Shown here in pieces: positions 1 to 64,000 of a DNA stretch of 64,000 nucleotides. The stretch is taken from NCBI RefSeq assembly GCF_000968135.1, contig NZ_FO538765.1:3546001-3610000 (forward strand), read 5' to 3'. Position numbers and translations under genes: made by a program. A model generated the notes under the pieces. That model had not been told where the DNA came from and searched no databases. It saw only the letters and a list, made by a program, of their open reading frames with translations. How positions within the stretch are numbered: the stretch's first letter is position 1; each line of letters opens with the position of its first letter. The stretch comes from Magnetospira sp. QH-2. Lineage in GTDB: Bacteria > Pseudomonadota > Alphaproteobacteria > Rhodospirillales > Magnetospiraceae.

Positions 1-62
1 CGGGCTGTTTCTGCTAGTTCTTCGGACCTTGTTTCAATCTCCCCGTTCGAAGGACGACTTCC
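1..62. other. Leader at window edge
   Basis: This short stretch precedes the first gene. A purine-rich GAAGGA sits about 10 bases before the ATG at 63 and can serve as its ribosome binding site. No other signal is visible, and the promoter probably lies outside the window. Confidence 0.4.
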
Positions 63-2114
63 ATGCATAACCTTTGGTCCGAAACCGAATCTCATGCCGC
101 CATTGCCCGGTACGGTGCCGATGGAATCAACGAGGATTGGGCCCTGCGCACCTATACCACCCGGCTGCTCGGATCGGTGCCCGAGTTGGTGTTGCATGGC
201 GGCGGCAATACCTCGGTCAAGACCAGCCTCCCGGATCTGACCGGCGACACGACCGAGGTGCTCTGCGTCAAGGGATCGGGCTGGGACATGGGAACCATCG
301 AACCGGCGGGACTGCCCGCCGTGCGCCTGGAACCGCTGCTCAAGCTGCAAGACGTGGACAGCCTGACCGATGAGGAAATGGTCAACTTGCAACGCACCAG
401 CCTGATGGATGCCAGCGCGCCCAATCCGTCGGTGGAGACCCTGCTGCATGCCTTCATCCCGCACAAGTTCATCGATCATACCCATGCCAATGCGGTGGTC
501 GCCCTGACCGATCAACCGGACGGCGAGGCCCGGGCCCGCGACCTCTATGGCGACCGCATGGCCATCGTGCCCTATGTGATGCCCGGCTTTTATCTGGCCC
601 GGGACGGCTACCGGGCCTATCTGGACAAGCCCGACGCCGAGGGACTGATCCTGGTCAAGCATGGCATCTTCACCTTCGGCGCCACGGCCCGCGAAGCCTA
701 TGACCGGATGATCGAGCTGGTCTCCGTCGCCGAGGATGTCCTGGCCAAGGCCGGGCCGAAAGTTTATCCATCAGCATCGGTGGCGTCGTCGGTGGCGACG
801 GTGGCCCAGGTGGCCCCAATCCTGCGCGGGCTGGTGGCCGAGGATCAGGGTGACGACCATGAGCCCAAACGACTGCTGCTGGACTTCCGCACCTCCGCCG
901 CCATCCGGGCCTTCGTGGATGGCGCAGATCTGAGCGACTATAGCCAGCGGGGCACCGTGACCCCGGACCATGTGATTCGCACCAAGCCCAAACCCTTGGT
1001 GCTTCCCTGTCCCGAAGCGGGCAAACTGGACGCATTCGCCAAGGGCGCGAAAGCGGCACTGGCAGCCTATCAGGCCGACTATCAGGCCTATTTCGAGCGC
1101 AACAATGCCCGGCTCGGCGGCATCAAAACGCCATTGGACCCGATGCCGCGCATCGCCTTGGTGCCGGGGCTGGGACTGTTCGGCATGGATAAGTCCCGCG
1201 GCGCGGCTGCCATCGCCGCCGATCTGGCCGAGACCAATATCGACGTGATTACCGCCGCCGAGGGGTTGGGCACCTATGACCCGATCCCCGAGGCTGACCA
1301 GTTCGACCTGGAATACTGGTCCCTGGAACAGGCCAAGCTGGGCAAGGGCTCCGAGAAAGCCCTGGCCCGTCAGGTCTGTTTGGTCACCGGCGGCGGATCG
1401 GGCATCGGCGCCGCCACCGCCCGGGCCTTCGCCGCCCAGGGCTGCGAGGTGGTGGTGCTGGACCGCGACGAACCCACCGCCCAGGCCATGGCCGAGGCCG
1501 TGAAGGGATTGGGCATCGGCTGTGACGTCACCGACAAAATGGCCGTGACCGCCGCCATCGCCCAGGTCTGCGAGACCTATGGCGGATTGGACATCGTCGT
1601 GTCCAATGCCGGCGCCGCCTGGCAGGGCCGCATCGGCGAGGTGGATGAGGAAACCCTGCGCCAGAGCTTCGAATTGAATTTCTGGGGACACCACACAATT
1701 TGCCAGGAAGCCGTTCGAGTAATGACCGCACAAAGCACCGGCGGCTGTCTGTTGTTCAATACTTCCAAACAGGCGCTCAATCCGGGCAAGAACTTCGGTC
1801 CCTACGGCCTACCCAAAGCCGCCACCTTGTTCTTGATGAAGCAATATGCCTTGGACCACGGGCGCGACGGCATTCGGGCCAATGCCGTTAATGCCGACCG
1901 CATCCGCTCCGGCCTGCTAACCGATGACTTCATCGCCCAGCGATCCGTGGCCCGGGGGGTGAGCGAGCACGACTACATGGCGGGCAACCTGCTGGGGCGC
2001 GAGGTCACCGCCGAGGACGTGGCCCAGGCCTTTGTGGATCTGGCCAAATCGCGCAAGACCACGGCGGCGGTGATGACCGTCGACGGCGGCAATATCGAAG
2101 CCTCGGTCCGATGA
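63..2114 (+). CDS. Bifunctional class II aldolase / short-chain dehydrogenase (RhaD/RhaE-like)
   Basis: The 683-residue protein has two domains. Residues about 20-400 form a class II (zinc) aldolase, with metal-binding histidines at H139-T-H141 and H200. Residues about 435-683 form an NAD(P)-binding short-chain dehydrogenase, with TGGGSGIG near residue 442 and the catalytic pair Y581/K585. The family is the bifunctional rhamnulose-1-phosphate aldolase/lactaldehyde dehydrogenase type, which cleaves a sugar phosphate to DHAP and an aldehyde and then acts on the aldehyde. The exact sugar cannot be read here. The next gene, a second aldolase, overlaps by four bases (ATGA), so the two are probably co-translated. 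Neither kinase nor isomerase of a rhamnose pathway is in view. Cytoplasmic. Confidence 0.85.
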   Translation: MHNLWSETESHAAIARYGADGINEDWALRTYTTRLLGSVPELVLHGGGNTSVKTSLPDLTGDTTEVLCVKGSGWDMGTIEPAGLPAVRLEPLLKLQDVDSLTDEEMVNLQRTSLMDASAPNPSVETLLHAFIPHKFIDHTHANAVVALTDQPDGEARARDLYGDRMAIVPYVMPGFYLARDGYRAYLDKPDAEGLILVKHGIFTFGATAREAYDRMIELVSVAEDVLAKAGPKVYPSASVASSVATVAQVAPILRGLVAEDQGDDHEPKRLLLDFRTSAAIRAFVDGADLSDYSQRGTVTPDHVIRTKPKPLVLPCPEAGKLDAFAKGAKAALAAYQADYQAYFERNNARLGGIKTPLDPMPRIALVPGLGLFGMDKSRGAAAIAADLAETNIDVITAAEGLGTYDPIPEADQFDLEYWSLEQAKLGKGSEKALARQVCLVTGGGSGIGAATARAFAAQGCEVVVLDRDEPTAQAMAEAVKGLGIGCDVTDKMAVTAAIAQVCETYGGLDIVVSNAGAAWQGRIGEVDEETLRQSFELNFWGHHTICQEAVRVMTAQSTGGCLLFNTSKQALNPGKNFGPYGLPKAATLFLMKQYALDHGRDGIRANAVNADRIRSGLLTDDFIAQRSVARGVSEHDYMAGNLLGREVTAEDVAQAFVDLAKSRKTTAAVMTVDGGNIEASVR

Positions 2115-2764
2115 ACCACGATCATACCGACGCCGCGCGGACGGTCATCCATACCGCCCTGGCCATGAACGCCCAAGGGCTCAATCGCGGTAGCGCGGGC
2201 AATGTATCGCTGCGCCTGGGGGACGGATTCCTGGTCACGCCGTCGGGCATGGCCTACCCAGACCTGCTGCCCGAAGACGTGGTCTGGGTCGGTTTGGACG
2301 GCAGATGGGATCGCCATGGCCGCAAACCCTCCAGCGAATGGCAGTTTCATCAAGCGATCTACGCGGCCCGACCGGAGATCAACGCCGTGGTCCATACCCA
2401 TTCCAGTTTCGCCTCTACCCTGGCGGTGCTGGAACGGGACATTCCACCGTTCCATTACATGGTCGCCGCCGCCGGGGGCCGGGATATCCGCTGTGCTCCC
2501 TATGCCACCACAGGCAGCCCCGAGTTGGCCGAGACCACCGTTACGGCGCTGGCGGGTCGGCGGGCCTGTCTGCTGGCCCATCATGGCCTGATCGCCTGCG
2601 GCCCCGATGCCGAGCGTGCCCTGGACCTAGCCGCCGAAGTGGAAGACTTGGCCAAGATCTATGTGCAGGCCCTGGCCATCGCCGAGCCACCCCGGCTCGA
2701 AGACGCCGAAATGACCCGCATGCAAGAGATCTTCAAGGCCTATGGGGCCAACGCGCAGGATTGA
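2111..2764 (+). CDS. Class II aldolase/adducin family protein
   Basis: The 217-residue protein is a single class II aldolase domain of normal length for the fuculose-phosphate aldolase/OtnC group. Zinc ligands are seen as H95-T-H97 and H157/H158, and a SEWxFH segment carries the likely catalytic glutamate. Members cleave or decarboxylate sugar-acid phosphates, so L-fuculose-1-phosphate aldolase and 3-oxo-tetronate 4-phosphate decarboxylase are both possible. Its start overlaps the stop of the bifunctional aldolase/dehydrogenase by four bases, which suggests one operon and consecutive steps on the same substrate pool. The stop codon is followed directly by an AT-rich motif that recurs, inverted, at 5018-5037. 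Confidence 0.8.
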   Translation: MNHDHTDAARTVIHTALAMNAQGLNRGSAGNVSLRLGDGFLVTPSGMAYPDLLPEDVVWVGLDGRWDRHGRKPSSEWQFHQAIYAARPEINAVVHTHSSFASTLAVLERDIPPFHYMVAAAGGRDIRCAPYATTGSPELAETTVTALAGRRACLLAHHGLIACGPDAERALDLAAEVEDLAKIYVQALAIAEPPRLEDAEMTRMQEIFKAYGANAQD

Positions 2765-2784
2765 TTAATATATATTATGTCCCC
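2764..2784 (-). repeat. Short inverted repeat, left copy (GGGGACA-type)
   Basis: Read on the minus strand this is GGGGACATAATATATATTAA. A close relative lies on the plus strand at 5018-5037. The GGGGACA ends face each other, so the pair brackets the TPR gene like imperfect terminal inverted repeats. No transposase lies between them. Confidence 0.45.
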
Positions 2785-3062
2785 GCCATAGTGTGGCGGC
2801 AATGGCGGTGCGAGACGGAGCGGATTGGTGGATCTGCGGGTATGTCTGTCGGTGAATGGGGCGGCGGATGAGGCGATGAATGGTCCTTCGACGCCCCCAT
2901 GGTTTCGCCCCTGCCCCACCCATCAGAGCCCCTGCCCCGCACAGGCAGGGGGGTCGCACAATGCTGAGATCACGCTGCCTCATCCATTGATTTGGCGCGG
3001 GCAGAACATCAATATTTGGGTATTTTCAAGTCACCTTCTATTATGGGATAGGAGGAGTCGTG
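2785..3062. other. Intergenic region before the TPR gene
   Basis: About 280 bases without a convincing gene; a 136-codon frame here overlaps the TPR gene out of frame and has no family signature. The only clear element is a strong GGAGG just upstream of the ATG at 3063. No promoter was recognised with confidence. Confidence 0.4.
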
Positions 3063-4841
3063 ATGCTGGATTCGATCATCAAATTTCTGACCGAGAACCG
3101 GGATACCTTGATCGTTGGGATCCTGTTGGCGCTGCTGGCCTGGTTCCTGGCCCGATACTTCATGCCCAAAGGCAAGGGCGATGGCCCACAGATCAACTAC
3201 ACAACCAATGTCATTGTAACGCCAGAATTGCTTGATCGGTTGATCCAGGCCATCGAGGCGAAGAAGGATGCCGAGCCCAGGCTTGATACCACTGAAAATG
3301 ACCTCATCAGCAAGGAAGAGGAAATCCGCGGCCTCAAGAAGGCCTTGGAAACGGCCCTAAACGCTGACCAGAACCAAGTTTCCGTTGCCGACATCATCCA
3401 GGACGCGGAACAGGGCAAGACCGACGCCGCCGAACAGGCTCTGGAAGCCCTGCTGGCCGCCAAGGAGTCCGAAGGCCGGGGCAGCCTGTCCGAAGCCTCC
3501 CAGGCGGCCTTACAGATCGGCGTCCTGGCCTATCACCATGACAGTCAAAAGGCCCTGCGCGCCTTCACCAAGGCGACGGCCCTGGACGAGGACCATGCTG
3601 AGGCCTGGAATTATTTGGGTCTTATTCACCATCGTCTGGGCAATCTGGATCTTGCCGTCGCCGCCTATGAGCGGGTCCTGGTCCTGGGCAACCGCAACAG
3701 GGACAAGGCGGTGCAGGCCGTGGCCATCTGCAACCTGGGCACCATCGAACTAACACGCGGGAACCTGGACCAGGCCATGGCCTATCACCAACAGGCTCTG
3801 AGCCTCAATAAGACACTGGACCGCAAGCATGGCATGGCCGACGACTACGGCAACATGGGCGTCGTGGAACAAACACGCGGGAACCTGGACCAGGCCATGG
3901 CCTATCACCAACAGGCCTTGGCCATCGATGAGGCGCTGGGCAACAAGGAAGGCATGGCCAACCAATACGGCAACATGGGCAACGTGGAACAAACACGCGG
4001 CAACCTGGACCAGGCCATGACCTATATCCAACAGGCTCTGAGCCTCAATAAGACACTGGGCAGCAAGCAAGGCATGGCCGCTGACTACCACAACATGGGC
4101 GTCGTGGAACAAACACGCGGGAACCTGGACCAGGCCATGGCCTATCACCAACAGGCCCTGGCCCTCCATGAGGCGCTGGGCAGCAAGCAAGGAATGGCCA
4201 ACGACCACGGCAACATGGGCGTCGTGGAACAAACACGCGGCAACCTGGACCGGGCCATGGCCTATCACCAACAGGCCCTGAGCCTTGATAAGGCACTGGG
4301 CCGCAAGCAAGGCATGGCCAACCAATACGGCAACATGGGCAACGTGGAACTAACACGCGGCAACCTGGACCAGACCATGATCTATTACCAACAGGCCCTG
4401 GCCCTCCATGAGGCGCTGGGCAACAAGCAAGGCATGGCCAACGATTACGGCAACATGGGCGTCGTGGAACAAACACGCGGCAACCTGGACCAGGCCATGG
4501 ACCACTACCGACAGGCCCTGAGCCTCAATAAGACACTGGGCCGCAAGCAAAGCATGGCCATCCAGTACGGCAACATGGGCACCGTAAAAAAAACACGCGG
4601 CAACCTGGACCAGGCCATGGACCACTACCAACAGGCCCTGAGCCTCAATAAGACACTGGGCCGCAAGCAAGGCATGGCCGCCGCCTACGGCAGAATGGGT
4701 ATCGTGGAAAAACAACGCGGCGACACAGCGACCGCCCGCGCCCATTGGCAAAAGGCCCTGGACCTGTACCGGCAGGTGGGCATGCAGCCGGAGATCGAGA
4801 AAGTGGAAGGCTTGCTGGCCGGGTTGGACAAAGCGGATTAG
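3063..4841 (+). CDS. Membrane-anchored tetratricopeptide repeat protein
   Basis: The protein (about 592 residues) starts at the second of two adjacent start codons (GTG ATG); the ATG is well placed behind GGAGG. Residues about 13-35 form one hydrophobic helix that would anchor it in the inner membrane. A charged, coiled-coil-like linker (about 60-105) follows. From about residue 150 onward there are TPR units, of which eight consecutive 40-residue units are almost identical. Each carries the pattern GNxGxVExTRGNLDQAMxxxxQAL. TPR arrays bind peptides or assemble complexes, but no partner is evident. The high DNA identity between units suggests recent expansion, so copy number may vary. The gene is bracketed by short inverted repeats, which may indicate transfer. 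Confidence 0.8.
   Translation: MLDSIIKFLTENRDTLIVGILLALLAWFLARYFMPKGKGDGPQINYTTNVIVTPELLDRLIQAIEAKKDAEPRLDTTENDLISKEEEIRGLKKALETALNADQNQVSVADIIQDAEQGKTDAAEQALEALLAAKESEGRGSLSEASQAALQIGVLAYHHDSQKALRAFTKATALDEDHAEAWNYLGLIHHRLGNLDLAVAAYERVLVLGNRNRDKAVQAVAICNLGTIELTRGNLDQAMAYHQQALSLNKTLDRKHGMADDYGNMGVVEQTRGNLDQAMAYHQQALAIDEALGNKEGMANQYGNMGNVEQTRGNLDQAMTYIQQALSLNKTLGSKQGMAADYHNMGVVEQTRGNLDQAMAYHQQALALHEALGSKQGMANDHGNMGVVEQTRGNLDRAMAYHQQALSLDKALGRKQGMANQYGNMGNVELTRGNLDQTMIYYQQALALHEALGNKQGMANDYGNMGVVEQTRGNLDQAMDHYRQALSLNKTLGRKQSMAIQYGNMGTVKKTRGNLDQAMDHYQQALSLNKTLGRKQGMAAAYGRMGIVEKQRGDTATARAHWQKALDLYRQVGMQPEIEKVEGLLAGLDKAD
3741..4700 (+). repeat. Tandem repeat, 120-bp period, eight copies, inside the TPR gene
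   Basis: The same segment (aacctggaccaggccatg) ends at 3780, 3900, 4020, 4140, 4260, 4380 (variant), 4500 and 4620, an exact 120-base period. The unit encodes one 40-residue TPR. The copies differ mainly at codons exposed between the helices. This array is a good substrate for slipped recombination and for short-read misassembly. Confidence 0.9.
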
Positions 4842-4932
4842 GGCGGCCTGTTTCCCTTTCCGCCTCCCCCGCGCGGGCAGAGGGGACGGGGGCTGCCGGG
4901 GTCCTGTTGGGGGGGAATACCTCCCCGCCTGC

Positions 4933-4995
4933 GCGGGACCTGCGGGACCTGCGGGACCTGAGGGACCTGAGGGGCCTGAGGGACCTGAGAGGCTT
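4933..4995 (+). repeat. 9-bp direct repeat array
   Basis: About seven tandem copies of a 9-base unit close to cGGGACCTG, drifting to aGGGACCTG, lie between the TPR gene and the next gene. The array is non-coding and GC-rich; no function is evident. Confidence 0.7.
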
Positions 4996-5017
4996 AGATC
5001 GCCCCTCTAAATTACTC

Positions 5018-5037
5018 GGGGACACAATATATAATTA
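5018..5037 (+). repeat. Short inverted repeat, right copy (GGGGACA-type)
   Basis: GGGGACACAATATATAATTA on the plus strand mirrors the motif at 2764-2784. Together they flank a 2.2-kb segment made up of the TPR gene and the 9-bp array. Confidence 0.45.
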
Positions 5038-5053
5038 CTGCCGACCGAGCCGC

Positions 5054-5461
5054 CTATGCCGGACGAATACCGGATCGGCTTTCCCGCCAAACCAATCCCG
5101 CCAGCAAGGCGAAATAACCGCCGATGAGGCCGGTCTGAATCCAATAAGGCATGGTGGACTGGCCTTCTTGCAGCACGGAGGCCAGGGCATCGGAAAGGTT
5201 GACCGAGGCCAGCCCGAGAACGGTCATGCCGAGGGCGAACAGGGCTGCCGGCACCACCGCCCGGTGGTTGGCCGCCGAATAGAACAACGCCGCGTAAGCG
5301 ATCACCGCGAAGGCGATGATCTTATCCTGATAGGCATGGAACGGTGTGTCGTAATAGACGAACAGCAAGGGCTGCTTGATGCCGAAAAAGTGTGCCACGG
5401 CCATGCAGCAGAAATAGACCACCCCGGCCAGCAAGGCATATCTCAAGGGCGCCGATGGCAT
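5054..5461 (-). CDS. Small integral membrane protein, function unknown
   Basis: The 135-residue protein has about four hydrophobic helices, near residues 7-27, 47-63, 68-88 and 106-126, separated by short polar loops. I do not recognise the family. The start at 5461 is supported by GGAGG seven bases upstream. It lies downstream of the EF-G-like gene on the same strand with a 50-base gap, so it may share its transcript. It looks like a real gene because the frame is fully membrane-like and well initiated. Confidence 0.6.
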   Translation of the reverse strand: MPSAPLRYALLAGVVYFCCMAVAHFFGIKQPLLFVYYDTPFHAYQDKIIAFAVIAYAALFYSAANHRAVVPAALFALGMTVLGLASVNLSDALASVLQEGQSTMPYWIQTGLIGGYFALLAGLVWRESRSGIRPA

Positions 5462-5511
5462 GGTGGCCTCCGTGGCGGCGGCGGACGGTCCGACCGACCG
5501 CCGCCAAGGAA

Positions 5512-7542
5512 TCAGTCCTTTTTCGCCTGGGCGGCGACGATCTGATCGGCGACCCGGCCCATCAGCTCCTGCAAGTGGTCGAAGGACCAGGAGAAGGTGC
5601 CGACGCCCAGGGTCATGGAGCGTAACTCGACGATCATGTCATGCATCTCCGCCTGTGGCAGGTAGGCCTGTACTTCGTCCCAGCCGTTCCAGCCTTCCTT
5701 GGCCTGATAGCCGAGGATCTGTCCCCGGCGACCGCTGACCAGCCGTTGCACCCGCGAGGTGAACTCGTTGGGAATGGCGATATCCACCGAACAGATGGGC
5801 TCCAGTAGCACCGGTTCGCACTCGGGCATGCCTTCGCGCATGCCCTGCTGGGCGGCCTTGCGGAAGGCCATGTCGGAGCTGTCCACGGTGTGGAACTTGC
5901 CATCAGTCAGCGTCACCTCGATATCGACGATGGGAAAGCCCAAAGGCCCGGCGGAGGCGCAATGGTCGCGCATGCCCGCTTCCACGGCGGGGATGTACTG
6001 CTTGGGCACGGCGCCGCCGGTGATGGTGTCCTTGAACTGGATGCCCGATCCCCGGGGCAGCGGCTTGATGGTCAGATGCACCTCGCCGAATTCGCCGTGG
6101 CCACCGGACTGTTTCTTGTGGCGGGCCTGCTTGGAGACGCTCTTGCGGATGGTCTCGCGATAGGCCACCTGCGGGCGTTCGGTGACGGCGGTGATGTTGT
6201 AGCGATGGCGCAGCCGGGCCACGGCCACCTGCAAATGCACCGAGCCTTGTCCCCAGACCAGGAACTCGTGGGTCTCGGGATCATGGCCGAAGCTGAGCGA
6301 CGGATCTTCCTCGGCCAGCTTGGCCAGGGCGCCGGACAGTTTCACTTCGTCCTCGCGCTTCTCGGCATTGATGGCCAAGGAGAACAAGGAGGTCAGCGGC
6401 TCGGGCCATTCCAAGGCCTCGGCCTTGCCCGATGGCGACAGAACGGCGCCGGTATGGACCTCTTCCATGCGCCCCAGACCGACGATCGCGCCCGCCGGAG
6501 CCTTGGCGGTTTTTACATGCTTGCCGCCGTCAAAGCTGAACAAACCGGAGACCTTGGACTCGCCTAGCTGCATGCCGTCGGTGAACTCGCCACGCCAGAC
6601 GCGGGCGATGGACAGCTTGCCCGTATGGGCCGCATGCAAGGTCTTGAACACCTGGGCCACCGGCTCGCCGCTGGATTCAAAACCCATGCGTTCGGCCGAT
6701 GCGGCGGCTTCCGGGGCTTCGTGGCGCAACGCCTTGAGCAGCCGGGTGACGCCATGGGCATGCAGGGCTGATCCGAAGAATACCGGCACAATCAGATCCT
6801 GTTGCAGATCGCGGGCCATGTTCTCGTAGACCTCATCCGAATCCGGCACCACCTCTTCCAGCAATTCTTCCATCAGGTGGTCGTCGTAGTCGGCCAGGGC
6901 TTCCAAAAGATGTTCGCGCTCTTCGTGCTCCTCGTCTTTCAGGCTGTCGGGCACCGAAGACATCTTGGAGGGCTTGTCTTCTTGATATTCAAAGGCGCGC
7001 TCGCTGACCAGATCAATGAAGCCGGTGATCTTGTCGCCATCGCGGATGGGCAATTCGCGCAGCACCAAAGGCCGCTCGGACACCACCTGCAAGGCTTCCA
7101 AAGTCGCCTTGACCCCCACCGAGGTGTTGTCCATCTTGTTGATAAAAATCACGTGTGGGATTGCATGATCGTCGAGGAACTTGAGCAGCGGACCCATGGC
7201 CAGCGCTTTGTCCTCGCCTGGCTCGCAGACCACCACGGCGGTATCGGCAACCATCAAGGCATTGATGGCGTCTTGGGATAGCTCCACATTGCCGGGACAA
7301 TCGATGAAAGTCCATTGCTCACCTAGATAGGGACCGGATGCAATGTTCAGTTCCGTGCTCATCTGCCGGTCGCGGGCCTCGGGGGTGGAATCACCCACCG
7401 TGCTGCCCTCGGTGACCCGGCCCTTTCGGTTGGTTATCCCAGCACTGAACAACATGGCTTCCAGCAGCGTGGTCTTGCCACTGGTATAAGGTCCGACGAT
7501 GGCGGCCACGCGCGGGCCAGACGTGTGCTTCTTGTTCGGCAC
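5512..7542 (-). CDS. Elongation factor G-like translational GTPase
   Basis: The 676-residue protein has the EF-G domain order: GTPase (about 10-270), domain II, then domains III-V. The P-loop is GPYTSGKT (17-24) and the base-recognition motif is NKMD (135-138). The G3 motif reads DCPGN (81-85) where canonical EF-G has DTPGH; the histidine that activates the hydrolytic water is therefore replaced by N85. The canonical translocase is normally encoded beside rpsL/rpsG/tuf, which are not here, so this is probably the second, EF-G-like paralogue seen in many bacteria, with altered GTP turnover. The start is a GTG behind a strong AAGGAGG. Cytoplasmic, ribosome-associated by family. Confidence 0.85.
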   Translation of the reverse strand: MPNKKHTSGPRVAAIVGPYTSGKTTLLEAMLFSAGITNRKGRVTEGSTVGDSTPEARDRQMSTELNIASGPYLGEQWTFIDCPGNVELSQDAINALMVADTAVVVCEPGEDKALAMGPLLKFLDDHAIPHVIFINKMDNTSVGVKATLEALQVVSERPLVLRELPIRDGDKITGFIDLVSERAFEYQEDKPSKMSSVPDSLKDEEHEEREHLLEALADYDDHLMEELLEEVVPDSDEVYENMARDLQQDLIVPVFFGSALHAHGVTRLLKALRHEAPEAAASAERMGFESSGEPVAQVFKTLHAAHTGKLSIARVWRGEFTDGMQLGESKVSGLFSFDGGKHVKTAKAPAGAIVGLGRMEEVHTGAVLSPSGKAEALEWPEPLTSLFSLAINAEKREDEVKLSGALAKLAEEDPSLSFGHDPETHEFLVWGQGSVHLQVAVARLRHRYNITAVTERPQVAYRETIRKSVSKQARHKKQSGGHGEFGEVHLTIKPLPRGSGIQFKDTITGGAVPKQYIPAVEAGMRDHCASAGPLGFPIVDIEVTLTDGKFHTVDSSDMAFRKAAQQGMREGMPECEPVLLEPICSVDIAIPNEFTSRVQRLVSGRRGQILGYQAKEGWNGWDEVQAYLPQAEMHDMIVELRSMTLGVGTFSWSFDHLQELMGRVADQIVAAQAKKD

Positions 7543-7650
7543 GATGCCCCTCCTTGAGTCAGGTGATCGAAAGCGGATGAGACAGGAAAAGTCCCCTTTC
7601 CGAACACTACTCCTTTGAGGGGGCAGGGCAACAGGAAATCAGTCGTTTTT

Positions 7651-9495
7651 TTAAGCCGCGCCACAGTTCACGTCGGGGCCTTCAAGCCGATTGCGCCCCT
7701 GGGCCTTGGCCTTGTACAGGGCCTCGTCGGCGCGTCGGTACAGCTTCTCCGGCACGGCCTCGCCCGACCCGGGACATTCACAGACAAAACCGATGGAGAC
7801 GGTCAGTCGCCCACCCGCCGGATTGTCCTCGTGAACGATTCCTGCGTCATGGATGCATTGACGGATTCGCTCCAACTGATCGCGGGCCGCATCGGCCTCC
7901 ATGTTCGCCAGGATGATACAGAATTCCTCGCCACCGGTCCGGAACACATGGTCGTCCGGTCGCCGCAGGTTTTCCCTCAGAAGCTGAGCGACTTCCTTAA
8001 GAACGCGATCCCCTTCCTGGTGGCCGTAACGGTCGTTATAGAGCTTGAAATAATCCACATCGAGCATGGCCAGCACCAAGGGTGATTGGTGTCGGCGGGA
8101 CAGACGGATCAGGCTATCCAGCTGATTGTCGAAATGGCGGCGATTGTGCAGCCCGGTTAGCTGATCGGTGACGGCCAAATGCTCCACCAGCTTGCGGTTG
8201 GAAATATCCTGGCGCACCGACTTGTAGCCCACCAGATCGCCCTGTTTGTTCTTCATGGGTGAAATGTGAGACATCAGCCAGAAATCTTCACCATCCTTGG
8301 TCCGGTTGAGAATTTCACTCGACCAATCCTCTCCAGCGCGCAGCGTGCGCCACATGTCGCGAAAAAGCCGGTCGGGGGTATCGGGATGGCGGACCAGATT
8401 GTGATTGCGCCCCAGCAACTCTTCCTCTGAAAAGCCCGAAACGTCGCAAAACGCCTTGCTGACCCAGGTGATATTGCCATCCAGATCGGTGGTCGAGGAA
8501 ATCACATAGGTATCGAGCATGCGGTGATACTCGTTCAGATCCCGGCTGCTTTTCTCGATCTCCCGTTCCACATTCGAGACCCGGCGGTAGTAGAACCAGG
8601 CGAGCAGACTCAGCACCAATGCGGCGGTGGCCAATGACCCGCCCAGCACTTTGAATTGCAAATTGTGCTCTGCTTCCAAATCGAACAAGGCCACAACGGT
8701 GCCGATCACCGGGCCGTCCCGGTCCCGCAGGGGCACGGTGGTCACACCGTATTCCCGCGCATAAGCTTTGGTGACGTTCTCCTCAACCGGATAGCCACCA
8801 ATCCCTTGATTTGCCAAGGTTTCAGCAACGTTCGATGGCAGCCGGACCAGGGTGCCCAAAAGGATTTTATGGGACCAAGTTTTATCCTTGTCCGTGTTTT
8901 GCTGAACCGCCATTAGAATTTCAGCATTCAACGTTTCTGCCAACTCTTCGACCAGATCTGCCGCCGACAGGCCCAATTCCATATACCCCAGCAGAACCCC
9001 ATCCACTTTTACCGGGTGTACGGCACGCAAAGAAAAATCTCCAAAGGGGCCGAACTCGATGCCGTCGCTGGGGAGCCCTTTTTCCGCCGCCCGCGACAGC
9101 GACTTGCGTTCAATCAGGTCGCCGCTTTCCGACGGGTTATGTACTCGCAACTGAACTCGGCGGTCCGGCGCATGAAAGTAGAAATGCTTGACCCCATGGA
9201 GGCGCTGCAAATCCGAATAGATGGGATCGGCCAGGGCTCGCAGCCGCGCTATATCCCCCCCTTGCCAAGTCTCAATCAGCTCGGTCTGCCGGGTGAGGAA
9301 ATACAGCAGACCGTGCAAGGTCCGCATATCCTTGTCCACATCATTGACTAAGACGTCGTCGGCCAAGCGCTGCAAGGATTCAACATGCAGCATTTCTTCT
9401 TCCGATTCGAAAATCGCCAGCGCCCCCAGATGCGCCAACAGCATCAGGGCCAAACCCAGGATAAAAGGAAGGAATATCTTATTCTTAATCGACAT
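7651..9495 (-). CDS. Membrane diguanylate cyclase with Cache-like sensor, PAS and GGDEF domains
   Basis: The 614-residue protein has an N-terminal membrane helix (about 7-28), a periplasmic Cache-like sensor (about 30-285), a second helix (about 290-310), a PAS domain (about 325-445) and a C-terminal GGDEF domain. The active-site loop is GGEEF, a functional variant, and an RxxD product-inhibition site (RPDD) sits just upstream. It is therefore expected to make cyclic di-GMP under feedback control in response to a periplasmic ligand. No EAL domain is present. An AT-rich leader with a Fur-like site precedes the start. Confidence 0.88.
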   Translation of the reverse strand: MSIKNKIFLPFILGLALMLLAHLGALAIFESEEEMLHVESLQRLADDVLVNDVDKDMRTLHGLLYFLTRQTELIETWQGGDIARLRALADPIYSDLQRLHGVKHFYFHAPDRRVQLRVHNPSESGDLIERKSLSRAAEKGLPSDGIEFGPFGDFSLRAVHPVKVDGVLLGYMELGLSAADLVEELAETLNAEILMAVQQNTDKDKTWSHKILLGTLVRLPSNVAETLANQGIGGYPVEENVTKAYAREYGVTTVPLRDRDGPVIGTVVALFDLEAEHNLQFKVLGGSLATAALVLSLLAWFYYRRVSNVEREIEKSSRDLNEYHRMLDTYVISSTTDLDGNITWVSKAFCDVSGFSEEELLGRNHNLVRHPDTPDRLFRDMWRTLRAGEDWSSEILNRTKDGEDFWLMSHISPMKNKQGDLVGYKSVRQDISNRKLVEHLAVTDQLTGLHNRRHFDNQLDSLIRLSRRHQSPLVLAMLDVDYFKLYNDRYGHQEGDRVLKEVAQLLRENLRRPDDHVFRTGGEEFCIILANMEADAARDQLERIRQCIHDAGIVHEDNPAGGRLTVSIGFVCECPGSGEAVPEKLYRRADEALYKAKAQGRNRLEGPDVNCGAA

Positions 9496-9583
9496 TATAT
9501 GCTGCCATGACGAATATATTATTCTTTGGGCATATGTAGCGCGGAATTCAGATTATTATACAGAAACCGAACGTTATTACAAG

Positions 9584-9604
9584 TTGATAATAATCATTCT
9601 CAAT
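9584..9604 (-). promoter_or_regulatory. Possible Fur box upstream of the diguanylate cyclase
   Basis: On the minus strand the sequence reads TTGAGAATGATTATTATCAA, close to the Fur/iron-box consensus of interrupted GATAAT/ATTATC units. It lies about 90 bases upstream of the diguanylate cyclase start at 9495. This is a match by eye only. Confidence 0.35.
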
Positions 9605-9658
9605 ACGCCCCAGCAGGCGGCAGGGGTATTCAAATCATATCCACAAAGTGATTATCGA

Positions 9659-10033
9659 TCAGGGCTCGCGACTCAACCCGGCGGCTTCCAGGGCCTGCAG
9701 GTAGCCGGCCCAGATTTCATCCTGGCGCATGCCGAAATCATACAAGGTTTCCCAGGAGTAAATGCCGGTGTCGTGAAGATCATCGAACTTGATGGTGACC
9801 GCATAGTTACCGACCGGCGTCACTTCCATGATGCCCACATGCTTGCGACCGGCCACCAGAGTCTTTTGGTCGGGCCCATGGCCCTGCACTTCCGCCGAGG
9901 GGCTTTCCACCCGCAGCAGTTCCGCGGGGAGCTTGAAGCACTTGCCGTCATCGAAGTCCACTTCCAATACTTTGTCTTCCCGCTTGACGCGGATCTCGGT
10001 GGGCGTATGGGTCGTGCCGTAGGTCGCGGTCAT
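9659..10033 (-). CDS. DUF971 (GBBH-like N-terminal domain) protein
   Basis: The 124-residue protein is a stand-alone DUF971 domain, the fold found at the N-terminus of gamma-butyrobetaine hydroxylases and in iron-sulfur carrier-linked proteins. The family hallmarks are the early LRVESPSAEVQGHG segment and the late W-E-TLYDFG-R-DEIWAGY segment. Its ATG overlaps the Trm112 stop by one base (TAATG), so the two are translationally coupled. The specific role is unknown. Confidence 0.8.
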   Translation of the reverse strand: MTATYGTTHTPTEIRVKREDKVLEVDFDDGKCFKLPAELLRVESPSAEVQGHGPDQKTLVAGRKHVGIMEVTPVGNYAVTIKFDDLHDTGIYSWETLYDFGMRQDEIWAGYLQALEAAGLSREP

Positions 10034-10224
10034 TATTTTTCCTCCTCGTCGAGCGAGCGGGCCTCGTCGGGCAGCATGATCGGAATGCCGTCCCGTATGG
10101 GATAGGCCAACCGGGCCCCCTCACTGATCAGTTCTTGGCTCTGCGCGTCGTATCGAAGGGTTTCCTTGGTCAATGGGCAGACCAGGATCTCCAACAGTTT
10201 CGGATCGACGGTGCGTTCGGCCAT
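10033..10224 (-). CDS. Trm112 family protein
   Basis: This 63-residue protein has the usual short Trm112/YcaR layout: [14 protein letters not shown] at the front and [15 protein letters not shown] near the end. Trm112 proteins are small zinc-ribbon-like partners of methyltransferases; only one cysteine (in CPLT) is present here, as is common in bacterial members. It has a clean GGAGG before its ATG and is followed with a one-base overlap by the DUF971 gene. Confidence 0.85.
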
Positions 10225-10269
10225 GTCTGCCTCCTATTTGGTGTTTCCGGACCCGGTGTCAATGGGCTG

Positions 10270-10950
10270 TCAGTGACGGGTTCCGGCGTCGTCGGATTCG
10301 TCGTCACCCTGTAGGGCCGCCATGTCGAGCAAGGCGGTGAGAATGCGTCCGCGCTCGATCAGGTCGGGGGCTTCCAACAGGGCTTGTTTGTCGTTGGGGG
10401 CAAAGGGCAGCCCCATGGCCAGTTGATGCACCAGAACTTCGTCGTCCACCCCGTCCAGGCTGTTCCATTCCACCTGCATGGACCGGGCGGCGCCATAGGT
10501 CTTGAGCGCCCGCAACAGACTCTGGCGATCCACGGCCTGGACCCGACCATCATCGATCATATCGGCCTTGTAGTCGCTATAATCCACCACCGCCCGGCGA
10601 TAGCCGCCGCCGCTGTCCACTTCCTGCCCCAGCCGGAAACGGCAGACCCCGGTCAGGGTGACCAATAGGCGGCGATCGGAGGTTTCCTGAAAGGCGGTGA
10701 TCCGTCCGGCACAGCCGGTGCTCAGCAGCCGGGCATCGTCGGCGATGGGGTCGGCAGCGGACCGGGCCGGCTGCAAGATACCGACCATGCGTTCCTCGCC
10801 CAGACTATCAAGGACCATGTTCAAGTAGCGGGGCTCGAAAACATTCAGCGGCAACTCCCCGCGCGGCAGCATCAGCACGCCGCTCAAGGGAAACAGCGGC
10901 AGCACCCGTGGCAGGTCATCGAAATCCAGCTGAAAAGGGGAATCGCCCAT
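10270..10950 (-). CDS. LON peptidase substrate-binding domain protein
   Basis: The 226-residue protein consists of the N-terminal (LON) domain only, with the signature LPLFPLSGVLMLPRGELPLNVFEPRY near residues 16-41 broken here for brevity into its two halves LPLFPL and LNVFEPRY. It lacks the AAA and protease domains, so it is not Lon itself. Such proteins are common in alphaproteobacteria downstream of the thioredoxin-like gene, as here. The function is unproven; a substrate-binding or adaptor role is inferred from the domain. Confidence 0.85.
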   Translation of the reverse strand: MGDSPFQLDFDDLPRVLPLFPLSGVLMLPRGELPLNVFEPRYLNMVLDSLGEERMVGILQPARSAADPIADDARLLSTGCAGRITAFQETSDRRLLVTLTGVCRFRLGQEVDSGGGYRRAVVDYSDYKADMIDDGRVQAVDRQSLLRALKTYGAARSMQVEWNSLDGVDDEVLVHQLAMGLPFAPNDKQALLEAPDLIERGRILTALLDMAALQGDDESDDAGTRH

Positions 10951-10971
10951 GGTCGATCCGGTCTCTACTGA

Positions 10972-11889
10972 TTAGGAGAACAACAAGGTCGACAGGCGCT
11001 TGCGGGCCGCGACAGTTGTCGGATGGGTATGTCCCAGGGTCTCGAATAGTTTGACCAATTGCTTGCGCCCAGCCTCCTCGTTCCAGCCCCGGTCCCGTTT
11101 GACCAAATCAAGCAGCTGTTCGATGGCAGCCTCGGCATCGCCTGCCGCATAGAGACTGTTGGCCAAGTCGAACCGTGCGTCGTTGTCGTCGGGATTGCTG
11201 TCCAGTTTGGCTTGCAGCGCCGCCACGTCGCCACCGCCGGTCCCCGCCAGATCCAACGCCGAACGCGCCGCTTGGATCTCCGACATCATCTTCAGCTTGT
11301 CGGACAGGCCATCGAGAAAGCTGGCGGCCGCATCCGTATCCCCGGAAGCGATAAGGCAGCGGGCCAGACCGGCCAGGGCCGCCACCTGTTCCGGCTCGGC
11401 TTGGAGAACCTGATTATACAGGGACGCGGCATTTTGCGGATCGCCACCGTCGAGCAACGCCTTGGCTTGCTCCAACGCGGCCTCCAAGGGCGACTGGGCC
11501 CCATCGGTGAGCTTGTCCACAAAGGCGCGCAGCTGGCTTTCCGGTACGGCCCCTTGGAAAGCATCCACCGGCTGACCATCCTTGAAGGCATAGACCGTGG
11601 GAACCGACTGGACCCGCATCTGCGCGGCCAGGTTCTGGTTCTCGTCCACATTGATCTTGACCATGCGCACGGCGCCGGCCATCTGCTTGACGATCTTCTC
11701 CAAGGCCGGGCCCAGGGTCTTGCAGGGCTCGCACCAAGGTGCCCAAAAATCGACGATCACCGGCACCGACCGGGAAGCTTCCAATACATCGGTGGTGAAA
11801 CCGTTGAGATCGGAATCCTTGATTAGATCCCCCGCGGGCGTGCCACCAGCGGAAACAGGGGTGCCGTCATTATCGAGAAGAATATCCAT
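10972..11889 (-). CDS. Thioredoxin-fold co-chaperone with TPR tail (CnoX/YbbN type)
   Basis: The 305-residue protein joins a thioredoxin domain (about 25-130) to a TPR-like helical region (about 130-300), the CnoX/YbbN architecture. The redox motif is WAPWCEPCK, so it keeps a CxxC pair (CEPC), unlike E. coli YbbN, which has SxxC. It may therefore act both as a holdase that hands clients to GroEL and as a thiol-disulfide protein. AAGGAAAG precedes the ATG. It heads a minus-strand run CnoX, LON-domain, Trm112, DUF971. Confidence 0.88.
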   Translation of the reverse strand: MDILLDNDGTPVSAGGTPAGDLIKDSDLNGFTTDVLEASRSVPVIVDFWAPWCEPCKTLGPALEKIVKQMAGAVRMVKINVDENQNLAAQMRVQSVPTVYAFKDGQPVDAFQGAVPESQLRAFVDKLTDGAQSPLEAALEQAKALLDGGDPQNAASLYNQVLQAEPEQVAALAGLARCLIASGDTDAAASFLDGLSDKLKMMSEIQAARSALDLAGTGGGDVAALQAKLDSNPDDNDARFDLANSLYAAGDAEAAIEQLLDLVKRDRGWNEEAGRKQLVKLFETLGHTHPTTVAARKRLSTLLFS

Positions 11890-12078
11890 GGTCTTTCCTT
11901 GCGTCTTCGTGGACCCGGTTCAACGGGTCAATTGTCCGTTGGGGCTAAGATGGACGGTTGGACGGCCCCCTGCAACCCCCCCGCCACTGCAAAAGGGTTG
12001 GTTCTTTTCATGAATTGGGGCTTGAATTGCCCCGCGCTTTGGGTAATATGCGCCCTCCTCGCGGTGGCGAGGCGGTAT

Positions 12079-12153
12079 GCGGGCGTAGCTCAGGGGTAGA
12101 GCGCAACCTTGCCAAGGTTGAAGTCGTGAGTTCGAATCTCATCGCCCGCTCCA
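12079..12153 (+). tRNA. tRNA-Gly (GCC anticodon)
   Basis: A full cloverleaf is visible: acceptor GCGGGCG/CGCCCGC, D-arm GCTC/GAGC, anticodon stem CAACC/GGTTG around loop TTGCCAA, T-arm with TTCGAAT, and encoded CCA at 12151-12153. The anticodon GCC is at 12111-12113, so it reads GGC/GGT glycine codons. It is followed at once by a strong terminator. Confidence 0.97.
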
Positions 12154-12160
12154 GTTTTTC

Positions 12161-12197
12161 AAAGGCTTAGTCAGTATTTGACTAAGCCTTTGTTGTT
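12161..12197 (+). terminator. Rho-independent terminator of tRNA-Gly
   Basis: A perfect 13-bp stem (AAAGGCTTAGTCA / TGACTAAGCCTTT) closes a 5-base loop and is followed by TTGTTTT. It begins seven bases after the tRNA CCA end. Confidence 0.9.
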
Positions 12198-12523
12198 TTC
12201 CGCCCCCACTTGTTCCTGGTTCGGCGGCTCGATTCCAGTGTCCCAATCAATAATGGGAACGGCGCTACCACCCCATCAGCCCTCGAGTCACGAGACCGCC
12301 AATCCTCAACAAGCCTTTTCCCAAGGTCCAACGGCGCCACTCTCTTCAATTTACATAAAATTCGGATGATTTTTTGCCGGGGCAGCCCTGCATTATATGC
12401 ACTAGTGCTAATGTTGCGTTGCACCCTATACTGTTACGTTATGTCGCGGCGCGGAATCCCTCATGGAGGCCCGGGCCCCATTCAAGGTATAGAGCGCGCC
12501 GCTTTGAAATGGGAGAAGCCGTG
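12198..12523. other. Intergenic leader of the MFS transporter
   Basis: About 325 bases lie between the tRNA terminator and the transporter start. An open frame runs through part of it in phase with the transporter but has no membrane or family character, so I treat it as leader. No promoter was recognised with confidence. Confidence 0.4.
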
Positions 12524-13915
12524 ATGCCTGCTGCCGCCTCCAACCGCCTCAATGTTATTTTCGGTGCCATTCTGATTCAATTGAGTTTGGGTGCCATTTA
12601 CGCTTGGTCCGTTTTCACCCCCGCCCTTCAGGCTGCCGGGTGGTCGAAGCTGGATACCCAGGTGGTATTTGCGGTGGGGTTGGTCACCTTTGCTTTGACC
12701 ATGGTCTTCGCCGGGCGGGCTCTGGCCAAATGGGGACCACGCACTTTGGCGGTGGCCGGTGGCTTGGCCCTGGGCGGCGGATATGCCCTGACCGGCTTGC
12801 TGGGCGCCACGGAATTCTGGATTGTTCTGCTGGGTATCGGAGTGATCGGGGGAGCAGGAATCGGCCTGGGGTATGTGGTCCCCATCGCCGTCGGCATGCG
12901 GTGGTTTCCCGACAAGAAGGGACTGATCACCGGTCTGGCCGTCGCCGGTTTCGGCTTCGGCGCCATGGGCTGGGTCAAGATGGCTGGAACCTGGGGACAC
13001 CTTATTAATTCCGTCGGCCTCGCTCAGACTTTCATGCTCTATGGCGCGGCCTTTGCCGTCATGATCCTGCTCGGTAGTCTGTGGATGCGCATGCCGCCCA
13101 AGGGCTGGAAACCCGAAGGCTATGTGGCGCCCGCGGCCACCGGTGGCAATGGCGGCCAGGAATTCACCGCCGCTGAAATGCTCCGCACGCCCCAGTTCTA
13201 CTTGGTCTTCTTGACCTTTACCGCCAGCGCCGGGGCCGGCTTGATGTCCATCGGACTAATGAAGCTCTACCCCATGGAGGCCCTCCAGGCCGCCGGATAC
13301 GGCCCGGTGGAGGCCAGTGCCATCGCCGGCACGGCCATGGCGGTATTCTTCAGCATCGCCAACGGGATCGGCCGGATCGCCTGGGGAACCCTGAGTGATC
13401 GCATTGGCCGTAAGCGGTCGATCATGGTCATGACTTTGTCCCAGGCTTTGTTCCTGTTCGCCTTCACTGGCATGGCCGGGTCCGAGTATCTTCTTTATCT
13501 GGGGGCGGCCCTCATCGGCTTCAATTTCGGTGGCAATTTTGCCTTGTTCCCCACTTTCACCGCCGATCTGTTTGGCAACAAGCGGGTTGGACAGAACTAT
13601 CCACTGATCTTTTTGTCCTATGGGGTTGGTGGCGTGGCCGGTCCGGTTTTGGGCGGCATGCTGGGTGATCTTGGTAATTTCCCCGCCGCCTTTGCCATCT
13701 GCGGCGCGGCATGCCTGGGCGGCGCGGTCTGCACCTGGATGGTCGCCACGCCCGACCACGAAGAGGCGCGTCATCCGGCCAGTGTGCATGGATTCTTGCA
13801 CCAAATGCATCTGGATCATATCGAAGAAGTGGTCGAATTCGCGCTCCACCCGGACCACTTCAAGCGCACCATGCGGACCGATTCCGCCAACGACGACGAG
13901 CATCAGGCGGCCTGA
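12524..13915 (+). CDS. OFA-family MFS transporter (oxalate/formate antiporter-like)
   Basis: The protein from the ATG at 12524 is 463 residues with about 12 membrane helices. The start is chosen because GGGAG lies nine bases upstream and the membrane protein begins right after it; the open frame continues upstream without family similarity. The opening NVIFGAILIQLSLGAIYAWSVF segment and the central RIGRKRS loop are typical of the oxalate/formate antiporter group, whose members mostly exchange small carboxylates. The substrate cannot be assigned. A His-rich cytoplasmic tail (from about residue 410, HxxxxHLDHIEE...HPDHF) is a notable feature. It converges with the next gene on the other strand. 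Confidence 0.82.
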   Translation: MPAAASNRLNVIFGAILIQLSLGAIYAWSVFTPALQAAGWSKLDTQVVFAVGLVTFALTMVFAGRALAKWGPRTLAVAGGLALGGGYALTGLLGATEFWIVLLGIGVIGGAGIGLGYVVPIAVGMRWFPDKKGLITGLAVAGFGFGAMGWVKMAGTWGHLINSVGLAQTFMLYGAAFAVMILLGSLWMRMPPKGWKPEGYVAPAATGGNGGQEFTAAEMLRTPQFYLVFLTFTASAGAGLMSIGLMKLYPMEALQAAGYGPVEASAIAGTAMAVFFSIANGIGRIAWGTLSDRIGRKRSIMVMTLSQALFLFAFTGMAGSEYLLYLGAALIGFNFGGNFALFPTFTADLFGNKRVGQNYPLIFLSYGVGGVAGPVLGGMLGDLGNFPAAFAICGAACLGGAVCTWMVATPDHEEARHPASVHGFLHQMHLDHIEEVVEFALHPDHFKRTMRTDSANDDEHQAA

Positions 13916-13934
13916 AGACCGCCTGAATGTTGCT

Positions 13935-16739
13935 TTATCGAACCGTCTCGTAAAGGGCCTTGGCGTCTTCCAGTTCGGGAAACTCCAAGGCCATCAACGG
14001 CTCCAGAACAGAAGCGGCCTTTTCCTTTTGTCCTTCGGCAGCCAGGGCGGCGGCCAGGTGGTAGGCGGTGGATGAACTTTTGCCCTTGCCCAGCACATGA
14101 GCCAGTTCCAACAGCGGACGCCCTTTCTCAGGCTCGCCCGTGCGGACCAGAAGCCAGCCATAGGTATCGGCAATGGACGGGTTGGTCTTGGCCAGCATCC
14201 AGGCCCGCCGAGCCGCCACCAGTCCCTTGCGCGGGTCGGTCTTGCTATGCAGGTAAGCCATGTTGTTCAAGGCCACCAGATGGCGCGGATTGACCTCGAC
14301 AACCTTTTCATAGGCTGCAATGGCCTCCGCATCCTTTCCGGCGGCCATATACTGATCGGCAAGCGCCATGCGGGGCGCCAGATCATCCGGATGCTCTGTC
14401 AACCATTCGGTCAGAACGGTCTGAGCCGGTTGCCGGTCTCCAGCGGCGATATGCGCCCGGGCCAACCGGACCACAAGCGCGGGAGACGGCTTCTCCGCTA
14501 TCCCGGCCTTGTACGCCGCCAGGGCCTTTTCAGGTTGCTTTGCCCGCAGGTAGAGATCCCCAGTCAGCATTTCCGCCAGATCCCGTCCCGCACCGGGCAT
14601 AACCTCGGCCTCGCGGGATAGCTTCAGAGCCGCTTCCAATCCATTGCGCTTTTCTTCATCCGCCAGCCTCATCCCCCATGCGGATATCAGGCCCGGCTCG
14701 ATTTCCACGGCCCGGTCGAGAACCTGGCGCGCATAATCGGGTTTGTTCTCTCTGATCAATGCCTTGGCCATGCCCACATGCACGGCCCCCCCTTGCGGGG
14801 TCAAACCAGCGGTCCGACGCAGGGCTGCCAGACCTTCCACCGGCTGATCAATGGCGAAGTGAACCTTGGACAGGAGAATAAAGGCATCGGCCGATTTCGG
14901 CAGGCTGGAGACCAACCGATCTGCTTCTGCCAGGGCGGCTTTCTTTTGACCGGCCACCATGAGCAAGTTGACATAGGCCCGCCCCACGATCAGGGACTCA
15001 GGGGCCATGTTCGCCGCCCGCTTGGCCAGGGTCAGGGCTTCGGTCGATTCGCCTTTCACCTTGGAAATGGAGATCTGGCCCAACAGAGCCCGCTCGTTTC
15101 TGGGGTTTCGGGCAAGAATGTCCGCATAGACCGCCGCTTCCTTGTCGGCTTCCTTGGTGCGGCGATAATGGGTCGCCAACTCGAAGGCCACAAGATCAAG
15201 TTCAGGCGCCTTTTTCTGCGCCGACAACAGGCTTTCCAGTTCCGCCTTGGTGTCTTTTGTCGCGCGATAAATGCGGGCAAGCATGAGATCGGGCTGCGGC
15301 GAGTCAGGCATTTGCCCCCGATAGGTCCGAGCCGCTTCCAAAGCCTTGTCCCATTCACCCCGCCCCATATGCAAGCTGGCAATGGCGGCTGAGGCCTGTG
15401 GCCCCGCGTCCGGGTCATCAACCAGCCCGGACAGATTGTCCCAGGCTGCCTCCGTGTCCCCTTCGGCCATCCGCGCCATGCCCACACGCAGCTTTAGCGC
15501 CTGGTTTTCAGGGTCCAAGGTCGCGGCCTTCTCGAACAACTCCGCCGCTTCGGTGTTTTTGCCGATAGCGGTATAAGCCAAAGCCAACCGCGCCAACACG
15601 CGGGCATCATCGGGTTCAGCCGCAACGACCTTTTCCAACAAGGGCACGGCCTTGGCATACTTCTTATCCCGCAGAAAAAGCTCGGCCATCAGTTTCACAA
15701 CCACGGGATCTTCCGGATTGAGCTTGAACAAGGGATCGAGGAAACTATGGGCCTGCTCGACTTGTCCGGCCTCCATGGCGAGAACCGAGGCCAAAAGAAC
15801 AGCGGCCTTGTTCCCCTTCAAGTTCTGCATGGCAGGTTGCAGCCGTTCCCATGCTTCCTTGAATTTCTTGGTCTGGGTTAAGCGCTGAGCCCGCAAAAGA
15901 ATGGCAAGGGGATGATTGGGAACCCCCTTCAGCACCTTATCGATAATCTCGTCGGCTTCATCCACCTGCCCCAGGGCCATCAGGGTGGCCGCCCGGTCCA
16001 GTTGGACATTGGCATCATACGGGCGCAGGGCCACAATCCGATCCAGCAAGGCCATGACCTGATCCGTCTCGCGACGCTGTTTGTGCAACGCGACCTTCAG
16101 CATCAGGGCCTCGACGCCATGGGGACCCTGAGCGATCAACTGGTCCAGCTTCTGCTCGCCTTGCTCCAGCTTTCCCTCGGCCAGATCCCGCCGCGCATCA
16201 AGCAACACGACCCAGGGGTGCCCCGGCACCAATTGCTTGGCGGCTTCGATTTCAATCGCGGCCTCATCTGTTTTCTTCCTGGCATACAATGCTTGACCGC
16301 GAACTACATGCATGCGGGCCTTCAACTCATCGGGGAGCGCGTCGTCAATGTCCAATTCGCTAGCGACCCAAAGAAAGTCTCCTTTGAGGATTCTTATCTT
16401 TGCTTGCCAGACCAGGACGTCTTCCTTCCTCGCTCCCTTTTCCCGGGCCTGCAAAAAAGCAGTTTCGGCATGCGGAATGTTGCCTTGTGTCAGTAAGATA
16501 CGCCCCAGCGCCAACCGTAACGAAGGATCGCCCGGATTGTCGCGAATGGCATTGCGCAAGTTGATGATCGCGGCGCTCAGTTCCCCTTTGGCTTCGAGCG
16601 CCCGTACCTCTTCGAGGACCGCGCTTCCGGAAGAATTTGCCGTCGTGGCGGACATGGCCGAAAGAGGCGAGAACATAACCAAGCCTGCAAGGACAATCCC
16701 TGTCCAAACAGTATGTCGATTCCGGTTGTGGTCCTTCAT
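13935..16739 (-). CDS. Large periplasmic TPR protein, PrsT-like (PEP-CTERM system)
   Basis: From the ATG at 16739 the protein is about 934 residues: a signal-peptide-like start (residues about 10-30, ending near SAMSA), then roughly 20 TPR units to the C-terminus. The start is preferred over an upstream in-frame codon because GGGGAG precedes it and a signal peptide follows directly. Length and layout resemble PrsT, the TPR protein of exosortase/PEP-CTERM loci, which helps build exported polysaccharide or surface structures. No exosortase, PEP-CTERM protein or polysaccharide gene is in the window, so this remains a family resemblance. A 16-bp palindrome lies about 110 bases upstream. Confidence 0.7.
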   Translation of the reverse strand: MKDHNRNRHTVWTGIVLAGLVMFSPLSAMSATTANSSGSAVLEEVRALEAKGELSAAIINLRNAIRDNPGDPSLRLALGRILLTQGNIPHAETAFLQAREKGARKEDVLVWQAKIRILKGDFLWVASELDIDDALPDELKARMHVVRGQALYARKKTDEAAIEIEAAKQLVPGHPWVVLLDARRDLAEGKLEQGEQKLDQLIAQGPHGVEALMLKVALHKQRRETDQVMALLDRIVALRPYDANVQLDRAATLMALGQVDEADEIIDKVLKGVPNHPLAILLRAQRLTQTKKFKEAWERLQPAMQNLKGNKAAVLLASVLAMEAGQVEQAHSFLDPLFKLNPEDPVVVKLMAELFLRDKKYAKAVPLLEKVVAAEPDDARVLARLALAYTAIGKNTEAAELFEKAATLDPENQALKLRVGMARMAEGDTEAAWDNLSGLVDDPDAGPQASAAIASLHMGRGEWDKALEAARTYRGQMPDSPQPDLMLARIYRATKDTKAELESLLSAQKKAPELDLVAFELATHYRRTKEADKEAAVYADILARNPRNERALLGQISISKVKGESTEALTLAKRAANMAPESLIVGRAYVNLLMVAGQKKAALAEADRLVSSLPKSADAFILLSKVHFAIDQPVEGLAALRRTAGLTPQGGAVHVGMAKALIRENKPDYARQVLDRAVEIEPGLISAWGMRLADEEKRNGLEAALKLSREAEVMPGAGRDLAEMLTGDLYLRAKQPEKALAAYKAGIAEKPSPALVVRLARAHIAAGDRQPAQTVLTEWLTEHPDDLAPRMALADQYMAAGKDAEAIAAYEKVVEVNPRHLVALNNMAYLHSKTDPRKGLVAARRAWMLAKTNPSIADTYGWLLVRTGEPEKGRPLLELAHVLGKGKSSSTAYHLAAALAAEGQKEKAASVLEPLMALEFPELEDAKALYETVR

Positions 16740-16849
16740 GGCGGCATCTCCCCTTGCTCCAGCGCGGTGCCGATTCGCTCTTAGCGCGTGCCGGGTCCAA
16801 ACGGACCCATTGAACAAGCGCGACCCTATTGGAATCAATCATGTTTTTA

Positions 16850-16883
16850 GTATTCGATCGAATACGATCAAATACGATGTGAT
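16850..16883 (-). promoter_or_regulatory. Palindrome with adjacent direct repeats upstream of the PrsT-like gene
   Basis: GTATTCGATCGAATAC (16850-16865) is a perfect 16-bp palindrome. It is followed by two further half-site-like copies of AATACGAT. The cluster lies about 110 bases upstream of the TPR gene start and would suit a dimeric regulator. No regulator gene is adjacent. Confidence 0.4.
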
Positions 16884-16942
16884 CTAGGGGCGCGGCACCT
16901 TTCCCATACCCTAGCGGGTTCGTGTGAAGGTTGGAAGACCAC

Positions 16943-17071
16943 TAAAGCCTTTGGCGTTTCATATGACCCATTGTGATGGTCTCCGGTGAGTCGAACCGCC
17001 AGGAAAGGTCCCGAAAGCAATGCGGCGCATCGGTGAGGGAGCTTGACGCCGCGGGCGGCCACCGGAGACCA
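16943..17071 (-). repeat. Hairpin-bounded dispersed element, copy 1
   Basis: A 34-base block at 16943-16976 matches 32 of 34 positions of a block at 35726-35759 on the other strand. It abuts a perfect 12-bp inverted repeat, TGGTCTCCGGTG (16977-16988) and CACCGGAGACCA (17060-17071), enclosing 71 bases. Copy 2 has the same block beside a different hairpin. No credible gene lies in 16740-17128. Confidence 0.6.
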
Positions 17072-17128
17072 CCCTGCGGGCCGATCCTTAAGATCGCTGC
17101 GCGTGGGGAAATCCAGATCGGCGCGCGC

Positions 17129-17626
17129 TTACACCCCGCCGGAGTGCACGACCTCGTAGTACAGCACTTCCAGCTCGTTCTTGTGCTTGGTCTCTTCGTT
17201 GGCCAGGTACTGGAACAAGTCGTGGATGGGGCCTGGGCCAGTCTCCTCGGCCAGGGCAGTGTACTGCTCCATGGCCGCCTGCTCGCGCATCAGGGCGAAT
17301 TGCAGCACTTCCTGATCATCGGGTTTGTCACCAAGGTCCGGCAGGTGGACACAATCGGAGAACTTGCGGTCCGAAGCCGGGCGCTTGACCTCTTCTTGCA
17401 ACACCGCCTGAACATCCGGGCGCGCCTTAAGCCCGGTGAACAGATCGAAATGCTTCTGTTCCTCGGCTGCCAATTCCTCGGCCAGGTAGCGCAGGTTCTT
17501 GCTGACCTTGGGGGCCAATTCGGCGTAGAAATCCCGAGCCGTGCGCTCGAACTCGATGGCCACGGACAGGATCTCTTCCATGGAGGAAAGTGGCTTCAGT
17601 TGGTCGTAGCCGTGTTCCTGAGTCAT
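17129..17626 (-). CDS. Ferritin-like/rubrerythrin-type diiron protein
   Basis: The 165-residue protein is a four-helix ferritin-like domain with the two-half rubrerythrin pattern: E25, then E56-x-x-H59, then E115/E120, then E145-x-x-H148, the expected carboxylate and histidine ligands of a diiron site. The C-terminal rubredoxin domain of true rubrerythrin is absent. Its ATG overlaps the stop of the ferredoxin-GltD gene (ATGA), making it the last gene of the complex operon. Peroxide or oxygen protection of the iron-sulfur complex is a plausible role, by analogy; electron transfer to it from the flavoprotein is possible but not shown. Confidence 0.8.
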   Translation of the reverse strand: MTQEHGYDQLKPLSSMEEILSVAIEFERTARDFYAELAPKVSKNLRYLAEELAAEEQKHFDLFTGLKARPDVQAVLQEEVKRPASDRKFSDCVHLPDLGDKPDDQEVLQFALMREQAAMEQYTALAEETGPGPIHDLFQYLANEETKHKNELEVLYYEVVHSGGV

Positions 17627-19425
17627 TTCTTGGCATCCTGTTGCTTGAAGACGGCATCGATGGCGGTGGCGAGACGATGACCATCGGCGACCGCGTGGAT
17701 CACGTCGGGACCATTGACGCAGTCCCCCCCGGCCCAGAGCCAATCCACCGAGGTGCGGCCATCGCCATCCACCTTGATGCGGCCCCGGTTCCATTCCAAC
17801 TGCTCGGTCAATTCCTCGCCCAGCAGGGAAACGTCGGACATCTGGCCGATGGCCTCGATGACCATGTCGCCCTCGTGGATGACCTCATCGGTTTCATCAT
17901 AGCTGGGAGCGAAACGGCCCTGCTCGTCGAAGATGGAGACGACTCTCCAGGTCTTCAGACCCTTTACCTTGCCCTTGGCGTCGGTGATGATCTCCTGCGG
18001 GCCTCGGGCATCGAGGATAGTGATGCTTTCCTCGGAGCTCTCCTTGACCTCGTCCGGGTCGGCCAGGAAGTGGTCGAAATCTTCCAGCGCGGTAACGGTC
18101 ATGGCCACGTCGCCATACTTTTCCTTTTGCTTGCGGGCCAGACTGCGGGCGATATCCATGGCCACGTTGCCGCCGCCGATGACCACCGCCTTCTTGGGCA
18201 CGGTGATCTTTTCACCGTTGGTGATTTGCCGCAGCAGATCCACGGCCTTTTCCACGCCCTTGTTGTCGGAACCCGGGATGCGGGTCGAGCGCCCCAGATG
18301 CAGGCCGATGCTCAGGATCACCGCGTGGAAGTCCTTTTGCAGGTCGGCCATGGTGACATCGGTGCCGATACGCTTGTTGTATTGGATCTCCACGCCCATG
18401 CCGGTGATCACCGCGACCTCGCGATCGATGGCGTCATAGGGCAACCGGTATTCTGGAATGCCATAGCGGGTCATGCCGCCCGGCTTGTCCTGGGCTTCGA
18501 ACACGGTGACCTGATGCCCCATGCGGCGCAGGTCGTAGGCAGCGGTCAGGCCGGCGGGACCAGCGCCGATGACCGCCACCTTGTGACGGGTCTTGCGGGC
18601 CGGCTTGCCGATGATTTTGCCATACTTGTTGTTGGGCACCTGATCGATGATATGGCGCTTGAGCCAACGGATGGCGATGGGCTCGCCTTCGTGGTTGGCG
18701 GCACAAACGGTCTCGCACTTGTGGGTACAGACGCGACCACAGACCTCGGAGAACGGATTGGTCTCGTAGAGCAGCTTCAGGCCCAATTCGTAATTGCCAT
18801 CGCGCACCGCGCCGATGTAATCGGGGATCGACATATGGGCCGGACAGGTAGCGACACAAAGGCCGCATGAAACGCAGCGGTCGGCTTCGGCCTGGGCCTG
18901 TTCGACGGAGTAGCCATCGACGATTTCGTCGAAATTGGCGATGCGGGCGTCCGGTTCCATCTCGCCCATATGCACCCGGTCATGGGGCACCAGGCTATGG
19001 CCGTCGGGACGGTGATAGCCCAGTTCGGCGTTGTCCCAGCTTTTCTTGTCGATGCCGGGGGTAAAGCGGAAGGCATCACCGTCGCTGTCGGTCCAGGTGT
19101 ATTCGTTGGACATGGACAAGGAGCCGGTCATGCAGACGTCGACGCACAGCGCGCACCAGCAGCAGCGGCCATAGTCAATGCGGGGCCGCAATCCGGAATC
19201 CTCGCCCCCCGTCACCATGCCCTCGCCGGGCACCATGTCGATGGCGGCATTCTGGCAAATGGCCTCGCAGGTTCCGCACCCGATACAGGTCTTCATGTCG
19301 TTCTTGTGGAAGCCGCGATAGCGGGCCGCACCCGGCCGATCATTCAGCGGATCCTTGATGGTCACCGGATCCCGAAACAGGTGTTTCCAGGCGGTGAACG
19401 GGGATATGACGTCGCGTACACTCAT
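17623..19425 (-). CDS. Two-cluster ferredoxin fused to GltD-like NAD(P)H oxidoreductase
   Basis: The 600-residue protein starts with a NuoI-like ferredoxin region: CxxCxxCxxxC at 47-57 and CCxCxxCxxxC at 88-98, for two [4Fe-4S] clusters. A GltD/NfnB-type module follows, with its own cysteine groups at 184-194 and 229-241, an FAD Rossmann motif (GAGPAGL, about 287) and an NAD(P)H Rossmann motif (GGGNVAMD). It lies three bases downstream of the NuoD-like gene and overlaps the ferritin-like gene. The operon has no separate NuoI and no NuoEFG, so this protein probably supplies both the ferredoxin wire and the pyridine-nucleotide flavin. True glutamate synthase small subunit is unlikely because no gltB is present and the extra ferredoxin domain is unusual for it. 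Confidence 0.82.
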   Translation of the reverse strand: MSVRDVISPFTAWKHLFRDPVTIKDPLNDRPGAARYRGFHKNDMKTCIGCGTCEAICQNAAIDMVPGEGMVTGGEDSGLRPRIDYGRCCWCALCVDVCMTGSLSMSNEYTWTDSDGDAFRFTPGIDKKSWDNAELGYHRPDGHSLVPHDRVHMGEMEPDARIANFDEIVDGYSVEQAQAEADRCVSCGLCVATCPAHMSIPDYIGAVRDGNYELGLKLLYETNPFSEVCGRVCTHKCETVCAANHEGEPIAIRWLKRHIIDQVPNNKYGKIIGKPARKTRHKVAVIGAGPAGLTAAYDLRRMGHQVTVFEAQDKPGGMTRYGIPEYRLPYDAIDREVAVITGMGVEIQYNKRIGTDVTMADLQKDFHAVILSIGLHLGRSTRIPGSDNKGVEKAVDLLRQITNGEKITVPKKAVVIGGGNVAMDIARSLARKQKEKYGDVAMTVTALEDFDHFLADPDEVKESSEESITILDARGPQEIITDAKGKVKGLKTWRVVSIFDEQGRFAPSYDETDEVIHEGDMVIEAIGQMSDVSLLGEELTEQLEWNRGRIKVDGDGRTSVDWLWAGGDCVNGPDVIHAVADGHRLATAIDAVFKQQDAKK

Positions 19426-19427
19426 GG

Positions 19428-20606
19428 CTATCTCTCGATCTCCGGCGGATAGGTATGCAAGGACACCATCAGTCCCGCCACATCCGAAATATTGAGGTTG
19501 ACGATCATCCGCTCCAGCAACGCCATGGCGTGGGTATAGGAGGGACCCCGGACATTGACCCGGCGCGGGTAGCCGCTGCCGTCGGTGACCAGGTAGAACC
19601 CGTACTCACCGCGCGAGCATTCGCCCTTGATATAGGTCTCGCCGCGCGGAATGTTCCAGTGCAGCACGTTGGGCAGCTTGGACATGGTCGGGCCAGTGCG
19701 CGGCATCCGGCCCAGGATCTGCCGGATCAGGTCGATGGAAACCAGAACGTCGCGGCGACGCACGTCGGCCCGGGTGAAGATATCGGAATCCGTGCCGCTG
19801 ACCGGCTCGAAATTCAGCATGGGATAGACCAGATAGGGCGCATCCTTGCGCAGGTCCTTGACCACTCCGGCGGCGCGGGCATTGGGGCCGGTGATGCCGT
19901 AGCTGTCGATCAGCGCCGGGTCAATATAGCCGACGCCCACCGAGCGTTTTTTGAACACGGCGTTGTGGAACATCACGTCATGGACGTCCTTCATGGTCCG
20001 TTCGATTTCCTTGAGGGTCTCGGCCATGCGCTGATCGAAACCCTCGGGCAAGGTGTCGCGCACGCCGCCCGGCAGGATGAACATGTGATAGATGCGCGCA
20101 CCGGTCAGTTCCTCGAAGCGATCGAGCATCAGATCACGGGCATAGGTGGTCCATTGGCCGATGACGCCCAGGCCGAAGGCTCCGGCCTGCCCACCGAGAT
20201 ACATCATATAGCTATTGATCCGACCCATTTCGAGGATCAGGGTGCGGATCCAATGGGCCTGTTCCGGCACCTCGATCCCGGCCAGTTCCTCCACTGCGGC
20301 GGCATAGCAGTACTCGTTGAAGTCCGGCTCCGGCACGCAGATGCGGCAGACGATGGGAAAGCATTGGATAAAGGTGCGGCGCTCCATGAGCTTCTCGAAG
20401 CCCCGGTGCAGGTAGCCCACATGGGTGCGACCCTCGACCACCTCATCGCCGCAGACCGTCAGTTCCACCGACATGTTGCCGGTGATGCCCGGATGGTTCG
20501 GACCCTGCCAAAGCTTCAGGTACTTGCCCGAGGTCAGGTCGATGTCGCAGGTCCCGTCGGCTTTTTTCTCCGGGTATTGGCTGCGATCTGGCGTAAACTG
20601 CAACAT
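19428..20606 (-). CDS. NuoD/NiFe-hydrogenase large-subunit-like protein without a full metal site
   Basis: The 392-residue protein has the NuoD/HycE-like core (GPNHPG at 36-41, YLHRGFEKLMERR near 65-77, EMGRINSYMMYLGGQA). The N-terminal hydrogenase ligand motif RICxxC is present only in part: R88-I-C90-V-P-E93, where the second cysteine is glutamate, with C82 and C87 just before it. The C-terminal DPCxxC is absent; the protein ends ...YPPEIER. It therefore cannot hold a NiFe centre as hydrogenases do, nor is it a normal complex I NuoD. This intermediate state fits the MbsL/MbxL type. It would sit beside the NuoB-like subunit in the peripheral arm. Confidence 0.82.
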   Translation of the reverse strand: MLQFTPDRSQYPEKKADGTCDIDLTSGKYLKLWQGPNHPGITGNMSVELTVCGDEVVEGRTHVGYLHRGFEKLMERRTFIQCFPIVCRICVPEPDFNEYCYAAAVEELAGIEVPEQAHWIRTLILEMGRINSYMMYLGGQAGAFGLGVIGQWTTYARDLMLDRFEELTGARIYHMFILPGGVRDTLPEGFDQRMAETLKEIERTMKDVHDVMFHNAVFKKRSVGVGYIDPALIDSYGITGPNARAAGVVKDLRKDAPYLVYPMLNFEPVSGTDSDIFTRADVRRRDVLVSIDLIRQILGRMPRTGPTMSKLPNVLHWNIPRGETYIKGECSRGEYGFYLVTDGSGYPRRVNVRGPSYTHAMALLERMIVNLNISDVAGLMVSLHTYPPEIER

Positions 20607-20607
20607 A

Positions 20608-21144
20608 TCAATCCCCGTCCGGATAGAGTTTCTGTTTCATGTACTGCGCCGGGTCGTGGGTCTCGCGGCCCTCCCGGTGGACGAACTTCTCTTCGGAATA
20701 CTTCAAGGTATCGAAGTCCCGGCGGTAAGGCGGGATACCGGTCCAGCCTTCGAGGATGAATTCCTCGTCGACTCGGGGGCTGCCCGGGAAGTCGATGCCG
20801 AACATCTCGCGCAGTTCCCGCTGATAGGTGGCGGCAGTGGGCCAGATATCATGGATGCCATCCATGGAAGCCTTGTCGCGCGGGATCATCAGCCGTACGC
20901 CCAACTCGCGGGCGGCCAACCGATTGCACAGGAGATAGGTCAATTGGAACTGATCTTCTTCAAGCCAATCCACCGCCGTCAGCAGCACCAGATGAGTGAA
21001 GCCTTCCACGTCGCGCAGTTGCAGCAGCAAGGCCCGCAGATGCTCGCGGTCCACGGTGACGAAGGCCAGATCCTCGCGCTGCTCGGTCAGCGGGCCGAGG
21101 GCGAAGGGCTGTTTGAGTCTCTTATACAGGTCGCGCATGTTCAT
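20608..21144 (-). CDS. NuoC-like (30-kDa) subunit
   Basis: The 178-residue protein has the complex I 30-kDa signature late in the chain: W..A..YQRELREMFGIDFPGSPR...EGW....YRRDF. NuoC/MbhK subunits carry no cofactor and brace the catalytic pair. The gene sits between the NuoB- and NuoD-like genes with gaps of six and one bases, the usual B-C-D order. Confidence 0.88.
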   Translation of the reverse strand: MNMRDLYKRLKQPFALGPLTEQREDLAFVTVDREHLRALLLQLRDVEGFTHLVLLTAVDWLEEDQFQLTYLLCNRLAARELGVRLMIPRDKASMDGIHDIWPTAATYQRELREMFGIDFPGSPRVDEEFILEGWTGIPPYRRDFDTLKYSEEKFVHREGRETHDPAQYMKQKLYPDGD

Positions 21145-21150
21145 TGGTCG

Positions 21151-21792
21151 TCACCAGTTGTAATCGGGCATGTCCCAATCGTCGATCACCGACTTCTGAT
21201 TGGCCTTGTACCATTCGAAGCGCTCGGCATATTCGTTGGCGCCCTCAGCCTTGCCGGCCCGAATGATTTTTTTCAGATCCTCGAATCCAGCCAGCAGCGC
21301 CTCGGGGCGCGGCATGCAGCCGACGATGTACAGATCCACCGGCAGATACTCGTCGAGCTTCTTGATGGTGTTATAGGAATCCCAGTACATGCCGCCGTTG
21401 ATGGTGCAGGAGCCCAACCCGACCACGTACTTGGGGCTCTGCATCTGCTCATAGGAGCGGATGGCCCGCTTCAGGGTCTTGGTGGAGAGGTATCCCGAGA
21501 TCATCAGCAGGTTGGCCTGCCTGGGCGTCGGGCGCCACTGCACGCCGAAGCGATAGGCATCGAAGCGCGGTGTCATCAACGGGCGCATCTCGATGGCCCC
21601 GCAACCGGTGCCGAAGCCGAGAATCCACAGAGATTCGGACCGGGCCCAGTTGAAGAAGTCCTCGACAATCTTCACATAGACCGGCGGATGGACCTTGGGC
21701 GGCGCCTCGCAATAGTGATCGCGCAGCGGATCGATCTCGATGTCTTGACCGTCCGGAGTCCTGACGATGCGTTTTTGAAGTTCTTCTTTCAT
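21151..21792 (-). CDS. NuoB-like iron-sulfur subunit with three proximal-cluster cysteines
   Basis: The 213-residue protein has the NuoB fold marks GSCTINGGMY (C129) and VGCMPRPEALL (C159). The N-terminal ligand motif, CCAxE in NuoB and CxxC-like in hydrogenases, reads GTGC64-G65-AIEM, so the tandem cysteine is reduced to one. I checked the codons (tgc ggg) at the nucleotide level. With C64, C129 and C159 the cluster would have only three cysteine ligands, leaving one iron open or held by another group. A site-differentiated proximal cluster of this kind is the proposed catalytic centre of the Pyrococcus MBS complex. Confidence 0.85.
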   Translation of the reverse strand: MKEELQKRIVRTPDGQDIEIDPLRDHYCEAPPKVHPPVYVKIVEDFFNWARSESLWILGFGTGCGAIEMRPLMTPRFDAYRFGVQWRPTPRQANLLMISGYLSTKTLKRAIRSYEQMQSPKYVVGLGSCTINGGMYWDSYNTIKKLDEYLPVDLYIVGCMPRPEALLAGFEDLKKIIRAGKAEGANEYAERFEWYKANQKSVIDDWDMPDYNW

Positions 21793-21798
21793 ATCACC

Positions 21799-22704
21799 TC
21801 ACACCACCAGAATGGCTGCGACGCCGATGGGAACGGCCCAGATCAGGAACCAGCGGATGGATTGTTCGACTCTAAAGCGTGGGAACACCACGCCAACGAA
21901 GGCGGCAAACAGATAGATCAGGAACGCCTTAACAAAGAAGATCGGCCAATTGTCCGCCCCGCCGAAGAACAGGTTCATATAGATCACGATCTTGGCGATG
22001 GGGAAAATCACCCGGTTGGTCTGCATCAGCGCCAAGTAGGATGAATGGTATTCCGTCGGCGGGCCGATGGGGATTTCCTGTGGGGCCAGCACCACGTCGA
22101 ACGGCGGCCGCATCATGGAGCCCAAGAAGCCCAGCATGCCTGCTGCCACCGCCAGCGGATTGGTGAACAGGGTCCAACTCATCAGGCCCCCTTGCTGAGC
22201 GGCAACGATCTCGGTTACCGACAGGGTCTGATATTGCAGGGCCACCGCGAACACCGCCAGGGCAAAGGGAAGCTCTGCCGTGGTCACTTGCGACAAGCCC
22301 CGGGTCACACCGATGGCAGCATGGGGATGGCCGCTTTCGCCCGCGCCCAAGGCCATGCCCAGGGAACCGAAGAAAACGAAATACAGGGCCAGGATCAGGT
22401 CTCCGGCAAAGGAGAAATTGGCGAACATCACCGAGCCGTAGATGGTCGGCACGAACAACAACAGGCCCACACCGCCCGACAGCCGGAACACCGGGCCCAG
22501 GTAATACATGACACCATGGGTGATATGCGAGCGCAGGGCATAGTTCTTCAGCAGGTCGAAGTAATTCTGATAGATGGGAATGCCATAGCGCCGACCGGCC
22601 CGGGCACCGATTTTTTGAATCAGCGCGGTCATCAGCAGGCCATAGTTGACGACAATGAAGATCGTCAGCAAGGCATAGGGGATTTGGATCCACTCGAAGT
22701 TCAT
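21799..22704 (-). CDS. NuoH-like membrane subunit (MbhM type)
   Basis: The 301-residue protein has about eight membrane helices and the conserved cytoplasmic loops of NuoH, including RRYGIPIYQNYFDLLKN near residue 38 and an E/G-rich PFDVVLAPQEIPIGP segment near 200. This subunit links the iron-sulfur arm to the pump modules. It lies between the double-pump gene and the NuoB-like gene with gaps of two and six bases. The position (before B, C, D) differs from Pyrococcus mbh, where the H-like gene follows the L-like gene. Confidence 0.87.
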   Translation of the reverse strand: MNFEWIQIPYALLTIFIVVNYGLLMTALIQKIGARAGRRYGIPIYQNYFDLLKNYALRSHITHGVMYYLGPVFRLSGGVGLLLFVPTIYGSVMFANFSFAGDLILALYFVFFGSLGMALGAGESGHPHAAIGVTRGLSQVTTAELPFALAVFAVALQYQTLSVTEIVAAQQGGLMSWTLFTNPLAVAAGMLGFLGSMMRPPFDVVLAPQEIPIGPPTEYHSSYLALMQTNRVIFPIAKIVIYMNLFFGGADNWPIFFVKAFLIYLFAAFVGVVFPRFRVEQSIRWFLIWAVPIGVAAILVV

Positions 22705-22706
22705 GG

Positions 22707-25700
22707 CTAGGCCCCCATCATAATCAGATAGACGATGACGACAAATCCCAACAGCTGGAAGGCATAGATCTGTCCGTCACCGGTATAGAGACGCCGGGTG
22801 ATGTCAGCGACACCATGCAGCAAGTCGGTCACCGCAGCCCAGAATGTCTCGAAGTATGGCACCGCCAGGATGCCAAGAGCCTTGCGGTAGGGCGCGAAGA
22901 AATTCCAGGCAAAATGGGTGGTCTCCGGTCGATAGGGCCGCTCCGCCGCATAGACGATGTTGAACTGCTTTACCTTCTGGGCGTTGTGGTTCAGCGCCAG
23001 CATGACCAAGAACAACGTGGCGAAGATCACACCGGTGACGACCATGATCGAGACCGGACTCCAATAGCCGTATTGACTGGTAATGGTCAGCCCCTCCCAT
23101 CCCAGGGAGCCATTGGGGAAGAACTGGGAAATGTAGGCATCCACCTTTTTCAGTGCCAGACCCGGGAACAACGCAAAGCCCATGAGGAAGGCCACATAAA
23201 GCATCTGCGGCAGGATGAACCAGAACGGCGCTTCCTTGACCGTGCGCAACTCGTCCTTCAACTGGCCCAGGAAGATGGTATGGATCAGCCGGAACAGATA
23301 CAGGAAGGCGATGGGGCCGGACAGGAATAAGATGATAATCGGCAGCCGCGCATCGGAGTCCAAAATGGCGTTGTAGAAGATCCACCGGCCACCGAAGCCC
23401 GAAAGCGGCGGCACGCCGGACACGGCGATGATGCCGATCAAAACAGCGATAAAGGACAGCGGCATCATGGTAATCAAACCGCCCATCAGATACATCTGCC
23501 GGGTGCCGGTGCGCTTGGCCACGCCACCCACCGAAAGGAACAGCATGGACTTGTAGACATAGTGGTTGATGATGAACATCAAAGCCATCAGCCAGCCCAG
23601 GTGGTTCATCATCGCCAGACCGAACACGGCATAGCCCATCTGACCGATGGAGGAATAGGCCAGCAACCGTTTGGCGTCTTCCTGGAAGGCCGCCATGATG
23701 TTACCCACCAGCGCCGACAAGGCACCAATCCACAGCATCACATAGGTTAGTTCGACCCCGTACAGCTGCGTCTTGCCCATGGTCATCAAAAGCATCATCA
23801 AACCGAACAGTCCGGCTTTCAGCAAAATACCCGAAACCATCGGCGAGACATCGGTCTCGGCCTCGGCATGGGCGCCGGGCAGCCAAATATGCAGGCCCAA
23901 CGACGCGGTCTTGGTCATGAAGCCGATGGCCAATAAGACGAATACCCAAGGCGCCCAGTCAGCGCTGACATGGGCCAGGGATTGCAGAGCGAACGGGGTT
24001 TGGCCCTGGGCCGCGATGGCGAACCCGGCCAACAGCACGAAGGCCCCCCCCATGGAAAAGATGATATAGGACAGGGCATGGGGCTCGGATTGCTTGCCCC
24101 GCAGGATCAGGAAGTACGACCCGATGGTCAGGGCTTCCCAGGCGGCGAAGAAGTTGAACGAGTCCTCGGCCACCACCAGCATGGCCAGACCGGAATACAT
24201 CAGCATGGCCGACGGATAGAATCCCATGCGCTGGCCCTTGAATTCATAACTGGCCAGGAAGATCACCGCGCCGCCAATGAGGATGATAACCGCATAGATC
24301 AGTTGCAGCGGTGAATAGGTGTCGTAGCTGAAATAAAAGAAGACGGACATGCCGACGATGGCGATGCTGTTCTTGATCCAGGACGGCAGCGGCTCCAGAA
24401 GCAAAAAGGCGATGGCAAACAGCAGCGGGATCATTTGCAGCAGGTTGCCGTAGTCAGACAGTTCGCCCCAGATATACCCGGCGCCCCAACCACCCAAGGC
24501 GGCAAGCATGACCACGCCGACCTTGCGCACGGAGAACGGCATGAAGTGTCCCTGCTCTTCGCGCTTGATGACGTATCCGAACCAGCGATAAAGGTAACCG
24601 GTTTCCACCAGCGCCCCAAACAGCACCAGGGCAATCACGGTCAAACGCCCGTTCTCGGCCAGGATATGCATTAGCTCCCACTTGGCGTAGAAGCCGGGGA
24701 ACGGCGGCAGGCCGATGAGCATGGCGAGGAAACTGGCAAAGGCAAAGATCAGCAGCGGATTCTTGCGCAGCACGGTCCAAGCCATCAACTCGCGCTCCTG
24801 GATCAGACCGGAAATCCAATACAGTCCCGCCTTGGCCACCGCATGGGCAACCAGAATGCCGCCGGCAATATACAAGTAGTCCTCGCCCAGGATGTCGCGC
24901 TGGCCGATGACCACCAGGATCAGGCCGATCTGACCGACCGAAGAATAGCCCAACAGGCGCCGATCGTTGGTCTGCGACAGGCCCATGATATTGGAGGCCA
25001 CGAAGGTAAACAGGCCGATGCCGGTGGCAACCGGCAGCCAGGTCTCTCCGCCGATGAGGAGGATTTTGTCCGCCGCAAACAGTGCCGCGGCGCCTGTCGC
25101 GGCGGAGAACACCGCCGAAATGGCCGGATGGGCGGATTCATAGATATCCAGCGCCCACCCGTTGGCCGGGAACGGCTTCAGTTCGGCGACCACCGCCATG
25201 AACATCAAGAAGAAGGCCACCGAGCCACCGCCCACCAATACGGTTTTGGAGGCCGCCAGGTCGTCGATATTGAGGCTGCCACCAGCGTGATACAGGAAGA
25301 TGATACCGATCAGCATCAACACCGAAATCACTTGCGAGACGATCAAATACTTGAACCCGGCTCCCAGCGCGTGGCGGTCATAGGACAACAGGATCAAACC
25401 ACCGGTGGAGATCACCACCAATTCGAAGAACACGAACAGATTGAAGATATCGCGAGTCAGAATAATGCCGCACAGGGCCATGATGGCGATGAGGTACACC
25501 GCCATCGCCCGGCGTTTCAGACGGTTCAGTGTATCTTTAAGGAACAGCGCCGAGGCCAGACCGGTCAAGGTGACCAACAACAACAGCGCCGCTTCCGCCA
25601 TGCCCATCCTCAGATTGATGGCAAAGGGCGGCGGGCTGCCCGCGGTATGAATATCCACCGGCGCGATGCCCTCGAAGGCAAAGGCCCAGACCCATTGACC

Positions 25701-25832
25701 GGCGATCCAGGCCATGACGGCCAGGGCGGCAAGGGTCAGCAGGTAGGCTTGGGCCCGCCAGGTATCCTTGAGGAATCCGAGCAGGAATGCCGAACCGAGG
25801 CCGACGGCGAGAATATAAATGGCGCTTACCAT
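22707..25832 (-). CDS. Double MrpD/NuoL-type antiporter-like subunit (two pump modules in one chain)
   Basis: The 1041-residue protein is two proton-translocating modules in one continuous frame. Module 1 (about 1-500) has the key acidic residue E137 in LFVFFEL, lysine K219 in AELKPFP and K334. Module 2 (about 520-900) has E566 in FFAAWEAL, K641 in TKTASLGLHIWLPGAH, K672 and the H757/K761 pair. A further hydrophobic tail may include a lateral-helix-like part. In most Mrp and Mbh systems MrpA/MrpD-like proteins are separate genes; archaeal MBS has two such subunits. The start overlaps the MrpC stop by seven bases. Confidence 0.88.
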   Translation of the reverse strand: MVSAIYILAVGLGSAFLLGFLKDTWRAQAYLLTLAALAVMAWIAGQWVWAFAFEGIAPVDIHTAGSPPPFAINLRMGMAEAALLLLVTLTGLASALFLKDTLNRLKRRAMAVYLIAIMALCGIILTRDIFNLFVFFELVVISTGGLILLSYDRHALGAGFKYLIVSQVISVLMLIGIIFLYHAGGSLNIDDLAASKTVLVGGGSVAFFLMFMAVVAELKPFPANGWALDIYESAHPAISAVFSAATGAAALFAADKILLIGGETWLPVATGIGLFTFVASNIMGLSQTNDRRLLGYSSVGQIGLILVVIGQRDILGEDYLYIAGGILVAHAVAKAGLYWISGLIQERELMAWTVLRKNPLLIFAFASFLAMLIGLPPFPGFYAKWELMHILAENGRLTVIALVLFGALVETGYLYRWFGYVIKREEQGHFMPFSVRKVGVVMLAALGGWGAGYIWGELSDYGNLLQMIPLLFAIAFLLLEPLPSWIKNSIAIVGMSVFFYFSYDTYSPLQLIYAVIILIGGAVIFLASYEFKGQRMGFYPSAMLMYSGLAMLVVAEDSFNFFAAWEALTIGSYFLILRGKQSEPHALSYIIFSMGGAFVLLAGFAIAAQGQTPFALQSLAHVSADWAPWVFVLLAIGFMTKTASLGLHIWLPGAHAEAETDVSPMVSGILLKAGLFGLMMLLMTMGKTQLYGVELTYVMLWIGALSALVGNIMAAFQEDAKRLLAYSSIGQMGYAVFGLAMMNHLGWLMALMFIINHYVYKSMLFLSVGGVAKRTGTRQMYLMGGLITMMPLSFIAVLIGIIAVSGVPPLSGFGGRWIFYNAILDSDARLPIIILFLSGPIAFLYLFRLIHTIFLGQLKDELRTVKEAPFWFILPQMLYVAFLMGFALFPGLALKKVDAYISQFFPNGSLGWEGLTITSQYGYWSPVSIMVVTGVIFATLFLVMLALNHNAQKVKQFNIVYAAERPYRPETTHFAWNFFAPYRKALGILAVPYFETFWAAVTDLLHGVADITRRLYTGDGQIYAFQLLGFVVIVYLIMMGA

Positions 25833-26194
25833 TTCAGCTCCGTGAATTTGGAGATATCGAGGGTCCGTTTGGTCTCGAACAGCTTATGGGCATAGGCGAG
25901 CATCAGCGCGGTGACGCCGAGGCCGATAACGATGGCGGTGAGCACCAGGGCCTGTGGCACCGGGTCGATGATCCGCTCGACGGCTTCGGCCAGCGGAACG
26001 GCGTCATCGAGAATGGGTGCCGTGCGCCCGGTCATGTATCCGACCGCCACCAGCACCAGGTTGACGCCCGTGTTGGCCACGGTGAAGGCAACGATCATGC
26101 GCAGGATATTGCGGTTGGTCAGAGCCCCGTGGAGCCCGATCAGGATCAACAAGAAGCCTGTCGCCATGGCAATGATTTCAATGTCAGGCATCAC
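25826..26194 (-). CDS. mrpC: MrpC/NuoK-like subunit
   Basis: The 122-residue protein has three membrane helices and the NuoK/MrpC layout: FLLILIGLHGALTNRNILRM in the first half and a long polar loop before the third helix. It overlaps both neighbours by a few bases, which points to tight translational coupling. It would join MrpD-type pumps to the MrpG/F side of the membrane arm. Confidence 0.88.
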   Translation of the reverse strand: MMPDIEIIAMATGFLLILIGLHGALTNRNILRMIVAFTVANTGVNLVLVAVGYMTGRTAPILDDAVPLAEAVERIIDPVPQALVLTAIVIGLGVTALMLAYAHKLFETKRTLDISKFTELKW

Positions 26195-26904
26195 TTGTCC
26201 TCCGTTTCGGCGAAGCTCACCATCATGGAACTGAACTCGGCGCCGACCTTCAGACCAATCAGCGAATAGATCAGTGGAATGGCGCCGGCGGAGAACAAGC
26301 TGCCAAAGGTACCCAGGGGCAGGATCCGGTTATCCAGGAAGCCACCGGCCAAGAACAGACCGAGGATGCCGATGGTCACATAGAGGAATCCGGACCCCGA
26401 TTCGATGCGCGCGATCAGCGCATGGCTGAAGCGGCGGAACGGATGGGTGAGCAGCATCAAGAGAATGCCCGAGGCGACAATGGCCCCGCCTTGGAAACCA
26501 CCGCCCGGGGTCAGGTGGCCGTTCACAAACACATAAATACCGAACAAGATGATCAGCGGCACCAGCAGACGGCAGCCGGTGAGCAGTAATTCACCCGACG
26601 GCAGCAGGTTGGAAATCAAACCGATCACTGGAACCTGGCCCGGCAGGCGCTCTTTTCTAAGCACCAGCGCCACGGTGGCGGCGGTCAGGAACAAAACGGT
26701 CACTTCGCCCAGGGTGTCCAGGCCGCGATAGGTGACAATGATCGCCGTGACGATATTCTGCGCTCCGGTATCCGACGCCGTGTTTTCGGCGTAATAGCGC
26801 GCTGTCAGATTCAGGGCCTCGTCGGGGGTGTAGCCCAGCATCAAGGTGGTAAAGGCCGTGGCAAGACCGAGAAGCACCATGAAAGCGATCACATTCTTAA
26901 TCAT
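26191..26904 (-). CDS. MbhE-MrpB fusion membrane subunit
   Basis: The 237-residue protein has two parts. The first (about 1-90) carries the MbhE-like VTYRGLDTLGEVTVLFLTA segment. The second (about 105-230) is MrpB-like, with RLLVPLIILFGIYVFVNGHLTPGGGFQGG and six or so helices in total. In Bacillus-type Mrp these pieces are the end of MrpA and all of MrpB; in Mbh they are separate genes E and F. The fusion is in frame with no sign of error. It overlaps MrpC by four bases and the upstream gene by eight. Confidence 0.85.
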   Translation of the reverse strand: MIKNVIAFMVLLGLATAFTTLMLGYTPDEALNLTARYYAENTASDTGAQNIVTAIIVTYRGLDTLGEVTVLFLTAATVALVLRKERLPGQVPVIGLISNLLPSGELLLTGCRLLVPLIILFGIYVFVNGHLTPGGGFQGGAIVASGILLMLLTHPFRRFSHALIARIESGSGFLYVTIGILGLFLAGGFLDNRILPLGTFGSLFSAGAIPLIYSLIGLKVGAEFSSMMVSFAETEDK

Positions 26905-27154
26905 TGCGTCCGCCTCTCACCCGTCCGAGGACGAAGAAGAACAAGAAGGTGGTCAGGCCGCTGCCGATGGCCGCTTCTGTCATGGCCACGTCCGGCGCCG
27001 CCAGCAGCAGAAACTGCACCGAGGCAAACAGGCTTACCGCTCCGGCGGCCAGGATCGAGATCGGCAGGCTCCGTTTCCCCGACACTGCCAGAGTCGCGCC
27101 GACCAGCATCGCGGCCGTCAGCAACAGGCTCATGATTAAAGGGAGAAGACTCAT
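26897..27154 (-). CDS. MbhD-type (DUF4040) membrane subunit
   Basis: The 85-residue protein has two to three helices and the DUF4040/MbhD signature ASVQFLLLAAPDVAMTEAAIGSGL, here broken into its halves ASVQFLLLAAPDVAM and TEAAIGSGL. In Mrp antiporters this segment is part of the MrpA C-terminus; as a separate gene it is typical of Mbh/MBS systems. Overlaps with neighbours on both sides place it firmly in the operon. Confidence 0.85.
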   Translation of the reverse strand: MSLLPLIMSLLLTAAMLVGATLAVSGKRSLPISILAAGAVSLFASVQFLLLAAPDVAMTEAAIGSGLTTFLFFFVLGRVRGGRND

Positions 27155-27489
27155 GATTTTTCTCCAAGGTCTTCGGCCAGACGATCCACTTGGGTCTCCT
27201 GGGCGGGCTTGATGCCGCTCCGATGGGCGGCGCGCGCCAGAACCTGCGAAGACAGCGGGTTGGTGAACATCAAGAACAAACCGATCAACAACAGCTTGAA
27301 AGCCCAGTCCGGCTGCATCAAACCCGCACCGAGCAAGGTCAGCATGGTGCCCAAGGTCGTGGCCTTGGTTCCGGCCTGAATGCGGTTGAAAATATCAGGC
27401 ATGCGGGTCAGACCGAGACCACCAAGAAGCAGGAACGTGGTTCCGGCCACCAAAACGATGCCACCGGCAATATCGAGCGAGGACTCCAT
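27151..27489 (-). CDS. mrpG: MrpG subunit
   Basis: The 112-residue protein has three helices and the MrpG signature GGLGLTRMPDIFNRIQAGTKATTLG at residues about 23-47 (GLTRMPDIFNRIQA shown as the key part). MrpE, F and G form a group at the sodium-translocating end of the membrane arm. It overlaps the MbhD-type gene by four bases and touches MrpF by one base. Confidence 0.9.
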   Translation of the reverse strand: MESSLDIAGGIVLVAGTTFLLLGGLGLTRMPDIFNRIQAGTKATTLGTMLTLLGAGLMQPDWAFKLLLIGLFLMFTNPLSSQVLARAAHRSGIKPAQETQVDRLAEDLGEKS

Positions 27490-27752
27490 CAGTCGGTTCC
27501 CCTTTCCAGATAGCGGGCGACGACGATCACGCCCAGGAAGGACAACAAGGCATAGACCAGCGCCACATCCAGGTAGACCACCCTCTGCTCCAACAGCGCC
27601 AGCAGCACGATGCCGGTGATGGCAACAATGGTCAGCACATCAAAGGCAATAACCCGATCAACGGCCACGGGGCCCCGGATAAAGCGCAGCAACGCCAGCA
27701 GAAAGGCCGTACCGGCCAGACCCGCCGCCACAAGGATCAGGATCTCAACCAT
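27489..27752 (-). CDS. mrpF: MrpF subunit
   Basis: The 87-residue protein has three helices with the MrpF marks FIRGPVAVDRVIAFDVL near 24-40 and a conserved YLDVALVYALLSFLG helix. It overlaps MrpE by eight bases and abuts MrpG (one-base overlap), so E, F and G are translated as a block. Confidence 0.9.
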   Translation of the reverse strand: MVEILILVAAGLAGTAFLLALLRFIRGPVAVDRVIAFDVLTIVAITGIVLLALLEQRVVYLDVALVYALLSFLGVIVVARYLERGTD

Positions 27753-28257
27753 ACATGACCTCCAGATAGCGCTCGAACCCGGCTACGATTGTCTCGGTCG
27801 CCTGGTCCACATCCGCCGTTTCCATGCTCACCCAGTGCACGTACAGCCACTCGTCTTGCAATTCCACGGTCAAAGTGCCGGGGGTCAGGGTGATGGCATT
27901 GGCCAGCAGAAGCCGACCCATGCGGCTTTGCAGCTTGGTGCGCACCTTCACGATGCCCGGGTTCACGGGCAGGCTCGGCGACAATACGATAAACGCCAGG
28001 CGGAAATTGGATTTAACCAGTTCCTTCAAAAAATAAAGGATGAAAAGCAAAGTGGCGGGAATGGCCGCTGGAACCAGTCGGTAATCCGACAAAAAAGAAA
28101 GGCCGTTACGGAAAAAAACGGTAATGACAAAGGCCGCCACCAGCCCGATCAGTAATGTGTCCGATTCCAAATTACCGTTCAGCAAAATCCAGAATAAAAT
28201 TAGAGTCAAAAACAGCTCGGCCGAGTAGATGAAACGGCTTGGAACGTTTGTGTCCAT
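27745..28257 (-). CDS. mrpE: MrpE subunit, first gene of the operon
   Basis: The 170-residue protein has two or three N-terminal helices and a soluble C-terminal domain with ANAITLTPGTLTVEL and LYVHW, typical of MrpE. In known Mrp and MBH/MBS structures E, F and G surround the sodium/proton path. It is the first of 13 same-strand genes ending with the ferritin-like gene at 17129; all junctions after it are overlaps or gaps of at most six bases. The presumed promoter is in 28258-28738. Confidence 0.9.
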   Translation of the reverse strand: MDTNVPSRFIYSAELFLTLILFWILLNGNLESDTLLIGLVAAFVITVFFRNGLSFLSDYRLVPAAIPATLLFILYFLKELVKSNFRLAFIVLSPSLPVNPGIVKVRTKLQSRMGRLLLANAITLTPGTLTVELQDEWLYVHWVSMETADVDQATETIVAGFERYLEVMYG

Positions 28258-28738
28258 GTAACCTTACCTTCGCTCTGGGTCCAATGTGGATATACGTACC
28301 ACACCAGACGCCCCCTTGACCGGATGAACTCGGATAGCTTTTTGTCGTAAACTGACCGGTCCAATATCATTGATCGAGCCCCGAACGTGTGGCGCTCATG
28401 CCGGTATATTATAATATATTAGGGAGTGATCATATAATGAAATGTTGCTGTGCACACAAGTATTTTTGACATGACAGCCTTGATTGAACCGCAACTCGAA
28501 GGTATCTCCCTGGAATAAGGGAGAGAATCAGGCTCAATCGTGATCGGGTCGCGGCAACGGTAGAATCCCCGAAAGCCCGGATCAACGGAATCAGGCCGTT
28601 AGTTGACCTGTTCCGGGCGCTCTTTGCGGGTCAAGCTGACTGGATCACGTCGTGTTTGATCGGATTCGGTCAAACATGAAAAACGGGATCGATTCCAATA
28701 AAGTCGCGGAGGTTGACCGGGTACAATTGCACCCGGCC
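28258..28738. other. Leader region of the Mrp/MBS-like operon
   Basis: No credible intact gene lies here. An AT-rich island (tatattataatatatta, about 28404-28420) lies 150 bases upstream of mrpE and could hold its promoter, but no clear -35 was found. Two hairpins are visible: TCTCCCT/AGGGAGA near 28504-28525 and a longer imperfect one at 28575-28618. A segment at about 28644-28676 resembles one near 30845-30873 upstream of slyD. The last about 70 bases read on the minus strand look like a gene tail (ending RDFIGIDPVFHV, stop) cut off by the repeat at 28739. Confidence 0.4.
28575..28618. repeat. Imperfect long hairpin in the operon leader
   Basis: GCCCGGATCAACGG pairs with CCGTTAGTTGA...TCCGGGC: the outer seven bases and an inner TCAAC/GTTGA match perfectly, with a five-base bulge (CCTGT) on one side. 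Lacking a T-run, it is not a classic terminator. Confidence 0.45.
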
Positions 28739-28755
28739 TGCGTTAGCAGGCTGCT

Positions 28756-28999
28756 TCTGTAATCGAGTCATTTGAGTCAAGCTGATTTCCAAGCCGTCGG
28801 TTTGAACCTGGGGTATGTGGCGCCCTTTGCTTCTGTCCGCGGTCGACGTCGTCGCCGCATGATGGGGATCAAGGGGGATCGGGTGCAGCAATCTGAAAAG
28901 CGTGGTCTTACGCCACTGCAGCCTGCGCGCTGTCATCCGAGCCCCGCGCGTCGCCACGCGTCCTGGCCGCCCTTCAGGCGATCTCGGTTTTCGTTGTGT
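28756..28999 (-). ncRNA. Candidate bridge-RNA region of IS110 copy 1
   Basis: The 244 bases downstream of the transposase are the longest non-coding part of the element (the upstream part has only 113). In IS1111-type elements the bridge RNA is made from this 3' region. The region is the same in both copies apart from one substitution (28813 G versus 62493 T). No RNA structure was computed. Confidence 0.35.
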
Positions 29000-30031
29000 T
29001 TAGATGGCGGTCTCCTCCTTGCGGTACTGGAAGTCCGTGCCGTCGATCCACATGCGATGCATGATTACGGCGAGACGCCGGGCAACGGCGACCTTGGCGC
29101 GTTTCATCCCGCGCCTTTTGGCGACCGCGAGCCCCCAGTGTTTGAGCCAGGACCAACGGCGGGTTCGAGTGAGAAGTGCATTGGCGGCCTCGAACAAAAG
29201 CCAACGAACCATGGCATCTCCGCACTTGCTGATGGGGCCGCTTCGGTCCTGCTCTCCCGAGGCGTATCTGCGTGGGACAAGCCCGAAGTGGGCGCCGACC
29301 ATGACCGACTTTTGAAACCGTTCCGGCACGTCGAGTCCTGTCCTGAAAGCGAGGGCGGTAACCGGGCCGACGCCGGGAACGGTCATCAGGCGCCGGCAAA
29401 CGCTATCATCGCGCGCAGCGGCATGAACCTGCCGGTCGAGCTTGTCGAGTTGTTCGAGCAAGGCTTGGCGCGCAAGCAAGAGCGGCTCGGCGGCTGCGCT
29501 GAGGTGCGGGTTATCAGCCGTCAATTCCCGAACCCGCGCCGCGAAAAGGCGTCCGCGCGCCATACCGACCTTGAGGCCGAAAGCTTTCAATGTTCCTCGT
29601 ACCGTATTGGACAACTGACGGACCTGATGAACCAGGGTCTCCCGATGGGTCAGCACCATCCGGAGCTCCTGACTGCGCGCGGTCTTGACGTGGGTCGCGC
29701 GGTACAAACCGGTCCGCATCGCCTGGCTGATCAAGCGGGCGTCGCGACGGTCCGTCTTGACTGGGCTGGCGCTGGCAAAGGCCTTCATTTGCCGGGTCTC
29801 GATACAAATCACAGGGAGGCCCCGACTGGACAGTCCTGCGTACAGCCAAGGCGCCAGAGGGCCAGCTTCCAACCCAATTCGCGCAAAGCCACGCCCGCTT
29901 TCCTCGAGCCAAGTGGCGACCGCCTCGGGTGTGCTTGACACCTTGCCTTCGCGAATGACGGTTCCCTTTGCATCAATCTCACAGATCGAAATGCTTGCCA
30001 TCGATACGTCCATTCCAACAAAATACTCCAT
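29000..30031 (-). CDS. IS110-family transposase (DEDD), copy 1
   Basis: The 343-residue enzyme has the N-terminal RuvC-like DEDD domain (MEYFVGMDVS at the start, GLEAGPLAPWL near 50, KTDRRDARLI near 95) and the C-terminal Tnp20 domain (VPGVGPVTALAFRT...GLVPRRYASGEQ). The start at 30031 follows GAGGAG; an upstream in-frame extension lacks a ribosome site. IS110 recombinases work with a structured bridge RNA from the element's non-coding part, pairing with donor and target. The frame is intact, so the element may be active. Confidence 0.92.
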   Translation of the reverse strand: MEYFVGMDVSMASISICEIDAKGTVIREGKVSSTPEAVATWLEESGRGFARIGLEAGPLAPWLYAGLSSRGLPVICIETRQMKAFASASPVKTDRRDARLISQAMRTGLYRATHVKTARSQELRMVLTHRETLVHQVRQLSNTVRGTLKAFGLKVGMARGRLFAARVRELTADNPHLSAAAEPLLLARQALLEQLDKLDRQVHAAARDDSVCRRLMTVPGVGPVTALAFRTGLDVPERFQKSVMVGAHFGLVPRRYASGEQDRSGPISKCGDAMVRWLLFEAANALLTRTRRWSWLKHWGLAVAKRRGMKRAKVAVARRLAVIMHRMWIDGTDFQYRKEETAI

Positions 30032-30309
30032 AGCTGGTCTCCTCTGTTCCATGTCCAGGAATTGACCCGGATACTTGATCAAGACCGAGTGTGGAGACCA
30101 GCTGACTGTTTAGGCAATCCCTGACTGCTCGATTACCGCCATCTGAAAAAGTCCGATTTCGAGCCTGTGCCAACACATGCCTCGACAAGCTCAGCATGAG
30201 GGCCTTTGAATTCTCAACAGGTTAGCCTCATCCTGAGCTTCCTCATCCCGAGCTTGTCGAGGGACGAAGGGCGAGGCGGGCCGTAGGACAACACTTTTTC
30301 AGCAGCCTG

Positions 30310-30819
30310 TTAGATCGGTACCTTGCGGCTTCCACCGACATCAGGTTCCGGGACGATGGCGCCGCCGAATTCGATCTCCTCGTCGGTGGCATCACGGACA
30401 GTCAGAACTTCCAGCTTGAAGATCACAAGGCGACCGCAAAGCGGGTTATTGCCATCGACCGTGAGAGTCTTGTCGTCCATGCGGGTCACGATGAAGTTCC
30501 GCGGCTCACCTTTTTCATTTTCCATGGTAATGGTGGTACCGATTTCCCGATATGGTTCGGGCACGTTTTCGATCTTGTCGGTAAAAACCAGGGATTCATC
30601 CCGGGCGCCGTAAAGCGTGGTGCAATCGATGGGCACCTCGATGATGTCGCCGGTTTTCTTGCCTTCCAGCTCCAAGGTGACACTCTTGTCCAGGGCGCAA
30701 TCCTGACCATGAACATAGCCGATGGGATATTCGACCGCGACCAGGGTGTCCCCGGACTTCTGATCGATCACCTTGTAGCTGAGCTCGACGAATTTGTTGT
30801 CTTGAATGGTTTCGCTCAT
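30310..30819 (-). CDS. slyD: SlyD-like FKBP-type peptidyl-prolyl isomerase
   Basis: The 169-residue protein has the FKBP/SlyD fold marks YKVIDQKSGDTL, then PIGYVHGQ near 33 and a long insert-in-flap-like middle region, ending with LEVLTVRDATDEEI. SlyD proteins catalyse proline isomerisation and chaperone metalloproteins. The stop codon TAA belongs to the end of the MITE-like repeat, so the original C-terminus may have been longer; SlyD tails often carry a metal-binding His/Cys stretch, absent here. It lies downstream of aprMBA and the 117-residue gene on the same strand. Confidence 0.8.
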   Translation of the reverse strand: MSETIQDNKFVELSYKVIDQKSGDTLVAVEYPIGYVHGQDCALDKSVTLELEGKKTGDIIEVPIDCTTLYGARDESLVFTDKIENVPEPYREIGTTITMENEKGEPRNFIVTRMDDKTLTVDGNNPLCGRLVIFKLEVLTVRDATDEEIEFGGAIVPEPDVGGSRKVPI

Positions 30820-30917
30820 TTCACATCACAATCCGGGTTCTCGGTCACGTCGTGCTTGATCGGGTTCGATTCATCGCGAGTAACGTGATCCGTATCATTG
30901 GGGTCGCGCACGCCCAT
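30816..30917 (-). CDS. Possible 33-residue ORF coupled to slyD
   Basis: A short acidic frame (MGVRDPNDTDHVTRDESNPI...) starts at 30917 and its TGA overlaps the slyD ATG (ATGA). No clear ribosome site precedes it. A related DNA segment exists near 28644-28676. It may be a coupling leader or chance. Confidence 0.3.
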   Translation of the reverse strand: MGVRDPNDTDHVTRDESNPIKHDVTENPDCDVK

Positions 30918-30942
30918 CAGGTTCAATGGAACCCGACCGGGG

Positions 30943-31296
30943 CTAGAAGACCGAGGCACCAAAAATCTTGATGGCCTGTTGCTCATCGAAGCCGAGGACC
31001 AGACGACCGAGCCACTCACCTTCCTTTTTCGTGCTGCGAACACGATACAGAACGGTTACATGCTCGCCACGGCGAATCATGCCGAGGTAGTCGTAGACTT
31101 CGGAAAGGCTCCGTGTCAGCTCGCTTTTCGCGAACTGCTTTCCCACTTCGACTTCGTTCAACCCTTGGATCAGGCTGTTGTGGAAATTGCGGATGAATTT
31201 TCCATACTTCCCTTCGTTGGAAGCCCGGACAAGCTCGGTCCACATGGGCTCGGCAACGGCCAGGATTTCTTCATCGGTGAGTTCGATAATGTTCAT
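30943..31296 (-). CDS. Conserved-looking hypothetical protein, 117 residues
   Basis: I do not recognise the family. The protein is soluble, charged and likely helical at the start (ELTDEEILAVAEPMWTELV), with a beta-rich second half (VTVLYRVRSTKKEGEWLGRLVLGFDEQQ) and no cysteines. It lies on the apr strand, 128 bases after aprA beyond two hairpins, and before slyD. The balanced composition and clean start (GAGGA upstream) suggest a real gene. A role near sulfur metabolism is only positional. Confidence 0.6.
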   Translation of the reverse strand: MNIIELTDEEILAVAEPMWTELVRASNEGKYGKFIRNFHNSLIQGLNEVEVGKQFAKSELTRSLSEVYDYLGMIRRGEHVTVLYRVRSTKKEGEWLGRLVLGFDEQQAIKIFGASVF

Positions 31297-31340
31297 AAGA
31301 GTCCTCAGTCACGCTGGTAGGGCAATTTTGTAGGGGCATA

Positions 31341-31374
31341 AAAAAAGATCAACACGTCAATGCTGATCTTTTTT
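31341..31374 (-). terminator. Bidirectional-type terminator after aprA
   Basis: AAAAAAGATCA and TGATCTTTTTT form an 11-bp stem with a 12-base loop. Read on the minus strand it ends in a T-run, so it can stop transcription leaving aprA before the 117-residue gene. Confidence 0.85.
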
Positions 31375-31381
31375 CAAACCC

Positions 31382-31412
31382 CCGGCAGAAGTTCAACGGG
31401 AACTTCTGCCGG
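31382..31412 (-). terminator. Strong hairpin directly after aprA
   Basis: CCGGCAGAAGTTC and GAACTTCTGCCGG give a perfect 13-bp stem with a 5-base loop, 13 bases past the aprA stop. It has no T-run of its own and may protect the 3' end of the apr mRNA or act with the next hairpin. Confidence 0.75.
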
Positions 31413-31424
31413 ATGTCTTGAAAG

Positions 31425-33314
31425 TTACTCGGCGGCGTCGGCGGCAGGCTCTTCGACGTCGACCAAGTGATACAAGGGTGCCTTCTCCATGGTGTATTCA
31501 CCGGTCTTCGGATCACGACGGGACACAGTCAGAACGTGCCAATTCTCGTCATCCAGCTTCAGGGCGTCACCACGGTAGTAGTAGCCCGGCCAGCGGGTTT
31601 CCTTGCGGAACAACGTGTGCTGCATAACACACTCCGAGGTCCGGTGACGATGCTTGACTTCCCAAGCACGCAGCAGTTCGTGAGTGTCCTTGGCCGCAAT
31701 CTTCTCGAGATCTTCTTCCATGATCTTGAGCTTCTTGAGACCGATGCTCAGCAGCTTGTCGTTGGTCATGTAGTTGACCGTCACGCCGCCGCAGTATTCG
31801 TCCATCAGCTTTTGCAGACGGTCGAGAGACTGACGCGGGTTGTGGTAGTTCGGGTTGACCTCGCCAGCCACGATATCGTTCCGGTGGACCTTGTAGTGTT
31901 CCATCGGCCGGAAGACTTCTTCCTTCAGCTTGGCGATGGTTCCCTCGGATACGCGGATGCCTTCGGCCTTGCCATCGTCGATATACTTGCAAGCATTCTT
32001 GGCGGCAATACGGCCTTCGGTGAACGAACCGGAGGAGAACGCGTGCGGCGTACCGCCGACCGCGTCACCGGCACCAAACAGGCCTTCGACGGTCATCATG
32101 CGGTTGTAGCCCCACTGATACTCGGGCGGGGAAACATCCGACGGCCCGGAGCACCAGGCGCCGCAACCGGTGGCATGGGAACCCATGACATACGGCTCGG
32201 AGGTGGTCAGTTCCGGGTTTTCGTTCTTCGGATCCACATCGGTGGCGGCCCACAGAACGGCCTGACCAACGGTCATGCCGAGGAAGTTGTGCCAACCGAT
32301 TTCTTCCAGATGCGGATCTTGGAACGAGTGCATGGTGATCATATGGATCGGTCCGCGGCCCGCATTCACCTCATTGATGATCGCGTGGTTACGCAGGCAG
32401 GTCGGGATCGGACGGTGCGTACGGTGAGAAACCTCCGGATCCAGGTATTCCTTGCCAACCATTTCCTGGAGGGCGGGGAACCACTTGGATTCGTACTCTT
32501 CGCCATAAGCGTTCTGGGTGTAGGCCTTCAAGTGCAGGAAGTAGGCGCCAACCGGGCCGTAACCATCCTTGAAGCGGGCCAGAACGATCCGGTTTTCCAT
32601 CTGGGTCATCTTGGCGCCTGCGTTGATCATCAACGCATAAGCGGAACCGGACGACCACGGGGCGTACCAAACACGACCGGCACCCTCACCGACGGAACGC
32701 GGCTTGAACAGGTTGGACGCGCCACCCGCACCGCAAACCACGGTCTTGGATTTGAACACATGGAAGTCACCCGTGCGAACGTTGAAGCCAACAGCACCGG
32801 CAACGCGGTTTTCCTTGGCTTCATCCATCACCAGATGGGTGATGCAGACACGGTTATAGACCTTGTCGGCCGACTTTTTCGCGGCTTCGGCCACGATCGG
32901 CTTATAGGATTCACCGTGGATCATGATCTGCCAACGGCCTTCACGCAGGAACGAACCCTTTTCCAGGTCGCGCATCAGCGGCAGGCCCCACTCTTCGAAT
33001 TGGTGGACAGCGGAGTCAACATGGCGAGCCATGTCGAACAGCAGATCTTCACGCACCATGCCCATCAAGTCGATACGGGCGTAACGCACGTGATCTTCCG
33101 GGTTGTTTTCACCCCAACGGGTGCCCATGTAGCAGTTGATGGCGTACAGACCCTGAGCCACGGCACCGGAGCGATCGATGTTGGCCTTTTCGGCAACGAC
33201 GATCTTCTTGTTTTTACCCCAGTAGCGGGCTTCGAAAGCGGCACCCGTGCCGCCAAGGCCGGCACCAGCGACGAGAATGTCGATGTTGTCTTCGACGATT
33301 GTTTTGTAAGCCAT
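31425..33314 (-). CDS. aprA: Adenylylsulfate reductase alpha subunit
   Basis: The 629-residue flavoprotein has the N-terminal FAD motif DILVAGAGLGGTGAAFEA (about 11-28), the AprA-specific NCYMGTRWGEN segment and an intact C-terminus, the normal length for AprA. It interconverts sulfite plus AMP and adenylylsulfate. In sulfur oxidisers it runs in the oxidative direction and passes electrons through AprB to the membrane. Its ATG overlaps the aprB stop by one base. Partner AprM rather than QmoABC suggests the sulfur-oxidising lineage. Cytoplasmic face of the membrane. Confidence 0.95.
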   Translation of the reverse strand: MAYKTIVEDNIDILVAGAGLGGTGAAFEARYWGKNKKIVVAEKANIDRSGAVAQGLYAINCYMGTRWGENNPEDHVRYARIDLMGMVREDLLFDMARHVDSAVHQFEEWGLPLMRDLEKGSFLREGRWQIMIHGESYKPIVAEAAKKSADKVYNRVCITHLVMDEAKENRVAGAVGFNVRTGDFHVFKSKTVVCGAGGASNLFKPRSVGEGAGRVWYAPWSSGSAYALMINAGAKMTQMENRIVLARFKDGYGPVGAYFLHLKAYTQNAYGEEYESKWFPALQEMVGKEYLDPEVSHRTHRPIPTCLRNHAIINEVNAGRGPIHMITMHSFQDPHLEEIGWHNFLGMTVGQAVLWAATDVDPKNENPELTTSEPYVMGSHATGCGAWCSGPSDVSPPEYQWGYNRMMTVEGLFGAGDAVGGTPHAFSSGSFTEGRIAAKNACKYIDDGKAEGIRVSEGTIAKLKEEVFRPMEHYKVHRNDIVAGEVNPNYHNPRQSLDRLQKLMDEYCGGVTVNYMTNDKLLSIGLKKLKIMEEDLEKIAAKDTHELLRAWEVKHRHRTSECVMQHTLFRKETRWPGYYYRGDALKLDDENWHVLTVSRRDPKTGEYTMEKAPLYHLVDVEEPAADAAE

Positions 33315-33796
33315 TAGTAGTACACCCCTTCCTTCATCACGAGGCCGTTGGATTCCAGGGTATGCAAGTCGCCGTCATCCATGCGGATGTACTTCGGCTC
33401 GTTGTACAGCAGCTGACTATCGCGCTGTTCCTTGGACGGCTCGGGCGCATTCTTCAGCTGAGGAATGCAAGTCCCCCATGGCTTGGTGGTGATCGGAGCC
33501 AGCAGGTTGAGGTCTTTCTTGCCGTTGCGGAATTTGATCCGCCAGGCAATGACACCTTTTTCCTCGTCCCGCACAGCGCGAACGCTGTGACCGAGCGGCG
33601 CAAAGTCCGCATAGCCGCGCACGTCGATGGCGTTTTGCGGGCAAGCCTTCACACAGGAATAGCATTCCCAGCACATGTTCGGCTCGATGTTATAGGCACG
33701 ACGATAGGTCTTATCGATGTGCATGATGTCGGACGGGCAGATATCAACGCAGTGACCGCAGCCGTCGCATCGTGTCATATAGACAAAGGTAGGCAT
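33314..33796 (-). CDS. aprB: Adenylylsulfate reductase beta subunit
   Basis: The 160-residue protein is the ferredoxin-like beta subunit, with CxxCxxCxxxC motifs for two [4Fe-4S] clusters (RCDGCGHCVDICP near 9-21 and MCWECYSCVKACP near 41-53) and the long C-terminal tail that wraps AprA. It relays electrons between the AprA FAD and the membrane partner. It sits between aprM (43-base gap) and aprA (one-base overlap). Confidence 0.95.
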   Translation of the reverse strand: MPTFVYMTRCDGCGHCVDICPSDIMHIDKTYRRAYNIEPNMCWECYSCVKACPQNAIDVRGYADFAPLGHSVRAVRDEEKGVIAWRIKFRNGKKDLNLLAPITTKPWGTCIPQLKNAPEPSKEQRDSQLLYNEPKYIRMDDGDLHTLESNGLVMKEGVYY

Positions 33797-33839
33797 AATT
33801 CGTTTCCTTCCCTGTTAGAAAGAATCTTTCAGGTTTGAT

Positions 33840-34679
33840 CTAGTAGTGCTTAGGCTGCTCGCGCTTGATGCCGAGACCCATGTACGACGGCTTGGCGCCC
33901 ATGTATTCCGGGATATCGGGAAAACGCTTCTGCAAGGCAGGATCGCTCAGATCACCCAGCTCGGGCAGGTTCTCCATGGAACCATCGGCCTTGATGACAC
34001 GCTTGTTGAAAGCAGCCGCGGGCTTGAAGAACATATGAGCGAACTTCGACCACAACACGCCAGCAAACAAAACCGTCGCGGAGATGACAAACAGACCCAG
34101 GAACAGGGTGTTCCAAGGGGCAGAGCCCATGGTCAGGGACCAGACCAGACCGAAGGTGGTGGTGCCCAACAGCGACAGAATGAACATGTCGGCCTTGGCG
34201 ATACGGTACCAGGGGTTGCCTTCCGCGGAGACATCAACGCGGATGAAGAACCAGAACCAGTAGCCGCCGAACATCACCATGGCGCAGCCGAGATGCCAAA
34301 GCATGGAGACGATGGCCGGAGCCTCGGGAGTCGGAAACGCGAACACCAAGGCAACGGTCGTCAAGACGAACAGGATGAAGCCGTACATGGTGAACAGGTG
34401 CGAGATCCGACGCTTCGGATTGCAGAATTCGCCAGAGGTCGCCACATCGACAACCGCCGTATTAATGGCGATACCGATTTTGTCCCCGCCGCTCAGCTCA
34501 CGGGTACGTGAGGCTTCGGCGGCCTTGGCTTTGGCGAAAAAGTACTTGGCGCTTTTTTTGTGGATCATGTCAAAAATGGTGCCGCCAACGACCAGAATGA
34601 ACATCAAAATGACATACCCCTGGATAACGTCGAGCGGGACGATCGTCGCAAGATCAGCGAATGGATTACTGGCGAACAT
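33840..34679 (-). CDS. aprM: AprM, membrane partner of adenylylsulfate reductase
   Basis: The 279-residue protein has about six membrane helices and a C-terminal cytoplasmic tail (KPAAAFNKRVIKADG...IPEYMGAKPSYMGLG). Its position in front of aprBA and its composition match AprM, the putative quinone-linked anchor that replaces QmoABC in many sulfur oxidisers. GGAGGAATCG precedes the ATG. A sigma-70-like promoter lies about 70 bases upstream. Confidence 0.88.
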   Translation of the reverse strand: MFASNPFADLATIVPLDVIQGYVILMFILVVGGTIFDMIHKKSAKYFFAKAKAAEASRTRELSGGDKIGIAINTAVVDVATSGEFCNPKRRISHLFTMYGFILFVLTTVALVFAFPTPEAPAIVSMLWHLGCAMVMFGGYWFWFFIRVDVSAEGNPWYRIAKADMFILSLLGTTTFGLVWSLTMGSAPWNTLFLGLFVISATVLFAGVLWSKFAHMFFKPAAAFNKRVIKADGSMENLPELGDLSDPALQKRFPDIPEYMGAKPSYMGLGIKREQPKHY

Positions 34680-34748
34680 CGATTCCTCCGTGCCGCAGTC
34701 GTTAGTTATTGATACACCTGTTGCCAGGTCACGATCTATTAGCAGAAC

Positions 34749-34776
34749 ATTATATAAAGGAAACTTGTTTTTACAA
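34749..34776 (-). promoter_or_regulatory. Sigma-70-type promoter of aprMBA
   Basis: On the minus strand TTGTAA (34776-34771) and a perfect TATAAT (34754-34749) are 16 bases apart, about 70 bases before the aprM start. This is the best promoter match in the window. Confidence 0.6.
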
Positions 34777-35205
34777 TCACATTGATTCAGTGGGACAAAA
34801 TTAGATTCAGATAGTCATCTAATGAAATATATTCAATATGTTATACAATAAAATACAATAATTTTAATATGCATCATCGCTGATCTGCGGTGGGATGCCC
34901 ATTTTGGCCGAACGCGCTTCAGGCTGCTTCGGGGTATCGCGACCCTTCGAATCTCGACCCATAGGGCGCATCAGGTTTGCCCGGGTTCAGCATCCCCTCT
35001 CTTGCCATTCCCGCATCAGTTTTTAACCGGAAATCCAATGCCCTTCCGACACCGCTCATGGGGAGCGGCGCCATGGCCGCACAGCGGATTCGCCGGAGAT
35101 CACGATCTCCATTGTTGGGTCCCTCAGATAGGGATTGAAAAAAAGCGGCTTCCCACCGGCGGGACCATCGTATATATTTGGTTCTTGAAATATGAGGAAA
35201 ACCTT
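34777..35205. other. Intergenic region between apr operon and small genes
   Basis: About 430 bases without a convincing gene. The first 100 bases are very AT-rich (34790-34870), unlike the genome. A small perfect inverted match GGAGATCACGATCTCC lies near 35094-35109. Nothing else was recognised. Confidence 0.35.
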
Positions 35206-35274
35206 ATGTCGGGTGAGGCGTTGAGCGGTTTCGCGCGTCTATCTCGGCCTGTAACCAAGCAACGAATGGGTTGA
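35206..35274 (+). CDS. Possible 22-residue leader peptide
   Basis: ATG at 35206 follows GAGGA by seven bases, the best ribosome site in the area. The frame encodes 22 residues (MSGEALSGFARLSRPVTKQR...) and stops three bases before the ATG of the 52-residue gene (TGA ATT ATG), so it may couple its translation. Confidence 0.35.
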   Translation: MSGEALSGFARLSRPVTKQRMG

Positions 35275-35277
35275 ATT

Positions 35278-35436
35278 ATGGGAAACGTTAACGCCAAAGA
35301 TCCAGTTCCTGATGGGCACACCAAGTACTACACCACCAAGCAGCAACCGGTGAACGAGAAGGGTTTCGTTGGCTACAAGACCGAATGGGTCGAGTGGCAG
35401 AAGGAAGTCCCTTATGAGACTCCGAAAAAGCCGTAA
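35278..35436 (+). CDS. 52-residue hypothetical protein
   Basis: A small hydrophilic protein rich in K, E, Y and W (opening MGNVNAKDPVPDGHTKYYTT), with no signal or membrane segment. I do not recognise it. It is supported by a strong terminator 44 bases downstream and by coupling to the 22-residue frame; its own ribosome site is weak. It stands next to the apr operon but on the opposite strand. Confidence 0.55.
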   Translation: MGNVNAKDPVPDGHTKYYTTKQQPVNEKGFVGYKTEWVEWQKEVPYETPKKP

Positions 35437-35479
35437 GCTTTTTGGACGGGCGTACCGCGCCCGATAAGGAACGAAAGAG

Positions 35480-35509
35480 GGGAGGCGCGGGACGCCTCCC
35501 TTTCTTTTT
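35480..35509 (+). terminator. Rho-independent terminator of the 52-residue gene
   Basis: GGGAGGCG and CGCCTCCC form an 8-bp stem with a 5-base loop, followed by TTTCTTTTT. Confidence 0.9.
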
Positions 35510-35513
35510 GTTC

Positions 35514-35640
35514 AACAGTCTGCTGAAAAAGTCCTATTTCGAGCCTGTGGCGACACATGCTTCGACAAACTCAGCATGAGGGCCTTTGAATTTTAACATG
35601 TGAGCCTCACCCTGAGCTTGTCGAAGGGCGAGGCGGGCCG
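35514..35640 (+). repeat. MITE-like palindromic repeat, copy 3, without IS110
   Basis: AACAGTCTGCTGAAAAAGTCC begins this copy, followed by the same palindromic body as the two IS-bearing copies. The CT-GAAAAAGT target is intact, so this is an empty site. The right inverted-repeat end is missing; the sequence runs directly into the hairpin element at 35645. Confidence 0.7.
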
Positions 35641-35644
35641 ATCC

Positions 35645-35759
35645 TTTTGCCTAAGGGGACGACCCTTGACCGTAGCCCCGCTACGCTCTGCGCGCCACGC
35701 CTGCCCCTAAGGCAAAACGATTCGGTCACAATGGGTCATATGAAACGCGAAAGCCTTTA
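35645..35759 (+). repeat. Hairpin-bounded dispersed element, copy 2
   Basis: TTTTGCCTAAGGGG (35645-35658) and CCCCTAAGGCAAAA (35704-35717) form a perfect 14-bp inverted repeat around 45 bases. Eight bases further is the 34-base block (35726-35759) shared with 16943-16976. The hairpin sequence is unrelated to that of copy 1. No gene is apparent in 35437-35829. Confidence 0.6.
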
Positions 35760-35829
35760 AGGCGATCGTTGCCGCGAATCGCGAAGGAAAGCGGGCGATT
35801 CGGCTCGATTCGCGCCATGGATTGGCCAC

Positions 35830-36597
35830 TCAGGAGGGATCGGCCAGGCTTTTCAGGAAATCGACCCGTTTCCCGGCATCGGTAACCATGTTTTCCTCGA
35901 CGGGCATGCCTCCGAGGTACCATTCGTGCTCGCCATCATCATATTCGATGGCGGGACCGTCGATCCGGTGCAGCAGACCGTCCACCCACCATTGCTGCAT
36001 GACGAGGGGATCGATGACTGCCGGGCCGTCCGCGCGATGGCGTACGCCTCTTACCCACCATTGTTGCACGCCGTCGGACCGGACGACCGCCGGGCCATCT
36101 TCCCGGTGGGCGACTCCCTGTTGATACCATTCCTGGGTGCCGTCCGATTCGATGATGGCGGGCCCGTCCTCCCGGTGCAGTTGGCCATTTCGCCACCACT
36201 CCTTGGTGCCGTCCCAATGTTCGACCGCAGGGCCACCTTCGCGGTGCTGTTCCCCTTGGAAAAACCAGACTCGGGTCCCATCGGGCCGTTCGACGGCGGG
36301 GCCGTCTTCCCGGTGCAACTTGCCCAAGAGGTACCACTCGATCGTCCCGTCGTCCTTTTCGGTTTTTTCGGGTGTTTGGGTCAGTTGTCCGTCCCGCCAC
36401 CACTCCTTGGTGCCATCCGCATGTTCCACGGCAGGACCGTCTTCGCGGTGCTGTTTTCCATGCAGAAACCAGACCCGGGTTCCATCAGGCTTTTCGACAG
36501 CGGGGCCGTCCTCACGATGCAGCATCCCATCAAGGAGCCACTCGACCGTTCCGTCCGCTTTTTCGATTCTTTCTGGTGTATTCGGCATCAATGACAT
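35830..36597 (-). CDS. Tryptophan-rich HREDGPA-repeat protein (MORN-like)
   Basis: About 255 residues made almost wholly of some ten units of about 22 residues with the pattern DGTxEWWxxGxLHREDGPAVE, plus a short non-repeat tail. The units resemble MORN-type or YwqK-type beta-hairpin repeats. No signal peptide or membrane helix is seen. Function unknown; such repeat proteins occur as secreted effectors, antitoxins or immunity-like proteins, but no partner is adjacent. The start is ambiguous between 36597 and 36588. It sits between a repeat-rich region and tRNA-Gln, a typical place for acquired genes. Confidence 0.7.
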   Translation of the reverse strand: MSLMPNTPERIEKADGTVEWLLDGMLHREDGPAVEKPDGTRVWFLHGKQHREDGPAVEHADGTKEWWRDGQLTQTPEKTEKDDGTIEWYLLGKLHREDGPAVERPDGTRVWFFQGEQHREGGPAVEHWDGTKEWWRNGQLHREDGPAIIESDGTQEWYQQGVAHREDGPAVVRSDGVQQWWVRGVRHRADGPAVIDPLVMQQWWVDGLLHRIDGPAIEYDDGEHEWYLGGMPVEENMVTDAGKRVDFLKSLADPS

Positions 36598-36674
36598 CCA
36601 TTCCACAAAGCATTGCCACAGCACAACAAGGCTTATTCACGTTCAACAAGAACAATGGATAAAGGTAAAAAAAT

Positions 36675-36750
36675 GGCTGGGGCGCCAGGATTCGAACCTG
36701 GGAGTACTGATACCAAAAACCAGCGCCTTAACCGCTTGGCCACGCCCCAC
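36675..36750 (-). tRNA. tRNA-Gln (TTG anticodon)
   Basis: On the minus strand the acceptor TGGGGCG pairs with CGCCCCA, the anticodon stem CTGGT/ATCAG encloses TTTTGGT with anticodon TTG, the T-arm has GGTTCGAATCC, and CCA is encoded. It reads CAA and probably CAG by wobble. Confidence 0.96.
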
Positions 36751-36799
36751 CAGTAGGATGGCCGCAACATAGTGCCTCATTTCGTCGGGGGCAAGAGCC

Positions 36800-38230
36800 T
36801 CAGTGGTCTTTTGACAGGTCTTTGCGCAGGTACAACAGATGCGCCTTCAGTCCCTCGACCTTGGTGTAGTGTTCCTTGAGATAAGCCTTCACGGCCTTGC
36901 CCATGTAAAAGCGGCGGTAGCTGACCTGTTCCGGACGATAGGTCCGGATCCATTCCGCCACTTGTTCCGGGGTCAGCAGACCACCGCGCACCCGCTTGAG
37001 GGAATAGACCGCCAAGGGCGGAATCACCGGCAATTGGGCATAGTAGCCATCTATGGGCCGGTCGGTGACCAGCCAGCGGGTCTCCCCGGTGCGGGCTTTC
37101 AACGCCTGAACCGCCAACTGCTCTCTTTCCGTCGGGGACCGGTGAAACAGAGCCGCTGTCTTGGTTGTCTGCTGCACGGCCAGCCAGCCTCCGCCGACGA
37201 CGAGCAAGACTCCCAGGCCAATCGCCGCGCCGCGCCAAAGCATCGATGGAAGCCGAAATCCCTCCACCAGTCGCCCCGCGGCGCATCCGGCCAGCCAGGC
37301 CAGGGGAATCTGGATCAGCAGCAGTTGGTGAATCCATAGGGGCGTATGGCGGTACAGCGCCACCGAGGCTCCCACCGCCCCAATCACCGGAATCCAGCGG
37401 CTCGCCTTGTGCCAGGGCCAGGCCAACAGCACACCCAGCCCCCCCATGACAAGATACTGCGGCTGATCGAGCAACAAGGACCAAAGACGGTCGGCGCCCC
37501 GGTCATAGGGGAAACCCTTGTCCAGGCCTGCCTGTAGGTGAGGCGTGATAAGTTGGTCGATAAATTCGGGCCCCGCCAGCAATGCCAGGCCACCGAAGGT
37601 TCCAGCCAAGGCCAACCCAAAGGTGCCTCCGACCGTTCGCCATGTCACCGCGAACCGCCTCCCATCAATCCAAAGCGCCAACAGCAACCCGGGCAGGAGA
37701 AGGACCGTGAACATCTTGGTCTGCAACGCCAAGGCCATCAGCAGGCCGGACAGGGCATAGCGCGGCAAGCGCCCCCTGGCCCCCAGCATCTGATCCAGGG
37801 CCAGCAGGGCCAGAGCCAAGGCGGGCAAGCCGATCATCACCGATACGCTGAGACGCTGATACAGCGTGCCGGAAACCAGGATGGCGACCGCCACCCAGGC
37901 CGCCATGGCCCCTTCCTCGCGCCGGACCATGCGGAACAGGGCCCAGATCAGCAACGAGGAGAAGAATAAAATGGTCCCGCGCGCGGCGGCGATGTCATTG
38001 CCGAATATCCGATGGACCCCCGCCAGAATATAGGTGAGCAAGGGCGGCTGGTCGCTCCAGATCTCGCTGAACATTTCATGTCCATCGGCCACCAGCATGG
38101 CTTTCATCAGGTTCAGCCCCTCGTCGGTATCCATCTCGAACACCCCCCACCAGGGACCGAGCAGACAGAGCCCGACCGCGAACAGCAGTCCGGGCAACCA
38201 AGCCTGCAAAGGCGAGGAAAGGGTCGTCAC
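36800..38230 (-). CDS. Membrane glycosyltransferase, ArnT/PMT (GT39)-like
   Basis: The 476-residue protein has about ten hydrophobic helices and, in the first periplasmic loop, the acidic motif FEMDTDEGLN that matches the D-E pair of GT-C enzymes using polyprenyl-phosphate sugars. The C-terminal soluble part (about 380-476) is on the periplasmic side. Acceptor and sugar are unknown. GTG start overlapping the ispE stop (GTGA) implies co-translation. Confidence 0.72.
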   Translation of the reverse strand: MTTLSSPLQAWLPGLLFAVGLCLLGPWWGVFEMDTDEGLNLMKAMLVADGHEMFSEIWSDQPPLLTYILAGVHRIFGNDIAAARGTILFFSSLLIWALFRMVRREEGAMAAWVAVAILVSGTLYQRLSVSVMIGLPALALALLALDQMLGARGRLPRYALSGLLMALALQTKMFTVLLLPGLLLALWIDGRRFAVTWRTVGGTFGLALAGTFGGLALLAGPEFIDQLITPHLQAGLDKGFPYDRGADRLWSLLLDQPQYLVMGGLGVLLAWPWHKASRWIPVIGAVGASVALYRHTPLWIHQLLLIQIPLAWLAGCAAGRLVEGFRLPSMLWRGAAIGLGVLLVVGGGWLAVQQTTKTAALFHRSPTEREQLAVQALKARTGETRWLVTDRPIDGYYAQLPVIPPLAVYSLKRVRGGLLTPEQVAEWIRTYRPEQVSYRRFYMGKAVKAYLKEHYTKVEGLKAHLLYLRKDLSKDH

Positions 38231-39117
38231 GTGAGATCACCGTCAAAGGTCTCGCCGGGCTCCAAAAGCCGGGCGGCGGCCACCCACCAATCGGGACGAT
38301 GAACCCTGGCGGCCAAGGCGGCGGCCTGGGCCTCGTCCGCCGTGCCGTAAAGGCCAAAGCAAGTGGCGCCGCTGCCGGACATGCGGGCCATCAAACAGCA
38401 GGCGTTGCGGCTCAGGCACTCAAGGATTTCGCCAATCACCGGCGCCAGGGTCATGGCCGGAGTTTCCAAGTCATTGCCGCAAACTTGCAGATGGTCCGCC
38501 AATTCCGCCCCATCGTGAAAGATTTCCGGCAGGGAAGAGGGAGTGGAAAACGGGGCTGCGCGCGCCTTGAACACCGCCGGAGTGGAAAGCGCCAGGCCCG
38601 GATTGACCAAAACCACCCATACCCGGGGCAGCGGTGGGGCGGGGCTCAGGATCTCGCCGATGCCGCTCATCACCATGGGCTGACCGGATAAACAGACGGG
38701 TACGTCAGCCCCCAACTCCAAGGCCAACTCCGCCCAGTCCGGCTCGCTCAGATCCACCGACCAGAGGTCTCGCAGCACGCGCAGGGTCGCCGCCGCGTCC
38801 GCCGAACCGCCGCCGATTCCCGACGCCACGGGCAGGACTTTATGCAGGGTCAGAGCCACATCGGGTGCGCGGCCAAGGCGTTCGGCCAACCGTAGGGCGG
38901 CGCGGGTGACCAGATTGTCGTCCTCCGCGTTCAAGGCGGCGGCACCGGGACCGGTCAGGGTCAGTGTAAGGCCGTCCCCGGGCCGGGCACTGATCCGATC
39001 ACCGACCGCGGCAAAAGCCACCAGACTATGCAGCAGATGGTAGCCGTCATCGCGCTTGCCGGTGACTTGAAGAGTCAGGTTGAGCTTGGCCGGGGCGCCG
39101 GCGTGGACAGAGGGCAT
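38227..39117 (-). CDS. ispE: 4-diphosphocytidyl-2-C-methyl-D-erythritol kinase
   Basis: The 296-residue enzyme belongs to the GHMP kinases: N-terminal PAKLNLTLQVTGKRDDGYH and the ATP loop LPVASGIGGGSADAAAT near 91-107. It phosphorylates CDP-ME in the MEP route to isoprenoid precursors and is normally essential. Length is normal. It is downstream of the TPR lipoprotein gene (12-base gap) and overlaps the glycosyltransferase. Confidence 0.95.
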   Translation of the reverse strand: MPSVHAGAPAKLNLTLQVTGKRDDGYHLLHSLVAFAAVGDRISARPGDGLTLTLTGPGAAALNAEDDNLVTRAALRLAERLGRAPDVALTLHKVLPVASGIGGGSADAAATLRVLRDLWSVDLSEPDWAELALELGADVPVCLSGQPMVMSGIGEILSPAPPLPRVWVVLVNPGLALSTPAVFKARAAPFSTPSSLPEIFHDGAELADHLQVCGNDLETPAMTLAPVIGEILECLSRNACCLMARMSGSGATCFGLYGTADEAQAAALAARVHRPDWWVAAARLLEPGETFDGDLT

Positions 39118-39129
39118 GGCGGTTTCTCG

Positions 39130-40854
39130 TCAGATGTCGTCGTCCGCGTTCAGGCCGCTTTTCAACTTCCTCTCGATCCGATCCAGAACCTTCTGTTCAG
39201 GCTCCAGTCCCCGGGCCCGACGCCATTGGAATCGGGCTTCCTTTTTGCGCCCGACCTGCCAGTAGGCATCGCCCAGGTGGTCATTGATCACGGGGTCTTG
39301 AGGGCGCAGTTCCACCGCCCGTTCGAGATTTTTGACGGCCCCCTCGTAATCCTTGAAGCGATAGAGAACCCAACCCAGACTATCCACGATATAGCCATCG
39401 GTGGGCTGCGCCTCGACGGCCTTTTCGATCATGCCCCGGGCCCGGTCCAGATTCCGTTCCCGTTCAACCCAGGAGTAGCCCAGATAGTTGAGCACATAGG
39501 GTTGATCCGGACGCAACTCCAAGGCTTTGAGAAAGTCCTTCTCGGCGCGATCCCATTGTTGGGACTGCTCCAGGGCAATGCCCCGCGTATAGAAGAAGGA
39601 CCAATGGTCCTGGTGAACGGTGCCGATGCGCTTCAAGGCGTCGTCATAGGCCTCCACCGCTTCGGCATAGCGGTCGCGTCCGCGCAGCACATCGCCGAGG
39701 CTGATCAGTGGATCGGCTTCGTCGGGATAGTCCCGGGCCATGGCACGCAGTTCCATCACGGCATCGTCGGTGCGGTCCAGCCGATCCAGGTTGGAGGCCA
39801 CCGCCATGCGTGCCGACCAGGCGGCATGGGACAAGGGGTTAATCTGGCGATAGATCTCATTGGCGGCGGCCAGGCGGTCATCGGATTCCAACAAGTCGGC
39901 AACAATGATCTGAGCCAGGGGGAAATCGGGCTTCAGGCGCAAAGCCAAGCGGACCAGCAGCATGGCCGTATCGCGGGCATTGCGCTGGCGCAGGGAATTG
40001 CCCACGTCGAACAGCGCCTCGGCCACGCCGTGCGCCGGGCCCGGGTGGGCATCGCTCAAAGCCTTGCCCCCGTCCACCCGGGCCAGGGCGGTTTCGAACA
40101 GGCGGCTGCCGGGATGCTTTTCCAGATAGGTCTGATAGAGGGTCCGCGCTTCGTCCACCTTGCCTTGGCGTTCCAAAAAGGCCCCATAGAGCTGTCGCAT
40201 GCGTGAGGAGGTGTTTTCACCATCACCCATGGCCAACAAATAGGTGCTCTCCGCCGCGTCCAGGTCACCTAAATGGGCCTGAAGCAGAGCCTTGTGCAGA
40301 TGGGCCAGCGTCTTGAATCCGTTGCTCTTGGCCAGCTGGTCCAATTCTTCGGTGGCCGCATCGCCTTTGTCGGCGCCCGCCAGGGCCCAGGCCTTGATCA
40401 TCGGCAGCAAAAAGGCGTTCACCCCCTTGTCGGTCACCGTTTCGGCACGGGCCACGGCCTCGGCAAAACCGCCTTGATGGATGTCTTCGATGACCAGGAC
40501 CAGTTCGGCCAGGGGGGAGGCCTTTTTCGCCTCGACCATTTCCTTGGCCAGCGGAAGGGAATCATCGAATTCGCCCTCCACCGATTTCAGCACGAAGGTT
40601 CGATTGCGCAACGAGGCGGAATCCGGTTCCTCGGCCAGCACCGCCTCGAAGAAGCGCGAAGCCATGTCCGGTCGGCGCGCGGATTGGGCATGGCGGGCGG
40701 ACAGATAGTTGCCATACAAGGAAGAACCGGGGCCGATGGCCTCTATTTCCGAATTGGCGGTTCCCGAGGCACAGGCCGTTATCAACAGGGCCAGGCCGGC
40801 GATCGGCGACAACCGGGCAGTGTCGGAGAGGGAGAAAACGAAACGATTAGACAC
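39130..40854 (-). CDS. TPR-repeat lipoprotein
   Basis: The 574-residue protein begins at a GTG behind AAAGGGA and has a lipoprotein signal ending in LLITAC at about residue 28. The rest is about 12-14 TPR units, with the most regular block at 400-540. In alphaproteobacteria a protein of this kind is commonly next to ispE. Its role is unknown; an envelope scaffold is likely. Anchored in inner or outer membrane by lipid. Confidence 0.8.
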   Translation of the reverse strand: MSNRFVFSLSDTARLSPIAGLALLITACASGTANSEIEAIGPGSSLYGNYLSARHAQSARRPDMASRFFEAVLAEEPDSASLRNRTFVLKSVEGEFDDSLPLAKEMVEAKKASPLAELVLVIEDIHQGGFAEAVARAETVTDKGVNAFLLPMIKAWALAGADKGDAATEELDQLAKSNGFKTLAHLHKALLQAHLGDLDAAESTYLLAMGDGENTSSRMRQLYGAFLERQGKVDEARTLYQTYLEKHPGSRLFETALARVDGGKALSDAHPGPAHGVAEALFDVGNSLRQRNARDTAMLLVRLALRLKPDFPLAQIIVADLLESDDRLAAANEIYRQINPLSHAAWSARMAVASNLDRLDRTDDAVMELRAMARDYPDEADPLISLGDVLRGRDRYAEAVEAYDDALKRIGTVHQDHWSFFYTRGIALEQSQQWDRAEKDFLKALELRPDQPYVLNYLGYSWVERERNLDRARGMIEKAVEAQPTDGYIVDSLGWVLYRFKDYEGAVKNLERAVELRPQDPVINDHLGDAYWQVGRKKEARFQWRRARGLEPEQKVLDRIERKLKSGLNADDDI

Positions 40855-40935
40855 ACGGGTCCCTTTCGGTCAGCCGAACATGAAGATGGGGGGCATCATA
40901 GCCCGGCCTTCAAGGCGTACCAAGGGGTGAGTGCG

Positions 40936-42573
40936 CTACATGTTGGGATAATTGGGCCCGCCGCCACCCTCGGGGGCCACCCAGGTGATGTTGCCGGAAG
41001 GATCCTTGATATCGCAGGTCTTGCAGTGCACGCAGTTCTGGGCGTTGATCTGCAAACGCTGACCGCCGCCCTCTTCGTCGTCGAGGAACTCATAGACCCC
41101 GGCCGGACAGAACCGTACCTCCGGCCCGGCATAGGTGGCCATGTTGACCGCCAGCGGTATCGCTTCGTCGGCCAACCGCAGGTGGCAGGGTTGGTCTTCC
41201 TCGTGGTTGGTGCTGGAAAAGGCCACGTTGGTCAGCTTGTCGAAAGTCAGCTTTCCGTCCGGCTTGGGATAGGCGATGGGCTTCTGACCGGCGGCGGGCT
41301 TCAGCGCCTCGCGGTCGGAATGGTGGTTGAAGGTCCAAGAGGCCTTGCCCTTGAAGACATAAGTATCGGTCGCCGAATAGGCGATGCCGCCCCACAGGCC
41401 CCACTTGGCGAAGGATGGGCGTATATTGCGGGCCCGGTAGAGTTCGTCCCAGACCCAAGAGGCTTTCACCGCGTCGGCATAGGTGGTCAATTCTTTCGGC
41501 CCGTCCTCCCCGTCCAGGGCGGCAAAGGCGCTTTCGGCGGCCAGCATGCCGGTCTTCATGGCTGTGTGGGTGCCCTTGATTTTCGGCACGTTGAGAAACC
41601 CGGCGTCGCAGCCGATCAGCACGCCGCCGGGGAAGGTCAGCTTGGGGATCGACTGGAACCCGCCCTCGTTGAGGGCCCGGGCGCCATAGGCGATGCGCCG
41701 CCCGCCCTCGAACAACGGAGCGATGGCCGGGTGGGTCTTGAACCGTTGGAATTCATCGTAAGGAGACAGGTACGGGTTGGGATAGTCCAGCCCGATCACA
41801 AAGCCCACCGCCACCTGGTTATCGTCCAGGTGATACAGGAACGAACCGCCGTAGGTTTTGGTATCCAAGGGCCAGCCCACCGTATGCAGCACCGTGCCGG
41901 GCTTGTGGTCCTTGCTGTCGACTTCCCATAACTCCTTGATGCCCAGCCCGTAGGTCTGAACGTCACAGTCGGCGCGCAGGTCGAACTTATCCATCAACTG
42001 TCGGCCCAGGTGCCCCCGGCAGCCTTCGGCGAAGAAGGTGTACTTTGCTTTGAGGTCCACGCCCGGCTCGAAGTTCGGACCCTCGGAGCCGTCGCGCAGA
42101 CGGCCCATGTCGCCGGTCCCCACGCCTATCACGGCACCATCGTCATCGACCAAGACCTCGGCGGCGGCGAATCCGGGGAAGATTTCCACTCCCAGGGCCT
42201 CGGCCTGTTCGCCCAGCCAGCGGCAAAGGTTGCCCAGACTGACAATGTAGTTGCCTTCATTGTGCATTTGCGGCGGCGTGACCAATTTGGTGGCCGCACC
42301 GGAGCTCAGGTACATGAACTTGTCGTCGGTGACCAAGGTCGTCATCGGCGCGCCCATTTCTTTCCAATCGGGCAACAGCTCGTCCAGGGACCGCGTCTCG
42401 ATGACTGCGCCGGAAAGGATATGGGCCCCCACCTCGGAGCCTTTTTCCACCACGCAGACGGTCTGTTCGCGTCCGGCCTCGCTGGCCAACTGCATGAGGC
42501 GGATCGCCGCCGCCAGACCCGCAGGTCCGGCGCCCACGATCACCACGTCGAATTCCATGCTTTCCCGTTCCAT
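40936..42573 (-). CDS. Electron transfer flavoprotein-ubiquinone oxidoreductase
   Basis: From the ATG at 42573 the protein has 545 residues: FAD motif [17 protein letters not shown] at 9-25, the central ubiquinone-binding region and a C-terminal [4Fe-4S] site ([12 protein letters not shown]). It transfers electrons from ETF to ubiquinone at the inner membrane during fatty and amino acid oxidation. GGAG precedes this start; the longer frame upstream has no family match. It is divergent from the UDG gene. Confidence 0.93.
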
Positions 42574-42709
42574 CGCCCGGCTCCGCGTTTCTTGGGGTGT
42601 CAAATTTGTTGCAGTGCAATATAGCACGAAGATTCCCCAGGGCCACCCCTCTTGTGCCCCCTCTTGTACCCCCTCTTGTACCAGGGGCCCGTCGTGCTAC
42701 GATCCGGCC

Positions 42710-43516
42710 ATGGTGACCGGGGAAACTCCACAAGTCCAGGCAGCCGCGCTCATGCGTTGGTATTTGGCCATGGGTGTCGATGAAACGGTGAGCGACCTGC
42801 CGCTGGACCGTTTTGCCGCGCCGCCGCCTGTCGAGGCTCCGAACACCGTGTCGGCGCCATCCGCGCCGACGGCCGAATCTCCTCCGGCTCAAATCCGCAA
42901 CGGCGAATCGGTCAAGGCGGCGGTGGAAGTGGCCCGGGCCGCCAAAACCGTCGATGAGCTCCGCGCCGCTCTGGATTCTTTCGAAGGCTGTGCCCTGCGC
43001 AAGACGGCCACCAACACGGTATTCTTTGACGGGGATCCGGCCAATGCCCGGGTGATGCTGGTGGGCGAGGCACCGGGGGCGGAAGAGGACCGGCGCGGTT
43101 TGCCCTTCGTCGGCCCTAGCGGCCAACTGCTGGACAAGATGCTCGGCGCCATCGGATTGGATCGTGCCGACGTGGTGATCTCCAACACCGTATTCTGGCG
43201 CCCGCCCGGCAATCGCAGCCCCAACACCACGGAAATCGGCGCATGTCTGCCGTTTTTGGAGCGCCTGATCGAGATGGTCGACCCCAAAATCCTGGTCGCT
43301 CTGGGTGGTCCGGCGGCCAAGACCCTGCTGGCCAAGACCCAAGGAATCACCCGCCTGCGCGGCAAGTGGGACAGCTATTCGACCCCTGGCCTGGCTCGCC
43401 CGGTGGAAGCCGTCGCGCTCTATCATCCGGCCTATCTGTTGCGGTCGCCGGGCGCCAAGCGGGATGCCTGGAAGGACCTGCTGTCCATCCGTGATCACCT
43501 GCATCAGGGCGATTGA
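42710..43516 (+). CDS. Uracil-DNA glycosylase, family 4
   Basis: The 268-residue protein has a variable N-terminal extension (1-80, Pro/Ala-rich) and the family 4 core: [36 protein letters not shown] with catalytic GEAPG, and LYHPAYLLR near the end. It removes uracil from DNA; family 4 enzymes hold an iron-sulfur cluster. The ribosome site is weak. It leads the plus-strand run UDG, transglycosylase, moaB, DUF2927. Confidence 0.9.
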
Positions 43517-43617
43517 TTAATCCTTTCGCCGGGGCTATACGGTCGGAATCAACAGTGGAAATGCGGATTTATGTTGTCATATTTCCGCCTGTTCAGGTAT
43601 AAGCTGTTGGAGATCAA

Positions 43618-45450
43618 ATGGTTGGGGGCAACTCCTTGACGCGTACACGAGTTTTCAAGCGCCTGGGTATTTTCCTGCTTGGGGGGATGTTGGTGACCTC
43701 CGGTCCCGCCGCCTGGGCCGGACCGTCCGTGGCGACTTTACCTGATGACCTACCGAACACGGACTCTCGGTCCCTGGCGCCCGTCCTTTCCGAAGGCGAC
43801 GTGGCTCTGTATCAAGAAATCTTCAAGCTCCAAAAAGCCGCCAAATGGCGCGCCGCAGACAAGCGGATCAAGGCCTTGGACAATCCGGTCTTGATGGGCC
43901 ATGTGCAGGCCCAACGCTATATGCATCCCACCGGCTGGCGCTCCAAATACAAGGAGCTCAAGGACTGGATGGGGCAATATGCCGATTTGCCGCAGGCCAA
44001 GCGCATTTACAGTCTGGCCGTCAAACGGCGGCCGAAAAACTGGAAGTGGCCCGCCAAGCCAGTGGGAACGGGGGGCCTGGACGGGGTCCGCATCACCCGC
44101 AGCGACGCCAGCAAGCCGCTGCCCTATCGCGCTCTGTCCAAGGACAAGCGCAAGCGGGCCAAACAGATCCTGCGCACCATCAAGAATCGCTTGCGGCATG
44201 GCTGGACCAAATCGGCCAAGCGCATGCTACAGACCAAAGAGACCAAGGCGCTTCTCTCCCATTCCCAATATGATTCTTTGCGTGCCGCCCTCGGCATGGC
44301 CTATTTGGGCGATGGCCGGGATCAGTGGGCCCTTGATTGGGCGGGTAAAGCGGCCAAGCGGTCCGGCAAACGGGTGCCCAGCGCCCACTGGATCGCCGGA
44401 CTGGCTGCCTGGCACTTAGGCCAACGGGAACGGGCCGCCGAGCATTTCCAGGCCATCGTCGGATCACGCTATGCCGCCGACGACCTGCAATCCGCCGCTG
44501 CCTTTTGGTCGGCGCGCGCCGCTTTGATCGGCGGCGAGCCGGAAAAGGTGATCGGACTGCTCAAGCAGGCCGCCGTCCATCCGCGCAGCTTTTATGGTCT
44601 GTTGGCCTTGGAACTATTGGGCGAGGACCTGCCCTTCCAGTGGGGGGGCGACGTGGCCGCCGTCGGTGGCAACCTGACCAATCATGATGCCGGTCGGCGT
44701 GTTCTGGCCCTGGTCCAGGTGGGCCGCATGGATGAGGCGGAACAAGAAGTACGTCTGTTGGCCCGGCGCGGCGGACCCGACGCGGCACGGAATGCCCTGG
44801 CCTTGGCGGATCGGGCCGGACTGGCCGAAGCGGCACTTCGATTGGGTCGTCATCTTTACGGCCATGATGCGCCCGAGACTTTTGCCTTCCCGCTACCGGC
44901 GCTGAATCCCAAGGGCGGGTTCTCCGTTGATCGCGCCTTGCTGTTTGCGCTGATGAAACAGGAATCGGCTTTCAATGCCGATGCCCGCAGCCATATGGGC
45001 GCCCGCGGGCTGCTGCAATTGATGCCGCGCACTGCCAGCTTTGTCGCCGGGGACCGCAAGCTGCATGGCGCCAAACGCAAGACTCTGCATGACCCGGACG
45101 TCAATCTGAAGCTTGGTCAGAAATATATCCGCATGCTGCTGGAAGAACCGGCGGTCAACGGCGACGTGATGCGCCTGATTGCCGCCTGGAACGGCGGGCC
45201 GGGCAATCTGAATAAATGGCTGCGGGCCAATCGCCACGACGGTGACCCGTTGCTGTTCATGGAAAGCATCCCCCTGCGCGAGACCCGCGCCTTTGTCGAG
45301 CGGGTGCTGACCAACCTGTGGATCTACCGTCATCGGCTGGGTCAGCCTCTGCCGTCGCTCACCGCCATTGCCGCCGGGCAATGGCCCAGCTACATTGCCT
45401 TGGACTCCAATCCAACGGTGGTGGCAAAAAATGGCGAAAATCGAAGGTGA
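43618..45450 (+). CDS. Soluble lytic murein transglycosylase (Slt-like)
   Basis: The 610-residue protein has an N-terminal export signal (about 12-35), an alpha-helical superhelical region, and a C-terminal goose-lysozyme-like SLT domain with catalytic E449 in MKQESAFNADARSHMGARGLLQLMP (quoted in part: MKQESAF...GLLQLMP). It cleaves peptidoglycan glycan strands in the periplasm. The last 20 bases overlap moaB. Confidence 0.92.
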   Translation: MVGGNSLTRTRVFKRLGIFLLGGMLVTSGPAAWAGPSVATLPDDLPNTDSRSLAPVLSEGDVALYQEIFKLQKAAKWRAADKRIKALDNPVLMGHVQAQRYMHPTGWRSKYKELKDWMGQYADLPQAKRIYSLAVKRRPKNWKWPAKPVGTGGLDGVRITRSDASKPLPYRALSKDKRKRAKQILRTIKNRLRHGWTKSAKRMLQTKETKALLSHSQYDSLRAALGMAYLGDGRDQWALDWAGKAAKRSGKRVPSAHWIAGLAAWHLGQRERAAEHFQAIVGSRYAADDLQSAAAFWSARAALIGGEPEKVIGLLKQAAVHPRSFYGLLALELLGEDLPFQWGGDVAAVGGNLTNHDAGRRVLALVQVGRMDEAEQEVRLLARRGGPDAARNALALADRAGLAEAALRLGRHLYGHDAPETFAFPLPALNPKGGFSVDRALLFALMKQESAFNADARSHMGARGLLQLMPRTASFVAGDRKLHGAKRKTLHDPDVNLKLGQKYIRMLLEEPAVNGDVMRLIAAWNGGPGNLNKWLRANRHDGDPLLFMESIPLRETRAFVERVLTNLWIYRHRLGQPLPSLTAIAAGQWPSYIALDSNPTVVAKNGENRR

Positions 45451-45964
45451 CCGTGACTTCATAGCGGTCAACATCGGGATCCTGACGGTCTCCGACTCCC
45501 GAACCCTGGAAAACGATACCTCCGGACAGGTGCTGGTCGACCGGGCCGAAGCCGCCGGGCACAAGGTCATCGAACGGACCATCGTCAAGGATGACGTGCC
45601 TGCTCTGACACAGATTCTGGAGCGCTGGATATCCAATCCTCTGATCGACGTGGTGATCACCACCGGCGGCACCGGCCTGACCGGTCGCGACGTGACCCCG
45701 GAGGCTTTCGCCCAAGTCTGTGAAAAGGAAATCCCCGGCTTCGGTGAACTGTTCCGCTGGATCAGCTTCCAGAAGATCAAGACCTCCACCGTGCAGTCCC
45801 GGGCCACGGCGGGAATCGCCAACGGTACCTACCTGTTCGCCCTGCCAGGCTCCAACGGTGCCTGCAAAGACGGCTGGGACGAGATCCTGGTGCATCAACT
45901 AGATGCCCGGCATCGCCCGTGCAATTTCGTCGAACTGATGCCCCGCTTGAAAGAGCATCTCTAA
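45431..45964 (+). CDS. moaB: Molybdenum cofactor biosynthesis protein (MoaB/Mog family)
   Basis: The 177-residue protein has the MoaB signature GILTVSDSRTLENDTSG near 16-32 and the MPT-binding TTGGTGLTGRDVTPEA near 77-92. It adenylylates molybdopterin or a precursor. The ATG lies inside the end of the transglycosylase gene. It serves Mo/W enzymes elsewhere in the genome. Confidence 0.93.
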   Translation: MAKIEGDRDFIAVNIGILTVSDSRTLENDTSGQVLVDRAEAAGHKVIERTIVKDDVPALTQILERWISNPLIDVVITTGGTGLTGRDVTPEAFAQVCEKEIPGFGELFRWISFQKIKTSTVQSRATAGIANGTYLFALPGSNGACKDGWDEILVHQLDARHRPCNFVELMPRLKEHL

Positions 45965-45968
45965 AACC

Positions 45969-46628
45969 GTGCGCTGGTTTCCGCTTGCCCTGCTATTGCT
46001 GACTGGCTGTCGAGCCGAAGATGTTCCGCTGACCCTGACCCCTTCGGAGCGGCAACTGGTCGCCCAATTCGACCGGGCAGCCTTTTCCAGTGAATTCATG
46101 GGGGGGCAGCGGGCCGGGCGGCTATTGCGCTGGGAGGGCCCCATCATCCCGGACTATGAAGGCGGTATGCCACCGCGGTTGTGGGACAAAGCCGAACAAC
46201 TGATCTTCGACTTCGCCGCCCTGGCCGATCGTCCGGTCTCCTTCAGCGGCACGCCCAACTTCATCTTGATCCTGACCAATACCGGCAGTGTGCGCCGCGC
46301 CGCCGGACGGTCCGCTCCCTGTTATACGGAAGTGACCCATGACGACGACGGAGTGATCCAGCGGGCCGAAATCCACCTCGCTCCGGTCTCGCCGGAACAG
46401 ATCGACCATTGCTTGGCCGAGGAGATCTTTCAGGCCTTCGGATTACTGGATGATTCGGACCTGATTCCGGGATCGTTGCTGCACGAATCCAGTGCCCGCC
46501 CCGATGCCGCCTGGCAGGACAAGATGTTGTTGCGCGCACTCTATGATCCCTTGCTGCGCCCGGGTATGACCCGCGCCGAGGCGGCCCCTCATCTGTCGGA
46601 GATCCTGCGCGATTTGAGCCAGCAATAG
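45969..46628 (+). CDS. DUF2927 family lipoprotein
   Basis: The 219-residue protein begins at a GTG four bases after moaB and has a lipoprotein signal with LLTGC at residues about 10-14. The C-terminal half matches DUF2927 (AEEIFQAFGLLDDSD, LLRALYDPLLRPGM). Function unknown. Its 3' end overlaps the 3' end of the convergent glycosyltransferase gene by 40 bases. Confidence 0.75.
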   Translation: MRWFPLALLLLTGCRAEDVPLTLTPSERQLVAQFDRAAFSSEFMGGQRAGRLLRWEGPIIPDYEGGMPPRLWDKAEQLIFDFAALADRPVSFSGTPNFILILTNTGSVRRAAGRSAPCYTEVTHDDDGVIQRAEIHLAPVSPEQIDHCLAEEIFQAFGLLDDSDLIPGSLLHESSARPDAAWQDKMLLRALYDPLLRPGMTRAEAAPHLSEILRDLSQQ

Positions 46629-47203
46629 TAGGCGGCCCCCTCATCCACATCCGACAGGGGCGCTAACAGGGCGACCTTCAGGCCCGCCAGATTTTTCAAG
46701 GTATCGGCCAGGGCATGGGGGCTCGACCAACGCACATGGTCATAGAGGCAGCCTGGGGTGCGCGGAGAGCGCCGAATGCCCACCAGCCAGAATCCGCCAT
46801 CGGTGGCCGGGCCGAAGACCGCGTCATGATCCCCCAGCAGCCGAAAGGCCTCCGCCACCTGTTTTGCGCCCAGGTCGGGAATATCGGTTCCCACCAGCAC
46901 CAGGGGGCCTGGCGGCAGCTCATAAAGGGGCTTGGCCATGCGGCGCCCCAGGTCGCCCCTGCCCTGGCCGATGATGCGCCAACCCCGAGGCCAATAGACC
47001 GCACCCCTCTCTCGATCCGGCGTGACCGCCAACCAGCTCGTCCAGCGCCGGTCACTACCCAGGCGGTGGGTTGTGGTGGCAACACATTGTCGATAGAAAG
47101 CCCAGGCGGTCACCGGCCCCACATCCCGCGCCAGACGCGATTTGACCCGGCCCAGGCGCGGCGCCTTGGCAAAGACCACCAGATGATTTCTTGCCCTAGC
47201 CAT
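46589..47203 (-). CDS. TIGR04282/DUF2064-type glycosyltransferase-like protein
   Basis: The 204-residue protein has the family opening LVVFAKAPRLGRVKSRLA and VGTDIPDL / FGPATDGGFWLVG motifs of DUF2064 nucleotidyl/glycosyl transferases. It is commonly paired, as here, with the TIGR04283 glycosyltransferase; its start overlaps that gene's stop by eight bases. The pair has been linked to arsenosugar synthesis in some genomes, but no ars gene is nearby. Confidence 0.82.
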   Translation of the reverse strand: MARARNHLVVFAKAPRLGRVKSRLARDVGPVTAWAFYRQCVATTTHRLGSDRRWTSWLAVTPDRERGAVYWPRGWRIIGQGRGDLGRRMAKPLYELPPGPLVLVGTDIPDLGAKQVAEAFRLLGDHDAVFGPATDGGFWLVGIRRSPRTPGCLYDHVRWSSPHALADTLKNLAGLKVALLAPLSDVDEGAAYYCWLKSRRISDR

Positions 47204-47867
47204 AGTATTTGACCAATTGTTCCGGTTCCATGCCGAGGAGGTATAACGCCAGCAGGGATAGATTGCGCAACGGCCGCAGAACGTAGCCATCGCGCCGGTA
47301 TCGATCCGCCGAGGTAACCGCGTCGGCCTGTAGTTCTTGTAGCCGCACCAACCCGATGCGCTTGAGGATATCCACATCCTCCATCAAGGGTATCCGGGCA
47401 TAGCCGCCGATCTTGTCGTAATAGGACCGGGAAACCAGCAACCCCTGATCCCCGTAGGGCAGATTGAAGGTCTCACAGCGCCAGGCGACCATCTTTTCCA
47501 TCCGCCGGGCCGCCCCATTGTCGTCATCGAGCTTGAATCGGAAATAGCCCGCCCGTTCCCGGTTCAAGGGATCGGCGATGAAATCCGTCACCGCCTGCTT
47601 CCATTCCGGGGCCAGCACCGTGTCGCCATGCAGAAACAACAGCCATTGCCCATGGGCCTGCCGCGCACCCTCGGCCAGTTGCGGGCCCCGCCCCACCGGC
47701 CCCTTGATCACCAGGGCGCCCAGGCGTTTGGCCAATACCGGCGTGCCATCCACCGAGCCGCCATCGGCAACGATGATCTCTGCCTCCATGGGCGGTTCGC
47801 TCAGGGCCTTCAGGCAGTCCGGCAACCGCGCGGCGGCGTTCAAGGTGGGAATGACGATCGATAGCAT
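47196..47867 (-). CDS. TIGR04283-type family 2 glycosyltransferase
   Basis: The 223-residue protein is a GT-A fold enzyme with MLSIVIPTLNAAARL at the start, VADGGSVDGT and the metal-binding LHGDT. The start is at the ATG at 47867; the upstream extension is not family-like. It is paired with the DUF2064 gene. Product not predictable. Confidence 0.85.
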   Translation of the reverse strand: MLSIVIPTLNAAARLPDCLKALSEPPMEAEIIVADGGSVDGTPVLAKRLGALVIKGPVGRGPQLAEGARQAHGQWLLFLHGDTVLAPEWKQAVTDFIADPLNRERAGYFRFKLDDDNGAARRMEKMVAWRCETFNLPYGDQGLLVSRSYYDKIGGYARIPLMEDVDILKRIGLVRLQELQADAVTSADRYRRDGYVLRPLRNLSLLALYLLGMEPEQLVKYYG

Positions 47868-47949
47868 GGCCAATCCATAGCATTGGATGGACAGGCTGGG
47901 GAGGAAAATATATTCTATGTTTGTTCTGTTTCGATGAGGGAGTGCCCGG

Positions 47950-49038
47950 ATGGTCCAAGAGTCCGCGCCATACAGGCCCCGCAAGGGCCGGGGGGCCGTC
48001 GACAATCCGGATGTGCGCTATGATCCCCACAGCCGATCACCGATTGATGACGGCTGGGACACCATCGAGCAGGACCTCCCGCCTCTGCGCACCACCGTCG
48101 AGACCGATACCAGCCGCTCGATCATCACCCGCAACACGTCACCGGATATCCCTTTCGACCGGTCCATCAATCCCTATCGGGGCTGCGAGCACGGCTGCAT
48201 ATACTGTTATGCAAGACCCAGCCATGCCTGGCTTGGCCTGTCACCGGGGCTGGATTTCGAGACCCGGCTGTTTGCCAAGCCCGACGCCCCGGCCTTGCTG
48301 GAAAAAGAACTGCGCAAGAAAAACTACCGTTGCGCGCCGGTGGCCCTGGGCACCAATACCGATCCCTATCAGCCGGTGGAGCGGACGCTGAAAATCACCC
48401 GGAGCATTTTGGAAGTATTGGTTCAATACAAGCATCCTTTCACCATCGTCACCAAATCAGGCCTCATTGCCCGGGATCTGGACTTGATCGGCCCCATGGC
48501 CCAGGCGGGCATGGCCCGGGCCTGTTTGTCGGTGACAACCCTGGACGAGGATCTGGCCCGCGCGCTGGAACCCCGCGCCGCCCGCCCGGCCAAGCGGCTG
48601 GCCACCATCACCGCCCTGGCCGAGGCCGGAGTCCCCACCGGTGTGATGGCGGCGCCGATGATTCCGGGGCTTACCGATCACGAACTGGAAGCCATCCTCA
48701 CCGCCGGTCAAAAAGCCGGGGCCGTTCACGGATCCTATTTGATGATCAAGTTACCGCAAGAACTCGAAGGCCTGTTCTCCGACTGGCTGCGGGCGCACCG
48801 CCCGGCGCGGGCCGAGCGGGTGCTGTCGTTGATTCGGCAATGTCGCGGCGGCCAACTGAGTGATGAACGCTTCCACAGCCGCATGAGCGGGACCGGCCCG
48901 GTCGCCCGGTTGTTGTCGCAACGGCTGAAGGTGATCAGCCGCAAGCTGGGATTGGACGATTCCATGACTCCCCCGACATTGGATTGCAGCCGCTTCGCGC
49001 CACCGCCCCGGGCGGGGGATCAACTGGCGCTATTCTGA
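47950..49038 (+). CDS. PA0069-family radical SAM protein
   Basis: The 362-residue protein has the SAM cluster motif C79-E-H-G-C83-I-Y-C86 and the SplB-like core with GTNTDPYQPVE. The family is widespread but of unproven substrate; DNA photoproduct repair has been suggested by similarity to spore photoproduct lyase. GAGGGAG precedes the ATG. The last nine bases overlap the convergent M48 gene. Confidence 0.9.
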   Translation: MVQESAPYRPRKGRGAVDNPDVRYDPHSRSPIDDGWDTIEQDLPPLRTTVETDTSRSIITRNTSPDIPFDRSINPYRGCEHGCIYCYARPSHAWLGLSPGLDFETRLFAKPDAPALLEKELRKKNYRCAPVALGTNTDPYQPVERTLKITRSILEVLVQYKHPFTIVTKSGLIARDLDLIGPMAQAGMARACLSVTTLDEDLARALEPRAARPAKRLATITALAEAGVPTGVMAAPMIPGLTDHELEAILTAGQKAGAVHGSYLMIKLPQELEGLFSDWLRAHRPARAERVLSLIRQCRGGQLSDERFHSRMSGTGPVARLLSQRLKVISRKLGLDDSMTPPTLDCSRFAPPPRAGDQLALF

Positions 49039-50139
49039 GCGCCCGCCACAGATTCCGTTGACCTTGGCCCATTCCAAATCGGTCATGGCGATGCCGTCGG
49101 GCCCCTGAATCTCTCGAATGGCGGTGGCGCGATTTTCGGACAGGGGGTGGCTGGAGACCCAGGCAAGGGTTTCTTCCAGGCTCCCCTGATCCTCGGCCAA
49201 GCGGTCGAAGAAGCGGGCAAAGGGTTTGGGATCCCAGCCCGCCGTGGTCATGATGGCGACGGCCAGATCGTCGGCCTCGCGCTCCTTGTCACGGGAATAG
49301 ACCCCATTGATCACCGATTCCCCCAACAGGGCCAGGGCCGCGCCGCCGGTTACGTCGCCGATCAATAGCGAAATCAGCACCGAGGTTCCGGCCGCCTGTA
49401 CCGCCATTTCGGTGGGGTGCCGCTTGGCCAAATGCCCCATTTCGTGGGCCAGTACGCCGACCAACTCATTGGGGTGCTCGACCTCTTCGATCAAGCCCCG
49501 AAATAGCAGCATGCGCCCCCCGGGCAGGGCGAGCGCATTGACCAGATCCGTGTCTATCACCGTCAGGCTGGGCGGATGCTCCAGGCCCATGCGGGAATCC
49601 GTGGCCAAACGTTGGTTGATCCGGGCCAGAATAAGGGCGCCATCCTTTCCGGCGCAGACCATCCGGTCCGGGTCCTTGCCATCCAGCCGGGCGATGGTTG
49701 TGATAAGAAACTCCTCGGTGGCCTGCCCCAGATCCCGCTCCCAGTCTCCGGGCAGGGACAGGGCCACCACCCGGGCCAGCCAGGGCAGTACCACGAAGAA
49801 CAGCAGCAACACCGACAGGGTCGCTCCACCGCCCCAAAGCAGCATGGGTCGGCCATGGCTTTGCCAGGTTACATCGCTCTTGGTCAGATTGGGGCACCAA
49901 GGGGCAATGACGTTGAAATCCGCCTGAAAAAGCATGAGCCGGGCATCCCCAGATCGCCCCAGACCCAATCGCCCGGGGCGTTCCCCGTCCGGTCGATCCA
50001 ATAGACGCACCTCGGCCAGCGGCCAGCGGGCAAGGATGGTCTCGCTGTCGTCGCGAAGGACCAGGTCCGCCGCCTCGCGGGCTACCGAAACGGAATGGCG
50101 GCGGGAACTCAGGCCGTCGTGAAAAGTACCCTGGGCCAA
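49030..50139 (-). CDS. M48-family membrane metalloprotease
   Basis: About 369 residues: an N-terminal DUF7092-like beta domain (SVSVAREAADLVLRDD...), one membrane helix (about residues 105-127), then an M48 protease with zinc motif HEMGHLAKRH and a third ligand in KEREADDLAV. The start is uncertain: I use TTG at 50139 behind GGGGGCG; a CTG at 50145 is an alternative. The frame upstream overlaps the DUF898 gene and is not family-like. The gene follows DUF898 directly, and the pair is a known arrangement. Confidence 0.85.
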   Translation of the reverse strand: MAQGTFHDGLSSRRHSVSVAREAADLVLRDDSETILARWPLAEVRLLDRPDGERPGRLGLGRSGDARLMLFQADFNVIAPWCPNLTKSDVTWQSHGRPMLLWGGGATLSVLLLFFVVLPWLARVVALSLPGDWERDLGQATEEFLITTIARLDGKDPDRMVCAGKDGALILARINQRLATDSRMGLEHPPSLTVIDTDLVNALALPGGRMLLFRGLIEEVEHPNELVGVLAHEMGHLAKRHPTEMAVQAAGTSVLISLLIGDVTGGAALALLGESVINGVYSRDKEREADDLAVAIMTTAGWDPKPFARFFDRLAEDQGSLEETLAWVSSHPLSENRATAIREIQGPDGIAMTDLEWAKVNGICGGRSE

Positions 50140-50141
50140 GG

Positions 50142-51362
50142 TCAGAACGCCCCCACATCCAACCCGTCGGCCAGCCCCTCGCCATGGGATGGCCGTTCGG
50201 CGGTGGATTGGGCCACGGCCGTTAGCGGTTCCAGGCCGGTGGTCTGGAAGGTCTCGCAGAAATGCTTCAGCAGCGGATAGATCAGCAGCAGGGTGACCAG
50301 GACTCCCTGCAACAGCGTGAACAGCAAGAACCCCAGGATGGCCAGCCCGATGGCGCTTTCCGTCCCGCCGCTGGCCATGCTCAGAAAAGGTAGCATGACC
50401 AGAACGAAGAGCGCGCCCAGGATTACCAGGGTGGCCCCCAGGGCGATCACAACCACGCGTCCGAAGCGGATATCGGCGCTGAAACGGGTCCCGCCGAAAG
50501 ACAGGGCCTGGCTGAACAACTGGACCTCCCGCACCCGGTACCAATAGTAGGGAATGACCGACAGGGCGAAGACGACAAAGGCAAAGGCGATAATGGGGCC
50601 GGAGATTTCACCTTCCATGGTGGACCCGGAATCCATCAACTCGGCAATAAACAGGGTGCCACTGCCGATGGCCACCGTCGCCACCCCGAAGCAGCCCAGG
50701 TAAGCCAGCCAGGGCAACAGCAGGGAACGCGCCAGATCCGGCGCGGGAATGAACGAGAAGGCGCCATCGCCGAAGCGGGCGTTGTCCGCTCTATATCGAG
50801 TCAGCGCAACCCGCATCCAGGGATAGGTGATACCGAGGGTGAGGGCGGTCCACAGACTCCATTTCATGGCCAGCATCACATAGCCCATGGTCTTGCCGTC
50901 GAGGCCGAAGCGCACGCCGCGCCAAGCCGTGCGGGACAGGCGATAGCGGGTCAAACGATAGACGGCCATCTGGATCAACAGATAATAAACCAGAAATTGG
51001 GAAATCGTGACGGCCATGTAGGCCGGTGAGTCCGGGGACCCGGCGAATTGCGCCAGCGCACCGAAAATCAAGCCGACAGGAAACAGAATCACCAAGGCGA
51101 ACAGGAAGCCTTTGAACAACTCACCGCCGGTGCCCAGGTACTCCAGGTGATCATTGCCGACCCGCAGATGATTCCAGAAATAACGCCGCACATGGGTCTT
51201 GGCCCAGAAGCGGTAGATCCCCAGGGTGAGAACGGTCAGGATCGTGTTCTTGATCAGCAACCCGATCAGTGGCCCCCGGCGCCCGGTGAAGCCCAGCCAA
51301 TCCTTCTTCGGCGGCGAACTTTCCGCCGGGCCTTCGGTCGTGCTCGGTACAGAACCTTCCAT
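50142..51362 (-). CDS. YjgN/DUF898 family membrane protein
   Basis: The 406-residue protein has about ten helices and the DUF898 repeat motif LTLGIYRFWAKTHVRRYFWNHLRVGND, also seen in a second, weaker copy at about 150-210. Function unknown. It immediately precedes the M48 protease gene, so a shared envelope role is likely. Confidence 0.88.
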   Translation of the reverse strand: MEGSVPSTTEGPAESSPPKKDWLGFTGRRGPLIGLLIKNTILTVLTLGIYRFWAKTHVRRYFWNHLRVGNDHLEYLGTGGELFKGFLFALVILFPVGLIFGALAQFAGSPDSPAYMAVTISQFLVYYLLIQMAVYRLTRYRLSRTAWRGVRFGLDGKTMGYVMLAMKWSLWTALTLGITYPWMRVALTRYRADNARFGDGAFSFIPAPDLARSLLLPWLAYLGCFGVATVAIGSGTLFIAELMDSGSTMEGEISGPIIAFAFVVFALSVIPYYWYRVREVQLFSQALSFGGTRFSADIRFGRVVVIALGATLVILGALFVLVMLPFLSMASGGTESAIGLAILGFLLFTLLQGVLVTLLLIYPLLKHFCETFQTTGLEPLTAVAQSTAERPSHGEGLADGLDVGAF

Positions 51363-51470
51363 GGCTTTTCCCCTTTGCCCGGCATTGACCGGAGCCTACA
51401 TTGAATCCGGCATTGGCGGAAATACTAATGAAAGGCGATAAGTATTACAATATGCAGCCATATGATTTAG

Positions 51471-52100
51471 ATGGGTCACCCCATGCCTGACCTGAGCTGG
51501 GAACGAGACTTGGCAACGCGCTTCGGCACCCCGGTGGCGGGCATCGACGAGGTGGGGCGCGGCCCCTGGGCCGGGCCGGTGACCGCCTGTGCGGTGATCC
51601 TCGATTTCGACTGTCTGCCCAAGGGCCTGGATGATTCCAAGAAACTAACCGCCCGGCGGCGCGAGGCCCTGTTCGAGCCGATCATGACAACCGCCCGGGT
51701 GGGCTTGGGTGAAGCCAGCGTGGCGGAGATCGACCAACTCAACATCCTTCAGGCGACCTTTCTGGCCATGCACCGGGCCATCGCCGCCTTGCCAATGGTT
51801 CCGGCGGCGGCGCTGATCGACGGCAACAAGGTTCCGCCGGAGCTGCCTTGCCCGGCGGAAGCCGTGGTCAAGGGTGACAGCCGATCCCTGAGCATCGCCG
51901 CCGCCTCCATCATCGCCAAGGTGACCCGCGACCGGTTGATGAGCCAACTGGATGAGCAGTTCCCCGGCTATGCCTGGGCCGACAACGCCGGGTATGGCAC
52001 CAAGGCCCATCAAGACGGTCTGGCGCGGCTCGGAGTCACGCCCCATCATCGGCGCTCATTTGCCCCCATACGCAAGATGTTGAGTCCCCGGGAGTCCTGA
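51471..52100 (+). CDS. rnhB: Ribonuclease HII
   Basis: The 209-residue enzyme has GIDEVGRGPWAGPVTACAV (catalytic D and E) near 23-41, the DDSKKL motif and the later KVTRDRLM and acid residues. It removes RNA from RNA-DNA hybrids. ATG at 51471 or 51483 are both possible; neither has a strong ribosome site. It precedes ccrM on the same strand. Confidence 0.93.
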   Translation: MGHPMPDLSWERDLATRFGTPVAGIDEVGRGPWAGPVTACAVILDFDCLPKGLDDSKKLTARRREALFEPIMTTARVGLGEASVAEIDQLNILQATFLAMHRAIAALPMVPAAALIDGNKVPPELPCPAEAVVKGDSRSLSIAAASIIAKVTRDRLMSQLDEQFPGYAWADNAGYGTKAHQDGLARLGVTPHHRRSFAPIRKMLSPRES

Positions 52101-52168
52101 GATTCCACATGTAGGCGCAAACATTTATTAACATGTCTTTGATTCAATTAGGGTCTTCACGTCGACTC
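52082..52168 (+). promoter_or_regulatory. Cluster of five GANTC sites upstream of ccrM
   Basis: GANTC, the CcrM target, occurs at 52082, 52092, 52101, 52141 and 52164, five sites in 87 bases against about one per 256 expected by chance. The cluster covers the end of rnhB and the ccrM leader. In Caulobacter ccrM transcription depends on CtrA and on the methylation state of its promoter, so self-control is likely here too. A TTAACAT half-site at 52128 is CtrA-like but weak. Confidence 0.65.
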
Positions 52169-52185
52169 CTTGGGGGACCCAAACC

Positions 52186-53277
52186 GTGGCCACGAGCAAG
52201 AAACCGAGCCTGCAAACCGACCGGATCATCATGGGCGACAGCATCGCCGCGCTGGAATCCCTGCCTGATGAATGCGTCGATATGGTCTTCGCCGATCCAC
52301 CCTATAACCTGCAGCTCGATGGCGAACTGTTGCGCCCCAACAATTCGGTGGTCGATGGCGTGGATGACGCCTGGGACAAATTCGATACCTTTGGTGCTTA
52401 TGACGGCTTTACCCGTCGGTGGCTGTCCGAGGCCCGCCGGGTATTGAAACCCAACGGGACCTTGTGGGTGATCGGTTCCTATCACAACATCTATCGCGTC
52501 GGCTCGATCTTGCAGGATCTGGAATACTGGATGCTCAACGATATCGTCTGGCGCAAGGCCAACCCCATGCCCAACTTCCGTGGACGGCGATTCACCAATG
52601 CTCACGAAACCATGCTCTGGGTGGCCAAGTCCAAGGATTCCAAGTACCGCTTCAACTACGAGTCCATGAAGGCGCTGAATGAAGATCTCCAGATGCGCTC
52701 GGACTGGTACCTGCCTATCTGCACTGGCGGCGAGCGAGTGAAAGACGAAAACGGCGACAAGGCCCATCCGACCCAGAAGCCCGAATCCCTGCTCCACCGG
52801 GTGATCATGGCCTCCACCGAGGTGGGCGACCTGGTGCTTGATCCGTTTTTCGGCTCCGGGACCACCGGTGCCGTGGCCAAGCGTCTCTGCCGTCGGTATC
52901 TGGGTATCGAGCGTGATCCAAAATATATCGATGTGGCCCGCAAGCGCATTGCGCAGGTGGTGCCCGCCCCCGATCCGCAATTGGTCAATTCCCCGTCCAA
53001 GCGCGAACAGCCGCGCATTCCCTTCGGCTGGCTGGTGGAGCGGGGGCTGCTGGAGCCGGGCACCGTGCTCTATGGCCCCAAGAAGCGCCATTCTGCCCGG
53101 GTGCGCGCCGACGGAACCATCATCACCGCCGACTTCAAGGGCTCCATCCACAAGGTCGGCGCCCATGTGCAAAAGGCGCCGAGCTGCAATGGCTGGCAGT
53201 TCTGGAATATGGACGTGGAAGGGACCTTGATCCCCATCGACATGCTGCGTCAGCAGCTGCGCGCGGAGTTGCACTGA
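52186..53277 (+). CDS. ccrM: Cell-cycle DNA adenine methyltransferase (GANTC)
   Basis: The 363-residue enzyme is a beta-class N6-adenine methyltransferase: [10 protein letters not shown] at 37-46 and SAM motif [10 protein letters not shown] near 220, followed by the CcrM-specific C-terminal domain (about 270-363, with [17 protein letters not shown]). Start is a GTG after GGGGGAC. It methylates GANTC at the end of replication and sets cell-cycle gene expression in alphaproteobacteria. Confidence 0.95.
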
Positions 53278-53292
53278 TACCCGTTCGGTGGA

Positions 53293-53889
53293 TCAGTATT
53301 TCAACCAGGTGGGCATGTGCAGGCGCATGCGACGTTCCATTTCGTCGTCGAAGTCCTGCATCAATTCGTCGGTGATTTCGAACCAGACACGATCCCGCTC
53401 GGCCAAGGTGATGCCTTCGGGGGTGGTCACCGACCGGCTGGCCCGGGTGGATGCCGTGGCCAAAACATTGCCCCGGGTGTCGCGGATTTCCAGTGTCGCG
53501 GCCACCCGCACATGATAGCGATCAGATTGTTCATTCTTGAACAGACCACTGACCCCCCGATCGGTTTTCAGCCCTTCCTTGCGGGCCGAGGCATCCTCGA
53601 TCATCAGCACGGCAATACCGTTGGCGCCCCGCGCCCGTAGGCGGTCCGAGGCCCAGGAACGCATGGCGGTGAGCGGCGGAACCGGGAACTCATGGTCCAC
53701 ATTGGGGTCCTGCATGGGCGGGAAGTAGCGAGACTCGACCCGTACGCCGGTGACATCCAGGTTCAAAGGGCCCTGCTGCGTGAAGCTGAGGGAAAGGGAG
53801 GGCCGCTCGGGCGCCGCCGTGTCGCAGGCCGCCAGGGTGACCAGGAAAACGGCCAAAGCCGCTTTCACGATGGAAAGTCCATGGATCAT
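53293..53889 (-). CDS. Hypothetical lipoprotein
   Basis: The 198-residue protein starts at 53889 with a lipoprotein signal ending VTLAAC near residue 22. The mature part is about 175 residues, mixed alpha/beta, with an LTAMRSWASDRLRARG helix that resembles other small alphaproteobacterial lipoproteins. I do not recognise the family. It converges with ccrM. Confidence 0.7.
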   Translation of the reverse strand: MIHGLSIVKAALAVFLVTLAACDTAAPERPSLSLSFTQQGPLNLDVTGVRVESRYFPPMQDPNVDHEFPVPPLTAMRSWASDRLRARGANGIAVLMIEDASARKEGLKTDRGVSGLFKNEQSDRYHVRVAATLEIRDTRGNVLATASTRASRSVTTPEGITLAERDRVWFEITDELMQDFDDEMERRMRLHMPTWLKY

Positions 53890-54270
53890 CCGGTCATGGT
53901 GCCACGACCGGCAGCCGCCTACAAGACCGTCATCAGCCCCATTCGATACCCTCAATGTCGTTGAAGGTCAGAACCTCGCCGGTATCCAAATCGGTGACGG
54001 TGCCATTGGCACTGTCGGTAAAGCTGTGCAAATCCTGATCCGAATTGTTGGGATCGATGGTGAAAGTTTCGCCATCGTCGGTTTCCACTTGCCAGCCCAA
54101 ATCGTCGGCACCCTTGGATGACGAATCCAAGTGAACCATATCCGTCCAATCGCTGCCGCCATATACCGAGTCGTTGCCACCACCGGCGCCCCAGACAAAC
54201 AGATCGTCGCCGTCGCCACCGTACAGCCGGTCATTGCCGGCGCCACCGGTCAGAACATCGTCGCCGTCAT

Positions 54271-54973
54271 TGCCGTACAGCCGGTCATTGCCGGTCCCGC
54301 CAATGATGGTGTCGGCATCCGCCGAGCCCTTGATGGTGTCGTGCCCGGCCCCGCCGTCAATGGCCTCGACGCTTTCCAGTGTCGTGTTGGTGAAGTCCAG
54401 GGTATTGTTGCCCGACGACCCGGAAATGGTGTCGTTACCGGCCCCCGCGTCGATGGTCTCCACCGTGCGATAGTCGGCGAAATGGTCGGTGGTGATGGTG
54501 TCATCGCCATCGGTCGCCACCACCGTATCCTCACCGGCGCCGCCCGAGAAACGGTCCCAGCCGTCGTTGGAGTCGACCATGAACACATCGTCGCCGTCAT
54601 TGCCGTACAGCCGGTCATTGCCGGTCCCGCCAATGATGGTGTCGGCATCCGCCGAGCCCTTGATGGTGTCGTGCCCGGCCCCGCCGTCAATGGCCTCGAC
54701 GCTTTCCAGCGTCGTGTTGGTGAAGTCCAAGGTGTTGTTGCCCGAAGACCCGGAAATGGTGTCGTTACCGGCCCCCGCGTCGATGGTCTCAACCGTGCGA
54801 TAGTCGGCGAAATGGTCGGTGGTGATGGTGTCATCGCCATCGGTCGCCACCACCGTATCCTCACCGGCGCCGCCCGAGAAACGGTCCCAGCCGTCGTTGG
54901 AGTCGACCATGAACACATCGTCGCCGTCATTGCCGTACAGCCGGTCATTGCCGGTCCCGCCAATGATGGTGTC
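54271..54973 (-). repeat. 330-bp tandem duplication in the RTX region
   Basis: Units at 54271-54600 and 54601-54930 differ at about five positions, and a third partial unit follows to 54973. Each encodes 110 residues of RTX repeats with a linker. Near-identity indicates recent duplication. Confidence 0.9.
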
Positions 54974-55628
54974 ATTCAGGCTGCCGCCCTGGACCGTGTC
55001 ATGACCGGCCTGGGCATCATAGATCTTGTCGGCGCCATAGTCCGAGTCGGCGGTTGCCAGGTTGACGTTGTTGTTGCCATTGGTAAACAAAGAGGAATCG
55101 ACCACCGGAGCTTCCGCCACATCGACCACGGTCACATTGAGATCAGATGTACTGCTGCCGCCCTGGCCATCCACGACCGTATAAGAGAAACTCAGATCGC
55201 CATTCCAATCGGCATCGGGGGTGAAGGTCCAACTGCCGTCGCCGTTGTCCACCAAGGTGCCGTTGGATACCCCGTCGATACTGGAAACCGTCAGGGCGTC
55301 GCCGTCCGCATCGGCGGATCCCGCCAGCAATTGGGTCTCGGTGATGGTCAGGGTGCCATCTTCGTTCATGGTGAAGGACTGATCGGTGGTGGTCGGGCCG
55401 TCATTGACCGAGGCCACGGAAATATCCAGGTCCGCGGTGCTTGATCCGCCTTCGCCATCCACGACCGTATAAGAGAAACTCAGATCGCCATTCCAATCGG
55501 CATCGGGGGTGAAGGTCCAACTGCCGTCGCCGTTGTCCACCAAGGTGCCGTTGGATACCCCGTCAATGGAAGTCACGGCCAGGATATCGCCATCCGCATC
55601 GGCGGATCCGGCGAGCAAATGATCCTGT

Positions 55629-55673
55629 TAAAGGGTCAGGGTACCATCTTCGTTCATGGTGAAGGACCCTTTA
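55629..55673. repeat. 9-bp inverted repeat spanning the nonsense codon
   Basis: TAAAGGGTC (55629-55637) and GACCCTTTA (55665-55673) are perfect complements around 27 bases. Both arms fall exactly on the two places where this cadherin repeat departs from its sister copies, including the stop codon. Confidence 0.75.
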
Positions 55674-56629
55674 GGGGTGGTCGGGCCGTCATTGACCGAG
55701 GCCACGGAAATATCCAGGTCCGCGGTGCTTGATCCGCCTTCGCCGTCCACGACCGTGTAGGAGAAGCTCAGATCGCCATTCCAATCGGCATCGGGAGTAA
55801 AGGTCCAACTGCTGTCGCCGTTGTCCACCAAGGTACCGTTGGATACCCCGTCGATACTGGAAACCGTCAGGGTATCGCCGTCCGCATCGGCGGATCCCGC
55901 CAGTAATTGGGTCTCGGTGATGGTCAGCGTGCCATCTTCGTTCATGGTGAAGGACTGGTCGGTGGTGGTCGGACCGGAATTGACGGTGATTGCCTCAATC
56001 AGGTCTTCATCGGTACCGGTCAGGGCCAGGGTCACGGTGGCGGTGTCACCTTCTTCGTTCTCGACGATGACGACAAATTCGTCGTTCACCGGATCCACGA
56101 TCCCATCGTCCACCGGCGCGAATTCATAGCCGCCGTCTTGGAAGACCACCAACTGGCCGCTATCGGTTTGAACCTGGACGAATTCCCGGCCTTGGTCGTC
56201 TGTCTGGACCTGTTCCGAATCGCCGAAGGAAACGCGGTTGCCTCGAAAGCTGACTTCCCGAACAAACAATCCGCTGGTATCACGGCCTTCATCCGCCAAC
56301 TTGGACAGCAGATTGCCATGGACGGACGAACTGCCGATGCTTGCATCGGTGGCTTCGATGGCCTCGGCGGCACCAGATTGGGCGCCCCCTTGTTCGATGG
56401 CCTCTTGGGTTTGGCGCTGAGTGGATTGGACATTGCCCATGGCAACCAAGTCTTCGCCGCTTTCATCGCCGGGGCCACGAACCAGATCCTGCTCCTCGAC
56501 GTCATCAAGGCCCGGGCCGGAGTCTTCATCCATGAACGCCAGATCCTGATCATCACCTTCGGGACCGTTACGCGGGGCGTCGTCGTCCTGTTCGGGATTG
56601 AGATCATCATTCATTTGTTCGGCCATCAA

Positions 56630-56799
56630 TCGTCTCCGTCCATAGGTATCATAAGGCGCAATTCCGCCTCGCTCATGGCTCCACTATGCTATCAAAAAGG
56701 ATAGGACGACTGTGATGGATATCACAATAATTCCGATATCGTAACGTTTTCGGCGGATTTTCTGATGAAAGACCGCTTTGGATCGATGGAGCCTGAAGG
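56630..56799. other. Divergent/leader region between RTX gene and hslO
   Basis: About 170 bases on the minus strand between the hslO stop and RTX start. It holds the RTX ribosome site (GGAG) and is otherwise AT-rich. No terminator or promoter was recognised. Confidence 0.35.
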
Positions 56800-57684
56800 T
56801 TATTCTGGCTCGAGGAGCGATTTAAGCGGCGTGCCGTCCATGACATAGGTAGTTTGGCAAAACTCGCAGGTGACCTCGATTCGGTCATCGACCACCATGT
56901 CGGCCACCTGATCGACCGGAAAGGCCTTGAGCGTCGCCTCGACCTTTTCGTATGAGCAACGGCAGTTGAACCGCAGAGGCCGGGGGTCATAAACCCGCAC
57001 GCCATCCTCGTGGAACAGCCGCAACAAGAGCTGCTGCGCCGGAAGAGATTCATCGGTCAATTCCATGGCCTTGGCGCTGGAGGCCAGGATCACTCCCCGG
57101 CGCCAGTTTTCTTCGGCGTCATCCGGATCTTCGCCCGCCGCATCCGGCAACCGCTGGACCATCAATCCCCCCGCGCGTTCCCCGTTGCAGGCCAAAAGAA
57201 TCGCCGTTTCCAACTGTTCCGAGGTGCGGAAATAGGCCTGGGCACATTCCCCCAGGGTGGCGCCTTCCAGTTCGGTGATGCCCTGGTAGCGTTCCGTGTC
57301 GGCGCCCTGGTCGACGGTAAAGGCCATCTGTCCGGCGCCCAGCAGGTGCGGCACATCCGCGCCGTCGAGGCCATCGATCCGGTCCCGCTCGAACCGGGCA
57401 TAGCCGCGCATGTCGCCGTCCGACGACACGTCCAAGACCAGCATGGAAACCGGTCCATCGCCTTTGATTTGCAAGGTGAATAGGCCATCGTACTTGAGTG
57501 ACGAGGCCAGCACGGCGGCCAGAGCGGCGGCCTGGCCCAACAGGCGGGCAACCACCGGCGGGTAGTCCTGCCCCGACAGCAGATCAACCAGGGCCGGGCC
57601 CAGGCGCACGAGACGGCCCCGCAGACCGCAGGGTTCCACCTGGAATGGCTGGATCAGGTCATCGTCCATCATCGGAGCGGTCAT
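56800..57684 (-). CDS. hslO: Redox-regulated chaperone Hsp33
   Basis: From the ATG at 57684 the protein has 294 residues. The C-terminal redox switch is NCRCSYEK ... CEFCQTTY, the four zinc cysteines in CxC plus CxxC form. Under oxidative stress these form disulfides and activate the holdase. The ATG overlaps the argF stop (ATGA); the longer GTG start is less likely. Confidence 0.94.
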
Positions 57685-58589
57685 CGGTCCAGACACCAGG
57701 CCAGAACGCCCTTTTGCGCATGCAGGCGGTTTTCCGCTTCATCCCAGACCACCGACCAGGGGCCATCGATGACGCCCTCGGTCACTTCCTCCCCCCGGTG
57801 GGCGGGCAGACAGTGCAGGAACAAGGCGTCGGCCTTGGCCTTGGTCATCAGATCCTCGTTTACCTGGAACGGTACGAGCATTTCGTGACGAGCCTCGGCA
57901 TCCGCGTCGCCCATGGAGACCCAGGTATCGGTGACCACGCAATCGGCGCCCGAAACGGCCGTTCTCGGATCATCGGTGACGACAATCTCGGCTCCTTCCT
58001 TACGTGCCCAGTCCACCACATCGGCGTTGGGCGGCAATTGCTTCGGACAGGCCAGGCGCAGGGTGAAATTGAATCGGGCCGCCGCCTGAATGAATGAACT
58101 GGCCACATTGTTGCCATCGCCGCACCAGGCCAGAACCTGTCCTTCAATCCCGCCGCGATGTTCCTCAATGGTCATGATATCGGCCATCAACTGGCAAGGG
58201 TGCGAGGCATCGGTCAGGCCATTGATTACCGGCACGGTGGCATGGCTGGACAATTCAATCAGCTTGGCCGGATCGTCGGTGCGAATCATGATGGCGTCCA
58301 CATAACGCGACAGCACCCGCGCCGTATCGGCGACGGTTTCACCGCGCCCCAGTTGGGTGGTGGAATCATCCATGATCACCGTGTTGCCGCCCAATTGATG
58401 GGCCGCCACCTCGAAGGACACCCGGGTCCGGGTGGAAGGCTTCTCGAAGATCATCGCCAGAGTGCGGCCCTCCAACGGCAGGTCCACCCGCGAACCGGTC
58501 TTATAGGCCCGACCCGTATCAAGGATGGCGCGCAGCGTGTCGCTATCCAACTGGTCCAGGTCCAGAAAATGCTTCGGTGCCGTGGTCAT
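57681..58589 (-). CDS. argF: Ornithine carbamoyltransferase
   Basis: The 302-residue enzyme has the carbamoyl-phosphate motif STRTR near 53, the ornithine motif HPCQ and the active site HCLPAHRG. It makes citrulline in arginine synthesis. It overlaps both argD and hslO by four bases, a tight argD-argF-hslO operon. Confidence 0.96.
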
Positions 58590-59776
58590 GACTGTTGCTC
58601 CTCTTCGATCTCGCGACAGACCGTCGCCAGCAGGGATAGGGCGTCGTCAATTTCCGCCGCGCCGACAATCAGCGGCGGCAGCAATCGGGCCACGTTCTCT
58701 CCGGCGGGAACCAGCAACAGTCCCCGGGCCCGGGCCCTAGTAATAAAGTCTGTATTGGTCACATGGTCGTTGCATCGCAGACCGCGCATCAGGCCCATGC
58801 CCCGGCTCTCTATCAGTATGGTCGGATAACGGGCGACCAGTCTGTCCAAACCCTGACCCAATCGCGCGCCCATGGCTTCCACGTTGGCCAAAAAGCCTTC
58901 CTCAGTCATCACGTCGAGCACGGCGTTCGCCACGGCCATGGCCAGCGGGTTGCCGCCATAGGTGCTGCCGTGACTGCCGGGGGTCATGCCCTTGGCCGCT
59001 TTTTCGGTGGCCAGACAGGCGCCGACCGGAAAACCGCCGCCCAGCCCCTTTGCCACGGCCATGATATCGGGTTCGATGCCGGCCCATTCGTGGGCGAACA
59101 GCTTGCCGGTGCGTCCGGCGCCGCTTTGGACTTCGTCGAATACCAAAAGCAGGCCGAATTCATCCGCCGCGGCGCGCAGGCCACGCAGGAATTCCGTGGT
59201 GGCGGTATTGATTCCACCCTCGCCTTGGATCGGTTCCACCAGGATGGCCGCGGTTTTTTGACCAATGGCGGCGCGCAGCTCATTCAGGTTGCCGAATCGC
59301 ACATGGTCGAATCCATCCATATCCGGGCCGAAACCATCGAGCATCTTCCTTTGCCCCCCGGCGGCGATGGTGGCCAGGGTGCGGCCATGGAAGGCATTGG
59401 TGCAGCAGATCACCCGATGTTTTTCCGGATGGCCATCGGCATGGTGGTACTTGCGCACCATCTTGATGGCACATTCCACGGCCTCGGCCCCGGAATTGGT
59501 GAAAAAGGCCGTATCGGCAAAGGTCAGATCCACCAGCCGTTCGGCCAGGGTTTCCTGGCCCGCGACCCGATAAAGATTGGAGCAATGCCATAGCTTGCCC
59601 GCCTGCTCGGTCAGCGCAGCGACCATACGGGGGTGCGCGTGACCCAGCGCGTTCACCGCCACGCCAGCGGCAAAATCCAGATACCGCTTTCCCTCCGTAT
59701 CAAAAAGAAAGCAGCCTTCACCGCGCTCGAACGCCATGTCGATGCGGGCGTAGGTGGGCATAACCGCCGTAATCAT
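58586..59776 (-). CDS. argD: Acetylornithine aminotransferase
   Basis: The 396-residue class III aminotransferase has the PLP lysine in [11 protein letters not shown], the [11 protein letters not shown] motif and normal length. It transfers an amino group to N-acetylglutamate semialdehyde and may also serve lysine synthesis. The start at 59776 follows GAGAG; the slightly longer upstream frame is less likely. Confidence 0.95.
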
Positions 59777-59983
59777 CACTCTCGTCTCCCGAACTGGCCG
59801 CAAACTGGGCCAAGGTCCGATTCGAAAAAACGCGGAGTATCCTTTTCACAAGCGCATCTGTCAATCACGATGATTGTCAATTTAAAATGAATCAGAAAAA
59901 ACAGTCTCTCGGCTGGTTCGGATATTTGGGCTATACTGGCCGATCAATCGGGGGCTTGAAATTCCCGTGGGGAGCAATTCGCC
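59777..59983. other. Divergent promoter region argD / histidine kinase
   Basis: About 207 bases between two divergent starts. It carries the kinase ribosome site (GGGGAG) and an AT-rich middle. No operator for ArgR or other clear motif was recognised. Confidence 0.35.
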
Positions 59984-62053
59984 ATGGACGGCATGGATAT
60001 TATTGCACTTCTTTCATTGCCGATTGCCGTGATCATGGCCGGTCTATGGCTGGTGGCACGGCAACGGTTACGGGCCCATGCCGCCGAAAACAAGGAGACG
60101 GCCCGGCAAATCCGCTCCATGGTGGCCGCCACGTCCGAAGGGTTCTGGGTTATTGACCCGGTGACCAAGGTATCCCTGGATGTCAATGACGCCCTATGCG
60201 TCATGCTCGGCTATGGGCGCGAGGAGATTTTGGGGAAAACACCCCTGGCCTTTGCCGATGAAGCCAACGCCGCCATATTTAAAGAGCAAACGGGCAAGAT
60301 CGGCACAACCGATCACCGGACCTATGAGATCACTCTGACCCGCAAGGATGGCTCGGCCTTGCCTTGTATGTTCAACGCCACCACGCTGCGCGCGGAAGAA
60401 ACGCGCGAGGCGGTGGCGGCATTCGCCTTTGTTACCGATCTCACTCAGATCAAGGCATCAGAAGCGGAACTGCGCGATATCCACGCTACTTTGGAAAAAC
60501 GCATCGAAGAACGCACGGCCCGACTGCGAGAAAGCGAACTACGCTTCCGCAGGCTCTATGAACAAGCCCCGCTCCCCTATCAATCCCTCAATGCCGAAGG
60601 GCGGATCATCGAGGTCAACGATGCTTGGCTGAAATTGATGGGTTATGGCCGTTTGGATGTTATCGGCCGTCCTATTTCCCAGTTTCTGGCCCCGGGACAG
60701 GAAACCCTGCTGGAAGACCGGCTGCCCAGATTCCTGAAAGAAGGCGATATCCACGATGCGGAATTCCGGATGCAGAATAAGACAGGCGATACGCGCATCG
60801 TCAGTGTCGAGGGCCAGATCGGCTACGAAGAATCAGGAGATGTCCGTCAGACCCATTGCATCCTCACCGACATTACCAGCAAGATCGAGGCCGAACGGGA
60901 ACTGCGCCGCAGCGAGGAAAAATATCGGCGCCTGGTAGAGGAAATCCAAAGCGAATACTTTTTATACTCCCATACCGTTGATGGGGTGTTCGACTATGTC
61001 AGTCCCTCGGTGACGGCAATTCTCGGATACCGGCAAAATGAATTCATGACCCATTACGGGGAATACCTGACCGACTGCGCACTCAACGACCAGGTCATGG
61101 CCCATACGGAAGCCGCCATTCGCGGTGAGAAACAGCCCCCTTACGAGGTGGAGATCACCCATAAGGACGGCTCTGTGCGACGATTGGAAGTGGCCGAAAG
61201 CCCGGTGACCGACGAGTCCGGACGGGTGGTCGCGGTGGAAGGCATTGCCCATGACGTGACACAAAACAAGGAAGCCGAAGCCCGTATGCTGCGCACGGTG
61301 GAAGAGCTGACCCAGTCCAACATCGAACTGGAGCGATTTGCCTACGTGGCCTCCCACGACCTTCAGGAACCGTTGCGTACCATCATCAGCTTCTCTCAAT
61401 TGCTCAGCCAAAAGCATGCCTCTGCCCTTGACGATGAGGCCAAGGAGTACCTGGAATTCGTTGCCGAGGGGGCCACCCGCATGAGCGGCCTGGTCAACGG
61501 CTTGCTGGAATACTCCCGGGTGACCGCCCGTGCCGAGCCCTTCGGGCCGGTCAAGGTGGGCAAGGTCTTGGATGCCGTGCAACGGAACCTCAATGAAAGC
61601 ATTGTCGAATCAGGGGTGGTCATGGAAACCGATGATCTGCCCGAGATCCGCGCCGATGGCATGCAGATTGGCATGCTATTTCAAAACCTGATCAGCAATG
61701 CCATAAAATACCGACACCCCGACAGACCGCTGGTTATTCGGCTGCAAGCGGAGCGGCGATCATCGGCCTGGCGCTTTAGCGTTGCCGACAATGGCACCGG
61801 GATCGCGCCCCGCTACCATGCGCGTGTCTTCGAGATCTTCCGTCGCCTGCATAGCCCGTCGAGCCACCCCGGCACCGGAATCGGCCTCGCCCTATGCAAG
61901 CGCATTGTCGAGCGTCATGGCGGACGGATATGGGTGGATTCCGAAGAAGACGAAGGTGCTTGCTTCCGCTTCGACCTGCCCTTCGAACCCCAGGAAACCC
62001 CGGAAAGCGACGAGAGCGGATCCCGGTTGCCCCCCGACCCATCCATTGAGTAG
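59984..62053 (+). CDS. Sensor histidine kinase with three PAS domains
   Basis: The 689-residue protein has one N-terminal helix (about 5-25), three PAS domains (about 45-160, 185-300, 310-430), a HisKA domain with phosphoacceptor H458 in ASHDLQEPLR, and an HATPase domain (NLISNAIKYRH, DNGTGI, GTGIGLALCK). It lacks a receiver domain; no response regulator is adjacent. With cytoplasmic PAS domains it probably senses redox, light or a small ligand. ASHDLQEPLR is typical of the phytochrome-like kinase class. Confidence 0.9.
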   Translation: MDGMDIIALLSLPIAVIMAGLWLVARQRLRAHAAENKETARQIRSMVAATSEGFWVIDPVTKVSLDVNDALCVMLGYGREEILGKTPLAFADEANAAIFKEQTGKIGTTDHRTYEITLTRKDGSALPCMFNATTLRAEETREAVAAFAFVTDLTQIKASEAELRDIHATLEKRIEERTARLRESELRFRRLYEQAPLPYQSLNAEGRIIEVNDAWLKLMGYGRLDVIGRPISQFLAPGQETLLEDRLPRFLKEGDIHDAEFRMQNKTGDTRIVSVEGQIGYEESGDVRQTHCILTDITSKIEAERELRRSEEKYRRLVEEIQSEYFLYSHTVDGVFDYVSPSVTAILGYRQNEFMTHYGEYLTDCALNDQVMAHTEAAIRGEKQPPYEVEITHKDGSVRRLEVAESPVTDESGRVVAVEGIAHDVTQNKEAEARMLRTVEELTQSNIELERFAYVASHDLQEPLRTIISFSQLLSQKHASALDDEAKEYLEFVAEGATRMSGLVNGLLEYSRVTARAEPFGPVKVGKVLDAVQRNLNESIVESGVVMETDDLPEIRADGMQIGMLFQNLISNAIKYRHPDRPLVIRLQAERRSSAWRFSVADNGTGIAPRYHARVFEIFRRLHSPSSHPGTGIGLALCKRIVERHGGRIWVDSEEDEGACFRFDLPFEPQETPESDESGSRLPPDPSIE

Positions 62054-62087
62054 TCTGGGGGCCGGATCGAACCTCGGAGGATACCCC

Positions 62088-62426
62088 GTGACCGCCAGAC
62101 TCTTGATGGCCCTAACGCTGTTTGCCTGTTTTGCCACCCCCGCCCGGGCCGTCTGCCCGGAAGACCTGCGGATTTTCGGCGAGGAAGTTTACCGGATGGG
62201 CGTTGACCTGGGTCGCATGGCCCAGACCGGTCTGGTGGATGACGAAGAGAACGAGAAATGGCTGGCCTTTCTGTCCAAAACCAACGGCGAAAACCGCCTG
62301 ATCCTGGAACAGACCCCCAACGAGGCCTGCATCGACCGGGGCCGCGAGGCCTGGCATTCCCTGGACCCGTTCCGCGAGTTTGTCGCTGACCGGCGCAAAA
62401 GCATCCGCCCCGGGCAGATGCGTTAG
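62088..62426 (+). CDS. Small secreted protein, 3' end formed by repeat insertion
   Basis: The 112-residue protein starts at GTG behind CGGAGG and has a signal peptide (about 1-22, cut near ARA-V). Mature part is helical and acidic with two cysteines (C25 and C85 approx.), function unknown. The stop TAG is inside the MITE-like repeat, which begins at 62419, so the last residues (MR) and the stop come from the repeat; the natural C-terminus is probably lost. Confidence 0.7.
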   Translation: MTARLLMALTLFACFATPARAVCPEDLRIFGEEVYRMGVDLGRMAQTGLVDDEENEKWLAFLSKTNGENRLILEQTPNEACIDRGREAWHSLDPFREFVADRRKSIRPGQMR

Positions 62427-62435
62427 CAGGCTGCT

Positions 62436-62679
62436 TCTGTAATCGAGTCATTTGAGTCAAGCTGATTTCCAAGCCGTCGGTTTGAACCTGGGTTATGTGG
62501 CGCCCTTTGCTTCTGTCCGCGGTCGACGTCGTCGCCGCATGATGGGGATCAAGGGGGATCGGGTGCAGCAATCTGAAAAGCGTGGTCTTACGCCACTGCA
62601 GCCTGCGCGCTGTCATCCGAGCCCCGCGCGTCGCCACGCGTCCTGGCCGCCCTTCAGGCGATCTCGGTTTTCGTTGTGT
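62436..62679 (-). ncRNA. Candidate bridge-RNA region of IS110 copy 2
   Basis: Counterpart of 28756-28999, the 3' non-coding region of the element, with one substitution. If a bridge RNA is made, its target loop should pair with the MITE-like repeat around GGCTG-CT-GAAAAAGT. Confidence 0.35.
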
Positions 62680-63711
62680 TTAGATGGCGGTCTCCTCCTT
62701 GCGGTACTGGAAGTCCGTGCCGTCGATCCACATGCGATGCATGATTACGGCGAGACGCCGGGCAACGGCTACCTTGGCGCGTTTCATCCCGCGCCTTTTG
62801 GCGACCGCGAGCCCCCAGTGTTTGAGCCAGGACCAACGGCGGGTTCGAGTGAGAAGTGCATTGGCGGCCTCGAACAAAAGCCAACGAACCATGGCATCTC
62901 CGCACTTGCTGATGGGGCCGCTTCGGTCCTGCTCTCCCGAGGCGTATCTGCGTGGGACAAGCCCGAAGTGGGCGCCGACCATGACCGACTTTTGAAACCG
63001 TTCCGGCACGTCGAGTCCTGTCCTGAAAGCGAGGGCGGTAACCGGGCCGACGCCGGGAACGGTCATCAGGCGCCGGCAAACGCTATCATCGCGCGCAGCG
63101 GCATGAACCTGCCGGTCGAGCTTGTCGAGTTGTTCGAGCAAGGCTTGGCGCGCAAGCAAGAGCGGCTCGGCGGCTGCGCTGAGGTGCGGGTTATCAGCCG
63201 TCAATTCCCGAACCCGCGCCGCGAAAAGGCGTCCGCGCGCCATACCGACCTTGAGGCCGAAAGCTTTCAATGTTCCTCGTACCGTATTGGACAACTGACG
63301 GACCTGATGAACCAGGGTCTCCCGATGGGTCAGCACCATCCGGAGCTCCTGACTGCGCGCGGTCTTGACGTGGGTCGCGCGGTACAAACCGGTCCGCATC
63401 GCCTGGCTGATCAAGCGGGCGTCGCGACGGTCCGTCTTGACTGGGCTGGCGCTGGCAAAGGCCTTCATTTGCCGGGTCTCGATACAAATCACAGGGAGGC
63501 CCCGACTGGACAGTCCTGCGTACAGCCAAGGCGCCAGAGGGCCAGCTTCCAACCCAATTCGCGCAAAGCCACGCCCGCTTTCCTCGAGCCAAGTGGCGAC
63601 CGCCTCGGGTGTGCTTGACACCTTGCCTTCGCGAATGACGGTTCCCTTTGCATCAATCTCACAGATCGAAATGCTTGCCATCGATACGTCCATTCCAACA
63701 AAATACTCCAT
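62680..63711 (-). CDS. IS110-family transposase (DEDD), copy 2
   Basis: The 343-residue product is the same as that of copy 1; the one substitution noted inside the gene (62770) is synonymous. The frame is intact, start at 63711 behind GAGGAG. Near-identity of two copies means recent transposition or gene conversion. Confidence 0.92.
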   Translation of the reverse strand: MEYFVGMDVSMASISICEIDAKGTVIREGKVSSTPEAVATWLEESGRGFARIGLEAGPLAPWLYAGLSSRGLPVICIETRQMKAFASASPVKTDRRDARLISQAMRTGLYRATHVKTARSQELRMVLTHRETLVHQVRQLSNTVRGTLKAFGLKVGMARGRLFAARVRELTADNPHLSAAAEPLLLARQALLEQLDKLDRQVHAAARDDSVCRRLMTVPGVGPVTALAFRTGLDVPERFQKSVMVGAHFGLVPRRYASGEQDRSGPISKCGDAMVRWLLFEAANALLTRTRRWSWLKHWGLAVAKRRGMKRAKVAVARRLAVIMHRMWIDGTDFQYRKEETAI

Positions 63712-64000
63712 AGCTGGTCTCCTCTGTTCCATGTCCAGGAATTGACCCGGATACTTGATCAAGACCGAGTGTGGAGACCAGCTGACTGTCTAGGCAATCC
63801 CTGACTGCTCGATTACCGCCATCTGAAAAAGTCCGATTTCGAGCATGTGGCGACACATGCTTCGACAAGCTCAGCATGAGGGCCTTTGAACTTTCAACTT
63901 GTTAGCCTCACCCTGAGCTTGTCGAAGGGCGAGGCGGGCCGTCGGATAACACTTTTTCAGCAGCCTGTTGGATCGGGTCGCGTTGGATCGGATGGGATCC

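Follow-up and report, generated by a model that had tools for sequence, protein, structure and literature searches.

The window analysed here is a 64,000-nucleotide stretch of the Magnetospira sp. QH-2 genome (contig NZ_FO538765.1, positions 3,546,001 to 3,610,000), and it carries a gap-free operon of 13 genes, all on the minus strand, in the order mrpEFG, DUF4040, MrpB, MrpC, fused antiporters, nuoHBCD, a fusion gene (gene 12) and a rubrerythrin-like gene. Among the 12 genes that run from mrpE (28257) as far as the fusion (17623), neighbours either overlap or are separated by 6 bases at most. The first gene is MrpE-like (27745-28257; MNHE match, E 1e-38) and is followed by MrpF-like (27489-27752), MrpG-like (27151-27489) and DUF4040/MbhD-like (26897-27154) genes, whose positions are conserved in related operons and which are named from position and general knowledge. 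Profile matches identify the next two genes as MbhE+MrpB-like (26191-26904) and MrpC/MbsG-like (25826-26194). Then come a 1041-aa protein in which the MbsH and MbsH' antiporter subunits are fused (22707-25832), a membrane anchor of the NuoH/MbsM type (21799-22704), a NuoB/MbsJ-type subunit (21151-21792), a subunit in the NuoC/MbsK position (20608-21144; assigned from a profile match and its position) and a NuoD/MbsL-type subunit (19428-20606). The fusion gene follows at 17623-19425, and its stop codon is overlapped by the start (ATGA) of a gene for a 165-aa rubrerythrin/ferritin-like protein (17129-17626; PF02915, E 1e-11), likely the last gene of the operon and an accessory subunit. Neither nuoI nor nuoE, nuoF or nuoG is present within this operon.

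Domain structure of the fusion protein

The first-pass annotation had placed a ferredoxin-GltD fusion at this site without stating its strand. The interval is an exact minus-strand ORF of 600 codons plus stop, and domain matches confirm the fusion. NuoI models matched residues 6-113 (19087-19410) with 101 bits and E 5e-29 (Pfam/NCBIfam), and the closest solved NuoI-type relative of this N-terminus is subunit N of the Pyrococcus furiosus MBS complex (6u8y_N, E 7e-23). This agrees with the earlier proposal that an N-terminal two-cluster domain takes the place of NuoI; the ligands of the two [4Fe-4S] clusters would be C47, C50, C53 and C57, and C88, C91, C94 and C98. The remainder comprises the Fer4_20 domain of a GltD/NfnL module (aa 161-266; 18628-18945; C184, C187, C190, C194, C229, C233, C237 and C241) and an FAD/NAD double Rossmann domain (Pyr_redox_2, aa 282-578; 17692-18582), the latter supported by both a Pfam match and the AlphaFold model. 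In a sequence search of solved structures the closest relatives of the C-terminal module were Nfn/Stn-type, NfnL and GltD chains, and Foldseek with the AlphaFold model of the fusion returned NfnL, NfnABC/StnABC and GltD chains, so that the folds agree with the sequence matches; the model is reliable in the GltD part only, pLDDT being <50 at residues 1-196. Alignment of seven fusion orthologues revealed 17 invariant cysteines, which leaves room for four [4Fe-4S] clusters. From the profile matches, the cysteine alignment and the AlphaFold model we propose that the protein is the NAD(H) site and the point of electron entry or exit of the complex. The sole full-length family match is the 'putative oxidoreductase' NF010590/PRK13984 (fusion residues 2-596 on model positions 7-609; 893 bits vs a curated cut-off of 946). 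Full-length orthologues with 46-72% identity to the window copy occur in six other genomes, which excludes chance or an annotation artefact as the source of the fusion.

The flavoproteins DsrL, NfnL and GltD have the same Fer4_20 plus double Rossmann module. Unlike them, the fusion has an N-terminal NuoI-like domain and lacks the DsrL-type C-terminal ferredoxin domain, and neither GltB nor NfnS is encoded in the operon. Identity with DsrL was discarded for want of that ferredoxin domain, the genome's own DsrL-like protein being encoded elsewhere. Another GltD-like flavoprotein of the same genome (L013:5484-7184, 567 aa) does have a C-terminal ferredoxin domain and a DsrL-like layout. The similarity of the GltD module could also mean that the protein is the small subunit of glutamate synthase, or some other soluble oxidoreductase that merely neighbours Mrp-Nuo genes, but we consider this highly improbable. 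The GltB of this genome has its own adjoining GltD elsewhere, so that the function with a GltB considered in the first-pass annotation does not hold and the GltD assignment was dropped; the MbsN-like domain, the tight operon packing and the invariable place of the fusion after NuoD also speak against a soluble enzyme.

An MBS/MBX-type complex

Family placement was examined by comparing NuoD, NuoB, NuoH, the fused antiporters and the NuoI part with all solved structures. NuoD scored 301 bits against 6u8y and 205 against the best complex I, NuoB 218 vs 136 bits, and NuoH 137 bits against 6u8y_M vs 50 for the next chain; for the two halves of the 1041-aa protein 6u8y was again the best solved match. 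Every redox and membrane subunit compared is thus nearest to 6u8y, and by sequence the complex is of the MBS/MBX type. MBS is distinguished from complex I by the loss of the equivalents of Nqo4 H38 and Y87 and by a proximal [4Fe-4S] cluster with three cysteine ligands only (PMC7684303). Consistent with this, alignment places T and V at the H38 and Y87 positions of the window NuoD; the two residues are likewise missing from the aligned relatives, whereas the genome's own complex I has H and Y. In all seven NuoB rows one cysteine lies in an FGTGCGAIEM-type motif, one in GSCTING and one in GCMPRPEA, and the adjacent CC pair kept by the NuoB of the genome's own complex I is absent. The [NiFe]-binding cysteines are incomplete, only the C85 equivalent being left and even this missing in some copies. 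The three-cysteine NuoB carries the signature of the open-iron, sulfur-reducing cluster of MBS; the cysteine count allows catalysis at an open site and does not prove it.

These residues bear on whether the complex is an alternative NADH:quinone oxidoreductase, that is, a compact complex I with the fusion standing in for NuoI and NuoEFG and with quinone as the final electron acceptor. The two do have a homologous core (NuoB, C, D, H and an I-like subunit), from which a hydrophobic chamber would be expected, and quinone is available as an acceptor in a respiring organism. The window operon differs from complex I in lacking NuoEFG, the quinone residues and the CC pair and in having an Mrp-type arm instead. 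The loss of H38 and Y87 together with the three-cysteine NuoB makes the canonical quinone reading unlikely, the subunits compared are all nearer to MBS, and the genome already encodes a full complex I in a separate nuo operon (NuoB, D, E, F, G, H and I plus antiporter subunits). We therefore give quinone reduction only a small chance, and identity with complex I itself was dropped on the missing NuoEFG, the absent quinone residues and the scores. The separate nuoI, named in the first-pass annotation as a potential partner of this complex, sits in that complete canonical operon with nuoEFG, so this objection does not hold. What did not survive is the idea that the fusion replaces NuoEFG: the subunits are MBS/MBX-like and lack the quinone residues, and MBS, the template, has no NuoEFG that could have been lost, which indicates that a complex of the ferredoxin-dependent type gained a flavoprotein.

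Cofactor preference

NfnB binds the phosphate of NADP through a YRR motif, and NAD-type DsrL-1 proteins have at this position S/T, then L/V/N/R/G/A/I, then F/E/H/Q/Y/S/V/A (PMC7596348). Alignments place A446-L447-E448 of the window fusion here (18082-18090, minus strand). The same ALE is found in five close relatives, with CLE in L038, SLE in L051 and YRR in G748. By the DsrL-derived rule, extrapolated to the fusion family, the window fusion is predicted to use NAD(H), and the same extrapolation suggests that the G748 fusion represents an NADP(H) version of the complex. The FAD and pyridine-nucleotide sites of the GltD/NfnB module recognised earlier are retained, and the general NAD(P)H specificity given to it is narrowed, since ALE predicts NAD(H).

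Relatives and distribution

Each of the eight loci, counting that of the window, has the fusion immediately after NuoD, as the first-pass annotation had anticipated in asking for the same fusion next to Mrp-NuoBCDH operons in other genomes. Five other genomes (L014, L034-L037), which include a named gammaproteobacterial MAG, have the gene order of the window and fusions of 68-72% identity. In G748 (L049) a NuoH-B-C-D-fusion-Rbr segment reaches the end of the contig, with the fusion at L049:6083-7858. A more distant full-length fusion (43% identity) is encoded at L051; the genome belongs to the same phylum as L015, a record titled Deltaproteobacteria. In the L051 operon the antiporters are two separate genes (489 and 616 aa), no Rbr adjoins the fusion, NuoD likewise lacks H38, and the NuoB motif FSTACGVIEV is consistent with a three-cysteine cluster. 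A genome of the same taxonomic order as the window (L038) has a divergent, apparently frame-shifted copy. At L038:12481-15740 the GltD part lies in another frame than the N-terminal NuoI part, and a stop codon interrupts the NuoD match; these broken frames reflect either a draft error or a decaying copy.

A rubrerythrin-like gene follows the fusion in L014 and L034-L037, and its counterpart in L049 is weakly similar. In L038 the rubrerythrin-like part and the GltD part share one continuous reading frame, which supports the rubrerythrin-like protein belonging to the complex. It may shield the open cluster against oxygen or peroxide.

Of the 398 genomes of the phylum, six have an MBS-type NuoD, and exactly these six also encode the fusion. 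All six fusion carriers have a dsrA above the curated cut-off, as opposed to 52 of the 398 genomes overall (hypergeometric P ~4e-6, shared ancestry ignored). In the NuoD tree the window copy groups with copies from other classes, apart from the copy of its own taxonomic order. This placement, which has moderate support, suggests that the window-type NuoD was acquired by horizontal transfer.

A proposed NAD(H)- and sulfur-linked mechanism

The observations on which we build are the genes present, the family placement of the subunits, their residue signatures, the strict linkage and the co-occurrence with dsrA. The explanation we favour, and hold to be somewhat better than even, is an NAD(H)-linked MBS/MBX-type complex that would exchange electrons between NADH and sulfane sulfur and couple this to ion transport. 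MbsN, the ferredoxin-docking subunit, would have become fused to an NfnL/GltD-type Fe-S flavoprotein, and electrons would pass from NAD(H) to FAD, the two Fer4_20 clusters, the two NuoI-like clusters, the open-iron cluster of NuoB and finally sulfane sulfur. At the NuoB cluster polysulfide or a protein-bound per- or trisulfide would be reduced or, in reverse, sulfide or persulfide oxidised. The redox step would drive H+/Na+ movement through the NuoH/NuoD loops and the MbsH/H'-Mrp arm, as in MBS. NAD preference, electron path, substrate, direction and ion coupling are all features that we infer.

Two directions are conceivable in a sulfur-oxidising bacterium such as this one, namely NADH-driven reduction of stored sulfur in anoxia and the ion-motive-force-driven reduction of NAD+ by reduced sulfur during autotrophic growth. 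The potentials of NAD+/NADH (about -320 mV) and S0/HS- (about -270 mV) lie close together, so that the reaction would be nearly reversible and NADH-driven sulfur reduction would yield little energy for ion pumping, which in turn speaks for the reverse direction or for a different acceptor. With the ion gradient loaded, the reaction would tend toward NAD+ reduction, and in a dark or anoxic state rich in NADH and stored sulfur it would be pushed toward sulfur reduction. Rather speculatively, and with the odds clearly against it, the complex may run mainly backward: the ion motive force would move electrons from sulfide or persulfide straight to NAD+, giving autotrophic sulfur oxidisers a cheap reverse electron transport that needs no quinone, and in anoxia the same machine could use NADH to respire stored sulfur.

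A different acceptor is offered by the original MBX idea, an NAD(H):ferredoxin oxidoreductase in which ferredoxin binds at the NuoI-like part and NAD at the GltD part, and ion flux makes low-potential ferredoxin, for example for carbon fixation by the rTCA cycle. NfnL modules elsewhere hand electrons to ferredoxin, and in Endoriftia, the Riftia symbiont, the Mrp-Mbx genes neighbour the rTCA cycle in co-expression (PMC11636981). However, a path from flavin through the NuoI-like clusters to ferredoxin skips NuoB/D and the coupling loops and leaves the open proximal cluster without a role; we judge this reading improbable.

It is also possible, though in our estimate a long shot, that the favoured mechanism is right in all but its substrate, which would be DsrC trisulfide, TusA or rhodanese persulfide or another protein-bound sulfane, tying the complex to the rDsr pathway. 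The co-occurrence with dsrA and the dsr cluster in the same genome (dsrA, DsrK and a DsrL-like protein) point this way, as does the reduction of an organic trisulfide by MBS; on the other side, the site in MBS has been portrayed as a hydrophobic pocket that takes small polysulfides (PMC7684303), and the Mrp-Nuo operon is not adjacent to the dsr genes.

Comparison with known systems

MBS was described from hyperthermophiles that live by fermentation, as a sulfur reductase supplied with electrons by ferredoxin. The predicted NAD(H)-linked complex resembles P. furiosus MBS (6u8y, PMC7684303) in subunits H, H', J, L, M and N by sequence and in K and the Mrp-like subunits by position, and likewise in the absent quinone residues, three-cysteine proximal cluster and Mrp-type membrane arm. 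It differs in that MbsN is fused to an Fe-S flavoprotein, with NAD(H) expected instead of ferredoxin, in the fusion of H with H', in the extra rubrerythrin-like gene and in its hosts, which are dsr-carrying bacteria.

Of the control genomes, only that of Thermotoga maritima has a full-length NF010590 match above the cut-off. Its fusion gene is presumably TM1217 and, going by the gene order in PMC2246101, may adjoin the mbx genes TM1205-1216. T. maritima also has an MBX operon, described as having 13 subunits; the published model of that operon assumes ferredoxin as the donor.

Among symbionts, a putative Mrp-Mbx complex of the Riftia symbiont has been tied by analogy to S0 reduction (PMC11636981), and in the Solemya symbiont a 'MrpEFGBBCDD' locus, whose order EFG-B-B-C-D-D is that of the Mrp part of the window operon, was read as a plain antiporter (PMC4287430). 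Compared by description and gene order, both are probably of the same locus type as the window; the portions of the two accounts accessible to us do not mention the fusion. The available text of the Ehr-complex paper describes FDH-Ehr and makes no mention of a NuoI-GltD fusion. We found no description of the fusion or its consequence in the searchable literature, which leaves out most subscription journals; MBX-like complexes in vent symbionts and a full-length fusion relative in T. maritima are already known. A pyridine-nucleotide-linked MBS in dsr-carrying proteobacteria would, if true, be a testable candidate for the anoxic reduction of stored sulfur or for making NADH from reduced sulfur while bypassing quinones, and would represent a second way for a complex-I-like machine to acquire an input module for NADH. 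Operons of this kind may pass for simple Mrp antiporters or for another complex I.

Other genes in the window

A few kb from the Mrp-Nuo operon lie aprAB, encoding APS reductase (31425-33796), which adjoin a 279-aa ORF (33840-34679). An IS110 transposase gene (29000-30082) separates aprAB from the operon. Further along, a TPR protein (39130-40854) has weak matches to PrsT of the PEP-CTERM system and to the magnetosome protein MamA, both below cut-off.

Follow-up and report, generated by a model that had tools for sequence, protein, structure and literature searches.

Introduction

In complex I, MBH, MBS and Mrp alike, it is still debated how redox chemistry drives the antiporter modules. The question is raised again by a locus of Magnetospira sp. 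QH-2, in which a single uninterrupted frame of 1041 residues carries two antiporter-like modules. The frame lies in the window, i.e. the whole 64,000-nucleotide stretch of contig NZ_FO538765.1 that was analysed. What is this chain, to which complex does it belong, and can both of its halves still pump? Our main reading, to which we assign a probability of about 0.8, is that the chain is a natural MbsH-MbsH' fusion, which supplies a redox ion pump of Mbx/MBS type (an ancient, complex-I-like enzyme) with both of its proton modules, and that one clade bearing it has lost the redox arm, most likely leaving an antiporter.

Architecture of the fused chain

The chain contains two Proton_antipo_M domains (Pfam). 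The MbsH-like model PRK08377 covers residues 4-446 (281.7 bits), and the MbsH'-like model PRK08668 aligns with residues 461-1036 almost over its full length (positions 28-610 of 613; 408 bits). The best solved relatives are 6u8y_H (MbsH) for residues 5-260 and 6u8y_X (MbsH') for residues 460-1040, and both sequence and structure matches give the module order H, then H'. The AlphaFold model (pLDDT 85.5, pTM 0.88) contains 14 and 16 membrane helices, counted by eye, on the two sides of a linker of about 9 residues. In VIA-align, residues 1-460 superimpose on 6u8y_H (453 aligned, rmsd 2.6, Z 40.0). For the C module, the structural comparison used Foldseek, where 6u8y_X is the best match, together with sequence; the VIA-align list concerns mostly the N module. 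The C module ends in the lateral helix HL, followed by TM16.

A preliminary description of the locus had proposed two MrpD-type pumps in one chain, and had named the region of residue 510 as the place of a possible assembly join. The double antiporter module in one gene is borne out by the frame, the two domains and the PRK and 6u8y matches. The C-terminal half is better described as H'-like, since it carries HL and TM16, and the real seam is found at residues 459-467 (about 460). On the structural points that it raised, the predicted topology fits parallel modules, HL is present in the model and matches the C-terminus of MbsH', and the halves correspond to MbsH and MbsH', for which 12 separate pairs were also analysed. 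Its suggestion that encoding both modules in one gene would fix their 1:1 ratio and their order is supported as a reading. Across the junction, separate H plus H' have about 50 residues more than the fused chains. Met467 at the seam was considered as an internal start for a separate C module, but mostly other residues occupy this position in other fused chains, so that an internal start is not conserved.

The operon and its redox arm

The fused gene is part of a 12-gene operon of Mbx/MBS type (Table 1), in which the Mrp-like E/F/G/D/B/C membrane arm, the NuoH/B/C/D-like subunits M, J, K and L, and an N-type ferredoxin subunit in the form of a NuoI-GltD fusion are all found together. The NuoI-GltD protein scores 893 bits against PRK13984, under the cut-off of 946. 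In the alignment of the MbsL-like subunit with complex I NuoD there is no His/Tyr at the quinone-ligand positions, GPNHPGIT and CRICVPEPD being found where NuoD has GPQHPAAH and DRLDYVAP. The absence from L of the quinone ligands Nqo4 H38 and Y87 is the criterion that the MBS report gives for the MBS type (PMC7684303). Separate H and H' genes, a trait of MBS, are not found in the window, which we regard as a variant rather than an exclusion. A pump of this type would couple ferredoxin-dependent polysulfide reduction to the pumping of ions.

Respiratory complex I would have three antiporter-like modules (L, M, N); two are present here, no NuoEFG-like gene occurs among the operon genes identified, and a separate complex I locus is located elsewhere in the same genome. 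The large subunit of the MBH [NiFe] hydrogenase carries two CxxC motifs. These Cys pairs are absent from the large subunit of the window, which reads RICVPE near the N-terminus and SLHTYPPEIER near the C-terminus. A link of the operon to the neighbouring aprAB was also considered and is not supported, no aprA/B match being found in L122-L132.

Table 1. Positions of the operon genes and of features of the fused chain in the window, in the direction of transcription.
Feature	Position	Strand	Basis or remark
MnhE / MbsA-like	27745..28257	(-)	Pfam MNHE
MnhF / MbsB-like	27489..27752	(-)	Pfam MrpF_PhaF
MnhG / MbsC-like	27151..27489	(-)	Pfam PhaG_MnhG_YufB
MbhD / MbsD-like	26897..27154	(-)	Pfam MbhD
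MbhE + MnhB, single chain (MbsE-like)	26191..26904	(-)	Pfam MbhE + MnhB
MnhC / MbsG-like	25826..26194	(-)	Pfam Oxidored_q2
Fused MbsH-MbsH' antiporter-like chain, 1041 aa	22707..25832	(-)	single uninterrupted frame
N module (residues 1-458), MbsH-like, 14 membrane helices by eye	24459..25832	(-)	AlphaFold model + VIA-align
TM7 Glu217-Leu218-Lys219, N module	25176..25184	(-)	Glu as MbsH E219; extra Lys two residues on
Ala248 (TM8, N module), where MbsH has central Lys250	25089..25091	(-)	alignment
Junction (residues 459-467)	24432..24458	(-)	helix 435-458 ends, helix 468-478 starts (AlphaFold model)
C module (residues 468-1038), MbsH'-like, 16 membrane helices by eye + HL	22719..24431	(-)	PRK08668, Foldseek
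Arg816 at TM12 Lys position, C module	23385..23387	(-)	alignment; MbsH' counterpart K399
Loop 1 + flanks (residues 946-985), loop TMH15-16	22878..22997	(-)	contacts redox arm in MBS
Lateral helix HL (residues 974-1013)	22794..22913	(-)	helices 974-990 + 993-1013 in model; MbsH' C-terminus match
MbsM-like (NuoH)	21799..22704	(-)	Pfam NADHdh
MbsJ-like (NuoB)	21151..21792	(-)	Pfam Oxidored_q6
MbsK-like (NuoC)	20608..21144	(-)	Pfam Complex1_30kDa
MbsL-like (NuoD)	19428..20606	(-)	Pfam Complex1_49kDa
NuoI-GltD fusion (4Fe-4S clusters + FAD/NAD(P)-binding flavoprotein), PRK13984-like	17623..19425	(-)	Fer4 + Pyr_redox_2

Charged residues of the two modules

To compare the modules, we took the residues named for MBS as reference (PMC7684303). 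The N module of the window keeps E137, E217 (Glu rather than Lys, like MbsH), H330 and K384, and the C module keeps E566, K641, K672 and H757. The same fused architecture is common to 33 chains from independent assemblies of many genomes, and E137, K334 and K384 are retained in every one of them. The preliminary statement that the key Glu and Lys residues are retained in both modules holds only in part, since it fails at the central TM8 Lys (now A248) and the TM12 Lys (now R816). Position 248 is A, S, T or N in all 33 fused chains and Lys in none; E217 and K219 are present in all 33. Position 816 is Arg in 17 of the 33 chains, which form the window's clade, and Lys in the remaining 16; the TM12 Lys is present in 12/12 separate H' chains.

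The changes at positions 248 and 816 may indicate that pumping has been lost in one module or in both. It is possible, though in our judgement rather doubtful, that only one module still pumps, with the N module reduced to a passive relay by the missing TM8 Lys, or the C module blocked by Arg816 in the window's clade. The complete loss of K248 and the presence of R816 in about half of the chains speak for this, and the MBS report assigns the equivalent residues to the central axis and to the TM12 kink, respectively (PMC7684303). However, the chains that lack K248 all have K219, which follows the TM7 Glu by two residues, and E137, K334 and K384 are invariant, a pattern that looks like relocation of the charge rather than decay. 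Furthermore, three of the 12 separate H subunits (L050, L056, L060) show the same TM8-to-TM7 pattern, so it is not tied to the fusion; the Lys exchange was for this reason also rejected as a fusion signature. These three rows and the fused clade are both on long branches, so that the exchange may reflect one event or several independent ones. In the following, we keep to the reading in which both halves are proton modules.

Relatives without redox genes and the loss of Loop 1

Nine of the fused chains are encoded in operons without redox genes, in Rhizobium, Microvirga, Burkholderia relatives and Chelatococcaceae, and in some root-nodule isolates this stand-alone lineage is found on megaplasmids. 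In 9/9 of these operons the fused gene is accompanied by E, F, D, G, B and C, and M/J/K/L/N are not beside them. Examples with the order E-F-D-G-B-C and then the fused gene are those of Paraburkholderia sprentiae WSM5005 and Rhizobium sp. SL42, and Celeribacter ethanolicus is a culturable bacterium with the redox-linked operon. The gene content is that of Group 3 Mrp as defined in PMC8415708 (no mrpA; mrpD-type module(s), mrp B, C, E, F and G) in all nine operons and in three plasmid copies; there are four plasmid matches, gene content being scored for these three and the remaining one being that of Phyllobacterium (H3). The small subunits of redox-linked operons share 30 conserved charged positions; all nine stand-alone copies keep 26 of these, three are present in six to eight copies, and one in two. 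The stand-alone operon is most likely a cation/proton antiporter.

The sharpest difference between the two groups is found in the loop between TMH15 and TMH16, which, according to the MBS report, ties the pump to the redox arm (Loop 1; PMC7684303). This stretch has 40-42 residues in all 23 redox-group fused chains that reach the region and 38-42 in the 11 separate H' chains that do so, as against 23-31 residues in 9/9 stand-alone chains. Over residues 951-975, identity to the redox consensus is 0.05 for the stand-alone chains and 0.60 for distant redox chains, the steepest drop among all 25-residue blocks. If our reading is correct, this natural deletion experiment would mark Loop 1 as a redox-coupling element.

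Direction of change

The closest unfused bacterial relatives have separate H and H', with the same gene order and the same redox genes (12 pairs analysed). The fused chains occupy one side of a branch against these 12 pairs (SH-aLRT 100), and are also apart from five of the pairs in a pruned set; the fusion of H and H' thus arose once on these trees. With seven membrane subunits, the stand-alone clade is nested in the redox-linked clade, both with 45 rows under LG+G4 (AU p 0.0022; E and F present in 40/45 rows, the others in 44/45) and with 23 of the 45 rows under LG+C20 (AU p 1.3e-5). With the fused chain by itself, a single clade of redox-linked chains is not rejected (AU p 0.172). The stand-alone clade has a redox-linked sister, L036, which lies on a MAG contig where only a NuoH-like gene is visible after the fused gene; L037 carries the redox label, but its contig stops within the fused gene.

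We consider it probable that, after the H-H' fusion, a redox-driven pump became a stand-alone cation/proton antiporter by dropping five redox subunits and Loop 1, and that it now occurs in some soil and root-nodule bacteria, namely rhizobia and Burkholderia relatives. On our best reading, this loss runs opposite to the accepted path, since the direction usually proposed for Mrp, MBH and MBS leads from Mrp antiporter to respiratory complex (PMC8415708, PMC7419157). That the stand-alone operons are instead the older, Mrp-like form, to which a redox arm was added later, would agree with this usual direction and with the permissive result of the fused chain alone, yet we find it improbable. The nearest unfused relatives already have the redox genes in the same order, the seven-subunit trees place the stand-alone clade within the redox-linked one, and the Loop 1 stretch of unfused H' is about as long as that of redox-linked fused chains.

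The loss of the redox arm would be only apparent if the stand-alone operons borrowed one from complex I or from elsewhere in the genome. Low-identity NuoD-/NuoH-like matches, probably of complex I, do occur in 7/9 genomes. However, 9/9 chains lack the loop by which a redox arm would be contacted. A search of the nine whole genomes for a close homologue of the window's NuoH-like M gave no match in two, and in the remaining seven the best match did not exceed 42 bits and 30% identity, compared with 303-552 bits and 50-81% identity in five redox-linked genomes; a close L homologue, sought in two of the nine, was not found. A borrowed arm therefore appears very unlikely.

Distribution and authenticity of the fused gene

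The fused chain is present in 10/317 genomes of the order, the window's own included, and the junction is spanned by one frame in 10/10. One of the order genomes (G553) has the chain split into two frames at about residue 820, away from the seam, and in another (G635) the match reaches residue 627 only. At an E cut-off of 1e-60, by which distant fused copies could escape, the class sample gave 1/385 genomes, i.e. the window's own, and the phylum sample 7/398, own included. The wider set of relatives comes from a contig scan with two peptide patterns, which returned at least 80 loci, and its counts are no measure of prevalence; a 189-residue fragment (L051) and an H-only locus (L081), both at contig ends, were excluded.

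The 1041-residue frame is genuine: the idea that an assembly or sequencing error joined two genes, which the preliminary description had considered for the region of residue 510, has a negligible chance, since G553, its one point of support, breaks away from the seam, whereas 33 chains from independent assemblies are fused, further copies on finished plasmids are each annotated as a single gene, and the position of the shortened seam is conserved.

Proposed mechanism and implications

For transport, the coupling ion, and the electron donor and acceptor of the complex, we infer a tentative scheme. Electrons would enter via the NuoI-GltD subunit and travel through the NuoB/D-like subunits to an acceptor that is either soluble or of sulfane type. 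The C module presumably adjoins the NuoH-like subunit, and its charged axis would be driven by the movement of three interfacial loops, among them Loop 1 of the fused chain; the drive would pass on from the C module to the N module. By homology with MBS, the Mrp-like E/F/G/D/B/C subunits would exchange Na+ for H+. In one descendant clade, the redox arm would have disappeared together with the Loop 1 sequence, and the fused pump would have been retained along with the small-subunit charged residues.

The same fused pump with and without a redox arm, differing sharply in one loop, makes coupling and ion-exchange residues directly comparable, and the one-gene chain permits mutants of each module at constant 1:1 stoichiometry. 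If the proposed loss is true, evolution from Mrp antiporters towards respiratory complexes can also go into reverse.

Comparison with known systems

In searches of open-licence PMC papers, we found no description of a fused MbsH-MbsH' or of a stand-alone antiporter derived from a redox complex. The closest likeness is to MBS, the membrane-bound sulfane sulfur reductase of Pyrococcus furiosus (PDB 6u8y, PMC7684303), which as reported shares the H/H' modules, HL, TM16, the Mrp-like E/F/G/D/B/C arm, M/J/K/L, and an L without the quinone His/Tyr. In contrast to MBS, the window has H and H' in one chain and a NuoI-GltD fusion as the N subunit; the central Lys of H is lost in the fused chain, and in the window's clade Arg replaces the TM12 Lys of H'.

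MBX of Thermotoga maritima is, like the window's, a bacterial Mbx/MBS-type complex, and its operon presumably also ends in a glutamate-synthase-like gene. It is described as a 13-subunit bacterial MBS homologue, for which its authors predicted Na+ pumping, and from this description H and H' are expected to be unfused (PMC9431562).

The rhizobial and Burkholderia copies resemble Group 3 Mrp, including the stand-alone Mrp of P. furiosus, as characterised in PMC8415708: no mrpA, MrpD-type module(s), E/F/G/B/C, and no redox arm, the P. furiosus Mrp being described there as without an energy-input module. Unlike the latter, the stand-alone copies carry a fused H-H' with HL, and descend from redox-linked complexes on these trees. 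With canonical Mrp (MrpA/MrpD; PDB 6z16, 7qru), the fused chain shares two antiporter-like modules held by HL and small subunits, whereas MrpA and MrpD are separate chains there, MrpA bearing the MbhD/MbhE-like part.

Fused pump and its distribution

The preliminary description held that two MrpD-type pumps are joined in one gene. The fusion is real, as a single frame crosses the seam in independent genomes, and MbsH/MbsH' was the right comparison. The frame runs uninterrupted for 1041 residues and contains two Proton_antipo_M domains (Pfam); residues 4-446 resemble PRK08377 (MbsH-like) and residues 461-1036 PRK08668 (MbsH'-like), each below the NCBIfam equivalog cut-off. The closest solved structures are two chains of P. 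furiosus MBS, 6u8y_X (the overall top Foldseek match) and 6u8y_H. The operon, on the minus strand, has the order MnhE, MnhF, MnhG, MbhD, MbhE-MnhB, MnhC, fused H-H', NuoH-, NuoB-, NuoC- and NuoD-like, and a NuoI-GltD fusion. The same genome has a separate complex I locus at another site.

Features of the operon and its surroundings (window positions)
Feature	Position	Strand	Remark
Fused H-H' gene	22707-25832	-	
NuoI-GltD fusion	17623-19425	-	PRK13984-like; stands instead of NuoEFG
Rubrerythrin-like gene	17129-17695	-	next after operon
aprA, aprB and membrane protein weakly like TcuB/QmoC	within 29000-34679	-	upstream of operon
IS110-type transposase	29000-30082		between apr-side and mrp-like genes
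Protein of repeated DGTxEWW / REDGPA-like units	35830-36624	-	

An assembly artefact is ruled out by fused copies in many genomes and on finished plasmids. Among relatives, fused copies occur in 3 of 39 other genomes (identity 72, 72 and 37%). Matches were found in 10 of 317 genomes of the order sample, all with one frame over the seam, in 7 of 398 of the phylum sample, and in 1 of 385 of the class sample, that one being the window's own genome. The contig scan gave at least 80 loci, at least 19 of them with a fused chain (one cut by a contig end) and at least 12 with adjacent separate H and H' genes. Further fused copies are single annotated genes on two finished plasmids. The final set comprises 33 fused chains, including ten added from the order and phylum samples. 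In genome G553 (loci L113, L115) the frame is broken near residue 820, by a real frameshift or a sequencing error. Both kinds of operon, with separate H and H' and with the fused gene, occur in one Spirochaetes MAG, B116_G9 (L045 and L057).

Architecture and key residues

In the AlphaFold model (32 rows, pLDDT 85.5, pTM 0.88), visual counting gives 14 membrane helices for residues 5-458 and, after a linker of ~9 residues, 16 more plus a lateral helix (974-1013). Since the helix number is even in each module and the linker is short, a parallel orientation of the two modules would fit the model. Residues 1-460 align with 6u8y_H over 453 residues (2.6 A, Z 40.0), and MrpD chains match them as well or better (7qru_D, Z 42.5). 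The region between positions 395 and 560 is 164-195 residues long in fused chains and 210-276 in separate pairs.

The residues named for MBS (PMC7684303) are E138, E219, K250, H330 and K393 of MbsH and E128, K217, K248, H336 and K399 of MbsH'. In the N module, E137, E217, K219 and K384 are invariant (33/33), H330 is present in 32 of 33 chains (Asn in L038), and position 248 is A/S/T/N throughout (33/33). In the C module, E566, K672 and H757 are invariant (33/33), K641 is found in 32 of 33 (the remaining one is an unread residue), and position 816 is R in 17 and K in 16. Twelve separate H subunits have at position 248 Lys (3), Glu (5), Gly (1) or Ala with K219 (3). Therefore, H bears a charge on TM8 or two residues past the TM7 Glu in 44 of 45 rows (exception L054), which may reflect a relocation of function.

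Stand-alone copies

What our analysis adds to the preliminary description is a stand-alone clade. A NuoH-like gene adjoins the fused gene in 23 of 24 chains labelled redox-linked, the window's own included; L037, whose contig ends inside the fused chain, is so labelled by default. Nine chains (L039-L044, L048, G974 (= L121), G987 (= L120)) instead lie in operons of E, F, D, G, B, C and the fused gene, with redox genes absent from the examined stretch in 9/9. With the NuoH-like protein as query, whole-genome searches gave no match in two of these nine genomes; in the remaining seven, matches did not exceed 42 bits and 30% identity, versus 303-552 bits in five redox-linked genomes. The NuoD-like protein reaches 30-37% per piece in G974 and G987, the level of complex I, versus 55 and 82% in G012 and G774. 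Plasmids of Rhizobium sp. T136, Paraburkholderia sprentiae WSM5005 and Rhizobium sp. SL42, root-nodule isolates according to their records, carry three more copies of the stand-alone kind. An SLC13-type permease gene precedes the operon in L138 (annotated), L039 and L040 (by eye).

One branch splits fused chains from separate pairs (SH-aLRT 100). The stand-alone chains form one group (support 100), whose sister is the redox-linked MAG chain L036 (support 97 to 100). A single clade of the redox-linked fused chains is not rejected by the fused chain alone (AU p 0.172) and is rejected by seven membrane subunits (AU p 0.0022, 45 rows, LG+G4; 1.3e-5, 23 of the 45 rows, LG+C20), values that are not blind, the tested group having been picked from the first tree. 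Under either tree, loss of the redox arm is the simplest reading, because unfused relatives have the arm too.

The MBS account (PMC7684303) describes the TMH15-TMH16 loop of MbsH' (Loop 1) as one of three bridging redox arm and pump, and as a key conserved coupling feature. The stretch 946-985 (window numbering) has 40-42 residues in all 23 redox-group chains that reach it and 38-42 in 11/11 separate H', versus 23-31 in 9/9 stand-alone chains and 23-25 in the plasmid copies. Over residues 951-975, distant redox-linked chains have an identity of 0.60 to the redox consensus and stand-alone ones 0.05; in most other blocks the gap is at most 0.15 (exceptions 776-825 and 851-875, 0.20-0.29). In stand-alone chains, TM16 and the lateral helix are still present. 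Redox-linked operons conserve 30 charged positions across their six small subunits; 26 of these are retained in 9/9 stand-alone copies and three in 6 to 8 copies, and the remaining one, H161 of the MbhE-MnhB protein, persists in 2/9. From these sequence features, the stand-alone copies look to have kept the ion path and lost the redox contact.

Redox arm and known systems

The NuoD-like subunit lacks the Cys pairs of hydrogenases. In the alignment it also lacks the quinone His and Tyr; MBS is described as likewise without these ligands (PMC7684303). Unfused relatives with loci reaching that far share the gene order ending in NuoI-GltD, probably the entry for NAD(P)H or ferredoxin. A rubrerythrin-like homologue also follows that gene in the window's close relatives with loci reaching that far. 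The aprA/aprB and TcuB/QmoC-like neighbours point to a sulfur-oxidising host. By analogy with MBS and T. maritima MBX (PMC9431562), the likeliest chemistry may tentatively be a reaction linked to ferredoxin or NAD(P)H, its acceptor being of sulfur type. The fused pump belongs, as a variant, with the Mbx/MBS and group 3 Mrp systems rather than forming a kind of its own.
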